This document shows, one piece after another, positions 1-64,000 of a DNA stretch of 64,000 nt. The translations under genes and the position numbers were made by a program. This stretch comes from Streptomyces collinus Tu 365. Its GTDB lineage: Bacteria > Actinomycetota > Actinomycetes > Streptomycetales > Streptomycetaceae. The notes under the pieces were generated by a model. The model saw nothing but the letters and a program-made list of their open reading frames with translations, did no database searches and had not been told where the DNA came from. The first letter of the stretch is position 1. Each line of letters begins with the position of its first letter. The stretch lies in NCBI RefSeq assembly GCF_000444875.1, contig NC_021985.1:1116001-1180000 (forward strand), written 5' to 3'.

Positions 1-1
1 C

Positions 2-955
2 CGCACCGCGGTGCTGTACGCCCCCGACCCGGCCGCCGGGTACGCGCTCGGGGTGGACATCGGCCGCGGCTGGCTGCGGGTGGCGGTGGTCGACCTGGAC
101 GGCACGGTGGTCGCGCGCGCCGACGTGCGCAACCGGGCGCGCGCCTCCGCGGCGATGGCCGAGCTGGTGGTGGCGACCGCCCGCCAGGTGATCGGCAACT
201 CGGGCGTGGACCCGGCGGAGGTGGTGCACGGGGTGGTGGGCACGCCCGGCGTGTACGACGAGGAGCGGCGCCGGGTGCGGTTCGCGATGCATCTGCCGGG
301 CTGGGGCCGCGCGGGCCTGTTCGACCGGATGCGCGAGGAACTGGGCGTCCCGCTGGAGGTGCACAACGACGCCAACCTGGCGGCGCTCGGCGAGTACACG
401 TACGGCGTCGGCGCCGGCAGCCGGCTCTTCGCGTACATCCTCATCGGCACCGGCCTCGGCATGGGGGTGGTCGGCGAGGGCCGGCTGTTCACGGGGGCGC
501 ACGGACTGGCCGGGGAGATAGGTTTCCTGCCCTGGCCGGGCCGGAGCAAGCCGGAGCGGCTGGAGGACGCGGTGTCCGGGGAGGCCGTGGTGGAGGCCGC
601 CCGGCGGTTCGGGATGGACGGGCAGCTCACGGCGAAGGCCGTGTTCGACGCGGCCCGGCGCGGCGACCGGGCCGCGGTGCGGGCGGTGGAACTGGAGGGC
701 GAGCGGATCGCGCACACCGTGGCGGCCGCGGCCGCGGTGCTCGACCCGGACCTCGTGGTGCTGGGCGGCGGGGTGGGGCACAGCGTGGACCTGCTGCTCG
801 GACCGGTCCGCGAGCACCTGCGCGCCCTGACCCCGCTGCGGCCGCGGCTCGCGCCCAGCCGGCTCGGCGAGGACGCGGTGCTGCTGGGCGCGGTGGCGAC
901 GGCGCTGGGCACGGCGCGTGACCTGGTGTTCGAGCGCCGGGCGGGCGAGGGCTGA
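2..955 (+). CDS. ROK-family transcriptional regulator, 5' end outside the window
   Basis: This is the sugar-kinase-like effector domain of a ROK repressor. The frame is open back to base 2, so the gene starts before the window, and the usual N-terminal winged helix is not visible. The glycine-rich phosphate-binding segment VDIGRG, the VHNDANLAALGE motif and IGTGLGMG are typical of ROK proteins. The cysteine-rich zinc motif of many ROK proteins is absent after GLAGEIG, as in several streptomycete ROK repressors that do not act as kinases. The next gene, 148 bp away on the same strand, is a glucosaminidase with a palindrome at its transcription start. Local control of that gene, comparable with CsnR of Streptomyces lividans, is a reasonable inference. 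A sugar kinase without a DNA-binding domain remains possible because the N-terminus is missing. Confidence 0.85.
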   Translation, partial: RTAVLYAPDPAAGYALGVDIGRGWLRVAVVDLDGTVVARADVRNRARASAAMAELVVATARQVIGNSGVDPAEVVHGVVGTPGVYDEERRRVRFAMHLPGWGRAGLFDRMREELGVPLEVHNDANLAALGEYTYGVGAGSRLFAYILIGTGLGMGVVGEGRLFTGAHGLAGEIGFLPWPGRSKPERLEDAVSGEAVVEAARRFGMDGQLTAKAVFDAARRGDRAAVRAVELEGERIAHTVAAAAAVLDPDLVVLGGGVGHSVDLLLGPVREHLRALTPLRPRLAPSRLGEDAVLLGAVATALGTARDLVFERRAGEG

Positions 956-1027
956 CCCGGCCGGCACCGGCCCGGCCGAGCCTGACCCGATCGCACCAGC
1001 CGTCAAGGCCCGTGACGGCGACGGTCG

Positions 1028-1056
1028 TTGACATGCCCCTCCGCGTTCCCTACCTT
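1028..1056 (+). promoter_or_regulatory. Sigma70-type promoter of the glucosaminidase gene
   Basis: TTGACA at 1028-1033 and TACCTT at 1051-1056 are separated by exactly 17 bp. The predicted start falls near 1063, at the left edge of the palindrome described next, and leaves a leader of about 40 nt before the GTG start at 1104. Confidence 0.75.
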
Positions 1057-1062
1057 GAGCCG

Positions 1063-1083
1063 AGTTAGTAAAGTTTCCTAACT
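1063..1083. promoter_or_regulatory. 21-bp operator-like palindrome, CsnR-box type
   Basis: The arms AGTTAG and CTAACT flank an AAAGTTT core with one mismatched pair. Elements of this kind (TTAGGAAA-N-TTTCCTAA) are known in front of streptomycete chitosanase genes, where the ROK repressor CsnR binds. Here the element starts at the predicted transcription start, so a bound repressor would block initiation. Assignment to the adjacent ROK gene is inference. Confidence 0.7.
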
Positions 1084-1103
1084 TTACGAGGCTGGAGACC
1101 AGC

Positions 1104-3839
1104 GTGTTCCCTCGCCCCGCCCCCGGACGCCGGCTCGCCATGGGCGCCGTGCTCCTGAGCCTGCTCGGCACGCTCGCCACCGGCGCCTGGGCCGGACCCC
1201 GGGACCAGCGGCCGGCGCCGCACGAACACCGGCACGCGCCCAGTGTCACCCATGTCCCGGCCACCGCCGGGTCCGCCACTCCGCTGTCCGGATACGCGAT
1301 CCGGTCCACCGCGGACGTGACCGACTCCGCGGCGGCCGTCTCCTCCCCCGGCTACCGGGCGGACGGCTGGTACCCGGCGGGCTCCCGCTCCACCGTGCTG
1401 GCCGCGCTGCTCGCCGACGGCGTCTATCCCGACCCGTTCCACTCCACCGACCAGCAGAAGATCCCCCGGGACGACTTCCAGGTGCCGTGGTGGTACCGCT
1501 CCGACTTCACCGTCGAGGACACCGGGCCGCGCACCCGTCTCGACTTCAGCGGTGTCGTCTCGGCCGCCGACGTCTACGTCAACGGCCACCAGGTGGCCGG
1601 GGCCGCGGACGTGACCGGCGCCTACACCCGCCACGAGCTGGACATCACCTCCCTGGTGCGGTCGGGCACCAACACGGTGGCCTTCCGGGTCCGGCCCAAC
1701 GACCCGAACAAGCACCTCACGATGGGCTGGCTCGACTGGCTCCAGCCGCCGCCCGACCGGAACATGGGCCTCGTACGCGACGTCCTGGTCCGCCGGGACG
1801 GCCCGGTCGTGCTGCGCGACGCGCACGTGGTCGGCGAACTGGCCGTGCCCGCGCTGGACACCGCCGACCTGACCGTCAGGGCGCGGGCCCGCAACGACTC
1901 CGGCACCCCGGTCACCGCCGAGGTCACCGGCAGCGTCGCCGGGACGCGCCTGACCAGGAGCGTGCCGCTCGCCGCGCACGAGACGAAGACCGTCACCTTC
2001 TCCCCCGCCGACGTCCCCGGGCTGCACCTCACCGCCCCGAAGGTGTGGTGGCCGGCGGGCATGGGCGGGCAGCCGCTGTACGACCTCGACCTCGCCGTCT
2101 CGGTGTCCGGCGCCGTCTCCGACACGGCCCACGAGCGCTTCGGCATCCGCGACGTGCGGGCGCCCCTGAACGCCGACGGCGCCCGCCAGTACCGGATCAA
2201 CGGCCGCAGGCTGCTGATCAAGGGCGGCGGCTGGTCGCCCGACGAGTTCCTGCGCTGGGACGCCGGCTACGTGGAGGACCGGCTGCGCTACGCCCTCGAC
2301 CTCGGCCTGAACACCATCCGCCTGGAGGGGCACATCGAGCCGGACGAGTTCTTCGACCTCGCCGACCGTCTCGGTGTGCTCACGCTGCCGGGCTGGGAGT
2401 GCTGCGACAAGTGGGAGGGCCAGGTCAACGGGGGCAGCGAGTCCGGCGAGAAGTGGACCGAGAGCGACTACCCGGTCGCCAAGGCGTCCATGGCCGCCGA
2501 GGCCGCCCGGCTGCGCCGCCACCCCAGCGTGATCTCCTTCCTGATCGGCAGTGACGCCGCGCCCGACGCGAGGATCGAGAAGGACTACCTGGACGCCCTC
2601 GGGGCCGCCGACTGGCCCGTCCCGGTGGTGCCCGCCGCCTCCGACAGATCCTCGCCCCAGCTGGGCCGTTCGGGCATGAAGATGACCGGGCCCTACGAGT
2701 GGGTCCCGCCGGACTACTGGTACGCCAAGCGCGAGGGCGGCGCCACCGGCTTCAACTCCGAGACCAGCGCGGGCCCCGACATCCCGACCCTGGACACCCT
2801 GCGCCGGATGATGACGCCCGCCGAACTCGACACGCTGTGGAAGGACCCCGCCGCCCGGCAGTACCACCGCTCGCCCTCCACCGTCTTCGGCACCCTCAAG
2901 ATCTACGACGCCGCGCTCACAGGCCGCTACGGCGCACCGGCCGGGCTCACCGACTACGTGCGCAAGGCACAGCTCGCCCAGTACGAGAACGTACGGGCCC
3001 AGTACGAGGCGTACGGGCGCAACGCGACGGACGCGAGCAAGCCGGCCACCGGAGTGATCTACTGGATGTTCAACAGCGGCTGGACGTCGCTGCACTGGCA
3101 GCTAGTGGACCGGTACCTGGACCAGGGCGGCGCCTACTTCGGCGCGAAGAAGGCGAACGAGCCGCTGCACATCCAGTACTCCTACGACGACCGCTCGGTC
3201 GTCGTCGTGAACAACCGGCACGGCTCCACCGGTCCGCTCACCGCGCGGGCGACGCTGTTCGACCCCGACGGCACCCAGCGGTACGACCGGACGGTCACCG
3301 GGATGACGGTGGACGGCGACGGCGCGCACGGCACCGCGCTCACGCTGCCCTCGTCGGTGAGCGGGCTGCCGCCGACGTATCTGCTGCGCCTCACGCTGAC
3401 CGACGCGGACGGCCGGGAGGTGAGCCGCAACGTGTACTGGCTCTCCACCCGGGCGGACAAGCTCGACTGGGCGCACACCGACTGGTACTACACGCCGGTG
3501 ACCGGCTACGCCGATCTGCGGGGACTGACCTCGATGGCCCGGGTGCCGGTGTCGGCGGCCGCGTCGACCGTGACCTCCGGGGACACCTCGACGACCACGG
3601 TGACCGTGCGCACCACCGGTGACGGGCGGACGCCCTCGCTGCTGACGGACGTCCATCTGGTCGACGCGCAGGGCAGGCCGGTGCTACCGGTGCGCTGGTC
3701 GGACAACGAGGTCAGCCTGTGGCCGGGTGAGACGGCCACGCTGACGGCCACCTACCGGACCGCCGATCTGCACGGCTCGGCGCCACGGGTGCGGGTCTCC
3801 GGCTGGAACACGCCGGAGCGGACGGTCCCGGCGGCCTGA
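1104..3839 (+). CDS. csxA: Secreted exo-beta-D-glucosaminidase, GH2
   Basis: This predicted exo-chitosanase (EC 3.2.1.165) releases glucosamine from the non-reducing end of chitosan oligomers outside the cell. The GTG start is preceded by GGAG at 1094-1097. A signal peptide covers about residues 1-30 (arginines, then a leucine-rich core ending GAWA). The order is a GH2 sugar-binding beta-sandwich (about 60-230), an immunoglobulin-like domain (about 235-345), a TIM barrel (about 350-690) and C-terminal beta domains. The acid/base Asp484 lies in LIGSDAAPD and the nucleophile Glu553 in FNSETSAGP; both contexts match CsxA of Amycolatopsis, and the 69-residue spacing is close to the 72 there. At 911 residues the length is normal. 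It has its own promoter, operator and terminator, so it is probably transcribed alone and repressed until chito-oligosaccharides appear. Confidence 0.88.
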   Translation: MFPRPAPGRRLAMGAVLLSLLGTLATGAWAGPRDQRPAPHEHRHAPSVTHVPATAGSATPLSGYAIRSTADVTDSAAAVSSPGYRADGWYPAGSRSTVLAALLADGVYPDPFHSTDQQKIPRDDFQVPWWYRSDFTVEDTGPRTRLDFSGVVSAADVYVNGHQVAGAADVTGAYTRHELDITSLVRSGTNTVAFRVRPNDPNKHLTMGWLDWLQPPPDRNMGLVRDVLVRRDGPVVLRDAHVVGELAVPALDTADLTVRARARNDSGTPVTAEVTGSVAGTRLTRSVPLAAHETKTVTFSPADVPGLHLTAPKVWWPAGMGGQPLYDLDLAVSVSGAVSDTAHERFGIRDVRAPLNADGARQYRINGRRLLIKGGGWSPDEFLRWDAGYVEDRLRYALDLGLNTIRLEGHIEPDEFFDLADRLGVLTLPGWECCDKWEGQVNGGSESGEKWTESDYPVAKASMAAEAARLRRHPSVISFLIGSDAAPDARIEKDYLDALGAADWPVPVVPAASDRSSPQLGRSGMKMTGPYEWVPPDYWYAKREGGATGFNSETSAGPDIPTLDTLRRMMTPAELDTLWKDPAARQYHRSPSTVFGTLKIYDAALTGRYGAPAGLTDYVRKAQLAQYENVRAQYEAYGRNATDASKPATGVIYWMFNSGWTSLHWQLVDRYLDQGGAYFGAKKANEPLHIQYSYDDRSVVVVNNRHGSTGPLTARATLFDPDGTQRYDRTVTGMTVDGDGAHGTALTLPSSVSGLPPTYLLRLTLTDADGREVSRNVYWLSTRADKLDWAHTDWYYTPVTGYADLRGLTSMARVPVSAAASTVTSGDTSTTTVTVRTTGDGRTPSLLTDVHLVDAQGRPVLPVRWSDNEVSLWPGETATLTATYRTADLHGSAPRVRVSGWNTPERTVPAA

Positions 3840-3845
3840 CCCGGC

Positions 3846-3870
3846 GGGGGTGGGCCCGGAGCCCACCCCC
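3846..3870. terminator. Hairpin between convergent genes
   Basis: GGGGGTGGGC at 3846-3855 and its exact complement GCCCACCCCC at 3861-3870 form a 10-bp stem with the loop CCGGA. It lies between the stop codons at 3839 and 3878 and can serve both strands. There is no U-tract, which is usual in Streptomyces. Confidence 0.85.
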
Positions 3871-3877
3871 TTCGGCG

Positions 3878-5332
3878 TCAGCCGACGTCGAGCGCGGTGT
3901 CGTCGAGGACGAACGACGTCTGGAGGGTCGAGCCCTCGGTGCCGGTGAACTTGACCGTGACCGTCTGGCCCGCGTAGCTCGCGAGGCTGAAGCTGCGCCG
4001 GGTGTAGCCGCTCGCCGCGTTCAGGTTGGAGTAGGTCGCGAGCGTCGACAGCACGGTGCCGCCGCTGTTGACCACCTGGGCCTTCAGGGTGTCGTACGCC
4101 GTCGAGGTGGAGGTCTCGGCGGTGTCGACGTGGAGGTAGAAGCTCAGGTTGGCGGTGGTGCAGCCGGCCGGAATGGTCACCGACTGGGACAGGGTGTCGG
4201 TGTGGGCCGAACCGTAGCCGTTGAGCCATGCCTTGTAGGAGCCGGTGCGGGCCGCCTCGCCGGAGTCGTTGGTGATGACCCCGCTGGAGCTGGTCCAGGA
4301 GCCGGAGCCGGACTCGAAGCCGGGGTTGGCGAGCAGCTGGGCGGCGGTGCAGGTGCCGCCACCGCCTCCGCCGCCCCCGCCGCTGGTGCCGGAACCGGCG
4401 AGCCAGGCGGTGGCGTTGAGGGCGAGCGCCGCGTTGGTGGCGCCGGAGTCGTTCCAGCCGTCGTACAGGGTGTTGCCGGACTGGCCGGTGCCGTCGTCGA
4501 CCGGCGAGCTGTCGCCCCAGAAGGCGACGCGGCCGCTGCCGAAGGTGCTGGTGAGGAAGAAGGCGCCGGTGTTGCCGGAGTAGCCGGTGCGGTAGACCAG
4601 CCCCTTGACGGCCGAGTTGTCGGCGGGCTTGAGCGTGGCCGTGGTGCCGTTGGCGATCAGGCTCTTGGTGACGGTGCCGAAGGAGCCGTGCAGCACCGGG
4701 TCGGACCCGTCGCTGACGGCGGACGGGTAGTCGGAGCCGATGTTGAGCGAGTCGATCGAGAAGCCGAACGGGTCGGTGGAGTCGACGCTGTTGTTCGTCA
4801 TCAGGTCGTTGAGGATCTTGACCGCGTCGGCACCGTCGTTGTTGCGGTCGGAACCGGTGTGGTCGGAGATCATGAACAGGCCGCCGCCGTTCTTCACGAA
4901 GGTCATGATGGCGGTCTTCTCCGCCGTCGTGAACAGCGTGTTGGGCTCGGGCAGCACGAGGGTGTCGAAGTTCGACAGGTCGGTGGCGGACGAGCCGCCG
5001 TAGCTGAGACTGGAGCCCGAGGGCAGCGTCTTCAGGCTGTAGCCGCCGGTCTTCTGCAGGGCCACGCCCCAGGAGGACAGGGCGCCCGTCCAGTCGGTCT
5101 CGGCGGACGGGGAGGAGTTCTGGCCGAGCGGGTCGGGCTGGCTGGTGGAGATGATCCAGTCCGCGTTGCCCGCCGTCTCGGCGTGGGCGTTGTCGAACAG
5201 GACGCGGTGCGTGGTGGCGGCGTGCGCGGGGGTGGCGTCCGTGCCGACCTGCAGGGCTGCCGAGGTGACGAACAGCCCTAGTCCGGCCAGGACGGTGGTG
5301 AGTCTGCGGCGGGATCTCCAGGATCCAAGCAT
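3878..5332 (-). CDS. Secreted protein: amidotransferase-like/DUF4350-type domain plus C-terminal beta-sandwich
   Basis: The function is unknown. The start at 5332 (MLGSW) is chosen because GGAGG lies 8 nt upstream; longer in-frame starts lack a ribosome site. A Tat/Sec-like signal peptide (SWRSRRRL, hydrophobic core, PAHA) ends near residue 37. Residues about 40-330 form an alpha/beta domain of the class-I glutamine-amidotransferase or ThuA type ([14 protein letters not shown], a [10 protein letters not shown] strand, [10 protein letters not shown]). A run of nine or ten glycines then leads into a 130-residue beta domain ([11 protein letters not shown] to VLDDTALDV). That domain is common at the end of secreted Streptomyces peptidases and is probably a binding or P-domain-like module. 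The length is 484 residues. It is convergent with the glucosaminidase and shares its terminator. Confidence 0.7.
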
Positions 5333-5388
5333 CCGGCGAACCTCCATGTGGGGTGGGGAGAGGCAGTGGGGCGCCCAAATCTGCGCGC

Positions 5389-5412
5389 GTAGAACGAGGT
5401 TGAGGGTTCTAC
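5389..5412. promoter_or_regulatory. Inverted repeat GTAGAAC-N10-GTTCTAC
   Basis: Two exact 7-bp half-sites at 5389-5395 and 5406-5412 lie 57-80 bp upstream of the secreted-protein start at 5332. Their centres are 17 bp apart, which suits a dimeric repressor or activator or an RNA hairpin in the leader. The regulator is not known. Confidence 0.45.
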
Positions 5413-5518
5413 ACGCGTCGACTGGTTGAAAGGTACATGGCATGTCAGGCCGGTGAACATCAAGTCTCGGCAATCTCGTCCCCGGGCGGGCCCCACGCCC
5501 CTCGGCCCGGGGCGCCCG

Positions 5519-6304
5519 TCAACTCCCGTACAGGTACGGGGTCGTGGTGCTGAGCGCCTGGAATCCGAGCCGTTCCAGGATCGGCCGGCTCATGGGCGAG
5601 GCGTCGACCTGGAGGAAGCGATGGCCGTGGGCGGCGGCGACCCGGGCGCGGTGGGCGACCAGGGCGCGGTAGACGCCCCGGCCGCGCCAGGACTCGACGG
5701 TGCCGCCGCCCCACAGACCGGCGAAGCGGGTGCCGGGCACCAGTTCCATGCGGGCGGCGCCGACCGGCTCGTCACCGGCGAGCGCGACGACGGCGACGAC
5801 CGTGCCCGGGGCGGCGGCCAGCCGGGCGAGGAGCCGGTGACGCAGCCGGGTACCGTCGGTGCCGAACGCCTGCTCGTGCACGCGCACGACGAGGTCGGCA
5901 CCGGCGGGATCGGTGGCCCTGACGACACGGATGCCGTCGGGCGGCCGGGTGTCCGGGGAGAGCCGGATGACCTCGGCGGTCTCGCCGACCAGCAAAGTCT
6001 CCTCGGGCTCGGCCCGGAAGCCGGCGGCGGTCAGCCGGGCGCCCAGGTCCACCGGCCGGTCGTGGCCGTGGAGCTTCCACTCGAAGTCGTGGCCCAGACC
6101 GCCGAAGTACGCGATCTGCTCCGCGATCACCCGGTCCGCCGACCGCTCGTCCAGCGCGGACCACAGGATGCCGTTCCAGCCCAGCGCGCCGGCGGTCTGC
6201 CGGACCACCGCGCCGGCGCGTTCGACACGGGCTCCCGGCCCGTCGGGAGCGGCGCCCTCCCGCATGTCCCGGTCGTAGAGGGCGAGTACCGCGGCGTGAT
6301 CCAT
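5519..6304 (-). CDS. GNAT-family N-acetyltransferase
   Basis: A cytoplasmic acetyl-CoA-dependent acyltransferase of unknown substrate, 261 residues. The start at 6304 (MDHAAVL) is preceded by a GGAG stretch; the frame is open further upstream but that part looks non-coding. The catalytic GNAT domain is C-terminal (about 130-261). PVGAARMELVP is the central strand, and WRGRGVYRALVAHR is the acetyl-CoA pyrophosphate loop with the Q/RxxGxG/A signature. FLQVDASPMSRPILERLGF is the closing strand and helix. The N-terminal 120 residues look like a degenerate partner domain, as in many two-domain GNATs. It is followed, with a gap, by a second GNAT gene on the same strand, but a long hairpin lies between them, so they are probably separate units. 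Confidence 0.8.
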   Translation of the reverse strand: MDHAAVLALYDRDMREGAAPDGPGARVERAGAVVRQTAGALGWNGILWSALDERSADRVIAEQIAYFGGLGHDFEWKLHGHDRPVDLGARLTAAGFRAEPEETLLVGETAEVIRLSPDTRPPDGIRVVRATDPAGADLVVRVHEQAFGTDGTRLRHRLLARLAAAPGTVVAVVALAGDEPVGAARMELVPGTRFAGLWGGGTVESWRGRGVYRALVAHRARVAAAHGHRFLQVDASPMSRPILERLGFQALSTTTPYLYGS

Positions 6305-6510
6305 GCCCTCACTCCAGCATCCGCCCCCGGGCCGGGCAACGGAATTACCCGCGGACCGGTGCGGCACCCGCCCCGGTCCCGGTGGCTGTGCCACCCTCGG
6401 CGCCCGTGCCCCGGGCCGCCGGGGACCGTCCCGCGAGGAGGCCGGTGAACCACGGTCAAGGACAGCGAACTGGGCTCTCCGCGCCGGTGCGTGGAGCTGG
6501 CGCGGGAGGC

Positions 6511-6569
6511 GCTCGACGCGGGTTCTGCAGCGCCGGTTCCACACGGGCGGTGCAGGACCCGAGTCGAGC
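6511..6569 (-). terminator. Long hairpin downstream of the second GNAT gene
   Basis: 19-nt arms at 6511-6529 and 6551-6569 pair with only two mismatches (GCTCGAC, CGGGT and CTGCA blocks). CGCC/GGCG inside the loop extends the stem. It begins 26 nt after the stop of the gene at 6595-7449 and is the likely terminator, longer than most. Confidence 0.65.
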
Positions 6570-6594
6570 GGGGCGGGTCCGGTCCCCGTCCGGC

Positions 6595-7449
6595 TCAGCC
6601 GAGTTCGAGCGTGGTGACCCCGAAGACCCGTTCCCGGGCGTGGTCGCGGACGGGTCCGGTGTACATCCGGGCGGTCTCGAACGAGGCGGACAGTCCCGCC
6701 TCCAGGGCCAGCGCCACGCCGTCGGCGTTGGGTTCGGGCACGTCGACGGCGATCTCGCGGCCGGCGGCGTCGGCGGTGAGCGCGGCGAACAGGGCCCGGG
6801 CGTCGTCCGCGGTGTCGGCGAAGAGCGGGCCGACGCGCAGGCAGTCGTGGCCGGGCCGGATCACGCCGTAGCCGGTCAGCCGGCCGCCGTCGTGGCGGAC
6901 GTGGGCGCGGTGGCCGTCGCGGGTCAGCCACTCGGCGAGGAAGCGCGGGCGGTCGGCGGGCATGCAGGCGCCGTCGTAGGCGGTGACGGCGGCGAGGTCA
7001 CCCGGCCCGGCCGGACGCACGCCGGTGGGGGCGGCGCCCCCGGTGGCGACGCCGGTGAACCTGATGGTGCGGTACGCGAGTTCGAACCCGGACTGCCGGT
7101 AGTTGTCCTGCTGGGCGACGACGCCGTCCAGGCCGACGGTGCGCTCACCGGCGTGGGCCAGGGCGGTCTTCCACGTGGTGAGGCCGTGACCGCGGCCACG
7201 CAGGTCCGGGCGGACGAGGTAGCAGCCGAGGAAGGCGTAGTCGGAGCCGTAGGTGACGACGGAGACCGCCGAGACCGGTTCGCCGTCGATCCGGCCCAGG
7301 AAGAACCCGTCGGGGTCCTGGGCGAAGAAGGCGGGGCCGTCGCCGAGTCCCGGATTCCAGCCCTCCGCCGCCGCCCACCCGCTGATCACCGGCCAGTCGG
7401 CGAGGGTGGCCTGGGTGACGACGAGGTCCTGCGGGGCCGGGTGGGTCAT
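6595..7449 (-). CDS. GNAT-family N-acetyltransferase with two GNAT-like halves
   Basis: A predicted acetyltransferase of 284 residues. The start at 7449 (MTHPAPQD) has GGAG 7 nt upstream. The first half (about 5-140) holds the acetyl-CoA site: the FFLGRIDGEPVSAVSVV strand pair and YLVRPDLRGRGHG, the canonical RxxGxG pyrophosphate loop. The second half (about 150-284) resembles the Acetyltransf_18 domain seen in YitH-like two-domain GNATs (GYGVIRPG, VGPLFADTADDARALF, LALEAGLS). The substrate cannot be predicted. It has its own downstream hairpin. Its promoter should lie in 7450-7690, a stretch where I see no other gene, only GC-rich repeats of CCCGGGC. Confidence 0.82.
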   Translation of the reverse strand: MTHPAPQDLVVTQATLADWPVISGWAAAEGWNPGLGDGPAFFAQDPDGFFLGRIDGEPVSAVSVVTYGSDYAFLGCYLVRPDLRGRGHGLTTWKTALAHAGERTVGLDGVVAQQDNYRQSGFELAYRTIRFTGVATGGAAPTGVRPAGPGDLAAVTAYDGACMPADRPRFLAEWLTRDGHRAHVRHDGGRLTGYGVIRPGHDCLRVGPLFADTADDARALFAALTADAAGREIAVDVPEPNADGVALALEAGLSASFETARMYTGPVRDHARERVFGVTTLELG

Positions 7450-7689
7450 CGGTGCGCTCCATGAGGGGACTTCGGGCCGGTAGGGGTCCGGCCCGTCGGC
7501 TGCGGGCGTGCCGCGCGGCGCCCGCACGGGGGCCGCACCGCAGCATCCTCGCCGATCACCAGGGCCCGCACCATGGGCGCGTCGGCCGTTGTGCGCCTCA
7601 AATCGTTCAGTGGAGCGAGGTGTTGGTCCCCGGGCGCGGGCACGCCCGGGCCGTCGTCCGGCCCGGGCGTCCACCGCGTCCGCGGATGC

Positions 7690-7727
7690 CGACGGCCCCA
7701 TCGGTTCGGAGTCCGGTGGGGCCGTCG
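7690..7727 (-). terminator. Terminator of the chaplin gene
   Basis: CGACGGCCCCA at 7690-7700 pairs perfectly with 7717-7727, and inner C-G pairs extend the stem to about 15 bp. It lies 17 nt past the chaplin stop codon at 7744. Confidence 0.85.
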
Positions 7728-7743
7728 TGTCACGAGGGAGCGA

Positions 7744-8457
7744 TCAGCGGGTCCGGCGGGGGCCGAAGCGCCGGTAGAGGGCCGCACCCGTGAGCACGAG
7801 CGCGGCGCTGCCGGCGACCGCGGGCGCCGTCAGGTCCGCCCCGGTGTGGGCGAGGGTCTCCACCGACGGCCGCGGGGCCGGGGGCGTGACGTGCTCGGGC
7901 GTGTGCGGAACGGGGTGGGACCGGGTCGGGACCGGCGGCTTCCGGGTCGGCGGAGGCGTCGGCGTCGCGGTCGTCGGCGGGGTGGGCTCGTCGACCGGGT
8001 TGTTGACGGAGTGGTTGCCGAAGACCGGGTTGAGCACCCCCACCACGTCGACGCTGTTGCCGCTGACGTTCACCGGCAGGTGGACCGGGAGCTGCACGCC
8101 GTTGCCGGAGACCACGCCGGCCGAGCCCGTGGAGGCCCCGTGTGCCGACGAGCCGCCCTTGGTGACGGAGCCGGACGTGGCCGAACCGGCCGTCCCGGAC
8201 CCGCCGCCGTTGGCGCAGCCGTTGCCGAACGAGGGGTTGAGCAGCCCCACCACGTTCACGGTGTCGCCGCACACGTTCACCGGGACGTGCACCGGGAGCT
8301 GGACGGTGTTCCCGGAGACCGCTCCGGGCGAGCCGGCCGCCGCACCGTCGGCGGAGGCTCCGTCGGCCGCGAAAGCGGCGGTCACCGGCATGGCCACCGC
8401 CATCGCACCGGAGGCCGCGACGACGGCGAACACACCGTTTCGGGTAGCCCGTCTCAT
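7744..8457 (-). CDS. Long chaplin, sortase-anchored
   Basis: A hydrophobic cell-surface protein that assembles into amyloid-like fibres and lets aerial hyphae and spores leave the aqueous layer. It has 237 residues. A signal peptide ends near residue 31. Chaplin domain 1 is at about 43-84 and chaplin domain 2 at about 112-153. A proline/threonine-rich wall-spanning stretch (155-198) follows, then the sorting signal LAHTG at 202-206, a hydrophobic helix and the tail RRFGPRRTR. This is the ChpA-C plan, anchored by class E sortases. Domain 1 keeps the disulfide pair Cys63 and Cys81, but in domain 2 both positions are serine (132 and 150). AGGA lies upstream of the ATG. The gene is monocistronic and divergent from the aminopeptidase gene. 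Confidence 0.93.
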   Translation of the reverse strand: MRRATRNGVFAVVAASGAMAVAMPVTAAFAADGASADGAAAGSPGAVSGNTVQLPVHVPVNVCGDTVNVVGLLNPSFGNGCANGGGSGTAGSATSGSVTKGGSSAHGASTGSAGVVSGNGVQLPVHLPVNVSGNSVDVVGVLNPVFGNHSVNNPVDEPTPPTTATPTPPPTRKPPVPTRSHPVPHTPEHVTPPAPRPSVETLAHTGADLTAPAVAGSAALVLTGAALYRRFGPRRTR

Positions 8458-8565
8458 AGGTTTCCTGCCTTCCAGACAACGTCGCGGGCACTCGCCCGCA
8501 TCCGCTACAACGCAGGCGAACCGCCCAAGTTATGGCCAATCAATCTTTCACCCCATCAGGCGACA

Positions 8566-8580
8566 TGTTTCTTCGAAACA
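8566..8580. promoter_or_regulatory. Palindrome TGTTTC-N3-GAAACA in the chaplin upstream region
   Basis: A perfect 15-bp element sits in an unusually AT-rich stretch (about 8520-8630), about 110 bp upstream of the chaplin start and 160 bp upstream of the divergent aminopeptidase. The rest of 8458-8740 shows no gene. This is a candidate site for a developmental regulator, not assigned. Confidence 0.4.
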
Positions 8581-8740
8581 CCTGTAAAGGCGTCGAATAA
8601 TCATTGATCACACCGGAAGGTGCGAAGTGTAGATCGTCGGGCGCGGTCCCGCTCCTGCGGAGGCGACCCCCGTCGGGCCCGCTTATGGTGAGCGAGGGCG
8701 CCGCCCCGGTCCGCGACGGGTGGGCCCCGGGAGGCGATCG

Positions 8741-10387
8741 ATGCTGGCCAAGCTCTCCACACGGCCCGCCGTGCGGCGGTGCGCGGGAGCCGGGGTCCTC
8801 ACTCTGGCCCTGCTCGGGGCCGGGCTGCCCACGGCAGCCGCCACGCCGGCCGCCGACGCGCCCCGGCCCGACCTGGCGCGCTTCTACGGGCAGAAGCCGG
8901 TCTGGACGGCCTGCGAGGGCCCGGACATGCCGCGCGACCTGCGGTGCGCGAAGGTGACCGTCCCGGTCGACTACGCGCACCCCGCCGCCGGCACCCTCGA
9001 CCTCGCCGTGGCCCGCTACCGCGCCACCGGCCCGTCGCGGGGCTCGGTGCTGCTGAACTTCGGCGGTCCCGGCGGCCAGGGGGTCGACGCGCTCGCCGCC
9101 GGGGGCAAGGACTTCATGGACCTGACCAACGGCTACGACGTGGTCGGCTTCGACCCCCGCGGCGTCGGGCGCTCCTCCCCCGTCAGCTGCGGCGCCGGCG
9201 GTGACCGGGGCCTGCCGCTGGCGGGCGAGAGCGTCGACCTCGACCGCCCCCAGGGAGTGCTCAGACGGCTGCGGCAGGCCGCCACCGAGTGCGCCCGGAA
9301 CTCCGGGCCGGTGCTGCGCCACATAGGCACCGTGGACGCCGCCCGGGACATGGACGTCATCCGCGCGGCCCTCGGCGACAGGAAGCTCAACTACCTGGGC
9401 TTCTCCTACGGCACCCGGCTCGGCGCGGTGTACGCCGCGCAGTTCCCGCACCGGGTGGGGCGGATGGTCCTGGACGGGGTGGACACCCTGACCGAGCCGC
9501 TGTCCGAGCAGGGAGTGGCGGGCGCCCAGGGCCAGCAGACGGCACTGGACGACTTCCTTGACTGGTGCGCGACCGACATCGGCTGCCCGTTCGGGCAGGA
9601 CCGGCGCGCGGCCGGCAACCAGGTCGTACGGCTGGTGCGCTCGCTGGACGAGAACCCGGTGCCCTCGGACTTCGGCGGCGCCTTCTCCGGACAGGATCTG
9701 GTGGCCGCCATCGGGCAGGCCCTGTACAGCAAGGAGCTGTGGCCCACGCTGGAGCGGGCGCTGGCCTCGCTGGTCAACGACGGCGACACCCGGGGCGTGC
9801 TCGGCCTCACGACCGGCATCGGATCGGCCCCGCCCGTGCGGCGGCCGGTGACCGGCACGGGCGGCGAGCGGCGGCGCGCGGACGGCGGTCTGGTGGACGC
9901 CGAGGACGTCCCGGCGGACAACCTGGCGGCCGCGCTGATGGCGATCAACTGCGCGGACGACCCGGACCGGCCGGGCGAGGCGCGGATCGCCGAGGACCTC
10001 AAGGACCTGCGGGCCGCCTACGAACAGGCGTCACCGGTCTTCGGCCGCTTCCGGCTGTCCCAGCTGCTGATGTGCTACGGCCGCCCCAAGGGCACGAAGT
10101 ACATCCGGGACGAGGTCAGGAACGTGAAGTCGGCCAGGATGCTGCTGGTGGGCACGCGCGGCGACCCGGCCACTCCGTACCGCTGGACGGTGGAGACGGC
10201 CGCACGCCTCGGCCCGTCGGCCGTGGTGCTCGACAACAGGGGCGACGGGCACACCGGCTACTCGTCGTCGGTCTGCGTGCACCGCAAGGTCGACGACTTC
10301 CTGCTCTACGGCTCCCTGCCGGCGAGCGGCAGCTCCTGCCCGGCGGAGCGCGACGGCTGGGAGTCCACCACGAACGCGTCCGGCTGA
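8741..10387 (+). CDS. Secreted tripeptidyl aminopeptidase, alpha/beta hydrolase S33 family
   Basis: An extracellular serine peptidase that removes N-terminal tripeptides, in the Tap/SlpD/SlpE group of Streptomyces. The ATG at 8741 is preceded by GGAGG with 6 nt spacing; the GTG 21 nt upstream would swallow that site. A signal peptide covers about residues 1-30 (GAGLPTAAA). The N-terminal hydrolase core includes the oxyanion strand NFGGPGGQG and the elbow GFSYG with nucleophile Ser222. The C-terminal Tap-like domain carries Asp475 in GTRGDPATP and His504 in GDGHTGY. At 548 residues the length is standard. Many relatives are lipoproteins, but no lipobox is seen here. The substrate is probably peptides from extracellular protease action or secreted-protein propeptides. 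It is transcribed away from the chaplin gene. Confidence 0.88.
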   Translation: MLAKLSTRPAVRRCAGAGVLTLALLGAGLPTAAATPAADAPRPDLARFYGQKPVWTACEGPDMPRDLRCAKVTVPVDYAHPAAGTLDLAVARYRATGPSRGSVLLNFGGPGGQGVDALAAGGKDFMDLTNGYDVVGFDPRGVGRSSPVSCGAGGDRGLPLAGESVDLDRPQGVLRRLRQAATECARNSGPVLRHIGTVDAARDMDVIRAALGDRKLNYLGFSYGTRLGAVYAAQFPHRVGRMVLDGVDTLTEPLSEQGVAGAQGQQTALDDFLDWCATDIGCPFGQDRRAAGNQVVRLVRSLDENPVPSDFGGAFSGQDLVAAIGQALYSKELWPTLERALASLVNDGDTRGVLGLTTGIGSAPPVRRPVTGTGGERRRADGGLVDAEDVPADNLAAALMAINCADDPDRPGEARIAEDLKDLRAAYEQASPVFGRFRLSQLLMCYGRPKGTKYIRDEVRNVKSARMLLVGTRGDPATPYRWTVETAARLGPSAVVLDNRGDGHTGYSSSVCVHRKVDDFLLYGSLPASGSSCPAERDGWESTTNASG

Positions 10388-10401
10388 CCGCACATGTGCG
10401 G
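10388..10401. repeat. Perfect 14-bp palindrome after the aminopeptidase stop
   Basis: CCGCACATGTGCGG begins directly after the TGA at 10385-10387. It has no loop and is a poor terminator. It could be an operator for the next gene, whose start is 116 bp further on, or may be incidental. Confidence 0.3.
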
Positions 10402-10516
10402 CGAACGGGTGACAGGCGCGCGTTCCGGAAACCTCCCGGCGGGCCGGGACGTCACACAGGGCAGGCGCGCCCCGGCCCGCCGTACCCGTACGCGACCGCG
10501 ACAGGGGGAACCCGTC

Positions 10517-11044
10517 ATGCGTATCCGCTCCACCATCGCCGCACCCGTCGTGTGCGCCGCCGCAGCGCTGCTGCTGGCCGCGCCGCAGAGCCAGGCGGTC
10601 CCGGCCCGAGCCACGCCCCCGCGCTGCGCGGAGAAGGCGCTGACGATCCGGGCGAAGGCGGTACCCGGCGATCCCTCGGTGGTGCGCGTCGGCGTGACGA
10701 ACCGGGGCTCGCGCGCCTGTGTCGTGGACCGCGTGCCCACGGTGACCTTCGGCGGCCTGGACGGGGCCGCGCTGCCGGTGCCGCTGCCGCGGACGCGCGG
10801 CGGGACGTACCCGCTGCGTCCGGGCGGCACCGCCCACGCGGCGGTGCGCACCATCGCCGACCCGGCGGACCCGCAGGCCCGCCGGGCGGACTCGGTCACG
10901 GTGGCCGCGTCCTCGTCGCAGTGGGGTGCCACCTTCACCGCCGCGCGGCTCGGCACCGGGAGCCGGGTGCGGGTGTGGGAGCCGGTGACGACCTGGTGGC
11001 AGCCGACGGCGGCGGCGGCCGACCGGGCTCTGCAGGTCAGCTGA
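10517..11044 (+). CDS. Secreted DUF4232 protein
   Basis: A small exported protein of 175 residues with unknown function. The start at 10517 (MRIRSTI) follows a G-rich ribosome site; the frame runs further upstream without coding character. A signal peptide covers about residues 1-27 (PQSQA). The remainder is one beta-sandwich of the DUF4232 type: CAEKALTIRAKAV, VTNRGSRACVVDRVPTVTFGG with two cysteines likely to form a disulfide, RPGGTAHAAVRTI and the C-terminal strand. Related proteins are common in actinomycetes, often as lipoproteins; none has a defined role that I know of. It may be co-transcribed with the peptidase. Its last 8 bp overlap the end of the convergent asparagine synthase gene. 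Confidence 0.72.
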   Translation: MRIRSTIAAPVVCAAAALLLAAPQSQAVPARATPPRCAEKALTIRAKAVPGDPSVVRVGVTNRGSRACVVDRVPTVTFGGLDGAALPVPLPRTRGGTYPLRPGGTAHAAVRTIADPADPQARRADSVTVAASSSQWGATFTAARLGTGSRVRVWEPVTTWWQPTAAAADRALQVS

Positions 11045-12878
11045 GGACCAGCTCCGGCGTGTAGAGGTCGAGCCACTGGGCGAGGTCGAGGGTGCGTTCC
11101 AGGCCGCGCCGGCCGACCTGGGTGCTGACGGGGGTCTCGCGTTCGGCGGCCGCGCGGACCCGCTCGCGGTCGACGAGGTCGAAGACGCGGTGGGAGGGCC
11201 GGGCCAGAAGTTCCCTGGCCTGGTCCTGGAGGGCGCGGGCGTAGCGGGGGTCCTGGGTGGACGGGTAGGGGCTCTTGACCCGCTCGTACACCGAGCGCGG
11301 CAGGACGTCGGCGGTGGCCTCCCGGAGCAGGCTCTTCTCCCGGCCGTCGAAGGACTTCAGGGACCAGGGCGTGTTGTAGACGTACTCCACGAGCCGGTGG
11401 TCGCAGAACGGCACCCGGACCTCCAGGCCGACGGCCATGCTCATCCGGTCCTTGCGGTCGAGCAGGACGCGGACGAAGCGGGTCAGGTGCAGATGGCAGA
11501 TCTGGCGCATCCGGTACTCGAAGTCGCTCTCGCCCTCCAGGCGCTGGATGCCGGCGACGGCGGTGCGGTAGCCGTCGGCGACGTAGCCCTCCAGGTCGAG
11601 GGACTTGGCGAGGTCGGGGCGGAGCACGTCGGTGTCGTCGCCGAAGTGGCGGCCGAAGCGCACCAGCCACGGGAAGGTGTCGGCGCGGCGGGCGTCCTCG
11701 TCGAAGAACTGCAGGTAGCCGCCGAAGACCTCGTCGGCGGACTCGCCGGACAGCGCGACCGTCGACTGGTCGCGGATGGCGCGGAATAGCAGCAGCAGCG
11801 AGGTGTCCATGTCGCCGAACCCGGCCGGCAGGTCGCGGGCGCGGATCACCCGCTCGCGCACGGCGGGGTCGGCGAGGGCCTGGGCGTCGAGGACGATGTC
11901 CTGGTGGTCGGTGCGGGCGAGTTCCGCCACGTCGTGCACGAAGGGCGTGTCGGGGGTGCCGCGCAGTTCGTCGGCGACGAAGTTGTCGGTCTGGCCGACG
12001 AAGTCGACGGCGAAGCTGCGGACCTTCTCGCCGCGCTCGGCGAGCTGCCGGGCGGCGAGCGCGGTCATGGCGGAGGAGTCGAGGCCGCCGGAGAGCAGGG
12101 TGCAGCGCGGGACGTCGGCGACGAGCTGGCGGCGCACGATGTCGTCGAGGAGCGTGCGCACGGTGGCGACGGTGGTGTCGCGGTCGTCGGTGTGCGGCCG
12201 GGTGCGCAGCCGCCAGTAGGCGCGGGTGGTCAGGCCCGCGCGGCCGACGGTGACGACGGTTCCGGGTTCGACCTCGCGCATGCCGTCCCAGACGGCGTGC
12301 CCGGGTGTCTTGATCATGGTGAACAGCTCGCGCAGGCCGTCCGGGCCGACGCGGCGCCGGGCCAGCGGGTTGGCGAGGATCGCCTTGGGCTCGGAGCCGA
12401 ACAGCACGCCGTCGGCGGTGGGGTGGTAGTAGAAGGGCTTGATGCCCATGCGGTCGCGGATCATCACGAGCCGGTCGTGGCGTGCGTCCCAGACGGCGAA
12501 GGCGTACATGCCGTTCAGCCGCTCGGCCACGGCGTCGCCCCATTCCAGGTAGCCGTGGAGCACGACCTCGGTGTCGGAGTCGGTGGTGAAGCGGTGCCCC
12601 CGGCCGGTGAGCTCGCGCCGCAGTTCGGTGAAGTTGTACGTCTCCCCGGAGTAGACCAGGGCGACGGCCCCTTCGGGGGTGCGGACGGACATCGGCTGGC
12701 GGCCGCCGGGGAGGTCGATGATGGCGAGCCGGCGGTGGCCGAGCGCGGCGGGGCCCTCGGTCCAGGTGCCCCGGTCGTCGGGTCCGCGGCAGGCCATGGT
12801 CTCGGTCATGCCGTGCAGCGCTCCGGCCTCGGCGGTCAGATCGCGGTCGAAGGAGACCCATCCGGTGATGCCGCACAT
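11037..12878 (-). CDS. asnB: Asparagine synthase, glutamine-hydrolysing
   Basis: Converts aspartate, glutamine and ATP to asparagine, glutamate and AMP in the cytoplasm. The start at 12878 puts the catalytic cysteine at position 2 (MCGITGW) after initiator removal, and AGGAGG lies 6 nt upstream. The N-terminal class-II amidotransferase domain (about 1-215) contains the usual YNFTELRREL and HGYLEWGD segments. The synthetase domain (about 235-600) begins with LLSGGLDSSAM, the PP-loop ATP site, and includes LSGESADEVFGGY. At 613 residues it belongs to the AsnB group that includes relatives modifying peptides or cell-wall precursors, so a specialised amidation is possible. No carrier protein or peptide synthetase gene is adjacent, which favours primary metabolism. 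The 3' end overlaps the convergent DUF4232 gene by 8 bp with no terminator between them. Confidence 0.88.
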   Translation of the reverse strand: MCGITGWVSFDRDLTAEAGALHGMTETMACRGPDDRGTWTEGPAALGHRRLAIIDLPGGRQPMSVRTPEGAVALVYSGETYNFTELRRELTGRGHRFTTDSDTEVVLHGYLEWGDAVAERLNGMYAFAVWDARHDRLVMIRDRMGIKPFYYHPTADGVLFGSEPKAILANPLARRRVGPDGLRELFTMIKTPGHAVWDGMREVEPGTVVTVGRAGLTTRAYWRLRTRPHTDDRDTTVATVRTLLDDIVRRQLVADVPRCTLLSGGLDSSAMTALAARQLAERGEKVRSFAVDFVGQTDNFVADELRGTPDTPFVHDVAELARTDHQDIVLDAQALADPAVRERVIRARDLPAGFGDMDTSLLLLFRAIRDQSTVALSGESADEVFGGYLQFFDEDARRADTFPWLVRFGRHFGDDTDVLRPDLAKSLDLEGYVADGYRTAVAGIQRLEGESDFEYRMRQICHLHLTRFVRVLLDRKDRMSMAVGLEVRVPFCDHRLVEYVYNTPWSLKSFDGREKSLLREATADVLPRSVYERVKSPYPSTQDPRYARALQDQARELLARPSHRVFDLVDRERVRAAAERETPVSTQVGRRGLERTLDLAQWLDLYTPELVLS

Positions 12879-13089
12879 GCCCTGCCTCCTGCCTCCGGCC
12901 GGCGGCGGGCCCTCGCTCACATGGGTGAGCCGGGGTGAGGGGAGGACGGCCGCCGAACCAGTTGTATCGAGCACCTATATGACGAGCGTCCGTCGGGCCC
13001 GGGCGGCGGTCAACGCGGGCGCGTCCGGCGGGGCCCCGGCTCCCCCTTGGTTTCGGCCGCGTTTTGCCCGGACGAGGGCGAGGGAGCGC

Positions 13090-13114
13090 CCCGGCACCGG
13101 TCTCCGGCGCCGGG
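13090..13114 (-). terminator. Terminator at the end of the polyketide operon
   Basis: 11-nt arms at 13090-13100 and 13104-13114 pair with one mismatch around a TCT loop. It lies 41 nt beyond the stop of the hydrolase gene at 13155. It separates the operon from asnB, whose promoter must lie in 12879-13089; I see no clear -35/-10 pair there. Confidence 0.7.
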
Positions 13115-13154
13115 AACAGGCCACGGGCAAAAACTTCGCCAAACGGCGCCGGGG

Positions 13155-13934
13155 TCAGCCCTTCACGGCGAGGAAGCGGTCCAGCGCGGCGGTGAGCTCG
13201 GCGGGCTTCTCCACCGGCAGCTCGTGGCCCGCGTCGATGATCCGGACCTCGGCGTCCGGGTAGGCCTTGGCCAGGCGCAGCATCTGCCGCACCGGGAGCT
13301 GGACGTCGTGGTAGCCGTGGACCATCAGGGTGGGCGTGCGGATCTCCCCGGCCCGCTCCAGGACGTCGAAGGCCCGCATCGCGCCGTACAGGGTCATGAC
13401 GACCTCGCGCGGGGTCGCTGCGGAGGAGCGGATGTACTCCCGGATCTCCTCGCGCGGGTGGCCGGGGGCGAAGGCCCGCTGGATGTTGGTCGCCACGAAC
13501 AGCTTGTACGGCACCAGGGTCGAGGCGGCCATGAGCAGGCCCCGGCCGCGGCTGTAGGTCATCCGGCCGATGGAGTTGACCAGCACCATGCGCTCCACCC
13601 GCTCGGGGTGGGCGAGGGCGATGGTCTGGGAGATCATCCCGCCCATGGAGTGGCCGACCAGCACGAACCGCTCGACGCCGAGGTGGTCGAGGAGGGCGAG
13701 GACGTCCGCCGCCAGCTCCGCGATGGTGCGGACCCCGGCCCCCGTGCTCTCCCCGTGCCCGCGCAGGTCGAGCCGGATCACCCGCCGGCCGGCCCGGAAG
13801 TGCTCCAGCTGGTGGTCCCAGCGGTGCCGGTTCGCGGTCCAGCCGTGGACGAACACCAGCGGCACGTCCACGGCGTCGCGGGGGCCCTCGTCGTCGTACG
13901 TCAGTACGGCGCCGTCGACGTCGAGCTGCGGCAT
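13155..13934 (-). CDS. Alpha/beta hydrolase, last gene of the polyketide operon
   Basis: A 259-residue cytoplasmic hydrolase with a complete triad: Ser96 in VGHSMGG, the acid in HGYHDVQLP and His in DAGHELPVEKP. HGWTANRHRWD is the oxyanion region and RLDLRGHGES the following strand. It is typical of the broad esterase, lipase or haloperoxidase-like group, so the sequence alone gives no substrate. Its position as the last of four or five minus-strand genes suggests a role in release, editing or hydrolysis of the lipid product. The gap of 62 bp to the preceding hydrolase contains a palindrome, so it may also have its own promoter. Confidence 0.82.
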   Translation of the reverse strand: MPQLDVDGAVLTYDDEGPRDAVDVPLVFVHGWTANRHRWDHQLEHFRAGRRVIRLDLRGHGESTGAGVRTIAELAADVLALLDHLGVERFVLVGHSMGGMISQTIALAHPERVERMVLVNSIGRMTYSRGRGLLMAASTLVPYKLFVATNIQRAFAPGHPREEIREYIRSSAATPREVVMTLYGAMRAFDVLERAGEIRTPTLMVHGYHDVQLPVRQMLRLAKAYPDAEVRIIDAGHELPVEKPAELTAALDRFLAVKG

Positions 13935-13957
13935 GGGGGCCTCCTGGGTGCGTTCGG

Positions 13958-13978
13958 GTTACTGACCGGTACGGTAAC
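13958..13978. promoter_or_regulatory. Imperfect palindrome GTTAC-N11-GTAAC
   Basis: The element reads GTTACTG, ACCGGT, then CGGTAAC, a TetR-operator-like shape with one extra base on one side. It lies 24 bp upstream of the hydrolase start at 13934 and 18 bp after the stop of the previous gene, and could control the last gene separately. Confidence 0.4.
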
Positions 13979-13996
13979 GGGCCGCGGGACCCGCCG

Positions 13997-15136
13997 TCAC
14001 CGGCGTTCGCCGAGGAATTCCAGGATGTGCCCGAAGACGTCGAGCGCCGCGCCGCGCCCCAGGAACGTGTCCAGGTGGCCGTAGCCCGGGATCTCGGTGT
14101 ACGCGACGTCGAGGTGCGGCTGCCGGCGGGCCAGGACCTCGTGGCAGAGCCGCTGCGAGTCCAGCCACAGCCCGTTCTCGCTGCCCGAGAGCAGCAGGAC
14201 CGGGGTGTCGACGCGGTCGGCGGCGTCCAGCGCGTTCGGCGGCAGTGCCCGGTAGCGCAGGTCGGTGTCGTTCCACCGCACCACGCTGCGGGCCAGCTCG
14301 ATCCGGCGCAGATGGGGCAGGATCCACAGCGGGGCCGGGCCGAGCAGTTCGGCGAGCCGGTCGTGGGTGGTCCGGTGCAGGTTCTCGTGGACGAACAGCG
14401 AGGCGCCGCTGCCCCAGGCCGAGTTGTGCAGGATCTGGCAGGTCGGGTCCGGGCAGTCCGCCCCGCGGGAGGCCAGCGCGAACAGCGGGGTGTACTTCGA
14501 CCACAGGCCGACTCCGCGGAAGTCGACCGGGATGTGGTCGATCCGGGACTTCATCAGCTCCCCCGCCACCGACATCCGCAGCGAGGTGCGGCCCGCCAGC
14601 TTCGGGGTCAGGAAGACCCCCTGGGAGACCACGCCCGCGAGCCCCGGCACCAGCCCGGCCGTCAGGCTCAGCGCGAGGGTGAGGGAGCCGATGCAGTGGG
14701 CCACCACGAACAGCGGCCGGTCGCCGATGCGCTGCCGGATGTGGGCGACGGCCTCGGGGATGTCGTACAGCGCCACGTCGTCGTAGGTGTAGCGCCGGCC
14801 CGTCTCGTTGTACGGCAGCCTGCTGCTGCCCCGCCAGTCCAGCAGCCAGGGCTCGTAGCCGTCGTCGAGCAGGACGTCGACCAGGTTGCGGGTCTCGGGC
14901 AGCAGGAACATGTCGGCGGACGCCGTGTGCCCGTGCAGCAGCAGGACGGCGGGCCGGCCCGGGTCGCCGCTGTCGACCCGGGTCAGGCCGAGCCGGACGC
15001 CGTCACCGGCACGGAACGGGATCTCCTCGACGCGGGCGGGATCGAGGCGGTGGCGCAGCGGGCGCGGGGCCACGGTGGTGCGTACCCTGCGGAGCGCCGG
15101 CCGGGCCGTCCTGGAGGGCTTGGTCCTGAAGATCAT
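13997..15136 (-). CDS. Alpha/beta-hydrolase-fold protein with a cysteine nucleophile
   Basis: A predicted acyl-transferring or thioester-cleaving enzyme of 379 residues. LLLHGHTASADMF is the oxyanion loop and DDGYEPWLLDWRGS the following strand. The nucleophile elbow reads AHCIGS, so residue 148 is cysteine (codon TGC at 14693-14695) where hydrolases have serine. The histidine lies in GYGHLDTF and a candidate acid in SGSENGLW. Cysteine elbows are known in polyhydroxyalkanoate synthases and dienelactone hydrolase. Similar Cys elbows also occur, as I recall, in hydrolase domains linked to cholesterol-oxidase-like proteins of actinobacteria. The ATG overlaps the stop of the thioester reductase gene (ATGA), so the two are translationally coupled. 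A role in moving the released acyl chain to its acceptor is an inference. Confidence 0.72.
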   Translation of the reverse strand: MIFRTKPSRTARPALRRVRTTVAPRPLRHRLDPARVEEIPFRAGDGVRLGLTRVDSGDPGRPAVLLLHGHTASADMFLLPETRNLVDVLLDDGYEPWLLDWRGSSRLPYNETGRRYTYDDVALYDIPEAVAHIRQRIGDRPLFVVAHCIGSLTLALSLTAGLVPGLAGVVSQGVFLTPKLAGRTSLRMSVAGELMKSRIDHIPVDFRGVGLWSKYTPLFALASRGADCPDPTCQILHNSAWGSGASLFVHENLHRTTHDRLAELLGPAPLWILPHLRRIELARSVVRWNDTDLRYRALPPNALDAADRVDTPVLLLSGSENGLWLDSQRLCHEVLARRQPHLDVAYTEIPGYGHLDTFLGRGAALDVFGHILEFLGERR

Positions 15137-17745
15137 CGATTCGGCTCCGTGAGGGTCGTGGTGCGGCGCAGGTCCAGCAGGTCCGCCGCGGCCCGGGCGA
15201 AGGGGGCGAGCAGTCCGCGGCCCATCTCCACGCCGAACCAGGCGAGCCAGGTCAGCTTGGCGGCCCGTTTCTCCTGGGCGGTCAGGCGCGGGTCGACCCG
15301 GATGCCGTCGATCTGGTCGCGGACGTAGGAGTCGGCGGGCACGACGACCTCACCGAGCAGGCTCGCGGCCTCCCCCTCGCGGCCGATCTCCACGGTGAGC
15401 GCGCGGGTCTGCCGCCACAGGTCCCGGCGGGCCCGTGCGTACTTGCGGCCCTCCAGCCACCACACGCCGCCGTCGGCGTCGCGCAGCGTGAGCCGGTAGC
15501 GCAGCAGCTGGTGGCGCAGTCCGTGCCGCTGCGGGATGCCCTCCTCGGGACGGACCCAGACGTCGCCGCGCTCCACGGTCAGCGGCTCGGCGTGCACCGC
15601 CGGGCAGGTCACCTCGCCGCGGACGTCGACCCGGCGCTCCTTGACGAGCTGGTACATGCCGGCGATCGACAGGGTCAGCGCCATCGAGCAGGGGGTGGCC
15701 GCGGTCGCGCCGACCGGTCCCACGGTGCCCTCGGTCGTCTCGGCGAACCACAGGTAGGGCTGGTCGTCCCGGTGCGGCAGCCGGGCCAGGCCGTCACCGG
15801 CGAGCTTCTCGAAGGTCTTCAGCTGGGCCTGTGCGTCGTAGCGCGCCGCGGGCGGCAGGTCCAGGGCGGCGACCAGGGCGTCGGTGCGCCGCGCCTCGGC
15901 GGCCGGGCCCTGCAGGGTGGCCTCGCACAGCTTCAGCGCGGTGGGGCTCTGCAGCACCCGGGAGAGGAAGGCGAGTTCGGGCACCGGCTCCGCCTTCAGC
16001 CGGCCGAGCGCGTCGGCGCGCCACTCGTCCCAGTCCTGGACGCGTACGTGCATGCCGCCCAGGGCCATGTCCCGCACCACGTCGTCGAGGGTGTTGGGCA
16101 CGCCGGTGAGGTGGTAGTCGAAGCCCCAGGCGTCGGGTTCGCAGACCGTGGCGACGGCGACCCGGCTGACCCAGTCCACGGGGGCCGCGTTGAGGTAGCG
16201 GAACGCCGGTACGGTGCGGAAGCGGCCGAAGGCGGAGATCAGGCCGCTGCTGAGGTCCTGCGGGTTGTAGGCGCCGGTCTTCGTGTGCCCGCCGATGCCG
16301 CCGGGGCGCAGGGCGGTGACCACAAGTCCGTGGTCGCGGGCGCGGCGCAGCGCGACCTCGGCGGCCCACTTGGACTGGTCGTAACCGGAGACCAGCCGGT
16401 CGACGTGGGCGAGCGGGTCGTCCTCGCCCATGGAGGTGATGCCCACCTCGTTGAACACGGCCACCGACGAGATGTGGTGCAGCGGCTTGGGGCGGCCGGC
16501 GGCGGCCAGTTCGGCGAGGGTGAGGGTGCCGAGGACGTTGCTGGAGCGCAGCGACTGGTAGCCGCGCAGGAAGTCCACGGCGGCCGCCACACCCACGACG
16601 CTGTCCAGTTCGTGAGCGAGGGTGAGCCACTGCTCCTCGGTGAGGCCGAGGCGGGGGCGGCGGATGTCGCCGGGCAGCACGGTGATGCGCCTTCGCACCT
16701 CCGACGACCACGGCAGCCGGTAGCTGCGCAGCTGGGCGCCGAGCCGTTCGGTCGCCGCCTCCTGGTCGGCCGCGCGGACCAGGCAGTACACGTGCGCGTC
16801 GCTGTGCCGCAGCAGGTCGAGCAGCATGTGACCGCCGAGGAACCCGGTGGCTCCGGTCAGCAGGACGCGGCGGGGCGGCAGCGGTTCGGGTACGTCGGTG
16901 AAGGGCAGCCGGTCGGCCAAGGCGAGGTCGGCGAGGATCTGGTCGAGGTCCTCCTGCCGGGCGCGGGTGTGCGGATCGCCGGGGCGGTGGAGGGCGGCTG
17001 CGACGGCGGTGGGCGGGGTGCGGGGGGACGGGACCGGGAGGGTGCCGGGGGCGGAAGCCAGGGCTGGGGTTGTCCCAGCGGGCCGGGTGGCGTCGGGGGC
17101 CGGGTGCGTGGCCGGGGCCGAGGCTGTCCCAGCGGACCAGGCCGCGTCGGAGACCGGGTGCGTACCGGAGGCCGAGTGCGTACCGGAGGCCGAGTGCGTA
17201 CCGGAGGCCGGGCCGGGGGCCGGAGCCGCGCCAGAGGCCGGGGCCGTCTCAGCGGGCCACGTCGCATCGGAGGTCGGGTGCGAGCCGAGGACCGGGGCCG
17301 TGCCGGCCGGGACTGCGCCGTCGGTGGAGGACGTGCCGTCGGCCGGACGGCCGGGCGGCCGGTCGGGCAGCAGGGGCAGCCAGCGGCGGGCCAGGCTGAC
17401 GGGGCGGGCGTCGGCGAACACCTCGTCGAGGTCGATCTCGATGCCCAGGTCGGCTTCCAGTTCGGCGGCCAGTTCCACCGCGTCGACGGAGGTGCCGCCC
17501 GCGTCGAAGAAGTCGGCGTCCGGCGACAGCCGGCCGGTGGGCAGGTGGCGGCCGGCCGCGGCGGCGATGGTCGCCGCCAGGCCGTCCAGGTCGGGTGCCG
17601 GAGCCGGGGCGGCCCCGGGCACGGCCGTCGCCGTCCGCACCCGGGCCAGCAGGTCGGCCACGCCGAGTCCGCCGCCGCCCTGTTCGATCGACTCGGCGAG
17701 CGCCCGCCGGCCGCCGGCCGCCGGTTCCTCGTTCACGTCACGCAT
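15133..17745 (-). CDS. Acyl carrier protein-thioester reductase with extra C-terminal domain
   Basis: Releases a carrier-bound acyl chain by NAD(P)H reduction to an aldehyde or alcohol. It has 870 residues. An N-terminal ACP carries phosphopantetheine Ser86 in DAGGTSVD. A 150-residue Pro/Ala/Ser/Thr linker with internal repeats (about 130-280) follows. The Rossmann thioester-reductase domain starts at about 293 (LTGATGFLGGH), with Tyr455 and Lys459 in GYDQSKW. The last 200 residues (from about 670, YLWFAETTEG to the end) are not part of standard thioester reductases. They resemble a beta-rich domain that I associate with cholesterol-oxidase-like proteins, an uncertain assignment. The gene starts 33 bp after the PKS stop, and AAGGG lies 6 nt before the ATG. 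The free-standing ACP may accept the unit from the PKS C-terminus. Confidence 0.85.
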   Translation of the reverse strand: MRDVNEEPAAGGRRALAESIEQGGGGLGVADLLARVRTATAVPGAAPAPAPDLDGLAATIAAAAGRHLPTGRLSPDADFFDAGGTSVDAVELAAELEADLGIEIDLDEVFADARPVSLARRWLPLLPDRPPGRPADGTSSTDGAVPAGTAPVLGSHPTSDATWPAETAPASGAAPAPGPASGTHSASGTHSASGTHPVSDAAWSAGTASAPATHPAPDATRPAGTTPALASAPGTLPVPSPRTPPTAVAAALHRPGDPHTRARQEDLDQILADLALADRLPFTDVPEPLPPRRVLLTGATGFLGGHMLLDLLRHSDAHVYCLVRAADQEAATERLGAQLRSYRLPWSSEVRRRITVLPGDIRRPRLGLTEEQWLTLAHELDSVVGVAAAVDFLRGYQSLRSSNVLGTLTLAELAAAGRPKPLHHISSVAVFNEVGITSMGEDDPLAHVDRLVSGYDQSKWAAEVALRRARDHGLVVTALRPGGIGGHTKTGAYNPQDLSSGLISAFGRFRTVPAFRYLNAAPVDWVSRVAVATVCEPDAWGFDYHLTGVPNTLDDVVRDMALGGMHVRVQDWDEWRADALGRLKAEPVPELAFLSRVLQSPTALKLCEATLQGPAAEARRTDALVAALDLPPAARYDAQAQLKTFEKLAGDGLARLPHRDDQPYLWFAETTEGTVGPVGATAATPCSMALTLSIAGMYQLVKERRVDVRGEVTCPAVHAEPLTVERGDVWVRPEEGIPQRHGLRHQLLRYRLTLRDADGGVWWLEGRKYARARRDLWRQTRALTVEIGREGEAASLLGEVVVPADSYVRDQIDGIRVDPRLTAQEKRAAKLTWLAWFGVEMGRGLLAPFARAAADLLDLRRTTTLTEPNR
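17158..17211. repeat. 18-bp tandem repeat, three copies, in the reductase linker
   Basis: GTGCGTACCGGAGGCCGA is repeated at 17158-17175, 17176-17193 and 17194-17211 (last base changed). On the coding strand it encodes the unit SASGTH. Looser copies of SDATWPA/SAGTAPA-type units extend the repeat over about 17080-17300. Confidence 0.85.
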
Positions 17746-17778
17746 GAGAGCCCTTCAGGTTGTGCTCGGTCTTGTTGC

Positions 17779-31581
<13,803 letters not shown>

Positions 31582-31720
31582 CGGTGCAGGTGTCCTCGTG
31601 AACTCGGTCTCGGTTGCCCGCCGGGCGACGGGCGCGCGGTACGGCGGGGCGGGCGGTGGTGCGGCAGGGCGCGGCGGGGCCGCGCGGCCGGTGTGCCGGG
31701 GCGGCCCGCGTGAAGGTGGG

Positions 31721-31750
31721 GCCTCCGGCGCGGTCGGGCGCGCCGGAGGC
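31721..31750 (-). terminator. Strong hairpin between FAAL and PKS genes
   Basis: GCCTCCGGCGCG at 31721-31732 and its exact complement at 31739-31750 form a 12-bp stem with a 6-nt loop, starting 9 nt after the FAAL stop. I see no convincing promoter in the remaining 140 bp before the PKS ATG at 31581. It may therefore work as a partial terminator that sets the FAAL:PKS ratio, or as an mRNA end. Confidence 0.75.
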
Positions 31751-31758
31751 GGGCGGTG

Positions 31759-33492
31759 TCAGGGCGCGGCGGGACCGGTGGCCACCGCGAGGGTGCCGTC
31801 GAGGTACGCCGCCCGGGTGGCGCGGCGCTGAATCTTCCCGCTGGAGGTCTTCGGGATGGTGCCGGGCCGCACCAGGACGACCTCGCGCACGGACAGTCCG
31901 TGGGCCTCCCCCACCGCGCTGCGGACCAGGTCGGTGATCTTCCCGGACTCGCCGGCGTCGTCCGGGGCGACCTCCGCGACCAGGACGGGCTGTTCGCCGT
32001 CGGCTCCGTCGGCCCCGGCGTCCACGGAGAACGCCGCGGTGCAGCCGGGGCGCAGCGCGGGGTGGGCCAGTTCGGCGGTCAGCTCCAGGTCCTGCGGGTA
32101 GTGGTTGCGGCCGTCGACGACGAGGAGGTCCTTGAGCCGGCCGGTGACGAAGAGTTCGCCGTCGCGCAGGAAGCCGAGGTCGCCGGTGCGCAGGAACCGC
32201 CCCTCGCGGCCCGGGAGCTGGGCGCGGAAGGCCTCGCGGGTGGCGAGGGCGTTGCGCCAGTAGCCCTTGGCGACGCTCGCGCCGCCCACCCAGATCTCGC
32301 CCACCTCGCCGTCGGAGAGCTCCTTGTGCCACTCGGGGTGGACGATCGCGACGGTGACGCCGGGCCCGGGCCGGCCGCAGCCGACGGCGGCCGCGTCGGC
32401 CTCGCCTGCGTTCGGGGAGCCCTCGGCCGCGGCGAGCAGCGTGGGCCCGGTGGCCACGTCGCCGCCGGTGACCATCAGGGTGGCCTCGGCGAGGCCGTAG
32501 CAGGGGTAGAGGGCCTCGCGGCGGAAGCCGGCCGGGGCGAAGGTGTCGGCGAAGCGGCGCAGCGTGGCCGCGCGGACCGGCTCGGCGCCGTTGAAGGCGA
32601 CCTTCCACGAGCTGAGGTCGAGGCGGTCGAGCAGGTCGGGGCCCGCGTGCTTCAGGCACAGCTCGTAGGCGAAGTTGGGGCCGCCGCTGGTGTGCGGGCG
32701 GTAGCGGCTCACGGCGGTGAGCCAGCGGTCCGGCCGCTGCAGGAAGTGCAGGGGGGAGAAGAGGGTGGCGGTGGCGCCGAGGTACACCGTGTTCAGGACG
32801 GGGCCGATGAGCCCCATGTCGTGGTAGACCGGCAGCCAGCTGACGAACAGCTCGTTCGCGTGCTCGGCGAGCACCTCGGGGGTGTGGCCCATGCGCTCGG
32901 TGATGACCCGCTCGTTGTCGAGCAGGTTGCCGTGGGTGACCGCGACGCCGCGCGGTGCCGAGGTGGAGCCGGAGGTGTACTGGAGGAAGGCGACGGAGTC
33001 CGCGGTGAGTTCGGGTTCCCGCCAGCTCGCGGCCGCGTGGTCGGGGATGTCCTCGGTCGCGACGCGTGCGATCCCGTCGAGTTCGGGCAGGTGCTCGGCC
33101 ATGCCGTCGAGCGCGGTGATCACCTCCCGGCCGCCCAAGATGACCTTGGCGTCGGCGTCGGCGACCAGGCGCTTCATCCGGGTCAGCGCGCGGTGGTTCT
33201 GCGCGCGGCCCTGCGGGGGCACCCCCGGTACGGCGATCACACCGGCCGCGAGGCAGCCGAGGTAGGCGCAGACGAACTCCAGGCCGGGCGGGTGCAGCAG
33301 CATGGCTCGGGATCCGGCCAGTCCGCGCTCCTGCAGCCAGGCGGCGACCGCGCGGGCCCGGGTGGCGAGCCGGCCGTAGGTGAGTTCCTGGATCTCTCCG
33401 TCGCAGTCACCGGTGACGAGGTGGCGGTACGCGACGCGCTCGGGACGGTTCGAGGCATGGGCGGTCAGTAGATCGACCAGGGAACGTGCCAT
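31759..33492 (-). CDS. Fatty acyl-AMP ligase (FAAL)
   Basis: Activates a free fatty acid as acyl-adenylate and hands it to a carrier protein, here most likely the N-terminal ACP of the PKS (Ser53). It has 577 residues, the usual FAAL length. The start at 33492 (MARSLVDLL) follows AGGTG. The adenylation core includes YTSGSTSAPRGV (P-loop), SWLPVYHDMGLIG, GGPNFAYELC, NGAEPVRAATL and YGLAEATLMV. C-terminal hallmarks are RTGDLGFLRDGELFVTGRLKD, the FAAL-typical VDGRNHYPQDLE and TSSGKIQRR with the conserved lysine. The HDMGLIG and GRNHYPQD signatures separate FAALs from CoA ligases. It is the first gene of the lipid polyketide cluster, behind a structured leader, and a hairpin follows it before the PKS gene. 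Confidence 0.92.
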   Translation of the reverse strand: MARSLVDLLTAHASNRPERVAYRHLVTGDCDGEIQELTYGRLATRARAVAAWLQERGLAGSRAMLLHPPGLEFVCAYLGCLAAGVIAVPGVPPQGRAQNHRALTRMKRLVADADAKVILGGREVITALDGMAEHLPELDGIARVATEDIPDHAAASWREPELTADSVAFLQYTSGSTSAPRGVAVTHGNLLDNERVITERMGHTPEVLAEHANELFVSWLPVYHDMGLIGPVLNTVYLGATATLFSPLHFLQRPDRWLTAVSRYRPHTSGGPNFAYELCLKHAGPDLLDRLDLSSWKVAFNGAEPVRAATLRRFADTFAPAGFRREALYPCYGLAEATLMVTGGDVATGPTLLAAAEGSPNAGEADAAAVGCGRPGPGVTVAIVHPEWHKELSDGEVGEIWVGGASVAKGYWRNALATREAFRAQLPGREGRFLRTGDLGFLRDGELFVTGRLKDLLVVDGRNHYPQDLELTAELAHPALRPGCTAAFSVDAGADGADGEQPVLVAEVAPDDAGESGKITDLVRSAVGEAHGLSVREVVLVRPGTIPKTSSGKIQRRATRAAYLDGTLAVATGPAAP

Positions 33493-33577
33493 GGGACGAG
33501 TCACACCTGTCTGAAGAGGCGGGCGCGGAAAGTGAGTTCGAGAACCCGGACCGCACGGGCGGGTCGCCGGCCGTGGC

Positions 33578-33629
33578 CAACCCGGCCCCCTTGCCGGGTT
33601 GTTGTGTTCGGCTCCCGCCCGGGGAGCCG
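33578..33629 (-). promoter_or_regulatory. Two consecutive hairpins in the FAAL leader
   Basis: CAACCCGGC (33578-33586) pairs with GCCGGGTTG (33593-33601), and CGGCTCCC (33609-33616) pairs with GGGAGCCG (33622-33629). Both stems are perfect and separated by 7 nt. They fall inside the predicted 185-nt 5' leader of the FAAL mRNA, an arrangement compatible with attenuation. No gene ends here to need a terminator. Confidence 0.55.
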
Positions 33630-33667
33630 CTCGCCGGAAGCTGCGCGTGATCCCCCCGCGGCGCTCC

Positions 33668-33689
33668 GCTACCAACGGGTAGCACCATA
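33668..33689 (-). promoter_or_regulatory. Extended -10 promoter and overlapping palindrome for the FAAL gene
   Basis: On the minus strand TGCTATGGT is an extended -10 (TATGGT at 33689-33684). No good -35 is seen. The predicted start near 33677 lies inside the palindrome GCTACC-AACG-GGTAGC (33668-33683). Operator overlap with initiation is inferred. The rest of 33690-33848 holds a TTCGGCCGAA palindrome (33699-33708) and the likely baeRF promoter. Confidence 0.5.
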
Positions 33690-33848
33690 GCAAGTCCGTT
33701 CGGCCGAAATGCCGGACGTAGGTGAACGTCGTGTTTCCAAGGGAGTTGGACCAGCGTGCACACAGTGCATGCGATCTACGACACAGTGCGTTCGGCCGTC
33801 CGTTCCGCCCCGAATGCCGGAGAGGTGATTCCGCCCTATCGTGCTGTC

Positions 33849-34943
33849 ATGGAGCACGCACTCAGTCCCGCAACCCTCGCCGAACTGCGGCGCCCGCGTC
33901 CCTACCCGGCGGTGTCCGTGCTGACGCCGACGCACCGCCGCGAACCCGAGAACGGCCAGGATCCGGTCCGCCTGCGCAACGTGGTGGCGGAGGCCAGGAA
34001 GCGGCTGGAATCCGATCCCGCGGTCAGCCGGGAGCGGCGCGCCGACGTCGTGGCACAGCTGGACCGCGCGCTGTCGGAGGTGGACCTCGCGCACGCCGAG
34101 GACGGCCTGGTGATCTTCGCCGCCCCGGGTGAGCACCAGGTCTGGTCGCTGTCCCGCAGCGTTCCCGAACGGGTCGTCCTGTCCGACACCTTCCTCACCC
34201 GCAACCTGGTCTCCGCGCAGGCCGCCGAACACCCGTTCTGGGTGCTGACGCTCTCCGCCGACCGCGTCACCCTGTGGAGCGGCGGTCCCGAGGGGGTGGT
34301 CGAGGCGCGCATCGGCGGCTTCCCGCTGATCCGCGTCCGGGAGAACTTCGACGCCGAGCGCCAGCAGCGCATCGGCGACCTGCCGAGCACCTTCCGCGAC
34401 GAGGGCACCCGCCAGTTCCTGCGGGAGGCGGACAACGCCCTCGGCACGGTCCTGCGCGACCAGCCCCGCCGGATCTACGTCACCGGCGAGGAGGCGGCGC
34501 TGGCCCTGCTCGACGAGGTCGGCGGCGCCGCCGGGGACGCCGTCCACGTGCGGCACGGCGGCCTCGCGAACGCCGGCCCGGAGGCCGTGTGGCAGGCCAT
34601 CGCGCCGGTGCGGGAGGCCGAGACGCGCAGAAGCACCGCCTCGGTGCTCCGGGAGCTGACGGCCGCGCGCGGCCGCCGGACGTACGCGGCCGGGCTGGAC
34701 GAGCTGTGGCAGAGCGCCCGGGAAGGCCGCATCCGGCTGCTCGCGGTGGAGGAGAACTTCCGCGCCACGGTCCGCGACCTCGGTGAGCACCTCATACCCG
34801 CCGAACCCGGCGATCTGGACGCCCGCGACGACATCGTGGACGAGATCGTCGAGCAGTGCCTGGAGACGGGCGCCGAGGTCCGTTTCGTCCCCGACGGCGC
34901 CCTGGGCGACGCCGACGGGCTCGCGGGGGTGCTGCGCTACTGA
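33849..34943 (+). CDS. Archaeo-eukaryotic-type release-factor-like protein (baeRF family)
   Basis: A homologue of the baeRF3 group, bacterial proteins related to eRF1 and to the aRF1/pelota stalk domains, of unproven function and thought to act on or near ribosomes. It has 364 residues from [10 protein letters not shown]. Recognisable parts are [18 protein letters not shown] at the N-terminus, a [24 protein letters not shown] strand set, [28 protein letters not shown] and [13 protein letters not shown]. The GGQ-like catalytic tripeptide of true release factors is not seen. The start is uncertain because no ribosome site precedes the ATG at 33849. A -10-like TATCGT at 33837-33842 ends 6 nt before it, so translation may be leaderless. 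The gene is followed by its own terminator and is divergent from FAAL. Confidence 0.7.
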
Positions 34944-34971
34944 GGCACCCTCAGGTCACCGGGTCGGACAC

Positions 34972-35002
34972 CGCCGGGGGCGTCCCGAACGCGCCCCCGG
35001 CG
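34972..35002 (+). terminator. Terminator of the baeRF gene
   Basis: CGCCGGGGGCG at 34972-34982 pairs perfectly with 34992-35002 across a 9-nt loop, 29 nt after the stop at 34943. It separates this gene from the oxidoreductase starting at 35059. Confidence 0.85.
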
Positions 35003-35058
35003 TGCTCCCTCGAGCGGCGTACGCTACGGCGAGATCGTCGGCGAGAGGGAGCACGCGC

Positions 35059-36072
35059 GTGGGTGACCTGCTGGGTGTGGCCGTCCTGGGTGCCGGGCAC
35101 ATGGGGGCGGACCATGTACGGCGCCTCGACCAGGTGGTGAGCGGCGCCAGGGTGGCCGCCGTCGCCGACCCCGACGCCGACCGCGCCCGGGAGGCGGTGG
35201 CCGGGGTGGAGGGTGCCGTCGTGCACACGGACCCGGTGGCCGCACTCGACGCACCCGGCGTGTCCGCCGTGCTGATCGCCTCTCCGGGACCCGCGCACGA
35301 GGAGGCGCTGCTCGCCGCCTTCGCGCGCGGGCTGCCCGTGCTGTGCGAGAAGCCCATGGTGCCGGACTCCGCGGGCGCCCTGCGGGTGCTGGAGGCCGAG
35401 GCCCGGCTCGGCCGCCGGCTGGCGCAGATCGGCTTCATGCGCCGCTACGACGCCGAGTACCTGCGGCTGAAGGCGCTGCTGGACGGGGGCCGCCTGGGCC
35501 GTCCGCTCATGCTGCACTGCACCCATCGCAACGTGTCCTCCCCCGACCACTTCACCAGCGCGATGCTGGTCAACAGCTCCGTGTCGCACGAGATCGACGC
35601 GGCCCGCTGGCTGCTCGGGCAGGAGCTGACGGCGGTCACCGTGCTGCGTCCCGCGCCCTCGGCGGGGGCGCCGCCGGGCCTGGCCGATCCGCAGTTCGTG
35701 CTCTTCGAGACCGAAGGGGGCGCCCTGGTGGACGTGGAGGTGTTCGTCAACTGCGGCTTCGGCTACCAGGTGCGCTGCGAGGCCGTGTGCGAGGCGGGCA
35801 GCGCCCGGATCGGCGACGGGCACACCATGGTGGTCACCGCGGGGGGCGGCGCCACCGAGGAGGTGGCGCAGGACTACCTGGTCCGGTTCGCGGACGCCTA
35901 CGACCGCGAGGTGCAGAGCTGGGTCGACGCCACCCGGCGCGGCCTGGTCACCGGGCCGGGCGTCTGGGACGGCTACGCGGCCTCCGTCGTCGCCGAGGCG
36001 GGGGTCCGGTCGCTGGAGAACGGCGGCCGGGTGGCCGTCGACCTGGCCCCGCGCCCGGCGTTGTACCGCTGA
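35059..36072 (+). CDS. Gfo/Idh/MocA-family NAD(P)-dependent oxidoreductase
   Basis: A predicted sugar or polyol dehydrogenase of 337 residues, closest in style to inositol 2-dehydrogenases. The GTG at 35059 is preceded by GAGAGGGAG with 8 nt spacing; earlier in-frame sequence lacks coding character. The N-terminal Rossmann fold includes [17 protein letters not shown], the [11 protein letters not shown] acidic loop and the conserved VLCEKPM with the catalytic-site lysine. The C-terminal alpha/beta domain has [16 protein letters not shown] and the [14 protein letters not shown] segment with the family histidine and aspartate. It is probably a single-gene unit, since a terminator precedes it and the next gene is convergent. 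The actual substrate cannot be inferred; scyllo- or myo-inositol is a guess. Confidence 0.82.
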
Positions 36073-36095
36073 GCGCGCCGGCCGCCACGGTCCCG

Positions 36096-36110
36096 GCCGC
36101 GAACCGCGGC
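36096..36110. terminator. Small hairpin between convergent genes
   Basis: GCCGCG and CGCGGC pair across a 3-nt loop, midway between the oxidoreductase stop (36072) and the SsgA-like stop (36143). It is short, so only a weak bidirectional terminator candidate. Confidence 0.35.
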
Positions 36111-36142
36111 ACGCGATGCCGGTCGAGGTCCGTGCCCATGGC

Positions 36143-36556
36143 TCACACCCCGCCGAACAGCGCGCTCAGTCCGCGTTCCACGACCGCTCCGACGTCCTCG
36201 AGGCCGGCCGGCACGGCGGCGTAGGTGCGCAGCAGGAAGCGGCGCAGCGCCGAGGTCGGGAACTGGAGCAGGGCGAGGCCGCACGGCGAGTGGAGTTCCA
36301 GGACCGTGCGGGTCCGGCCGTGGGGCCAGATCTGCACGTCCCCGCGTCCGGCCGGGCTCCGCAGTCCCTGGTCGAGCAGGGCGCGGGCGAAGGTCCAGGT
36401 GACCTCGTCGCCCGCCAGGGTGGCCTCGGGCGGGAAGACGACGAACACGGCCAGCGGATCGTGCGCCGTGTAGCGCAGGACGGCCGACACCGGGAGCTCC
36501 ACGTCGTCGGGTGTGATGAGCCGGGCATGGGCGGGCTGCTCGATGATGAGGTCCAT
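36143..36556 (-). CDS. SsgA-like sporulation and cell-division regulator (SALP)
   Basis: A small acidic cytoplasmic protein of the actinomycete SALP family, whose members control septum placement, peptidoglycan remodelling and spore maturation. It has 137 residues, the family norm. Typical segments are LPVSAVLRYTAHDPLAVFVVFPPE, VTWTFARALLDQGLRSPAGRGDVQIWPHG and LELHSPCGLALLQFPTSALRRFLLRTYAAVP. SsgB itself recruits FtsZ; this copy is more likely one of the other paralogues. The start MDLIIEQ at 36556 gives the right length, but no Shine-Dalgarno is visible on the coding strand. A longer in-frame start at 36622 lacks one as well. It is divergent from the PAS-PP2C phosphatase across 345 bp holding an inverted repeat. 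Confidence 0.9.
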   Translation of the reverse strand: MDLIIEQPAHARLITPDDVELPVSAVLRYTAHDPLAVFVVFPPEATLAGDEVTWTFARALLDQGLRSPAGRGDVQIWPHGRTRTVLELHSPCGLALLQFPTSALRRFLLRTYAAVPAGLEDVGAVVERGLSALFGGV

Positions 36557-36623
36557 GCTTGTAAGGAGTCTCGGAGGACCGTTCCCAGGACGCCAATTCC
36601 GGACAGAGTTGGTGCGCGTCATG

Positions 36624-36659
36624 TGTTCGACGCACCATGGAACACGTGAGCGTCGAACA
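36624..36659. promoter_or_regulatory. Inverted repeat TGTTCGACGC-N16-GCGTCGAACA with a nested pair
   Basis: Perfect 10-bp arms at 36624-36633 and 36650-36659 flank a 16-nt spacer. That spacer contains GAACAC (36640-36645), which pairs with GTGTTC at 36623-36628. It lies about 70-100 bp upstream of the SALP start. Three related half-sites suggest a repressor operator; the remainder of 36557-36901 shows no gene. Confidence 0.5.
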
Positions 36660-36777
36660 GGCGACTGAGCGCTACTCCGGAGCCTTCGCTCGTCGGCCAA
36701 ATCCCGTACGCCGACTACGACTTGAGGCCCGGAACGCGTACACATGACAGGTGCGCGAAGCACGCCGGGAAGACTCT

Positions 36778-36787
36778 GGCATATGCC
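36778..36787. promoter_or_regulatory. Palindrome GGCATATGCC upstream of the phosphatase gene
   Basis: A perfect 10-bp palindrome with an AT-rich centre, 115 bp before the phosphatase ATG. TATCGT at about 36800 could be the -10 of that gene. Only weak support for function. Confidence 0.3.
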
Positions 36788-36901
36788 TGAAGCACCACCG
36801 TATCGTGTGTCGTCGAATCCCTTACAGGGCGTCGCGGGCTGTGCGACAGTCGTAGCGGTCCCCCCGTCCTCCCTGGCCGTCCCATCCCACCGGAGTGCGT
36901 C

Positions 36902-38332
36902 ATGCCGTCCCCAGTCTCCGCGGACCGCTCAGCCGCCCAGCCGCCCGGGCGCGGCTCGGTCGAGGCGTTGATCACGCAGACCCGGCGGCTCAAGGGCGAG
37001 GTCGACGCGGTGCGGCGGGACACCCGGAGCGAAGGCTCGGACCCCGAGGAGCGCTGGCAGCGGGCCCTGTACGAGCTCGCCCTGCATCAACTCGACGACC
37101 TGGACGTCCACTTGGCGCAGTTGCGGGACGGCCCGGAGCCCGTCCGGTCCGCCGCGGCCGCCGGCCCTCCCCCCGCTCCCCCGGTGCCCGGCGCCCCGCG
37201 CGGCTCGCTGCTCAGCCGGGTCGGCAGCGCGGAGTGGAACCTGCTCACGGACGAGGCGAACTGGTCCGGCGAGCTGTACCAGATCCTGGGCCTCGATCCG
37301 GCGGGTCCGGCGCTCACCCTGGACGAACTGCCCTCCGTGGTCCTCGCCGAGGACCGGCCGAGGCTGACTGCGATGGTGACGGACTGCCTGGTCGACGGCA
37401 GACCGATCGACGGCGAGTTCCGCGTCGTACGGCCCGACGGCTCGGCGCGGACCGTGCACATGATGGGCGAGCCCGTGCTCGGCGCCGACGGCGGCACCGC
37501 CTCGATGTGGGCCGTGCTCCGCGACGTCAGCGAACTGCGCCGCCACCGGCGGGAGGTGAGCGAGACCCGTGACTCGCTCCGGCTCCACCGGCAGCAGGCA
37601 CAGACCGAGCACCGGCTGGCGGTCGAGCTGCAGGAAGCCGTGCTTCCGCCATGGCGCGGCTCCCTGCGGCTCCCCCACCGGGGCACCCCGGCCCTCGACC
37701 TCGCCGCCCACTACCTGCCGGCCGCGACGAACGCCCTCGTGGGCGGCGACTGGTACGACGCGTTGGAGCTGGCGGACGGTGCGACACTGCTCAGCGTCGG
37801 CGGCCTGACGGGCCACGGGGTGGCCGTCACCTCCGGGATGGCGATGCTGCTCGGCGCCGTGCGCGGCATGGCGATGGCCGGTACGCAGCCCGGTCAACTG
37901 CTCTCCATGCTGAACCAGTTACTCGACGCCACCGTGCAACCCGCCCTCGGCAGCGCCGTCTGCTGCCGGTACCGGCCCGAGACCCGCGCCCTGACATGGG
38001 CGCGCGCGGGACACCCCGCCCCGCTGCTGTACCGCGACGGGACGGGGCGCACGCTGGACGCACCGGAGGGGGTGCTGCTCGGCGCCACCACGGGCGCCGC
38101 CTACGGGCAGGCCGAGGTGGCCCTGGAACCCGGCGACCTGCTCCTGCTGCACACCGACGGGCTGGTGTCCGGGCACGCCGGTACGACCGCTGTCGACCGC
38201 CTGCTCGACCTCGCCCCCCGCTTCGGTGCGGCGCGCGCCGCACAGGACTGCGTGCGGACGGTCGTGGAGGAGTTCGGCGGAGCCGAGCGTGAGGACGACG
38301 CCTGCGTGCTCGTCGCCAGGGTCACGGCCTGA
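36902..38332 (+). CDS. PAS-PP2C (SpoIIE-type) protein phosphatase with an altered metal site and a TTA codon
   Basis: A predicted Ser/Thr phosphatase of the Rsb/SpoIIE branch, which usually dephosphorylates anti-sigma antagonists. It has 476 residues. An N-terminal helical segment (about 18-75) is followed by a PAS domain (about 105-225; GSAEWNLLTDEANWSGELYQILGL, GEFRVVRPDGSARTV), a short helix and the PP2C domain (about 245-474). Asp283 in GGDWYD and Asp residues in REDDACVLV are present. The second motif reads VGGLTGHG at 299-306, so the metal-binding Asp of the usual VGDVxGHG is Gly301. Similar degenerate sequences occur in streptomycetes as I recall, so it may be weakly active or a binding protein. 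Leu340 is encoded by TTA (37919-37921), implying bldA-dependent translation. Neighbours are developmental genes. Confidence 0.87.
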   Translation: MPSPVSADRSAAQPPGRGSVEALITQTRRLKGEVDAVRRDTRSEGSDPEERWQRALYELALHQLDDLDVHLAQLRDGPEPVRSAAAAGPPPAPPVPGAPRGSLLSRVGSAEWNLLTDEANWSGELYQILGLDPAGPALTLDELPSVVLAEDRPRLTAMVTDCLVDGRPIDGEFRVVRPDGSARTVHMMGEPVLGADGGTASMWAVLRDVSELRRHRREVSETRDSLRLHRQQAQTEHRLAVELQEAVLPPWRGSLRLPHRGTPALDLAAHYLPAATNALVGGDWYDALELADGATLLSVGGLTGHGVAVTSGMAMLLGAVRGMAMAGTQPGQLLSMLNQLLDATVQPALGSAVCCRYRPETRALTWARAGHPAPLLYRDGTGRTLDAPEGVLLGATTGAAYGQAEVALEPGDLLLLHTDGLVSGHAGTTAVDRLLDLAPRFGAARAAQDCVRTVVEEFGGAEREDDACVLVARVTA

Positions 38333-38359
38333 ACCGGAACCAGAACAGCGCGCCGGCCC

Positions 38360-39853
38360 TCAGGCCGGTGCGCCGCTGTCGCGGCCGCTCCTCGGGTTCG
38401 GCAGGGCGAGCCTGATCTCCTCCCGCAGTTCGTGGATCTTCGGATAGCCGGCGTACTCCGCGGTCAGGCGGTACATCTCCCGCAGCCGGTCCCAGGTGCG
38501 CCGGGAGGAGTTGGACCCCATCGACATCAGGGCCAGTCTCGCGTACCGGTCGGCCTGTTCCGGATCGTCGGCGATGAAGCAGGCCGAGGCCATGGACAGA
38601 TGGTCGAAGATCTTCGACCGCTCCCGTCCGTCGACCCGGAGCGCCAGCGCCTTCTCCGCGTAGTACTGGGCGTGCGCGGCCGCCGCGGGGTCGAACTCCG
38701 CGAGCGTGCGGTAGGCGAGGGCCGTCATGCCGTACAGATCCTCGTCCTTGAAGGTCTGCATCCAGTCCGGCGCCTGCGCGTCCTGCCGGTCGGAGACGAA
38801 GAGGTCCTCCGCCTGGCCGAGGGTGCGGCGCATCGCCTGCCCCTTGCCCATCGACGCCTGCGCCCAGGCCTCGATGGTGTGGAACATCGCCTTCGTGCGC
38901 GGTTGCAGCTGCTCCCCCGCACCGGACTGGGCGAGCTTCATCAGGTCCAGCGCGTCGTCGGGCCGGCCCAGGTGCACCATCTGCCGGGCCGCCCGGGACA
39001 GGGCCTCACCGGCACGCGGCCGGTCACCGCCCTCGCGCGCGGCGTGGGCGGCGATGACGAAGTACTTCTGCGCCGTGGGTTCCAGGCCGACGTCGTGAGA
39101 CATCCAGCCCGCGAGGACGGCCAGGTTGGCGGCGACGCCCCACAGGCGCCGCTGGAGATGGGGTGGGTGGTGGTAGGCGAGCATGCCGCCCACCTCGTTG
39201 AGCTGGCCCACGACCGCCTTGCGCTGGAGCCCGCCGCCGCGGGCCGCGTCCCAGGCGCGGAACACCTCGACCGAGCGCTCCAGTTCCTCGATCTCCTGCG
39301 ACCCGATGGGGGCGGCCTCGTAGCGGTCGTACCCAGCGGGGTCGGCGTGCAGGGGGTCGTGGACGACGGGGGCGTCGGCCTTCAGTGTCGGGTCGGTGTG
39401 CAACCAGTCGTGCATGGCGCTGCTGAGTGTGGATCCCGCGGCGAGCGCGGCACCCGCGCCCACCAAGCCGCGTCGGTTGAGCATGAGGTCCATTCCCGTG
39501 AATTCGGTGAGGACCGCGGCGGTCCGTTCGGGCGCCCACGGCACGCCGTCGGGATGTTCCTCCACCCCGTCGCCCTGCCGTTTCCCCGCACGCCCGTGCC
39601 GCACCAGACCTAGGTCCTCGATGGTCACGACACGGCCGAGACGCTCGGTGAACAGAGCCGCCAGCACCCGCGGTACCGGATCGCGCGGGATCTCCCCCGT
39701 GTCGATCCAACGCCGCACCCGGGAGGTGTCGGTCGACAGCTGGGGGTGGCCCATGGCCGCCGCCTGCTTGTTGACCAGCCTCGCGAGTTCCCCTTTGGAC
39801 CAGCCGGCCAGGCCGAACAGGTCCGTCAGGCGGGTGTTGGGTTGTCCGCTCAC
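38360..39853 (-). CDS. NsdA-family developmental regulator
   Basis: A homologue of NsdA of Streptomyces coelicolor, a protein that represses sporulation and antibiotic production. It has 497 residues. The GTG start at 39853 is preceded by a G-rich ribosome site. The N-terminal 100 residues (TRLTDLFGLAGWSKGELARLVNKQAAAMG, SRVRRWIDTGEIPRDPVPRVLAALFTERLGR) look like a helix-turn-helix. A short RRGLVGAGAALAAG stretch is followed by an alpha-helical, TPR-like C-terminal two thirds (about 200-470). Streptomyces carry several NsdA paralogues, and I cannot tell which this is because the flanking genes do not match the nsdA locus I remember. It is convergent with the phosphatase, with 27 bp between stops, and divergent from the phosphotransferase. 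Confidence 0.85.
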   Translation of the reverse strand: MSGQPNTRLTDLFGLAGWSKGELARLVNKQAAAMGHPQLSTDTSRVRRWIDTGEIPRDPVPRVLAALFTERLGRVVTIEDLGLVRHGRAGKRQGDGVEEHPDGVPWAPERTAAVLTEFTGMDLMLNRRGLVGAGAALAAGSTLSSAMHDWLHTDPTLKADAPVVHDPLHADPAGYDRYEAAPIGSQEIEELERSVEVFRAWDAARGGGLQRKAVVGQLNEVGGMLAYHHPPHLQRRLWGVAANLAVLAGWMSHDVGLEPTAQKYFVIAAHAAREGGDRPRAGEALSRAARQMVHLGRPDDALDLMKLAQSGAGEQLQPRTKAMFHTIEAWAQASMGKGQAMRRTLGQAEDLFVSDRQDAQAPDWMQTFKDEDLYGMTALAYRTLAEFDPAAAAHAQYYAEKALALRVDGRERSKIFDHLSMASACFIADDPEQADRYARLALMSMGSNSSRRTWDRLREMYRLTAEYAGYPKIHELREEIRLALPNPRSGRDSGAPA

Positions 39854-39914
39854 GTCAAGCCCCCAGGTTCTCGGCTGAGTTGACAGTAGACCCGTGGAGG
39901 TTGCCGGGCGACTA

Positions 39915-39944
39915 TTCGCCAGGGTTCGCCAGGGTGCGCCAGAT
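39915..39944. repeat. Three 10-bp direct repeats upstream of the NsdA-family gene
   Basis: TTCGCCAGGG occurs twice in tandem at 39915-39924 and 39925-39934 and a degenerate third copy (TGCGCCAGAT) follows at 39935-39944. The 10-bp period places each copy on the same face of the helix, 60-90 bp from the GTG at 39853. Otherwise 39854-40146 holds no gene. Confidence 0.6.
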
Positions 39945-40146
39945 GGTGTGCCACGGGACATCGGGTGTCGAGTAGGAACGCGCCACCCCGACCCGGCCGC
40001 CGGCCTATGCGACGGGCACATTCCCCAGGATGTGCCCGGGCGGCCGGGGCGGGTGGGCGCACGCGAGGAGCACGCGGCTGGACATGTGTTCCGCGCACGG
40101 ACTTACAGGCAGGCACCGCAGGCACACGAAGGGATCTGTATCTCCC

Positions 40147-41292
40147 ATGTACGCAGCATCGTCCTCCGTGTCCGCTCCGCCCCGGCCCCTGCGTTCCCGC
40201 CCGGCGGGCGGCGGGCCGTACCTCGACCCGACGGCGCGGCCGGCGGCCCCCGTGCTGGGCGCGGGCCGGCTGCGGCGCGTTCCGGGCCAGGTGGGCCCCC
40301 AACCGGTCAGCGGCAGACTCGACTTGTCCGGACCCCAGGGTGCGCAGCTGCGCGCCGCGATCGCCTCGGTGCACCGGATCTGTCCGGAGTTCGCTCCGGT
40401 GCAGGTGCTGCGCCGCAGCGGGCGCTCCGTGCTGCTGGTCGGGACGACGGGACGCAGTACGGCCGTGGCGAAGTGTCTCCTGGACCCGTCGCCCGCCTGG
40501 GCGGACCGGATCCGCCACGAAATAGCGGCATACCGCTCGTTCGTCCGGCACCGGCCGCCTGTGCGGGTGCCGAGGCTGATCGCGGCGGACCCGGACAACT
40601 GCACCCTGGTGATCGAGCGCATGGCGGGCCGCGCGGCTGCGCTGCAGCGGCATCCGCTGGAGGCACCGCCCCGGCCGGACATCCGGGCCGCGCTCGGTGC
40701 GATCTGCCGGCTGAACGCGTGGCGGCCCCCGGCGGGCACCTTCGACGCACCCCTGGACTACGCGGCCCGGATCGCGCGCTACCACGAGCTGGGGCTGCTG
40801 ACCGACCGGGACCTGGGCGACCTGCAGAAGCTGCTGCACGGGATCGCGCACGCGGCGGGCCGCCAGGGGATGGGCCAGTTCTGCCACGGCGACGCGCTGC
40901 TCTCGAACATCCTGCTCTCACCGGCCGGTCCAGTGCTGGTGGACTGGGAGCACGCGGGCTGGTACCTGCCGGGGTACGACCTGGCGACGCTGTGGCTGGT
41001 GCTCGGGGACGCACCGGTCGCCCGCCGCCAGATCAGCCAGATCGCCCAGTCGGCGGGCCCGGCATCGAGGGACGCCTTCCTGGTGAACCTGATGCTGCTG
41101 CTGACCCGGGAGATCCGCACCTACGAGACGGCCGTGCAGCGTTCGATGCACGATACGGCCCCGGCGGCACCGGGTACGGCCCACCCGGGTGCTGCGCCGT
41201 CCGGCGAGGAACAGCGGCTGCTGCTCAGGCGGCTGCACGACGACTGCCAGCTGGCCCGCCGGGCCGTGCGAGCGGCGGTCGGCACTCGCTGA
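40147..41292 (+). CDS. Aminoglycoside-phosphotransferase-fold kinase
   Basis: A small-molecule kinase-like protein of the APH/ChoK fold, 381 residues, cytoplasmic. A 70-residue proline-rich N-terminal region is followed by the kinase domain. [12 protein letters not shown] contains the candidate ATP-binding lysine, [27 protein letters not shown] covers the C-helix and hinge lead-in, and VIERMAG the hinge. [15 protein letters not shown] is the Brenner-type catalytic loop with Asp and Asn, and [17 protein letters not shown] the metal-binding Asp. The substrate is unknown. It does not look like a resistance gene because it sits beside conserved developmental genes. The start at 40147 is preceded by AAGGGA at 12 nt. 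It is divergent from the NsdA-family gene and followed by a strong terminator. Confidence 0.8.
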
Positions 41293-41305
41293 CGGGGACG
41301 ACGGC

Positions 41306-41339
41306 TCCGCGGTGCGCCCGAGCGGCGGCGCACCGCGGA
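41306..41339 (+). terminator. Terminator of the phosphotransferase gene
   Basis: TCCGCGGTGCGCC at 41306-41318 pairs perfectly with 41327-41339 (13 bp, 8-nt loop), 14 nt after the stop codon at 41292. Confidence 0.88.
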
Positions 41340-41375
41340 CCTTCGTATGTGCGGGCACCCGCCGTTCCCGGTGTC

Positions 41376-41393
41376 CAGTGGTGTACTCCACTG
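41376..41393. promoter_or_regulatory. Inverted repeat CAGTGG-N6-CCACTG upstream of the amidase gene
   Basis: Exact 6-bp arms separated by TGTACT, about 170 bp before the amidase start. Regulator unknown. No c-di-AMP (ydaO) riboswitch core, which some wall-hydrolase genes carry, could be recognised between here and 41562. Confidence 0.35.
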
Positions 41394-41562
41394 ACGCCCC
41401 GCAGGCCCGCGCGCCGCCGTGGCGAAACTCGCCGAACCCCTTTGTGACGTGGGAAATCTCCGCCCCCGGGGCATCATTGACGGATCGTCGGCAAGCCGGT
41501 ACCACTGGTCCAGCTCGGCGCCGCCCCGTCCCGCCACGCCCCGCCCGTCACAGGAGGCCGCA

Positions 41563-43533
41563 TTGCGAGGATCCGCCACCGACCCCACGACCACCCCCGG
41601 CCACAGACACCGGAGGCGGACGGCCGGCACGCTCGCCTCGGCGGCCCTGCTGCTGCCGCTGCTCGGCGCGGCCCCGGCCCAGAGCGCCCCCGAGTCCTCC
41701 GCCGGCCGGCTCCAGCAGGCCTTCGCCACGGCGTCGGCCGAGTACCACGTGCCGCAGAGTGTCCTGCTGGCCGTCTCCTACCTCCAGTCCCGCTGGGACT
41801 CGCACGCCGGCGCGCCCAGCGTGACCGGGGGCTACGGCCCGATGCACCTCACCGACGCCCGCAGCGCGCTGGCCGCGACCGAGCACTTCACCGAGGGCAC
41901 GGAGGACGCCCGCGGCGACGGCGCCCGCGCGGCCCTGCGTCCCCGCGCCGACGTGCCCGCGGACCGGACGCTGCCGGCCCGGCTGCGGACGCTGGCCCGG
42001 GCGGCGCGGCTGACGGGGCGTCCGGCGGCGGAGCTGCGCACCGATCCGGCAGCGAACGTCGCCGGCGGCGCGGCCCTGCTGGCCGCCGCGCAGAAGGAGC
42101 TGGGCGAGCCGGCGAGCGCGGATCCGGCGGCCTGGTACGGCGCGGTGGCCCGCTTCTCCGGCGCGGACGACATCGCGACCGCGGCGGCGTACGCGAACGA
42201 CGTGTACGACGTACTGCGCACCGGTGAGGAGCGCGTCACGGACGACGGCCAGCGGGTCGCCCTGGCCGCCCGGCCGCACCTGAGCGCCGACACCTCCCAG
42301 CTGCGGCGCGCGGGCCTGCGCACGGTCCCGGCGGACGGCACCGAGTGCCCCCGGTCGGTGTCCTGCGAGTGGATCCCGGCGCCGTACGCCCAGTTCGGGA
42401 ACGACGACTACGGCAACCACGACCTCGGCGACCGCCCGGCGTCGCAGCGGATCAAGTACATCGTCATCCACGACACCGAGGGCGCCTGGGACGGCGTGCT
42501 GAACCTGATCCAGGACCCGACCTACGTGTCCTGGAACTACACGATCCGGTCGACCGACGGTCTGATCGCCCAGCACGTCAAGGCCAAGGACGTGGCCTGG
42601 CACGCGGGCAACTGGGACGTCAACGCCCGGTCCGTCGGCATCGAGCACGAGGGCTTCCTCGCCGCGCCGGACGCCTGGTACACGGAGGCGATGTACCGCT
42701 CCTCGGCCCGGCTGGTGCGCTACCTGGCCCGCACCTACGACATCCCGCTGGACCGGCAGCACATCCTGGGCCACGACAACGTGCCGGGGCCGACCGCCTC
42801 CACCATCCCCGGGATGCACACCGACCCGGGCCCATACTGGGACTGGGCGCACTACTTCCAGCTGCTGGGGCACCCCTTCCACCGCACGGGCGGCAAGGGC
42901 TCACCGCTGGTGACGATCCTGCCGGACTACGCCTCGAACCAGCCGGTGTACACCGGCTGCACCACCAAGGGCGAGCCCTGCACGGCGCACGGCTCCGGTG
43001 AGGTGCGGCTGTACACCGACCACGACGTGAACGCGCCGCTGGTCAAGGACATCGGCCTGAAGACCGACCCGACCGACGGGGTGAACGACCTCTCCTCCCG
43101 GGTCTCCACCGGCCAGCAGTACGCGGTCGCCGACCGCTGGGGCGACTGGACGGCGATCTGGTACCTCGGGCAGAAGGCCTGGTTCGAGAACCCGCGCAAG
43201 GACCCCACGGCGGTCAGGGCGTCCGGCCTGGTCGTCACCCCGAAGGACGGCGCGGCGAGCGTGCCGGTGTACGGCAGGGCGTACCCGGAGAAGGAGGCGT
43301 ACCCGGCGGAGGTGCCCGCGCAGTCGGTGGTCCCGCTGCCGTACACGATCCCCGCGGGGCAGTCGTACGTCGTCGGTGACGAGATGCCGGGCGAGTACTA
43401 CTACGCGGTCACCTTCACCACCGACTCGCACCGCGTGGTGGTCGGCAAGGACCTGTACTACGAGATCCAGTACGGCCACCGGGTGGCGTTCGTGCGCGCC
43501 GCGGACGTCCGCCTGGCGGGTTCCGGCCGCTGA
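41563..43533 (+). CDS. Secreted N-acetylmuramoyl-L-alanine amidase with N-terminal lysozyme-like region
   Basis: A predicted peptidoglycan hydrolase of 656 residues. The start is TTG at 41563, with AGGAGG 5 nt upstream and no better in-frame start. The signal peptide runs through HRHRRRTAGTLASAALLLPLL to AQSA (about 37). Residues about 40-240 resemble a transglycosylase/lysozyme-like fold (FATASAEYHVPQSVLLAVSYLQSRWDSHAG, GGYGPMHLTD) but I cannot confirm catalytic residues. The Amidase_2 (T7-lysozyme/PGRP) domain at about 295-430 has zinc-ligand candidates in VIHDTEG, HILGHDNVPG and HTDPGPYWDW, plus SWNYTIRSTDGLIAQHV. The C-terminal 220 residues are beta-rich and may bind wall or polymer. Likely role: wall turnover in growth or sporulation. 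The hypothetical gene at 43548 is convergent, 14 bp away. Confidence 0.86.
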   Translation: MRGSATDPTTTPGHRHRRRTAGTLASAALLLPLLGAAPAQSAPESSAGRLQQAFATASAEYHVPQSVLLAVSYLQSRWDSHAGAPSVTGGYGPMHLTDARSALAATEHFTEGTEDARGDGARAALRPRADVPADRTLPARLRTLARAARLTGRPAAELRTDPAANVAGGAALLAAAQKELGEPASADPAAWYGAVARFSGADDIATAAAYANDVYDVLRTGEERVTDDGQRVALAARPHLSADTSQLRRAGLRTVPADGTECPRSVSCEWIPAPYAQFGNDDYGNHDLGDRPASQRIKYIVIHDTEGAWDGVLNLIQDPTYVSWNYTIRSTDGLIAQHVKAKDVAWHAGNWDVNARSVGIEHEGFLAAPDAWYTEAMYRSSARLVRYLARTYDIPLDRQHILGHDNVPGPTASTIPGMHTDPGPYWDWAHYFQLLGHPFHRTGGKGSPLVTILPDYASNQPVYTGCTTKGEPCTAHGSGEVRLYTDHDVNAPLVKDIGLKTDPTDGVNDLSSRVSTGQQYAVADRWGDWTAIWYLGQKAWFENPRKDPTAVRASGLVVTPKDGAASVPVYGRAYPEKEAYPAEVPAQSVVPLPYTIPAGQSYVVGDEMPGEYYYAVTFTTDSHRVVVGKDLYYEIQYGHRVAFVRAADVRLAGSGR

Positions 43534-43547
43534 GGGCCGGTCGTCCG

Positions 43548-44045
43548 TCAGCCCTGCTGGAACAGCTCCGCCGGGAGCGGCTTCAGCAGGGCGTACAGGT
43601 CGTCGGTGATGGGGCGGTCCCAGGCCGCGATGGTCACCAGGACGCCGTCGCTGCGGTCGAACTGGACGCAGGAGATCCGGCTCTCGGAGAGCTTGAGCCG
43701 GCGCACGATCAGGAGGTTGTCGCCCTGGAGCACCGGCGTGTCCTCGGTGCCCACGACGGTGACCTCCTCCTCGTTCTCCAGTGCCAGCAGCAGCTGGGCC
43801 ACCTCGAAGGGGATCTCGCCCTCGGTGACGTCCCGGGCCGGTGAGCCCTCCGGGAGGTTCCCGATGATCATGGCGGGGCCGCGGCCGCCGAAGAGGTCGT
43901 ACCGCAGGAAGACACCTTGGCAGGTGCCGTCGGGGGCGGGCAGCAGGCCCGCGCCGAGGTTGCCGGGCCAGTCACCCGGGTCCATGGCCAGCACGTCGAA
44001 GTCGGGTCCGGCGGGGGTGGCGCTGCGGCGGCGGAGGAACGACAT
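43548..44045 (-). CDS. Conserved hypothetical protein
   Basis: I do not recognise this 165-residue protein. The start at 44045 (MSFLRRRS) is the first that gives a consistent coding pattern; upstream codons look like arginine-rich noise. It has no signal peptide or membrane segment. The composition is acidic with alternating strand-like segments (AMIIGNLPEGSPARD, VAQLLLALENEEEVTVVGTEDTPVLQGDNLLIVRRLKL, VLVTIAAWDRPITDDLYALLKPL), suggesting a compact alpha/beta protein. It is convergent with the amidase gene, and only 223 bp of GC-rich sequence separates it from the DUF397 gene downstream on the map. No operon partner is evident. Confidence 0.7.
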   Translation of the reverse strand: MSFLRRRSATPAGPDFDVLAMDPGDWPGNLGAGLLPAPDGTCQGVFLRYDLFGGRGPAMIIGNLPEGSPARDVTEGEIPFEVAQLLLALENEEEVTVVGTEDTPVLQGDNLLIVRRLKLSESRISCVQFDRSDGVLVTIAAWDRPITDDLYALLKPLPAELFQQG

Positions 44046-44268
44046 GCGGCCATGGTACGTGCCCGGCGCCCGACAGGTGACGCGCGGGCGAGCCGCCCGG
44101 CGGCCCCGGTTCGCCGCCTGAGCCACGGTGGGTGAGCGCGGTACGGCGGGCCGCCGGGCGCCGTGCGGGCGAGGCCGCCGGCGGGTGCCCCGGTGCGCGG
44201 CGGGGCGCGGCAGGGCCGCCCGGGTGGCCCGGGCCGCCATGCGGGCGACCGGCGGCGGGGCGCCCCGC

Positions 44269-44511
44269 TCAGGTGAGGTCGAACTCCCCCTCGCGTGCGC
44301 CGGAGACGAAGGCGCCCCATTCCGCCGGGGTGAAGATCAGGGAGGGGCTTTCCGGCCGGTCGCTGTTGCGCATCGCGATGAACCCCTCGACGAAGGCGAT
44401 CTGCACATCGCCCAGTCCTCGGCTGCTGGACTGCCACTCGGCACTGCTGAGGTCCAGCTGCGGCTTGTCCCAGCCCGCGAGCGGCTGCTGCTGGATGGTG
44501 CTCTCGGCCAC
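44269..44511 (-). CDS. DUF397 protein
   Basis: An 80-residue protein with the DUF397 pattern: LDLSSAEWQSSSRG, VQIAFVEGFIAMRNS and the closing SLIFTPAEWGAFVSGAREGEFD. The GTG start at 44511 is preceded by GGAGG. In Streptomyces these small proteins normally sit beside an XRE-type helix-turn-helix regulator, and some pairs (BldB/WhiJ-associated) influence development. No such partner is found within several kilobases here, so this is an orphan copy. A GCGGGG-CGCCCCGC palindrome ends at its stop codon. Confidence 0.85.
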   Translation of the reverse strand: MAESTIQQQPLAGWDKPQLDLSSAEWQSSSRGLGDVQIAFVEGFIAMRNSDRPESPSLIFTPAEWGAFVSGAREGEFDLT

Positions 44512-44604
44512 GTCCGTGCTCCTCCCGGTTCGTCGTCCGCGGGCCAGCCTAGCGACCGCTTCCTACCGCCGACAGGCCACATGAGGAGGACTTTCGCGCG
44601 CCGC

Positions 44605-45771
44605 TCAGGAGTTGGGCGGCTCGGACCCCACGAGCCACATGGAGAAGAACTGCGAGCCGCCGCCGTAGGCGTGCCCGAGCACCTTCCGGGCGCCGTCCAC
44701 CTGGTGTTCCCCGGCCAGTCCGCGCACCTGGAGGGCGGCCTCGGCGAAGCGGATCATGCCGGAGGCGCCGATGGGGTTGGTGGAGAGCACCCCGCCCGAC
44801 ATGTTGACGGGCAGGTCCCCGTCCAGCTCGGTCACCCCGGACTCGGTGAGCTTCCAGCCCTCGCCCTCCTCGGCGAAGCCCAGGTTCTCCAGCCACATGG
44901 GCTCGTACCAGGAGAACGGCACGTACATCTCGACGGCGTCGATGTCCCGGCGGGGGTCGGCGATCCCGGCCTGCCGGTAGACGTCGGCGGCGCAGTCCTT
45001 GCCTGCCTGCGGCGAGACGAAGTCCTTGCCGGCGAAGAGGGTGGGCTCGCTGCGCATGGCGCCGCCGAGCATCCAGGCCGGCGGCCGCGGGGCGCGGGCC
45101 GCCCCCGCCCGGTCGGTCAGCACCATGGCGCAGGCGCCGTCGGAGGAGGGGCAGGTCTCGGAGTAGCGGATGGGGTCCCACAGCATGGGCGACGCCTGGA
45201 CCTTCTCCAGGGTGATGTCGTGCTCGTGGAGGTGCGCCCAGGGGTTCTTCAGGGCGTTGCGGCGGTCCTTGTAGGCGACGAGGGAGCCGACGGTGTCGGG
45301 GGCGCCGCTGCGCCGCATGTAGGCGCGCACGTGCGGGGCGAAGAACCCGCCGGCCCCGGCGAGCAGCGGCTGCTGGAAGGGGATGGGCAGGGACAGTCCC
45401 CACATGGCGTTGGACTCGGACTGCTTCTCGAAGGCGAGGGTCAGGACGGTGCCGTGGACACCGGCCGTGACGAGGCCCGCGGCGACGAGGGCGGTGGATC
45501 CGCCGACCGATCCGGCGGTGTGCACCCGGAGCATGGGTTTGCCGACGGCACCGAGGGCGTCGGCGAGGTACAGCTCGGGCATCATCACGCCCTCGAAGAA
45601 GTCGGGCGCCTTGCCGATGACGACGGCGTCGACGTCCGCCCAGGTCAGCTCGGCGTCGTCGAGGGCCGCGCGGGCGGCCTCGCGGACGAGTCCCGCGATC
45701 GAGACGTCCCGGCGGGCGGCCACGTGCTTGGTCTGGCCGACTCCTACGACGGCCACGGGCTCCTTGCTCAT
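44605..45771 (-). CDS. Thiolase-fold lipid-transfer-type protein (Ltp3/Ltp4-like), no nucleophilic Cys
   Basis: A predicted component of steroid or branched acyl-CoA side-chain cleavage. It has 388 residues. The N-terminal VAVVGVGQTKHVAARRDVSIAGLVREAARAAL is typical of SCP-x-like thiolases. Where classical thiolases have the acylated cysteine (CaSG), this protein reads HTAGSVGGS, and the second half ends with GHAYGGGSQFF, which keeps a histidine. Such Cys-less thiolases are known to act as retro-aldolases with DUF35 proteins (mycobacterial Ltp2-ChsH2). The ATG overlaps the stop of the second thiolase gene (ATGA). It is the last gene of the four-gene operon ech-DUF35-thiolase-thiolase; I see no hairpin terminator after it. 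Confidence 0.82.
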   Translation of the reverse strand: MSKEPVAVVGVGQTKHVAARRDVSIAGLVREAARAALDDAELTWADVDAVVIGKAPDFFEGVMMPELYLADALGAVGKPMLRVHTAGSVGGSTALVAAGLVTAGVHGTVLTLAFEKQSESNAMWGLSLPIPFQQPLLAGAGGFFAPHVRAYMRRSGAPDTVGSLVAYKDRRNALKNPWAHLHEHDITLEKVQASPMLWDPIRYSETCPSSDGACAMVLTDRAGAARAPRPPAWMLGGAMRSEPTLFAGKDFVSPQAGKDCAADVYRQAGIADPRRDIDAVEMYVPFSWYEPMWLENLGFAEEGEGWKLTESGVTELDGDLPVNMSGGVLSTNPIGASGMIRFAEAALQVRGLAGEHQVDGARKVLGHAYGGGSQFFSMWLVGSEPPNS

Positions 45772-46817
45772 CGTGGATCCCCTTCGAGTACGGCGACCAG
45801 GTTCTGCTGCAGGCAGGGTCCGGAGGTGGCGTGGGCGAGGGCGCGGTCGGACTCGCCGCGGTGGATGCGGGCGGCGGCCTCGCCGACGCGGATGAGCCCG
45901 GCGGCCATGACCGGGTTGGCGGCGAGGGCGCCGCCGGAGGGGTTGACGCGGACGTCGTCGCCGAGCCGCAGGGCCTTGCGCAGCACGATCTCCTGTGAGC
46001 TGAAGGGGGCGTGCAACTCGGCTGTGTCGACTGGCCGTTCGAAGGCGCCTGCCTTCTCGGCCGCCAGGCGGGCGGAGGGCGAGTCGGTCAGGTCGCGCAC
46101 GCCCAGGGAGTGGGCCTCGATGCGGTGGTCGACGCCCCGGATCCAGGCGGGCCGCTCGCACAGCTCCCGGGCCCGGTCCCCGGCGGCCAGGATCACGGCG
46201 GCGGCGCCGTCGCCGACGGGCGGGCAGTCGCCGGTCCGCAGCGGGCGTACGACGTGGTCGTCGTGCGGCAGCGGGCCGGTGCGCTGCGCGTGCGGGTTGG
46301 CGGCCGCGTCGGCCCGGCTGCGGGCGCCGACGGCGGCGAGGGCGGCCTCGTCGGTGTCCCCGGCGTCGATGAGCGCCTGTGCCTGGAGGGCGGCCAGCGC
46401 CACGGCGTCGGGCCAGAGCGGGGCGACGTAGTAGGGGTCGAGCTGCCGGGTGAGGACGTCGCGCACCGAGCCGGGCGAGCACTTGCCGTAGGAGTAGACG
46501 AGGGCCGTGTCGGCGTCCCCGGTGAGCAGCTTGGTCCATGCCTCGTACAGGGCCCAGGCGCCGTCCATCTCGACGTGGGACTCGGAGACGGGCGGCCAGG
46601 CGCCGACGCCGTCGAGGGCGAGGGTGAAGGAGAAGGCGCGTCCGGCGAGGTAGTCGCTGGAGCCGGAGCAGATGAAGCCGATGTCGGCGGTGCGCAGCCC
46701 GGTCCGCCCCAGCACCTCGTGCAGCACCGGCATGAGCAGTTCGACCTCGGAGGACTCCTCGGTGGAGCGCCTGTGGTCGCTCTGGGCGAAGGCGACGACC
46801 GCGATCTGCCTGGTCAC
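45768..46817 (-). CDS. Second thiolase-fold protein, no nucleophilic Cys
   Basis: 349 residues, GTG start at 46817. The N-terminal IAVVAFAQSDHRRSTEESSEVELLMPVLHEVLGRTGL and FICSGSSDYLAG match the SCP-x thiolase fold. The position of the catalytic cysteine reads SHVEMDGAW, so acyl transfer by cysteine is not possible. Near the C-terminus NPSGGALAANPVMAAGLIRVGEAA is the family loop, but the GHPxG histidine motif is also missing. This resembles the partner subunit of Rv3522/Rv3523-type pairs, and a heteromer with the neighbouring thiolase is likely. Start and stop overlap both neighbours by 4 bp (GTGA and ATGA), so the three proteins are probably made in fixed ratio. Confidence 0.8.
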   Translation of the reverse strand: MTRQIAVVAFAQSDHRRSTEESSEVELLMPVLHEVLGRTGLRTADIGFICSGSSDYLAGRAFSFTLALDGVGAWPPVSESHVEMDGAWALYEAWTKLLTGDADTALVYSYGKCSPGSVRDVLTRQLDPYYVAPLWPDAVALAALQAQALIDAGDTDEAALAAVGARSRADAAANPHAQRTGPLPHDDHVVRPLRTGDCPPVGDGAAAVILAAGDRARELCERPAWIRGVDHRIEAHSLGVRDLTDSPSARLAAEKAGAFERPVDTAELHAPFSSQEIVLRKALRLGDDVRVNPSGGALAANPVMAAGLIRVGEAAARIHRGESDRALAHATSGPCLQQNLVAVLEGDPR

Positions 46818-47755
46818 AGCAGCTCCTTGTAGGTGTCGTAGGCGGCGTCGGGTTCGCCGGTGGGCCGGTAGTGGTCGGGGTGGCGCACTCCCGGCGTCCA
46901 CACCGGCTCGACACGCAGCCCCATGCGCACCTGGTCGTAGGGGATGCCGCCGATGCGGGCGTGCAGGGCGAGGTCGGCGCCGTCGAGGGCGATGTGGGCG
47001 TAGACGTAGGGCACCTCGATGTCGAGGTTCTTCGCCTTGATGTTGACGATGCAGAACGTGGTGACGGTGCCGCGGGGGCCCGCCTCGACCTGTTCGGAGG
47101 TGGCGACGCCGCAGGTGGGGCACGCGCCCCGGGGCGGGACGTAGACCTTGCGGCAGGCGGGGCAGCGCTCGCCGACGGTCCGCCGTTCGCCGAGGGCGGC
47201 GAGGTAGGCGGACTGGGCGCGGCCGGGCGAGTAGGTGTAGTCGAGGCGGGCGGGGGCGACGATGCCGGTGAGCGGGTCGGCGAACTCGCCGGTGTGGCCG
47301 CCGGGTTCCACGGGTGGGCCGTCGTACGGCTCGAAGCAGGCGATGTCGGTGATGGCTCCGGTGCGTTCGGCGGCCCAGCGGACGCGTACCCGCATGCCGG
47401 TGCGCACGGCTTCGGGGCCGGGGGCGTCGAGGGCGTGCAGGAGGGCGGTGTCGGCGCCGTCGAGCCGGACCAGGACCCAGGCGAAGGGGGTGGTGAGGGG
47501 CTGGGCGCGGCGGGGTTCGTGGTTCCAGGCCCAGGTGGTGACCGTGCCGGTGGGCGCGACCTCGACCAGGTCGCGGAGCTCGTCGGCGGTGACGGGGTCG
47601 TACTCGACGGGCGGGACGAGGGTGCGGCCGTCGGTGGTCCGTACGCCGAGGACGACGCGCTCGCGCAGTCCGGTGAGGAAGGCGCTCTGGACGGGGCCGA
47701 GGGAGCGGGTGAAGGGGAACTCGACGACGAGCGGGGCTTTGAGGACTTCGGGCAT
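46814..47755 (-). CDS. Tandem DUF35 OB-fold, zinc-ribbon protein
   Basis: An acyl-CoA-binding accessory protein of the Rv3521/ChsH2-DUF35 kind, 313 residues, start at 47755 with AAGGAG. Two OB-type halves are visible. The first (about 1-150; VVEFPFTRSLGPVQSAFLTGLRE, VLVRLDGADTALLHAL) has lost the metal cysteines. The second (about 165-313) begins DYTYSPGRAQSAYLAALGE and carries a complete ribbon, CPAC-x10-CPTC, then VTTFCIVNIKAK and YAHIALDGADLALHARI. DUF35 proteins form complexes with Cys-less thiolases and support carbon-carbon cleavage of steroid side chains. It is coupled to the next gene by a GTGA overlap and lies 20 bp after the hydratase gene. Confidence 0.85.
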   Translation of the reverse strand: MPEVLKAPLVVEFPFTRSLGPVQSAFLTGLRERVVLGVRTTDGRTLVPPVEYDPVTADELRDLVEVAPTGTVTTWAWNHEPRRAQPLTTPFAWVLVRLDGADTALLHALDAPGPEAVRTGMRVRVRWAAERTGAITDIACFEPYDGPPVEPGGHTGEFADPLTGIVAPARLDYTYSPGRAQSAYLAALGERRTVGERCPACRKVYVPPRGACPTCGVATSEQVEAGPRGTVTTFCIVNIKAKNLDIEVPYVYAHIALDGADLALHARIGGIPYDQVRMGLRVEPVWTPGVRHPDHYRPTGEPDAAYDTYKELL

Positions 47756-47775
47756 GCCTGGGCTCCTTCGGTGGG

Positions 47776-48576
47776 TCAGGCGCGCTTGTAGACGGGGGGC
47801 CGCTTCTCGGCGAAGGCGCGGGCGCCCTCCTTGGCGTCGGCGGTGCCGAACACGGGCCATCCGCGGTCGAGTTCGGCGGCGAGTCCGTCGGTCTCGGTCA
47901 TCTCGGCGGTCTCGTAGACCGATGCCTTGACGGCCTCCACGGCGAGCGGCCCGCAGGCGTTGATCCGCTCGGCGGTCTCCAGCGCGGCGGCGAGGGCCGT
48001 CCCGTCCGGGACCACGCGTCCGATCAGCCCGATCGCCGCTGCCTCCGGGGCGCTGTAGGGCCGTCCGGTGAGCAGCATCTCCAGGGCGTGGGTGCGCGGG
48101 ATCTGGCGCGGGAGCCGGACGGTCGAACCGCCGATGGGGAACAGGCCGCGGCGGACCTCGAAGAGGCCGAAGGTGGCGGACTCGCCCGCGACCCGGATGT
48201 CGGTGCCCTGGAGGATCTCCGTGCCGCCCGCCACGCAGGGGCCCTCGACGGCGGCGATGACCGGCTTGCGGGGGCGGTGGTGGCGCAGCATGGCCTTCCA
48301 GTGCAGGTCGGGGTCGGCCTTGAGGCGGTCGCGGTACTCCTCGCCGGCCATTCCCCCGCCCGCGAGGGCCTTGAGGTCCATGCCCGCGCAGAACGCGCCG
48401 CCGGCGCCGGTCAGCACGATCGAGCGGACGCCGTCGTCGGCGTCGGCGTCGAGCCAGCCGTCGTGGAGGCCGACGAGCATCGGGAGCGAAAGCGCGTTCC
48501 TGGCTTCGGGCCGGTTGAGCGTGAGCACCAGTGTGGCGCCCTCACGCCGCACGGTGAGGTGTTCGGTCCCACCCAT
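47776..48576 (-). CDS. Enoyl-CoA hydratase/isomerase family protein (EchA19-like)
   Basis: A crotonase-fold enzyme of 266 residues that should hydrate a 2-enoyl-CoA. GGGGAG precedes the ATG at 48576. LTLNRPEARNALS opens the fold. The oxyanion-hole segments are GAFCAGMDLKAL and GPCVAGGTEIL, and FGLFEVRRGLFPIGGSTVRLPRQI is the region of the catalytic acids, where the usual first Glu lies near FEVRRG. The C-terminal helix ends AFAEKRPPVYKR, as in hydratases of the EchA19 type. It is the first gene of an operon with DUF35 and two thiolases, and divergent from a FadD19-like ligase. In Mycobacterium tuberculosis EchA19 and FadD19 are adjacent and act in sterol side-chain degradation. The actual substrate here is unproven. 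Confidence 0.85.
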   Translation of the reverse strand: MGGTEHLTVRREGATLVLTLNRPEARNALSLPMLVGLHDGWLDADADDGVRSIVLTGAGGAFCAGMDLKALAGGGMAGEEYRDRLKADPDLHWKAMLRHHRPRKPVIAAVEGPCVAGGTEILQGTDIRVAGESATFGLFEVRRGLFPIGGSTVRLPRQIPRTHALEMLLTGRPYSAPEAAAIGLIGRVVPDGTALAAALETAERINACGPLAVEAVKASVYETAEMTETDGLAAELDRGWPVFGTADAKEGARAFAEKRPPVYKRA

Positions 48577-48601
48577 CTGCCCATCTCCCCTCGGTAAGAA
48601 C

Positions 48602-48615
48602 GAGAACAGGTTGCA
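48602..48615. promoter_or_regulatory. KstR-like half-palindrome AAC-N2-GTT
   Basis: GAGAACAGGTTGCA matches the mycobacterial KstR pattern T-N2-AAC-N2-GTT-N2-A at all fixed positions except the first T. It sits 26 bp upstream of the hydratase start in the 188-bp divergent promoter region. Short motifs occur by chance, so support is modest. Confidence 0.4.
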
Positions 48616-48654
48616 GTAGGCGGGGAGGCACTTCAAGGGAACTCCGACCATTTT

Positions 48655-48669
48655 CTGACAGGCAGTCAG
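48655..48669. promoter_or_regulatory. Palindrome CTGAC-AGGCA-GTCAG in the divergent promoter region
   Basis: A perfect inverted repeat (extended by one further T/A pair to 48654-48670), midway between the hydratase and FadD19-like genes. It has the shape of a TetR-family operator. The pattern CTGA-N7-TCAG recurs at 58998-59012 before the flavoprotein-ligase operon. Confidence 0.6.
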
Positions 48670-48764
48670 ATTTTCCGGTGCGGGCCCTTCCCACTTGTGG
48701 CGCCCTTTGCTCTGATGACCGGCGAACCGGTGGATCGCCAGGCCCGCACAGGTCAGGAGGAGCG

Positions 48765-50384
48765 GTGGAGTACAACCTTGCCGATCTGTTCGAGTCGGTC
48801 GTCGACGTGGTGCCGGACCGTGAGGCGCTCGTCTACCTGGACCACCCCGGGACCGGCGCGGAGCGCCGCCTGACGTACGCGGAGCTGGACGCGGCCGCCA
48901 ACCGCGTCGCCCACCACCTGATCGACAGCGGGATCCGGCCCGGCGAGCACCTGGGCCTGCACCTGTACAACGGCGTCGAGTACCTCCAGACGGTCCTGGG
49001 CTGCCTGAAGGCACGGGTCGTCCCGGTCAACGTCAACTACCGCTACGTCGAAGAGGAGCTGGTGTACCTCTACCGGGACGCGGACCTGGTGGCGCTGGTC
49101 TTCGACGGGGAGTTCGGCGACCGGGTGGCGGCGGCGCTGCCGCGTGCGCCGAAGCTGCGGCTGCTGCTGCGGGTGGGCACGGCGGCGGAGGAGGTGCCCG
49201 GCGCGACGCCGTTCACCGGGGCCGAGGCGGCCGCGTCCCCGGAGCGGGGCTTCCCGGCGCGCTCGGGCGACGACCAGTTCATCATCTACACCGGCGGGAC
49301 GACCGGCATGCCCAAGGGCGTCATGTGGCGCCAGGAGGACCTGTTCTTCGCGGGCCTCGGCGGTGGCGCGCCGACGGGCGAGCCGGTGAAGACGCCCGGG
49401 GAACTGGCCGAACGGGTCGCGGCCGGCGGGTCGGGGATCACCTTCTTCCCCACTCCCCCGCTGATGCACGGCACCTCCACCCTCACGGCGTTCATCGGCT
49501 TCGGCTTCGGCCAGCGCGTCGTGCTGCACCGCAAGTTCGTGCCCGAGGAGGTCCTGCGCACCATCGAGCGGGAGAGGGTGACCAGCGTCTCGCTGGTCGG
49601 CGACGCCATGCTGCGGCCGCTGGTCGACGCGCTCGCCGGGCCGCTGAAGGGCACGGACTGCTCGGCGCTGTTCAGCGTCTCCTCGTCGGGCGCCGTCCTG
49701 TCGGAGACGGTGCGCCGGCAGTTCCGCGCACTGGTGCCGAACGCCCTGCTGCTGAACAACTTCGGCTCCTCCGAGTCCGGCTTCAACGGCACCGCGACCG
49801 AGGACGCGGGACCCGAGCGGGGCTTCCGCGTCCGGGTCAACTCCCGGACCCGCGTGGTGGACCCGGTGACGCACGAACCCGTGGCCGCGGGGGCGATCGG
49901 CCGGGTGGCGCAGTGCGGCCACGTACCGCTCGGCTACTACAACGACCCCCGCAAGACCGCCGAGACGTTCTTCGAGCGGGACGGGCGGCGCTGGGTGCTG
50001 CTCGGCGACATGGCCACGGTGGACGAGGAGGGCGTGGTCACCGTCCTCGGCCGGGGCTCGCAGTGCATCAACACCGGCGGCGAGAAGGTGTACCCGGAGG
50101 AGGTCGAGCAGGCGCTCAAGGCACATCCGGACGTGTACGACGCCCTGGTCGCCGGGGTGCCCGACGCCACCTGGGGCAGTCATGTGGCGGCCGTGGTGCA
50201 ACTGCGCGCGGGGGCCCGGCGGTTGTCCCTGGGTGACCTCCAGGACCACTGCCGCGCCCATCTCGCCGGGTACAAGATCCCGCGCCGGCTCGTGCTCACG
50301 GAGGACATCCGGCGCTCGCCGAGCGGAAAGGCGGACTACCGGTGGGCCCGTGAGGTGGCGGCGGCTGACGCCTCCCGCCGGTAG
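48765..50384 (+). CDS. Acyl-CoA synthetase, FadD19-like
   Basis: An ATP-dependent CoA ligase of 539 residues. The GTG start at 48765 is preceded by AGGAGG. It shows the adenylate-forming motifs YTGGTTGMPKGVMWR (P-loop), FFPTPPLMHGTS, NNFGSSESGFNG, VLLGDMATVDEEG, GRGSQCINTGGEKVYPEEVE and SPSGKADYRWA with the catalytic lysine. Over the whole length it reads like FadD19 of Mycobacterium tuberculosis (ADLFESVVDVVPDREAL, VNVNYRYVEEELVYLYRDADLVALV), the ligase that activates C24-branched sterol side chains. With the divergent hydratase, DUF35 and thiolase genes it forms a plausible steroid or isoprenoid side-chain catabolic unit. No ring-degrading enzymes (kstD, hsa, kshA) are present in the window, so the substrate may be another branched carboxylic acid. 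Confidence 0.88.
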   Translation: MEYNLADLFESVVDVVPDREALVYLDHPGTGAERRLTYAELDAAANRVAHHLIDSGIRPGEHLGLHLYNGVEYLQTVLGCLKARVVPVNVNYRYVEEELVYLYRDADLVALVFDGEFGDRVAAALPRAPKLRLLLRVGTAAEEVPGATPFTGAEAAASPERGFPARSGDDQFIIYTGGTTGMPKGVMWRQEDLFFAGLGGGAPTGEPVKTPGELAERVAAGGSGITFFPTPPLMHGTSTLTAFIGFGFGQRVVLHRKFVPEEVLRTIERERVTSVSLVGDAMLRPLVDALAGPLKGTDCSALFSVSSSGAVLSETVRRQFRALVPNALLLNNFGSSESGFNGTATEDAGPERGFRVRVNSRTRVVDPVTHEPVAAGAIGRVAQCGHVPLGYYNDPRKTAETFFERDGRRWVLLGDMATVDEEGVVTVLGRGSQCINTGGEKVYPEEVEQALKAHPDVYDALVAGVPDATWGSHVAAVVQLRAGARRLSLGDLQDHCRAHLAGYKIPRRLVLTEDIRRSPSGKADYRWAREVAAADASRR

Positions 50385-50538
50385 CCGCGAGGCGGGGGTG
50401 ACCGGCACAGTCTTTGCGCACGGTTGACCCGGGACGTTGAACGGAGGGCGAAGCGGGGCCGTACGGAGGTCGGCGGCCCGGCGCCCGCGGGCCCGGTCCG
50501 CCGTGCCATCACCGGGTTTCGCACGGAAGGACCTACGG

Positions 50539-52371
50539 GTGCCGCACCTCACGCCCCCTCGTCAGCTGCCGGACGCCGCGGCGGGGGCCGATCCCGACGC
50601 CGTGGCGGACCCCGACACCACCGCGGCACCGGACGGCACGGCCGTGACCGGACCGGCGGAGCCGGACGGGCCGGACACCAGCGCGACACCGGACGGCCCC
50701 GGGGCCGCGCCGTCGGGCCGTCCCGGCTGGTTCGGATGGCGGCGGCGCAGCCCTCGGGCCGCGCGGGCCGTGCGGGTCGGCACGAGTCTGCTGGCCGCCG
50801 CGCTGGTGCTCGTCGTGCTGCTCGTGCCCAACCGCCTGGACTGGATCACGGTCCAGTCGTTCCTGCGCCTCCCGGTGGAGGCGATCCTGCTCGCGGCGCT
50901 CCTGCTCGCACTGCCGCCGCGGCCGCGGCGCACCACGGCGGCGGCCCTGGGGGTGTTCCTCGGCCTGTCGGCCGTCCTGAAGTGCCTCGACATGGGCTTC
51001 CGCCAGACGCTGGCCCGGCCGTTCGACCTGGTCTTCGACTGGGTGCTGCTGAGCGACGCGGCGGACTGGACGAAGGACTCCTTCGGCCGCTCGGGAGAGC
51101 TGTTCGCGGTGATCGGGGTCATCGTCCTGGTGGTCGTCGTGCTCGCGGTGAGCGCGCTCGCGACGGTCAGGCTGGCCGGCGAGCTGGCCCGGCACCGCCC
51201 GGTGGCCGTGCGCACCACCCTGGTCCTCGGCATCGTGTGGGTCATCTGCTTCACCCTGGGCGTGCAGTTCGGCGGCGTCACCTTCGCCACCAAGGGCTAT
51301 GCCCAGTACCTCTCCAACCGGGTGCAGTACGTCCGCGACGGCCTCGGGGACGCCGACGTGTACAAGAAGGAGATGGCCGTCGACGCCTTCGCCAGGACGC
51401 CGCCCGACCGGCTGCTGACGGGGCTGCGCGGCAAGGACGTGATGCTCACCTTCATCGAGAGCTACGGCCGGGTGGCGATCGACGACCCGGCGATGGCACC
51501 GCAGATCGACGCGACGCTCCGGGCGGGCGACGCCCGGCTCAGGTCGGCCGGCTTCTCCTCGCGCAGCGGCTGGCTCAGGTCGCCCGTGACGGGCGCGGGC
51601 AGCTGGCTCGCCCACTCCACGTTCCTGTCCGGCACCTGGGTCAAGAACCAGCAGCGGTACCGGAGTCTGACCACCGGTGACCGCGCCACGCTCACCAGCT
51701 ACTTCCGCAGGACCGGCGCCTGGCGCACCGTCGGCATCGTGCCCGGCGTGCGCAAGTCCTGGCCCGAGGGCAGGTACTTCGGCCTCGACCACATCTACGA
51801 CTCCACGCACCTCGGTTACCGGGGCCCGTACTTCAGCTGGACGCCGGTGCCGGACCAGTTCAGCCTGGAGGCCTTCCAGAAGCTGGAGCACGGCAAGAAG
51901 AACCGGGACCCGGTCATGGCCGAGATCATCCTGGCTTCCAGCCACAACCCGTGGTCCCCCATCGCCCACATGATCGACTGGAAGGACCTCGGGGACGGCA
52001 AGGTCTTCTACCGGATCAAGAAGGAGGGCACGGACCCCACGGAGGTCTGGAAGAGCGCCGAGCGGGTGCGGACCGAGTACCGCAAGGCCATCCAGTACTC
52101 GCTGGACAGCCTGACCCAGTGGGTGCAGCGCTACGGCGACAAGAACACCGTGCTGGTCTTCCTCGGCGACCACCAGCCCGTCCCGACGGTCACCGGGGGG
52201 AGCACCAGCAGGGACGTGCCGGTGACCATCGTCGCCCGCGACCCGAAGGTGCTGGACCGGGTCGCCGGCTGGGGCTGGACCGAGGGGCTCAAGCCCGCGC
52301 ACGACGCCCCGGAGTGGAGCATGGACAAGTTCCGCGACCGCTTCATGACGGCGTACGGCCCCGCCCGCTGA
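50539..52371 (+). CDS. Polytopic membrane sulfatase/LTA-synthase-like phosphotransferase
   Basis: A membrane enzyme of the alkaline-phosphatase superfamily, 610 residues, GTG start at 50539 with GGAAGGA upstream. A disordered Asp/Pro/Thr-rich N-terminus (about 1-60) precedes five predicted membrane helices (about 75-255; for example SLLAAALVLVVLLVP, VIGVIVLVVVVLAVSAL and LVLGIVWVICFTLGV). The extracytoplasmic catalytic domain (about 290-600) has LTFIESYGRVAI, HSTFLSGTW where the Thr/Ser nucleophile is expected, LASSHNPWSP and FLGDHQPVP with the metal-binding Asp-His. Relatives transfer phosphoglycerol to wall or membrane glycopolymers; many in Streptomyces are simply called sulfatases. A wall-teichoic or lipoteichoic-type role is inferred. 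Its last 29 bp overlap the convergent hydrolase gene. Confidence 0.8.
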   Translation: MPHLTPPRQLPDAAAGADPDAVADPDTTAAPDGTAVTGPAEPDGPDTSATPDGPGAAPSGRPGWFGWRRRSPRAARAVRVGTSLLAAALVLVVLLVPNRLDWITVQSFLRLPVEAILLAALLLALPPRPRRTTAAALGVFLGLSAVLKCLDMGFRQTLARPFDLVFDWVLLSDAADWTKDSFGRSGELFAVIGVIVLVVVVLAVSALATVRLAGELARHRPVAVRTTLVLGIVWVICFTLGVQFGGVTFATKGYAQYLSNRVQYVRDGLGDADVYKKEMAVDAFARTPPDRLLTGLRGKDVMLTFIESYGRVAIDDPAMAPQIDATLRAGDARLRSAGFSSRSGWLRSPVTGAGSWLAHSTFLSGTWVKNQQRYRSLTTGDRATLTSYFRRTGAWRTVGIVPGVRKSWPEGRYFGLDHIYDSTHLGYRGPYFSWTPVPDQFSLEAFQKLEHGKKNRDPVMAEIILASSHNPWSPIAHMIDWKDLGDGKVFYRIKKEGTDPTEVWKSAERVRTEYRKAIQYSLDSLTQWVQRYGDKNTVLVFLGDHQPVPTVTGGSTSRDVPVTIVARDPKVLDRVAGWGWTEGLKPAHDAPEWSMDKFRDRFMTAYGPAR

Positions 52372-53263
52372 CCGGCGCGGGCCGGGCGGCGGCGGGGTCC
52401 GCGCCGGTGGCCCGGTCCGCGTCCAGGAAGGCGACGATCTCGCGGACGAAGTGCTCCGGGTCGTCCAGCCACGGGAAGTGGGCGGCCCCGGGCTGCACGG
52501 TGAGCGTCGCGTCAGGGAAGGCCCCGGCGGTGCGGCGGGCCAGCTCGGGGCGGGGGCCGCCGTCCCACTCGCCCGCGTACACCAGGACCGGGGCGGCCAG
52601 GGCGGCGAGCGCGGCGCGGGTGGCGTCCGGGGTGAAGGCGCCCTCGCCGAAGTAGCGTTCGCCCGCCTCGTCGTTGGTCTGCCGCTCCTCGGGCTCCACG
52701 TGCGCCCGGGCGGCGTCGTCCCAGCGGCCGTAGAAGAACGGCAGGAACACCTCGTCGAAGTCGCCGTCGCCGGTCAGCCAGGACTCGAACGCGGGGAACG
52801 CCTGCGCGAACCAGGGCTCGCCCGACCGCAGCCGGGCCGCGGCCAGCCGGTCCTCGGCCGTCGCCCGCATGCCCAGGGCCGACGGGTTGGCGGTGACCAG
52901 CACGAGCCGCCGCACCCGCTCTGGGTGGCGGGCCGCGTAGAGCGTCGCCAGGCAGCCGCCGGCCGAGTGCGCGAGCAGGTCCATCCGCTCCAGGCCCAGG
53001 TGCACGCGCCACGCCTCGACGTCGTCCACCTGCCGGTCGCAGCGGTAGGTGGCCGGGTCGGCCGGGACCGCGGAGTCCCCGGTGCCGCGCAGGTCGAGCA
53101 GCGCCAGCCGGCGGTGGGCGGCGAGCCCGCCCAGCTCCCCGAGGTACTCGGAGGCGCGCATCGGACCGCCGGGCAGGACGGCGAGGGTCTCCCCCGTTCC
53201 GCGGAGGTGGTAGGCGAGCCGGGTTCCGTCCGGGGCGCTGAAGGTCGGCATGCGGACGATCAT
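52343..53263 (-). CDS. Alpha/beta hydrolase, proline-iminopeptidase-like
   Basis: A cytoplasmic serine hydrolase of 306 residues with AVLPGGPMRASEYLGELG (the oxyanion loop GGPG-type of S33 peptidases), LALLDLRGTGDSAVP, the elbow LAHSAGGCLA with the nucleophile serine, the acid region YAGEWDG and His in GAAHFPWLDDPEHF. The fold and the GGP loop suggest a prolyl aminopeptidase-like or lactonase-like enzyme; the substrate is unknown. The start is uncertain between ATG at 53263 and 53251, since neither has a good ribosome site. The 3' end overlaps the sulfatase gene by 29 bp on the opposite strand, and the 5' end is divergent from paaK. Confidence 0.8.
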   Translation of the reverse strand: MIVRMPTFSAPDGTRLAYHLRGTGETLAVLPGGPMRASEYLGELGGLAAHRRLALLDLRGTGDSAVPADPATYRCDRQVDDVEAWRVHLGLERMDLLAHSAGGCLATLYAARHPERVRRLVLVTANPSALGMRATAEDRLAAARLRSGEPWFAQAFPAFESWLTGDGDFDEVFLPFFYGRWDDAARAHVEPEERQTNDEAGERYFGEGAFTPDATRAALAALAAPVLVYAGEWDGGPRPELARRTAGAFPDATLTVQPGAAHFPWLDDPEHFVREIVAFLDADRATGADPAAARPAPVSGRGRTPS

Positions 53264-53386
53264 GCCGGTCCGCCCGGCCGCCCCGCAACGACGTCCTCGA
53301 CCCGGCCGGGCCCGGGCCGGCGGGAAAATTCGGGCACACCCCTTGCCCTCGGAGCGGATGGCCTGAATTACTGACCCCGAGGGAAT

Positions 53387-53404
53387 CGACCGAATGATCG
53401 GTCG
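53387..53404. promoter_or_regulatory. PaaR-like palindrome CGACCGA-ATGA-TCGGTCG
   Basis: Perfect 7-bp arms 35-52 bp upstream of the paaK start. The core ACCG-N6-CGGT matches the spacing of the PaaR operator described in Corynebacterium (ACCG-N2-CG-N2-CGGT) although the centre is TG, not CG. A TetR-type repressor of phenylacetate metabolism is the obvious candidate; none is encoded nearby. Confidence 0.6.
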
Positions 53405-53438
53405 TCCGTAATGCGAGGACGGCGAGGGAGTAGTCCCG

Positions 53439-54734
53439 ATGGCGGATGCGAGGGAGCTGCTGGACGCGGGCGAGAGGCTCGGGGCCGAGGAGCTGCGGGC
53501 GCTCCAGCTCGAGCGGCTGCGGGCCTCGCTCCGGCACGCCTACGAGAACGTGCCCTTCTACCGCGAGTCCTTCGACAAGGCCGGCGTCCGCCCCGAGGAC
53601 TGCCGCTCCCTCGACGACCTGGCGCACTTCCCCTTCGCCACCAAGGCCGACCTGCGGTCGCAGTACCCGTACGGCATGTTCGCCGTGCCCCGCGAGCGCA
53701 TCCGCCGATTGCACGCCTCCAGCGGCACCACGGGCCTGCCCACGGTGGTCGGCTACACGGAGAACGACCTCTCCATGTGGGCCGACATGGTGGCCCGCTC
53801 CCTGCGGGCGGCGGGCGCCCGGCCCGGCGACATCGCGCACGTGGCCTACGGCTACGGCCTGTTCACGGGCGGTCTGGGCGCCCACTACGGCGCCGAGCGC
53901 CTGGGCTGCACGGTCGTCCCCGCGTCCGGCGGCATGACGGCCCGGCAGGTCCAGCTCATCCGGGACCTGGAGCCCGACGTCATCATGGTCACCCCGTCGT
54001 ACATGCTGACCCTGCTGGACGAGTTCGAGCGCCAGGGCGTGGACCCGCGCGGCACCTCGCTGCGGGTGGGTGTGTTCGGGGCCGAGCCGTGGACCGAGCG
54101 GATGCGGCAGGAGATCGAGGAGCGGTTCGGGATCGACGCCGTCGACATCTACGGGCTGTCCGAGGTGATCGGTCCGGGCGTGGCGCAGGAGTGCGTGGAG
54201 ACCAAGGACGGCCTGCACGTGTGGGAGGACCACTTCTACCCCGAGGTCGTCGACCCGATCACCGGCGAGCTGCTGCCGGAGGGCGAGCGGGGTGAGCTGG
54301 TGTTCACCTCGCTGACCAAGGAGGCCATGCCGATCGTCCGGTACCGGACGCGGGACCTGACCCGGCTGCTGCCGGGCACGGCCCGGGTGTTCCGGCGCAT
54401 GGAGAAGATCACCGGGCGCAGCGACGACATGGTGATCCTGCGCGGGGTCAACCTGTTCCCGACCCAGATCGAGGAGATCGTGCTGCGCACCCCCGGTGTC
54501 GCGCCGCACTTCCAGCTCCGGCTGTCCCGCGAGGGCCGTATGGACGCGCTCACGGTACGGGCCGAGGCCCGCCCGGGTGCCACGCCCGGGATCCGGCAGG
54601 AGGCGGCCCGGTCCATCGCCGCGGCCGTGAAGGACGGCGTCGGGGTCTCCGTGGACGTGGAGATCGTGGAGCCGGAGTCGCTGGAACGCTCCGTCGGCAA
54701 GATCCGCCGGATCGTGGACCTGCGCCCCCGCTAG
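53439..54734 (+). CDS. paaK: Phenylacetate-CoA ligase family protein
   Basis: A CoA ligase of 431 residues, the standard PaaK length, forming phenylacetyl-CoA or a related aryl-CoA with ATP. The signatures are RHAYENVPFYRESFDKAGV, LHASSGTTGLPTVVGYTENDL (P-loop), YGYGLFTGGLGAHYGAERLG, VVPASGGMTARQVQLIRDLEPD, DIYGLSEVIGPGVAQEC, TSLTKEAMPIVRYRTRDLT and GRSDDMVILRGVNLFPTQIEE, plus the C-terminal GKIRRIVDLR with its lysine. No paaABCDE epoxidase or thioesterase genes follow, so this may be a stand-alone paralogue for phenylacetate, hydroxyphenylacetate or another aromatic acid. GGGAG lies 9 nt before the ATG at 53439, and a PaaR-like operator precedes it. It is convergent with the next ligase gene (19 bp between stops). 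Confidence 0.88.
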   Translation: MADARELLDAGERLGAEELRALQLERLRASLRHAYENVPFYRESFDKAGVRPEDCRSLDDLAHFPFATKADLRSQYPYGMFAVPRERIRRLHASSGTTGLPTVVGYTENDLSMWADMVARSLRAAGARPGDIAHVAYGYGLFTGGLGAHYGAERLGCTVVPASGGMTARQVQLIRDLEPDVIMVTPSYMLTLLDEFERQGVDPRGTSLRVGVFGAEPWTERMRQEIEERFGIDAVDIYGLSEVIGPGVAQECVETKDGLHVWEDHFYPEVVDPITGELLPEGERGELVFTSLTKEAMPIVRYRTRDLTRLLPGTARVFRRMEKITGRSDDMVILRGVNLFPTQIEEIVLRTPGVAPHFQLRLSREGRMDALTVRAEARPGATPGIRQEAARSIAAAVKDGVGVSVDVEIVEPESLERSVGKIRRIVDLRPR

Positions 54735-54753
54735 GGCGTGTCCGGTTCGGTGC

Positions 54754-56250
54754 CTAGTCCCCGAACCGGTCCCGCAGTTCGCGCTTGAGGATCTTGCCGC
54801 TGGCGTTGCGCGGCAGCGCGTCGACGAACAGGACCCGCTTGGGTGCCTTGAAGGCGGTGAGCTTCTCCCGTACGTGGGCGACCAGTTGCTCCTCCGTCAC
54901 CTCGCCGCGGGGGACGACCACCGCCGTCACGGCCTCCACCCAGCGCTCGTCGGGCAGTCCGATCACGGCGGCCTCGGCCACGCACTCGTGGGTGTAGAGG
55001 ACGTCCTCGACCTGGCGCGAAGCGACCAGCACGCCACCGGAGTTGATGACGTCCTTGACCCGGTCGACGATGGTGAACCAGCCGTCCTCGTCGCGCACCG
55101 CGAGGTCGCCGGAGTGGAACCAGCCGTCGCGGAACGCCTCGGCGGTCTCCTCGGGCTTGTTCCAGTAGCCCTCGCACAACTGCGGTGAGCGGTAGACGAT
55201 TTCCCCGGGGGTGCCGGCCGGCACGTCCTCGCCCTTGTCGTCCACCACGCGGGCGTCCACGAACAGCACGGTCCGGCCGCAGGAGTCGAGGCGGCCCTCG
55301 TGCTCGTCGGGGCCGAGCACGGTGGCCAGCGGGCCGATCTCGCTCTGCCCGAAGCAGTTGTAGAAGGCGAGCCCCGGCAGCCGTTCGCGCAGCCGCCGCA
55401 GCACCGGCACGGGCATGACCGACGCCCCGTAGTAGGCCTTGCGCAGTCCGCCCAGGTCCCGGACGGCGAAGTCGGACCGGTTCGCCAGGGCGATCCACAC
55501 CGTCGGCGGTGCGAACAGGCTGTCCACGCGGCCGGCCTCGACCAGGTCGAGGAGGCGGTCACCGTCGGGCGCGTCCAGGACGATGTTCGTCGCGCCGACC
55601 GCGAGGTACGGCAGCAGGAACACGTGCATCTGCGCGGAGTGGTAGAGCGGCAGCGCGTGCACCGGCCGGTCGCCCGCGCTCAGGTCGAGGGCGGTGATCG
55701 CGCTCAGGTACTCGTGGACCAGGGCCCGGTGGGTCATCATCGCGCCCTTGGGCAGGGCGGTGGTGCCCGAGGTGTACAGCAGTTGCACCAGGTCCTCGGT
55801 GCGCGGCCCGGGTCCGTCGTACGGCGGCGCGTCCGCCAGCCGGGTCAGGAAGGAGTCCGCGGTGTCGCGCAGGGGCAGCGCGCGGGCGCCGTCGGGCAGC
55901 CGCCCGGCGAGGTCGGGGTCGGTGAGCACCAGGGTGCTGCCGGACTGGCCGAGGAGGTACGCGAGGTCGTCACCGGTCAGGTTCTGGTTGACCGGCACGT
56001 GCACCAGACCGGCGCGGGCGCAGCCGAGGAAGGCGAGCACGTAGGCGTCCGAGTTGTGCCCGTAGGCGGCCACCCGGTCCCCGGGGGCGAGTCCCTCGGC
56101 TAGCAGGAGGCCCGCCGCCCGGGAGACGGCGTCGTCGAGTTCCCCGTACGTCCAGCTGCGTTCGCCGTACTCCAGCGCCACGCGGGCCGGAGTGCGGCGG
56201 GCGCTGCGCCGCAGCACCCCGTCCACGGTGCTGCTGTGTCGCTGCGTCAT
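54754..56250 (-). CDS. Long-chain/medium-chain acyl-CoA ligase (FadD family)
   Basis: A 498-residue adenylate-forming ligase. VALEYGERSWTYGELDDAVSRAAG opens it, followed by LLYTSGTTALPKGAMMTH (P-loop), PLYHSAQMHVFLLPYLAVGATN, YNCFGQSEIGPLATVLG, WFHSGDLAVRDEDGWFTIVDRVKDVINSGG and NASGKILKREL with the catalytic lysine. The closest general type is fatty-acyl-CoA synthetase of the FadD3/FadD13 kind. AGAGGA lies 9 nt before the ATG at 56250. It is the last gene of an operon with another ligase (44 bp upstream) and a flavoprotein. Three or four different ligases within 10 kb suggest uptake and activation of several carboxylic acids. Confidence 0.87.
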   Translation of the reverse strand: MTQRHSSTVDGVLRRSARRTPARVALEYGERSWTYGELDDAVSRAAGLLLAEGLAPGDRVAAYGHNSDAYVLAFLGCARAGLVHVPVNQNLTGDDLAYLLGQSGSTLVLTDPDLAGRLPDGARALPLRDTADSFLTRLADAPPYDGPGPRTEDLVQLLYTSGTTALPKGAMMTHRALVHEYLSAITALDLSAGDRPVHALPLYHSAQMHVFLLPYLAVGATNIVLDAPDGDRLLDLVEAGRVDSLFAPPTVWIALANRSDFAVRDLGGLRKAYYGASVMPVPVLRRLRERLPGLAFYNCFGQSEIGPLATVLGPDEHEGRLDSCGRTVLFVDARVVDDKGEDVPAGTPGEIVYRSPQLCEGYWNKPEETAEAFRDGWFHSGDLAVRDEDGWFTIVDRVKDVINSGGVLVASRQVEDVLYTHECVAEAAVIGLPDERWVEAVTAVVVPRGEVTEEQLVAHVREKLTAFKAPKRVLFVDALPRNASGKILKRELRDRFGD

Positions 56251-56294
56251 GACAGCCGATCCTCTGCCCTGCCGGACGCGCGGGTCAAGCACCC

Positions 56295-57845
56295 TCACAC
56301 CGGACGTGCGCGGCCTGCCCAGTAGGGGTCGCGCAGCCGCCGCTTGTACAGCTTGCCGTTGGGGTCGCGGGGCATCTCGGCGATGAAGTCGACGCTCCTG
56401 GGGCGCTTGTAGCCGGCGAGGCGGTCCGCGCAGTGGTCGAGCAGCGCGGCGGCGAGGGCCGGCCCCGGCTCGTGCCCGGGTGCCGGTTCGACGACGGCCT
56501 TGACCTCCTCACCCCAGTCGTCGTGCGGGATGCCGAAGGCGGCGGCGTCGGCGACGGCGGGGTGGGCGAGCAGCGCGGACTCGATCTCGGCCGGGTAGAT
56601 GTTGACCCCGCCGGAGATGATCATGTCGATCTTGCGGTCGCGCAGGAACAGGTAGCCGTCCTCGTCCAGGTAGCCGAGGTCGCCCACGGTGAAGAAGTCC
56701 CCGATGCGGTTCTTGCGTGTCTTGGTCTCGTCCTTGTGGTACGAGAAGCCGCCGGTGCTCATCTTCATGTAGACGGTGCCGAGCCGGCCGGGCGGCAGCC
56801 TGTTGCCGTCGTCGTCGAAGACCGCGAGTTCGCTGATGGGCCAGGCCCTGCCGACCGTGCCGGGCTTCTTCAGCCAGTCCTCGGCGGTGGCGAAGGCCCC
56901 GCCGCCCTCGCTGGCCGCGTAGTACTCCTCCACGCAGTGGCCCCACCAGTCGATCATGGCCCGCTTGACGTGGTCCGGGCAGGGGGCGGCACCGTGGATG
57001 GCGTGCCGCATGGACGACACGTCGTAGCGCGCCCGCACCTCCTCGGGGAGCGCCAGCAGGCGGTGGAACTGGGTGGGGACCATGTGGGTGTGGGTGCACC
57101 GGTGGGTGTCGACGAGGCGGAGCATGTCCTCGGGCGTCCATTTGTCCATGAGCACCAGGCGGTGGCCGATGTGCAGGGACGCGCCCGCGAACTGCAGGAC
57201 GGCCGTGTGGTAGAGCGGCGAGCAGACCAGATGGACGTTGCCGTCGAAGGGCCGGATGCCGAAGATGCCGAGGAAGCCGCCGAGGTAGGCCTCCTCGGGG
57301 GCCTTGCCGGGCAGGGGGCGGCGGATGCCGCGCGGGCGTCCGGTCGTACCGGAGGTGTAGTTCATGACCCAGCCGAGCGTGCGGTCGCCGGGGGCCGACG
57401 CGGGCTGTCCGTCGAGGAGTTCGGCGTACGGCCGGAAACCCCCGACCGCGCCGACCGCGTACCGGTGGGAGGCGGGGAGCCCGGCCTCGTCGGCGGCCCG
57501 GCGTGCCGCTTCGCCGAACCTCTCGTGCGCGACGAGCACCTTGGCGCTGGAGTCGGAGACGATCCAGGCGATCTCCGGGCCCACCAGGTGGTGGTTGACC
57601 GGGACCAGGTAGAACCCGGCCTGGCTGGCGGCCAGGTAGGCGGTGAGGAACTCGACCCCGTTGGGCAGGACGACGGCGAAGGCGTCGCCCCGGGTCAGGC
57701 CCGCGGTACGCAGCCCGTGCACGAGCCGGTTGGCGTCGGCGTGCAGGCGGCCCGCGGTCCACGGCTCGCCGTCGGGTGCGATCAGGACGGTGCGTTCGGG
57801 GTCCTGGGCGGCCTGGGCCCAGAAGCCGGCGGGGGGTGTGGTCAC
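56295..57845 (-). CDS. Acyl-CoA ligase, FadD4/bile-acid-ligase-like
   Basis: A 516-residue CoA ligase with GTG start at 57845. WVMNYTSGTTGRPRGIRRPLPG is the P-loop region with the RGIRRPL extension typical of a mycobacterial-type subgroup. CSPLYHTAVLQFAGASLHIGHRLVLMDKW follows, then HGAAPCPDHVKRAMIDWWG, EYYAASEGGGAFATAEDW, TVGDLGYLDEDGYLFLRDRKIDMIISGGVNIYPAEIE and PNGKLYKRRLRDPYW. The WWG and EYY(A)ASEG motifs suggest bulky or branched acids such as sterol or bile-acid side chains, an inference from family resemblance. The start overlaps the stop of the upstream flavoprotein gene (GTGA), and AAGGAG lies about 10 nt upstream, so the pair is translationally coupled. Confidence 0.85.
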   Translation of the reverse strand: MTTPPAGFWAQAAQDPERTVLIAPDGEPWTAGRLHADANRLVHGLRTAGLTRGDAFAVVLPNGVEFLTAYLAASQAGFYLVPVNHHLVGPEIAWIVSDSSAKVLVAHERFGEAARRAADEAGLPASHRYAVGAVGGFRPYAELLDGQPASAPGDRTLGWVMNYTSGTTGRPRGIRRPLPGKAPEEAYLGGFLGIFGIRPFDGNVHLVCSPLYHTAVLQFAGASLHIGHRLVLMDKWTPEDMLRLVDTHRCTHTHMVPTQFHRLLALPEEVRARYDVSSMRHAIHGAAPCPDHVKRAMIDWWGHCVEEYYAASEGGGAFATAEDWLKKPGTVGRAWPISELAVFDDDGNRLPPGRLGTVYMKMSTGGFSYHKDETKTRKNRIGDFFTVGDLGYLDEDGYLFLRDRKIDMIISGGVNIYPAEIESALLAHPAVADAAAFGIPHDDWGEEVKAVVEPAPGHEPGPALAAALLDHCADRLAGYKRPRSVDFIAEMPRDPNGKLYKRRLRDPYWAGRARPV

Positions 57846-58954
57846 GACGGGCCGCTCCTTCCGGCGATGCGGTTGACACGGTCGACGGCCCGCTCGAAGC
57901 CGCGGGTGAGGTCGTCGAAGACGGCCTGCACACCACGTTCGCTCGTCATCCGGCCGACGATCTGGCCGACGGGGGTGCCGAGCAGCGGGTCGATCTCGTA
58001 CTTCTGGATCCGGGAGACGGCGTCGGCGACCAGCAGGCCCTGCAACGGCATGGGCAGGGTGCCGGGCCCGTCCGGGCCGTCCCAGGCGTCGGTCCACTCG
58101 GTGCGCAGCTGGCGGGCCGGTTTCCCGGTCAGGGCGCGGGAGCGGACGGTGTCGCCGGACCCGGCGGCGAGGAGCTTGCGGGTGAGGGCCGGCGAGTGGA
58201 GGTCGGCCTCGGTGGTGGTGAGCCACACGGAGCCCAGCCAGACGCCCTGGGCGCCGAGGGCGAGGGCGGCCGCCACCTGCTGTCCGCTGCCGATGCCGCC
58301 CGCGGCGAGGACGGGCAGCGGGTCGACGGCCTCCACGACCTCGGGGGTCAGCACCATGGTGGCGATCTCGCCGGTGTGGCCGCCGGCTTCGTAGCCCTGG
58401 GCCACGACGACGTCGATGCCCGCCGCCTGGTGCTTGCGGGCGTGCCGGACGCTGCCCGCGAGCGCGGCGACCAGGACGTCCCGGTCGTGGGCGCGGGCGA
58501 CGACGTCGGCGGGCGGCGAGCCGAGGGCGTTGGCGAGCAGCCTGATCGGGTAGTCGAAGGCGACGTCGAGCTGGTTCCGGGCGACCTGCTCCATCCAGCC
58601 GGTGATGCGCCAGCCCGACGCCTCGCCCTCGGCCGGCTCCGGGACCCCGTACCGGGCGAGGGTGTCCCGCACGAACCGGCGGTGGCCCTCGGGGATCATC
58701 GCCTCGACGTCCGCCTCGGTGACACCCTCGACCTTCTTCGCCGGCATCACCACGTCGAGGCCGTAGGGCCGGCCCTCCGCGTGCGCCTCGATCCAGTCGA
58801 GGTCGCGCTTCAGCTCGTCGGGCGCGGTGTAGCGGACCGCGCCGAGCACTCCGAAGCCGCCGGCCCTGCTGATGGCGGCGGCCACGGCGGGGAACGGCGT
58901 GAAGCCGAAGACGGCGTGCTCGACGCCCAGTTTCCTGCTCAGCTCCGTCTGCAT
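57842..58954 (-). CDS. Nitronate monooxygenase (NPD) family FMN protein
   Basis: An FMN-dependent TIM-barrel enzyme of 370 residues. HAVFGFTPFPAVAAAISRAGGFGVLGAVRY is the N-terminal flavin-binding part. VVVAQGYEAGGHTGEIATMVL holds the family histidine, and VLAAGGIGSGQQVAAALALGAQGVWLGSVWL is the phosphate-binding loop. Relatives include nitronate monooxygenases, enoyl-ACP reductase-like proteins and the steroid-degrading flavin reductase IpdC; this sequence looks nearer to the Rv1533-type branch than to IpdC. No strong ribosome site precedes the ATG at 58954. It is the first gene of a three-gene operon with two acyl-CoA ligases, and the operator-like palindrome at 58998-59012 lies 44 bp upstream, which favours a role in acyl-CoA or terpenoid catabolism. 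Confidence 0.83.
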   Translation of the reverse strand: MQTELSRKLGVEHAVFGFTPFPAVAAAISRAGGFGVLGAVRYTAPDELKRDLDWIEAHAEGRPYGLDVVMPAKKVEGVTEADVEAMIPEGHRRFVRDTLARYGVPEPAEGEASGWRITGWMEQVARNQLDVAFDYPIRLLANALGSPPADVVARAHDRDVLVAALAGSVRHARKHQAAGIDVVVAQGYEAGGHTGEIATMVLTPEVVEAVDPLPVLAAGGIGSGQQVAAALALGAQGVWLGSVWLTTTEADLHSPALTRKLLAAGSGDTVRSRALTGKPARQLRTEWTDAWDGPDGPGTLPMPLQGLLVADAVSRIQKYEIDPLLGTPVGQIVGRMTSERGVQAVFDDLTRGFERAVDRVNRIAGRSGPS

Positions 58955-58997
58955 GCGCGCAGGATGCCGCAGTCCCCCGTACGACGGAAGACTTTTC

Positions 58998-59012
58998 CTG
59001 ATGCTCCGTCAG
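58998..59012. promoter_or_regulatory. Palindrome CTGATG-CTC-CGTCAG before the flavoprotein-ligase operon
   Basis: Arms of six with one mismatch, placed directly after the stop codon of the upstream gene (59013). It shares CTGA-N7-TCAG with 48655-48669 and could be a common TetR-type operator. The neighbouring TGCTCCG/CGGAGCA pair (59002-59008, 59021-59027) may alternatively form a weak hairpin. Confidence 0.5.
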
Positions 59013-60593
59013 TTAGCTTGCGGAGCAGGCGCCCTGGTCCGCCAGCACCGCCATCGCCGCGTTGTGGCCCGGCACTCCGCTCACCCCTCCCCCGCGCACC
59101 GCGCCCGCGCCGCAGAGGAGGACGTTGGCGTGGCCCGTCTCCACGCCCCAGCGTCCGGTGCCCTCCTGGGCGTACGGCCAGGACAGGGCGCGGTGGAAGA
59201 TGTTGCCGCCGGGCAGGCGCAGGTCGCGCTCCAGGTCCAGCGGGGTCTTCGCCTCGATGCAGGGGCGTCCGTCGGCGTCCGTGGCCAGGCAGTCGGCGAG
59301 GGGTTCGGCGAGGTGGGCGTCGAGCTGGGCGAGGGTGGACTTGAGCAGTTCCTCGCGCACCGCGTCGTTGTCCTGGGCGAACAGCCGGGCGGGGGTGTGC
59401 AGTCCGAACAGGGTCAGCGTCTGGTAGCCGCGTCCGGCGAGGTCGGGGCCGAGGATGCTGGGGTCGGTCAGCGAGTGGCAGTAGATCTCCGAGGGCGGCG
59501 CGCCGGGCAGCTCGCCGGCGGCGGCCTGGGCGTGGGCGGTGGCGAGCTGCTGATAGCCCTCGGCGATGTGGAAGGTGCCCGCGAAGGCCTCGCGCGGATC
59601 GACGTCGGGGTCGCGGAGCCTGGGCAGCCGCGTGAGCAGCATGTTCACCTTGAGCTGGGCGCCCTCGGCGGGCTCGGGGGCCGTGTCCCCGGTCAGCGCG
59701 GCCAGTTCGCGCGGGGAGGCGTTCACCAGGACGTGCCGGGCGGCGGCGACGCCCTCGCCGTCGGCCGTGCGGTAGCGGACCTCGGCGGTGCGCCCGTCGG
59801 TGTCGATGCCCAGCGCCTCGTGCCCGGTGGCGATCACCGCGCCGGCCGAGCGCGCGGCGGCCGCCAGCGCGTCGGTCAGGGCGCCCATGCCGCCGACCGG
59901 CACGTCCCAGGCGCCGGTGCCGCCGCCGATGACGTGGTAGAGGAAGCAGCGGTTCTGGGCGAGGGAGGCGTCGTGGGCGTCGGCGAAGGTGCCGATCAGC
60001 GCGTCGGTGAGGACCACGCCCCGCACCAGGTCGTCGGTGAAGTTCTCCTCGACGGCGACACCGATGGGCTCCTCGAACAGCGCCCGCCAGGCGGCCTCGT
60101 CGTCGACGCGGCGGCGCAGCTCGTCCCGGGTGGGCAGCGGTTCGGTGAGGGTGGGGAAGACGCGCTGGGCGACCTCGTGGGTCATGCCGTAGAAGCGCTG
60201 CCAGGCCGCGTACTCGCGCTCGCCGCCGGTCAGCCGGGCGAAGGCCGCCCGGGTACGTGGCTCGCCGCCGCCGACGAGGAGCCCGGTGGGCCGTCCGCCG
60301 CGCTCGACGGGGGTGTACGAGGAGATGGTGCGGCCGCGGAGGCCGACCTCGATCCCGAGGTCGCGCAGGATCTTCCGGGGCAGCAGGCTGACCAGGTAGG
60401 AGTAGCGCGACAGCCGGGCGTCCACCCCGGCGAACGGCCGGGTGGACACGGCGGCGCCGCCGGTGTGGTCCAGCCGTTCCAGCACCAGCACACTGCGGCC
60501 GGCCCGGGCCAGGTAGGCGGCGGCGACCAGACCGTTGTGGCCGCCGCCGACGATGACGGCGTCGTAGCTGCGGGTTCCCTCGTCGGCAGGCAT
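59013..60593 (-). CDS. Phytoene-desaturase-like FAD oxidoreductase (PYROXD2 type)
   Basis: An FAD-dependent oxidoreductase of 526 residues. YDAVIVGGGHNGLVAAAYLARAGRSVLVLE is the N-terminal dinucleotide-binding fold with the GxGxxG-type glycine triad. GGAAVSTRPFAGVDARLS follows, and LCGAGAVRGGGVSGVPGHNAAMAVL is the C-terminal FAD motif of the carotenoid desaturase superfamily. It does not sit in a carotenoid cluster (no crtB, crtE or lycopene cyclase in the window), and the VFPTLTEPLPTRDELRR and SEIYCHSLTDPSIL segments match the PYROXD2 group of uncertain function. The ATG at 60593 has AGAGG only one base upstream, so initiation may be weak or the start slightly off. It may be co-transcribed with the NPD operon or separated by the palindrome at 58998. 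Confidence 0.82.
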   Translation of the reverse strand: MPADEGTRSYDAVIVGGGHNGLVAAAYLARAGRSVLVLERLDHTGGAAVSTRPFAGVDARLSRYSYLVSLLPRKILRDLGIEVGLRGRTISSYTPVERGGRPTGLLVGGGEPRTRAAFARLTGGEREYAAWQRFYGMTHEVAQRVFPTLTEPLPTRDELRRRVDDEAAWRALFEEPIGVAVEENFTDDLVRGVVLTDALIGTFADAHDASLAQNRCFLYHVIGGGTGAWDVPVGGMGALTDALAAAARSAGAVIATGHEALGIDTDGRTAEVRYRTADGEGVAAARHVLVNASPRELAALTGDTAPEPAEGAQLKVNMLLTRLPRLRDPDVDPREAFAGTFHIAEGYQQLATAHAQAAAGELPGAPPSEIYCHSLTDPSILGPDLAGRGYQTLTLFGLHTPARLFAQDNDAVREELLKSTLAQLDAHLAEPLADCLATDADGRPCIEAKTPLDLERDLRLPGGNIFHRALSWPYAQEGTGRWGVETGHANVLLCGAGAVRGGGVSGVPGHNAAMAVLADQGACSAS

Positions 60594-60893
60594 GCCTCTT
60601 CGTAGCACGAGACGATCAAGACGGGCCAGAGGTACGCGGCGGCGGAGTGGGGAGCGGCGCGATGTCGGGCGGTCAAACGGCGTGCGCGGGCGGGGACACC
60701 GTCGTGGCGGGCGGCTCAAGGCGGGTTCCGGGCGGCTTACGGCGCGCTTCCGGTCGGCTCACGGCGTGGTGGTGGACAGCGGGTGGTGGTAGGCGGCTGG
60801 GGGCGGCCGAGGCCCGTTCGCCCGGGGGCGGCTGCCGGCCGCACGCCGCGCACGCGGCTCCGGCGTCGGTGGCCGGGTGCGCGCTCGGCGCGC
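60594..60893. repeat. Intergenic region with four degenerate copies of a GGCGGCTCACGGCG motif
   Basis: No gene is apparent in these 300 bp. Related 14-15-bp copies lie at 60668-60682, 60710-60723, 60731-60744 and 60753-60766, the last three about 21 bp apart. GCCGC-GCAC-GCGGC near 60845-60858, 36 nt past the kinase stop, is a possible short terminator for the minus-strand kinase gene. Confidence 0.4.
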
Positions 60894-63113
60894 TCAGTGG
60901 TCGCCGGCGGCCTGCCGCTGCCGGAACACCGCGACCCTGCGGTACAGCGCCACCGCCTCCGCGCCCCGGCCCAGTTGCTCAAGGCAGTGGGCCTCGTCGT
61001 TGCGGCTGGCGAGGGTGTCGGGGTGGTCCGGGCCGAGGACGCGTTCGCGGGCGGCGGCGACCCTGCCGTACTCGGTGAGCGCGGCCGTCCAGCGGCCGAG
61101 CCAGCCCAGGGCGACGGCGATCTCGCGGCGGCTGACCAGGGTGTCGGGATGGTCGGGGCCGAGGACGCGCTCGCGCTGCGCGCACACGTCGCGGGCCTCC
61201 GCCAGAGCCTCCTCCCAGCGTCCCAGCCGGCCGAGGTTGACGCCGACGCCGTGCCGGGCGCGCAGGGTGTCGGGGTGGGCGGCGCCCTGGGCCCGGGTGC
61301 GGTCCTCGACGAGGTCGCGGTAGACCCGCAGGGCGTCCGCGCTGCGGCCGAGCCGGCCGAGGCTGATCCCGGCCTCGTAGCGGGCGGCGAGGGTGTCCGG
61401 GTGGTCGGGGCCGAGGGTACGGGCACGCGCCTCGGCCACCTCCCGGTAGGTGCGCAGCGCCTCCTCCCAGCGTCCCGACTGCCCCAGTGTGTAGGCGACT
61501 TCGAACCGGGTCACCAGGGTGTCGGGGTGGTCGGGGCCGAGCACCCGGGCCCGCGCGGCGGCCACGTCGAGCGCCATGCGGTGCGCGTCCTCCAGGCGGC
61601 CGAGCCGGCTGAGGTTGAGGGCCAGGTTGTGCCGGCAGCGCAGGGTGTCGGCGTGGTCGGGCCCCATGACCCGCAGCCGGGCGGCCAGCACCGCGGTGTA
61701 GGTCTGGTGGGCCTCGAAGTGGCGGCCCAGCCGCCCCAGGACGTAGGCGGTCTCCTGGCGGGCGGCCAGGGTGTCGGGGTGGTCGGGGCCGAGGACGCGT
61801 TCCCGGGCCTCGGCGACGCCGGAGTAGGCGCGCAGCGCGGCGGCGGCCCGGCCGGTGCGGCTGAGGGTGAAGGCGGCCTCGTAGCGGCTGGCGAGGGTGT
61901 CGGGGTGGTCGGGGCCGAGCAGGGCCGCCCGTTCGGCGGCGACGGCCAGGTGGATCTCGCGGGCCCGGGCCCACCGGCCGCGCCGGGCCAGGGCGAGCCC
62001 CTCGTGGTGCCGGGCGGTGAGGGCGGCGACGGCGTCCGGGGACGGCCGGGTCGGCAGCGCCGGCCCGGCACCGGTGGCGGCCGGGAGGGTCCAGGCGCCG
62101 GTGAGGACCGCGCCGGGGTCGGCCGGGGCGGGGTGCGGTCCGGCACCGACCGCCTTGTGGCCGGTGGTCATGCCCCGGGTCCAGGACGGCAGGCGGGTCT
62201 CGCGCACGGGCGCCCCGCCGGCCGGCGGCCAGGTCGTCACCACCGTCGGCACGTACCCGGCCGCCGCACGGGCCGCCGCCAGCCGGCGCCCCACCTCGTC
62301 GGCGTCGTAGGGCCGGTCCTCGGGGCGCTTGGCCAGCAGGTCGAGGACGATCCGTTCGAAGGGCGCGGGCAGTTCGGGGCGCCGGACGCGCGGCGGTCCG
62401 GGCGGGGTGTCGCGGTGGCCCACGAGGATGGCCCAGGCGTCGTCCAGGTCGAACGGGGGCGTCCCGGTGGCGATCTCGTAGAGCACGCAGCCCAGCGAGT
62501 ACAGGTCGCTGCGCTGGTCGACCTCGGTGCCGGCGATCTGCTCCGGGGACATGTAGTGCGGGGTGCCCATCGCGACGCCGGTGCCGGTCAGCCGGGCGGT
62601 GAAGCCGATGTCGTGCCCGAGGCGGGCGATGCCGAAGTCGCAGATCTTCACCGTGCCGTCGGCCAGCCGGACGATGTTGGCGGGTTTCAGGTCGCGGTGC
62701 ACGACGCCCTGCCGGTGGGTGTACGCGAGGGCGGCCGCCACCTGCTCCGCGATGTCGATCACCTCGTCCACCGGCAGCGGGTGCCCCTCGGCGTCCTCCA
62801 GGAGCCGGCTGAGGTCGCGGCCGTCCAGGAGTTCCATGACGAGGTGGAGGACGCCGTCGTCCTCGCCGAAGTCGTGGACGACGGTCACCCCGCGGTGGGA
62901 CAGCGCCGCGGCCACCCGGGCCTCCCGGCGGAACCGCTCGCGCACCACCCGGGTGAGGGAGGGGTCGTGCTGCGGGCCGAGCGGCTTGAGGCACTTCACC
63001 GCGACCTGCCGCCCGAGGGACTCGTCCCGGGCCCGCCACACCTCGCCCATGCCGCCCCGCCCGATCAGGTCGAGCAGCCGGTAACGGCCCTGGATCAGCC
63101 TGTTCTCCCCCAT
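60894..63113 (-). CDS. Soluble Ser/Thr protein kinase with C-terminal TPR array
   Basis: An eukaryotic-type kinase of 739 residues. The kinase domain covers about 11-280: glycine loop IGRGGMGEVW, Lys40 in VAVKCLK, the catalytic loop HRDLKPAN with Asp141, DFG at 159-161, GTPHYMSPEQ and DLYSLGCVLYE. A Pro/Ala-rich linker (about 290-390) has no membrane helix, so unlike PknB-type sensors it is cytoplasmic. The remainder is an array of eight 42-residue TPR units of kinesin-light-chain type (LGPDHPDTLA signature), probably the scaffold that selects substrates. The ATG at 63113 lacks a strong ribosome site. It stands alone, 121 bp from the oxygenase gene on the same strand. Substrates cannot be predicted. 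Confidence 0.92.
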   Translation of the reverse strand: MGENRLIQGRYRLLDLIGRGGMGEVWRARDESLGRQVAVKCLKPLGPQHDPSLTRVVRERFRREARVAAALSHRGVTVVHDFGEDDGVLHLVMELLDGRDLSRLLEDAEGHPLPVDEVIDIAEQVAAALAYTHRQGVVHRDLKPANIVRLADGTVKICDFGIARLGHDIGFTARLTGTGVAMGTPHYMSPEQIAGTEVDQRSDLYSLGCVLYEIATGTPPFDLDDAWAILVGHRDTPPGPPRVRRPELPAPFERIVLDLLAKRPEDRPYDADEVGRRLAAARAAAGYVPTVVTTWPPAGGAPVRETRLPSWTRGMTTGHKAVGAGPHPAPADPGAVLTGAWTLPAATGAGPALPTRPSPDAVAALTARHHEGLALARRGRWARAREIHLAVAAERAALLGPDHPDTLASRYEAAFTLSRTGRAAAALRAYSGVAEARERVLGPDHPDTLAARQETAYVLGRLGRHFEAHQTYTAVLAARLRVMGPDHADTLRCRHNLALNLSRLGRLEDAHRMALDVAAARARVLGPDHPDTLVTRFEVAYTLGQSGRWEEALRTYREVAEARARTLGPDHPDTLAARYEAGISLGRLGRSADALRVYRDLVEDRTRAQGAAHPDTLRARHGVGVNLGRLGRWEEALAEARDVCAQRERVLGPDHPDTLVSRREIAVALGWLGRWTAALTEYGRVAAARERVLGPDHPDTLASRNDEAHCLEQLGRGAEAVALYRRVAVFRQRQAAGDH
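60912..61919. repeat. Eight tandem 126-bp repeats inside the kinase gene
   Basis: Copies start (minus strand) at 61919 and then every 126 bp down to 61037, each beginning with codons for LGPDHPDTL; the third and sixth units have diverged (MGPDHADTL, QGAAHPDTL). They encode the TPR array. Near-identical blocks may promote copy-number change by recombination. Confidence 0.9.
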
Positions 63114-63234
63114 CGCGCGCCGTCGCCCCCGTCGCCGTCCGCCCCACCCCTCAGGGACAGCGCCACGGCCCCCCGGGCCGCGCGCGACGCGACCCGTTCC
63201 GTGACACACCCCCCTGCCCGTCCAGTATGGCGGG

Positions 63235-64000
63235 CTATCGCCCCACTTTGTATGGTGCGGGCCGGGCTCCCGGGCCGAGTCTCGCCATGGCGCGCAGGAC
63301 GTGTTTGGGCGGCAGCTGCCAGCGCAGACGTGCGGGAACGCACCGCAGCACGGTGCCCGTGGCCCGGAGGCGGCGGGTGACGGTGGCGGCCGCGGGGGCC
63401 GGCCTGCCGTACAGCTCGTGGGCGTACGGGGGCAGGGAGGCGTAGGCCAGCTGCGCCACGCGCCGCCACAGCACCTCGCGCGCGGGGAGCAGGAGGGGGT
63501 GCGTCGGCGGACGGAGGAGGAAGTCGTCCACTTCGCGTGCCTCGGGTCCCGCGGCCAGTGCGGGCCGCACCTTCTCGAAGTACCGGGCCAGCTCGCCCCG
63601 GTCCGCCGGGACGGCGTCCGGGTCGAGGCCCACCAGGCGGGCGCTGACGCGGTGTTCGGCGATGTAGCGGTCGGCGTCGGCGTCGCCGAGCGGGAAGCCG
63701 GAGCGGCGCAGGACGTGCAGGTAGGAGTCGATCTCCGCGCAGTGCACCCAGAGCAGCAGTTCCGGCTCGTCGACGCCGTAGCGCTCGCCGGTCGCGGGGT
63801 CGGTCGCGCCGAGCAGCCGGTGGATCCGGCGCACCCGGGCGCCCGCCCGCTCTGCGGCCGCCGTGGTGCCGTACGTCGTGGTGCCGACGAAGTCCGCGGT
63901 ACGCATCAGCCGGCCCCAGGCGTCACGGCGGAAGTCGGAGTTCTGCAGCACGCCACGGACCGCCCGCGGGTGCAGGGCCTGCAGATACAGCGCGCGGATG
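63235..64000 (-). CDS. MpaB/DUF2236-family oxygenase, truncated by the window end
   Basis: The frame stays open to the last base, continuing upstream of the GTG at 63951 with RALYLQALHPRAVRGV, a typical internal MpaB motif, so the true N-terminus is outside the window. Recognisable family segments are LQNSDFRRDAWGRLMRTADFVGTTTYGT, RIHRLLGATDPATGERYGVDEPELLLWVHCAEIDSYL and the C-terminal PPTHPLLLPAREVLWRR. DUF2236 proteins are heme-binding; latex-clearing protein and MpaB, which cleaves a farnesyl chain, are characterised relatives. The visible part has 238 residues plus the edge. The role here is unknown; an oxidative function on lipid or isoprenoid chains would fit the nearby catabolic genes, but that is only a suggestion. 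Confidence 0.85.
   Translation of the reverse strand, partial: IRALYLQALHPRAVRGVLQNSDFRRDAWGRLMRTADFVGTTTYGTTAAAERAGARVRRIHRLLGATDPATGERYGVDEPELLLWVHCAEIDSYLHVLRRSGFPLGDADADRYIAEHRVSARLVGLDPDAVPADRGELARYFEKVRPALAAGPEAREVDDFLLRPPTHPLLLPAREVLWRRVAQLAYASLPPYAHELYGRPAPAAATVTRRLRATGTVLRCVPARLRWQLPPKHVLRAMARLGPGARPAPYKVGR

Follow-up and report, generated by a model that had tools for sequence, protein, structure and literature searches.

The window, a stretch of 64,000 nucleotides from Streptomyces collinus Tu 365, carries five ORFs on the minus strand at 13155..33492. Their codon bias is that of coding DNA, and chance reading frames are excluded because homologues exist (120 listed among 396 matches). 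Spacing from the first gene to the last is operon-like, with gaps of 177 and 33 bases, a 4-base overlap and a gap of 62 bases. An earlier note on this DNA had described a fatty acyl-AMP ligase (FAAL), a 4600-residue two-module PKS with its own loading ACP, a reductase and two hydrolases on one strand, all of which are borne out by Pfam and NCBIfam or, for the FAAL, by its best PDB relatives. The two reducing modules and the FkbH domain that it named are also supported (Pfam, TIGR01686). By Pfam and NCBIfam, the PKS reads ACP-KS-AT-DH-KR-ACP-KS-AT-DH-KR-ACP, then C and FkbH. The features are as follows:

31759..33492, minus strand: FAAL, foxBI homologue, 577 aa (PF00501, 225 bits)
17779..31581, minus strand: type I PKS with C and FkbH domains, foxBII homologue, 4600 aa (Pfam, NCBIfam)
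31312..31524, minus strand: PKS loading ACP, residues about 20-90, with Ser53 (one of three PF00550 stretches)
26119..31239, minus strand: PKS module 1, KS-AT-DH-KR-ACP (Pfam)
20782..26031, minus strand: PKS module 2, KS-AT-DH-KR-ACP (Pfam)
19441..20607, minus strand: condensation (C) domain with HHAVSDL, PKS residues 3659-4047 (PF00668)
18811..19329, minus strand: C-to-FkbH region, candidate FkbH N-terminal extension (NEX) by its position alone
17854..18810, minus strand: FkbH domain, predicted glyceryl transferase (TIGR01686)
15133..17745, minus strand: ACP-thioester reductase-barrel protein, foxBIII homologue, 870 aa (TIGR01746; 72% identity to the protein of the foxicin producer)
17386..17580, minus strand: ACP of the reductase protein, predicted glyceryl carrier (PF00550, 46.9 bits)
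15910..16866, minus strand: thioester reductase domain (TIGR01746)
15136..15783, minus strand: C-terminal antiparallel beta-barrel domain of the reductase protein (AF2 model)
13997..15136, minus strand: EI, alpha/beta-hydrolase fold with a Cys148 nucleophile elbow, foxEI homologue, 379 aa (PF00561, 39.3 bits)
13155..13934, minus strand: EII, Ser-type alpha/beta hydrolase, foxEII homologue, 259 aa (PF00561, 126.5 bits)

We picked 28 ORFs around the gene set and ran Pfam (E <= 1e-5) on 20 of them. These 20 gave no match to thioesterase, PPTase or transporter families, and neither a glyceraldehyde-3-phosphate dehydrogenase nor an aldolase was among them. The earlier statement that no thioesterase, PPTase, transporter or regulator is adjacent holds for these scanned neighbours; within the set itself, EII has a Thioesterase match narrowly below the family cut-off (25.9 vs 26.4 bits). 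Of the accessory fox genes foxA and foxGI-GIII, the first may have a counterpart in a GNAT of 368 aa at 6595-7701.

The five genes correspond to foxBI-foxBII-foxBIII-foxEI-foxEII, published as the foxicin cluster by Greule et al. in 2017 (PMC5318452). According to that paper, disruption of foxBII in a single-crossover strain led to loss of foxicins A-D, and S. collinus Tu365 is listed among the carriers of the cluster, from none of which, S. collinus included, a foxicin-like compound is known. Foxicin levels in the producer studied there are reduced by iron. The earlier note had known of no assigned Streptomyces product for hglE-type PKS clusters, to which it likened this one, a claim that fails because the syntenic cluster has a published one, foxicin; for an hglE-type Streptomyces product as such, no paper was recognised by titles and abstract starts among the entries listed in our literature search. 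The locus of the foxicin producer S. diastatochromogenes Tu6028 is our L023, whose protein sizes agree with the published fox table (reductase protein 945, EII 259, AraC 257 and rRNA methyltransferase 380 aa). The comparison with L023 covers the reductase, part of the PKS, EI and EII, the L023 foxBI lying outside the compared stretch. The window's PKS is 72.8% identical to that part of FoxBII over 3342 aligned columns, EI is 86.6% and EII 83.8% identical, and the L023 foxBIII homologue likewise reads as a reductase, in which both the NADPH motif and Tyr/Lys are intact. Among the matches listed, the best S. collinus records share 100% identity with the window's C-FkbH region and 98% with its reductase, against 88-94% for the other records.

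The foxBI homologue is nearer to FAALs than to CoA ligases or amino-acid A domains in a comparison with PDB chains. Its best relatives are 7r7f (508.6 bits; a record named just 'polyketide synthase'), 3kxw (373) and 5d6j (336), vs 170 bits for McyG, 161-166 for chains named amino-acid adenylation, 95 for gramicidin synthase and 84-92 for CoA ligases. Against the generic amino-acid model TIGR01733 it scores 143 bits (cut-off 317.4), and its top-scoring specific NCBIfam models are FAAL models, all below their curated cut-offs. In Rhodococcus L009 and Nocardia L073, FAAL and PKS are a single protein. Ser53 of the loading ACP is kept in 117/117 sequences, and another 4 have a gap at this position. 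From its sequence, we predict that the foxBI homologue activates the starter acid and loads the N-terminal ACP of the PKS. Isobutyrate would be an unusual substrate for a FAAL. The FAAL priming proposed earlier stands; the long fatty primer is unsupported, the published tail being read by its authors as isobutyryl plus two methylmalonyl units (PMC5318452).

In module 1, the AT carries GHSQG and YASH, the latter a methylmalonyl motif, and the DH carries HxxxGxxxxS, the Ser of which is kept in 119 of the 120 sequences with a residue there. The foxicin authors connect this DH motif with a skipped double bond, at the beta,gamma position, and they describe foxicin A as an aminobenzoquinone with an amide-linked tail that contains two non-conjugated double bonds (PMC5318452). 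The DH1 outcome may, judging from its motif, be a beta,gamma double bond, and the conjugated diene of the earlier note is doubtful. The AT of module 2 has GHSLG and FASH, and FASH matches neither textbook extender code. DH2 His/Pro/Asp and KR2 Ser/Tyr are conserved in 121/121 sequences; because these residues are intact, a beta-keto group is not expected in this line.

Downstream of the last PKS ACP, a C domain precedes FkbH (PF00668, 82.2 bits vs a cut-off of 30.6). It was absent from the earlier reading, and because of this the terminal chemistry, the joining to glyceryl, was overlooked. Its HHxxxD motif is intact, the His-His-Asp residues are conserved in all 121 sequences, and the domain is likely ester-forming. 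The FkbH domain scores 390.6 bits with TIGR01686 (cut-off 146.65); its DxD and Cys4525 are conserved in 121/121 sequences, and DxDxT and Cys occur at all 71 loci aligned there, in four genera. An N-terminal extension of FkbH, NEX, is described in PMC12304814. On the next protein, the ACP Ser86 and the reductase residues (three Gly of GATGFLG, Ser426-Ser427, Tyr455 and Lys459) are each conserved in 121/121 sequences, and Tyr/Lys of the reductase at 75/75 loci aligned there across genera. A TIGR01746 score of 252 bits (cut-off 213.35) and the intact reductase residues support the reductive release foreseen in the earlier note. The C-terminal barrel domain, modelled with AF2 at pLDDT 80.0 and pTM 0.76, has no match at E <= 0.001 in a Foldseek search against the PDB.

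EI has Cys148 in place of Ser at its nucleophile elbow, a feature also absent from the earlier reading, and its Ala-His-Cys-[Ile/Val]-Gly motif occurs at all 74 loci aligned there. EII has GHSMGG in 48/48 aligned sequences; it was found at Streptomyces loci only. It was not found at Nocardia, Rhodococcus and Amycolatopsis loci, nor, among the 54 Streptomyces loci long enough to hold it, at 6.

The fox-type line occurs in many Streptomyces species (at least 58 loci). We counted 78 loci, 77 picked up by the reductase and one (L009) by EI and the reductase C-terminus; the list of loci found through the reductase (80 of 92 kept) gives counts that are uninformative on parts occurring alone. C and FkbH are present at 72 of the 78 loci, the six misses being contigs that start near the reductase, and EI at 73. 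The order C-FkbH-ACP-reductase-barrel-EI is conserved over four genera, in which PKS module counts differ. In one relative (L085), C-FkbH-ACP is present and the 10 kb downstream of it showed no reductase, barrel or EI. A GT28-like glycosyltransferase accompanies the unit at 17/17 Nocardia loci that reach far enough, and in Rhodococcus also. In the Nocardia PKSs, 15 of 16 KRs are without the usual Ser, and a pattern search found no intact DH motif.

The window's gene set is thus a member of the known foxicin family, with a revised mechanism. The published labels are an amino-acid A domain for foxBI and a PCP-thioesterase for foxBIII (PMC5318452). Both are contradicted by the sequences, which are those of a FAAL and a thioester reductase. 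No revision of the foxicin route appears in the passages seen of PMC13391507, PMC13269418, PMC13170338 and PMC10272871, and the genome-mining tables among them give the fox line only as a partial 'foxicins' match.

The route that we favour, and consider probable overall, is a foxicin-type line with a FAAL start, two extensions, attachment to glyceryl by C and FkbH, and reductive release. The FAAL would form an acyl-AMP and load the N-terminal ACP, as suggested by its family and by the Rhodococcus and Nocardia proteins in which FAAL, ACP and KS are joined. Module 1 would add a unit, likely methylmalonyl, and the observed DH1 motif could leave a beta,gamma double bond. Module 2 would add a second unit, of uncertain identity from AT2, predicted to be ketoreduced and dehydrated. 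From its family and the domain order, FkbH would transfer D-glyceryl from 1,3-bisphosphoglycerate to the ACP of the reductase protein. The C domain would then move the polyketide acyl chain, predicted to be branched, onto a glyceryl hydroxyl; we infer an ester because HHxxxD is intact, the line has no amino-acid-activating partner and BurF offers a precedent. The reductase, of which the catalytic residues are observed, would cut the thioester with NADPH to give an O-acylglyceraldehyde or an O-acylglycerol, in a two- or four-electron reduction. This predicted reductive release of a glyceryl-joined chain is a departure from the published foxicin route. Most tentatively, the barrel and the Cys-type EI might take the carbonyl product as their substrate once it is released, and EII might hydrolyse or edit. 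Against this route, a glyceryl unit is not visible in the structure of foxicin A (PMC5318452); its amide tail would imply acyl transfer after release, or a terminal unit that acts otherwise.

In a rather unlikely alternative, an independent glyceryl line makes its own lipid or signal, and the loss of foxicins in the single-crossover strain was indirect. No quinone-forming function is obvious in any of the five genes. Of five flanking ORFs scanned at the producer locus, two are without a match and the other three match regulators of the AraC and DeoR types and an rRNA methyltransferase; genes flanking fox-type loci vary among strains, and glycosyltransferases accompany the unit in Nocardia and Rhodococcus. 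Against such independence, the foxicin tail, as its authors read it, suits the two reducing modules, the methylmalonyl AT1 and the unusual DH1 very well.

Ring closure of the acyl-glyceryl ester, either to a butenolide by a BurF-like Knoevenagel reaction or to a tetronate by a Dieckmann reaction, is improbable for the window. The same C-T-reductase logic gives a butenolide in BurF (PMC12304814), a cyclase role is conceivable for the barrel domain, and the Nocardia PKSs, with KRs that mostly lack Ser and no intact DH motif by pattern, would leave a beta-keto chain there. In the window, however, KR2 and DH2 argue against the terminal beta-keto chain from which a BurF-like Knoevenagel closure would proceed, and the intact reductase residues are unlike non-redox Dieckmann R* domains. 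Quite improbable is the plain lipid of the earlier note, a fatty primer extended to a conjugated diene and released reductively as aldehyde or alcohol. Its FAAL, two reducing modules and reductase are all found, but it leaves C and FkbH idle, although their catalytic residues are invariant and both domains are kept in four genera despite module loss, and DH1 is atypical in nearly every sequence. The published route, in which a foxBI-activated non-proteinogenic amino acid on the foxBIII PCP receives the polyketide before thioesterase release and ring closure, accounts for the nitrogen and acyl amide of foxicin A and for the effect of the foxBII disruption (PMC5318452), but is very improbable given a foxBI homologue that is closest to FAALs and that in Rhodococcus and Nocardia forms one protein with the loading ACP of the PKS, and a foxBIII homologue that is an intact reductase in the producer as well.

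The favoured route, a glyceryl-joined polyketide released by reduction, could belong to something broader. We raise as a tentative possibility that Actinobacteria possess an assembly-line route to acylglycerols without glycerol-3-phosphate acyltransferases, with C-FkbH-ACP-reductase-barrel-EI as its core, in which Nocardiaceae would glycosylate the product to a glycoglycerolipid and foxicin would be downstream or indirect. Here FkbH would load a glycolytic triose unit, C would acylate it with a polyketide-extended acid, and reduction would release the product. Among the entries listed in our literature search, which covered subscription papers in part and bioRxiv preprints not at all, none describes an assembly line for acylglycerols. 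Published foxicin logic relies on two domain labels that lack sequence support. If the revised route is true, foxicin biosynthesis needs redrawing, and the terminal unit of Nocardiaceae predicts glycosylated polyketide-glycerol lipids.

Among known systems, the fox cluster of Tu6028 shares with the window the order of the five genes, the PKS-C-FkbH domain order and HxxxGxxxxS in DH1, whereas the flanking genes are unlike. The Nocardia (L073 and others) and Rhodococcus (L009) relatives share FAAL, ACP, PKS, C, FkbH, ACP, reductase, barrel and EI. They differ in having glycosyltransferases nearby and in that EII was not found there, and Nocardia L073 has one PKS module vs two in the window. In tetronate-type pathways, which the foxicin paper cites, an FkbH protein loads glyceryl on a carrier to give glyceryl-ACP. 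The prediction for the window is alike in this loading, but there a C domain precedes FkbH within one protein and the reductase comes after it.

BurF, which serves in malleicyprol formation, resembles the window as its authors describe it: a fatty-acid-primed, two-extension PKS leads into C, then a region related to FkbH, then a carrier and finally a reductase (PMC12304814). Its ester-forming C domain, FkbH-like NEX, T domain and reductase have been demonstrated in vitro (PMC12304814), and by analogy it would be the biochemical precedent for the C/reductase logic of our line. A BurF-like C domain motif (HHxxxDx) ahead of a carrier and reductase is also present in the window, with FkbH between them on the PKS protein. 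In BurF, BurJ/BurH load trigonic acid to serve as acceptor, and the BurF chain retains a beta-keto group and cyclises (PMC12304814), whereas KR2 and DH2 of the window are intact. BurF keeps just the NEX part of FkbH (PMC12304814), whereas the window has the complete domain.

Five minus-strand genes of the fox line were located by ORF calling where the earlier note had put them:

31759-33492, minus strand: FAAL-group AMP-binding enzyme (foxBI homologue)
17779-31581, minus strand: 4600-aa PKS (foxBII homologue)
15133-17745, minus strand: ACP-thioester reductase (foxBIII homologue)
13997-15136, minus strand: EI, an alpha/beta-hydrolase-fold protein (foxEI homologue)
13155-13934, minus strand: EII, a second alpha/beta-hydrolase-fold protein (foxEII homologue)

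The products were assigned with Pfam and NCBIfam models, and the gene set was correctly observed in the earlier note. The same models give the PKS the domain order ACP-KS-AT-DH-KR-ACP-KS-AT-DH-KR-ACP-C-FkbH. Its condensation (C) domain (residues 3659-4047), absent from that account, was recovered as two pieces (window 19441-20610) by a PF00668 search of the whole genome (8,377,286 bases, 3 contigs). This search also placed NRPS matches in mirrored positions on the first contig (0.23-0.47 Mb and 7.80-8.04 Mb). Among the matches listed, the best S. collinus records are 100% identical in the C-FkbH region searched and 98% in the reductase; the remaining ones are 93-94% and 88-90% identical, respectively.

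The earlier note had also held that the line has no assigned product, a claim that a published product for a syntenic cluster would overturn. Such a product exists: the foxicin cluster, with homologous genes, was described from S. diastatochromogenes Tu6028 (Greule et al. 2017; PMC5318452), and S. collinus Tu365 is named there within 21 further carriers. Thus, the cluster is already known and the claim of novelty was incorrect. FoxBII (4807 aa) has a domain order identical to that of the window PKS, and a single-crossover insertion into foxBII abolished foxicins; the other genes encode 583 (foxBI), 945 (foxBIII), 378 (foxEI) and 259 aa (foxEII; PMC5318452). The producer's locus (L023) encodes a reductase of 945 aa and an EII of 259 aa, with AraC (257 aa) and rRNA methyltransferase (380 aa) ORFs downstream, all in agreement with the published table (PMC5318452). 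The stretch compared leaves out foxBI. Identity between window and producer is 72% for the reductase, 72.8% for the PKS (over the 3307-residue part of FoxBII present in the stretch), 86.6% for EI and 83.8% for EII.

The foxicin authors did not detect the cluster in actinomycetes of any other genus (PMC5318452), and two 2026 papers give 4% foxicin similarity for Nocardia (PMC13391507, PMC13269418). Scanning the genome contigs of relatives (80 of 92 confirmed relatives) yielded 77 loci: 58 belong to Streptomyces, 18 to Nocardia (one strain contributing two) and one to Amycolatopsis. With a plasmid locus of Rhodococcus pyridinivorans (L009), there are at least 78. Among the loci listed, tblastn found C and FkbH in 52/58 Streptomyces, 18/18 Nocardia, and the Amycolatopsis and Rhodococcus loci; the six loci without them are contigs starting near the reductase. 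EI was found in 54/58 Streptomyces and 17/18 Nocardia loci and in both others. Four of the five loci without it are on ending contigs (L016, L078, L084, L086). The fifth, L085 (10265-20483), encodes C-FkbH-ACP, but reductase, barrel and EI were not found by tblastn within 10 kb past the ACP, reflecting either an assembly fault or a real loss. Of the 54 Streptomyces loci long enough to hold EII, 48 have it; it was not found at the Nocardia, Amycolatopsis or Rhodococcus loci listed.

The number of PKS modules varies. The window and its aligned homologues have two, as does Rhodococcus, where module 1 shows no DH, and Pfam gives one in the Nocardia PKS of L073. A single GHSxG site occurs in 15 of the 16 Nocardia PKSs listed (none in L072), and a FAAL match lies within 10 kb upstream in 14/18 Nocardia loci. 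Two Streptomyces loci (L052, L056) likewise have a FAAL within 10 kb upstream and a single AT site. The constant part across these loci is priming plus C-FkbH-ACP-R-barrel-EI. In 15 of the 16 Nocardia PKSs listed (L063, L066, L067, L069, L070, L072-L079, L083, L087) the KR reads FSAAG, lacking the usual Ser, and a pattern search recovered no intact DH motif; these lines may therefore make a beta-keto chain. Nocardia strain SYP-A9097 carries two copies of the line on separate contigs (L061, L077); the L061 copy retains the KR Ser and has a YASH-type AT.

Apart from the truncated L078, the Nocardia loci continue beyond the reductase, and all 17 carry a GT28-like glycosyltransferase, close by and at least 77% identical in 16 of them, and 45% identical about 4 kb beyond EI in L061. 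GT4 occurs in 16/17 and a MocA oxidoreductase in 14/17 of these loci. At the Rhodococcus locus a 38%-identical glycosyltransferase adjoins a crotonyl-CoA carboxylase/reductase and a GT39 protein. These accessory genes suggest that the Nocardiaceae product is glycosylated. No glycosyltransferase was found among the 20 window neighbours scanned, and the Nocardia MocA gave no match to the MocA-family gene of the window.

Downstream of the line (7744-12974), a TAP-type hydrolase and chaplin genes have matches at 15 of the line's 58 Streptomyces loci, and asnB at 6/58, which marks a chromosomal site common to one group of species. These genes were not seen in the flank of the producer's locus examined. 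A second gene group (46814-60719) comprises four AMP-dependent ligase genes, a ChsH2-like OB-fold protein and a flavin amine oxidoreductase, with no link to the fox line seen. An ARAGORN tRNA-like match without amino acid (52769-52860), inside ORF 52343-53263, is likely spurious.

PKS motifs were compared in the window and the best 120 of 396 matches (n=121, a few partial). Invariant are the loading ACP Ser (117/117 with a residue there), AT2 FASH, DH2 His, Pro and Asp, the Ser and Tyr of both KRs, the His-His-Asp of the C domain, and the DxD and Cys of FkbH (each 121/121). AT1 YASH is kept in 118/119, and Ser replaces Pro in DH1 in 119/120. YASH is a methylmalonyl motif (PMC6164871); AT2 has GHSLG/FASH, and the foxicin authors predicted methylmalonyl for both FoxBII ATs (PMC5318452).

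In the published route, foxBI is an amino-acid A domain and foxBIII a PCP-TE (PMC5318452). In contrast, the best structural relatives of the window foxBI homologue are 7r7f (508.6 bits, annotated solely 'polyketide synthase'), 3kxw (373 bits) and FadD-type FAALs (up to 336 bits), ahead of McyG (170), amino-acid-adenylation-named chains (161-166) and linear gramicidin synthase (95). Among specific NCBIfam models FAAL models lead, all under cut-off (best FAAL-named 439.7 of 975). L009 and the Nocardia locus L073 encode a FAAL-PKS fusion, with the FAAL ahead of the loading ACP, and therefore its predicted role there is PKS priming. TIGR01746 (252 bits; cut-off 213.35) identifies the foxBIII homologue as a thioester reductase, and the myxalamid R domain is among its PDB relatives. 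The window and all listed relatives (121/121) keep the three Gly of GATGFLG, Ser426-Ser427, Tyr455 and Lys459, and the producer's protein is homologous across nearly its whole length. The mechanism as printed is thus probably wrong in these two labels.

The last 216 residues of the reductase protein (15136-15783) are predicted to form an antiparallel beta-barrel that carries C-terminal helices (pLDDT 80.0). When the relatives' loci and the window (8659 ORFs, each 100 residues or longer) were searched with a barrel profile (34 rows), 77 matches resulted, 75 at 1e-40 or better. The other two are:

L010:9399-10169, Pseudonocardia: small gene adjoining a GMC oxidoreductase and an EI-like gene (E 1.8e-6)
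L088:1490-5023, Bernardetia: middle of a GMC-oxidoreductase/EI-like fusion (E 1.4e-4; hhalign probability 48.6%)

Both loci were taken in via EI similarity, which selects for EI and not for the barrel. The nucleophile elbow of the window EI reads Ala-His-Cys-Ile-Gly rather than GxSxG, and Ala-His-Cys-[Ile/Val]-Gly is found in all 74 loci aligned there (73 foxicin-type lines and L010). This Cys makes the esterase label doubtful; EI may instead have an acyltransferase-like or carbonyl-directed role.

FkbH needs a carrier, an ACP lies on the next protein and a C domain precedes it, and therefore ester formation is the simplest reading. The C domain, without an amino-acid-activating partner and ahead of the predicted glyceryl carrier on the next protein, would join the polyketide acyl chain to carrier-bound glyceryl, and the ester would then be released by reduction. 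The main evidence against a glyceryl ester is foxicin A itself, in which the acyl chain is an amide on an aminoquinone (PMC5318452), which calls for either one or more additional acyl transfers or an indirect effect. We infer a glyceryl-ester route with reductive release, for which BurF of malleicyprol biosynthesis is a precedent: its C domain has been shown to form an ester bond with a fatty-acid-primed polyketide, and BurF also combines a NEX region related to FkbH with a T domain and release by a reductase (PMC12304814).
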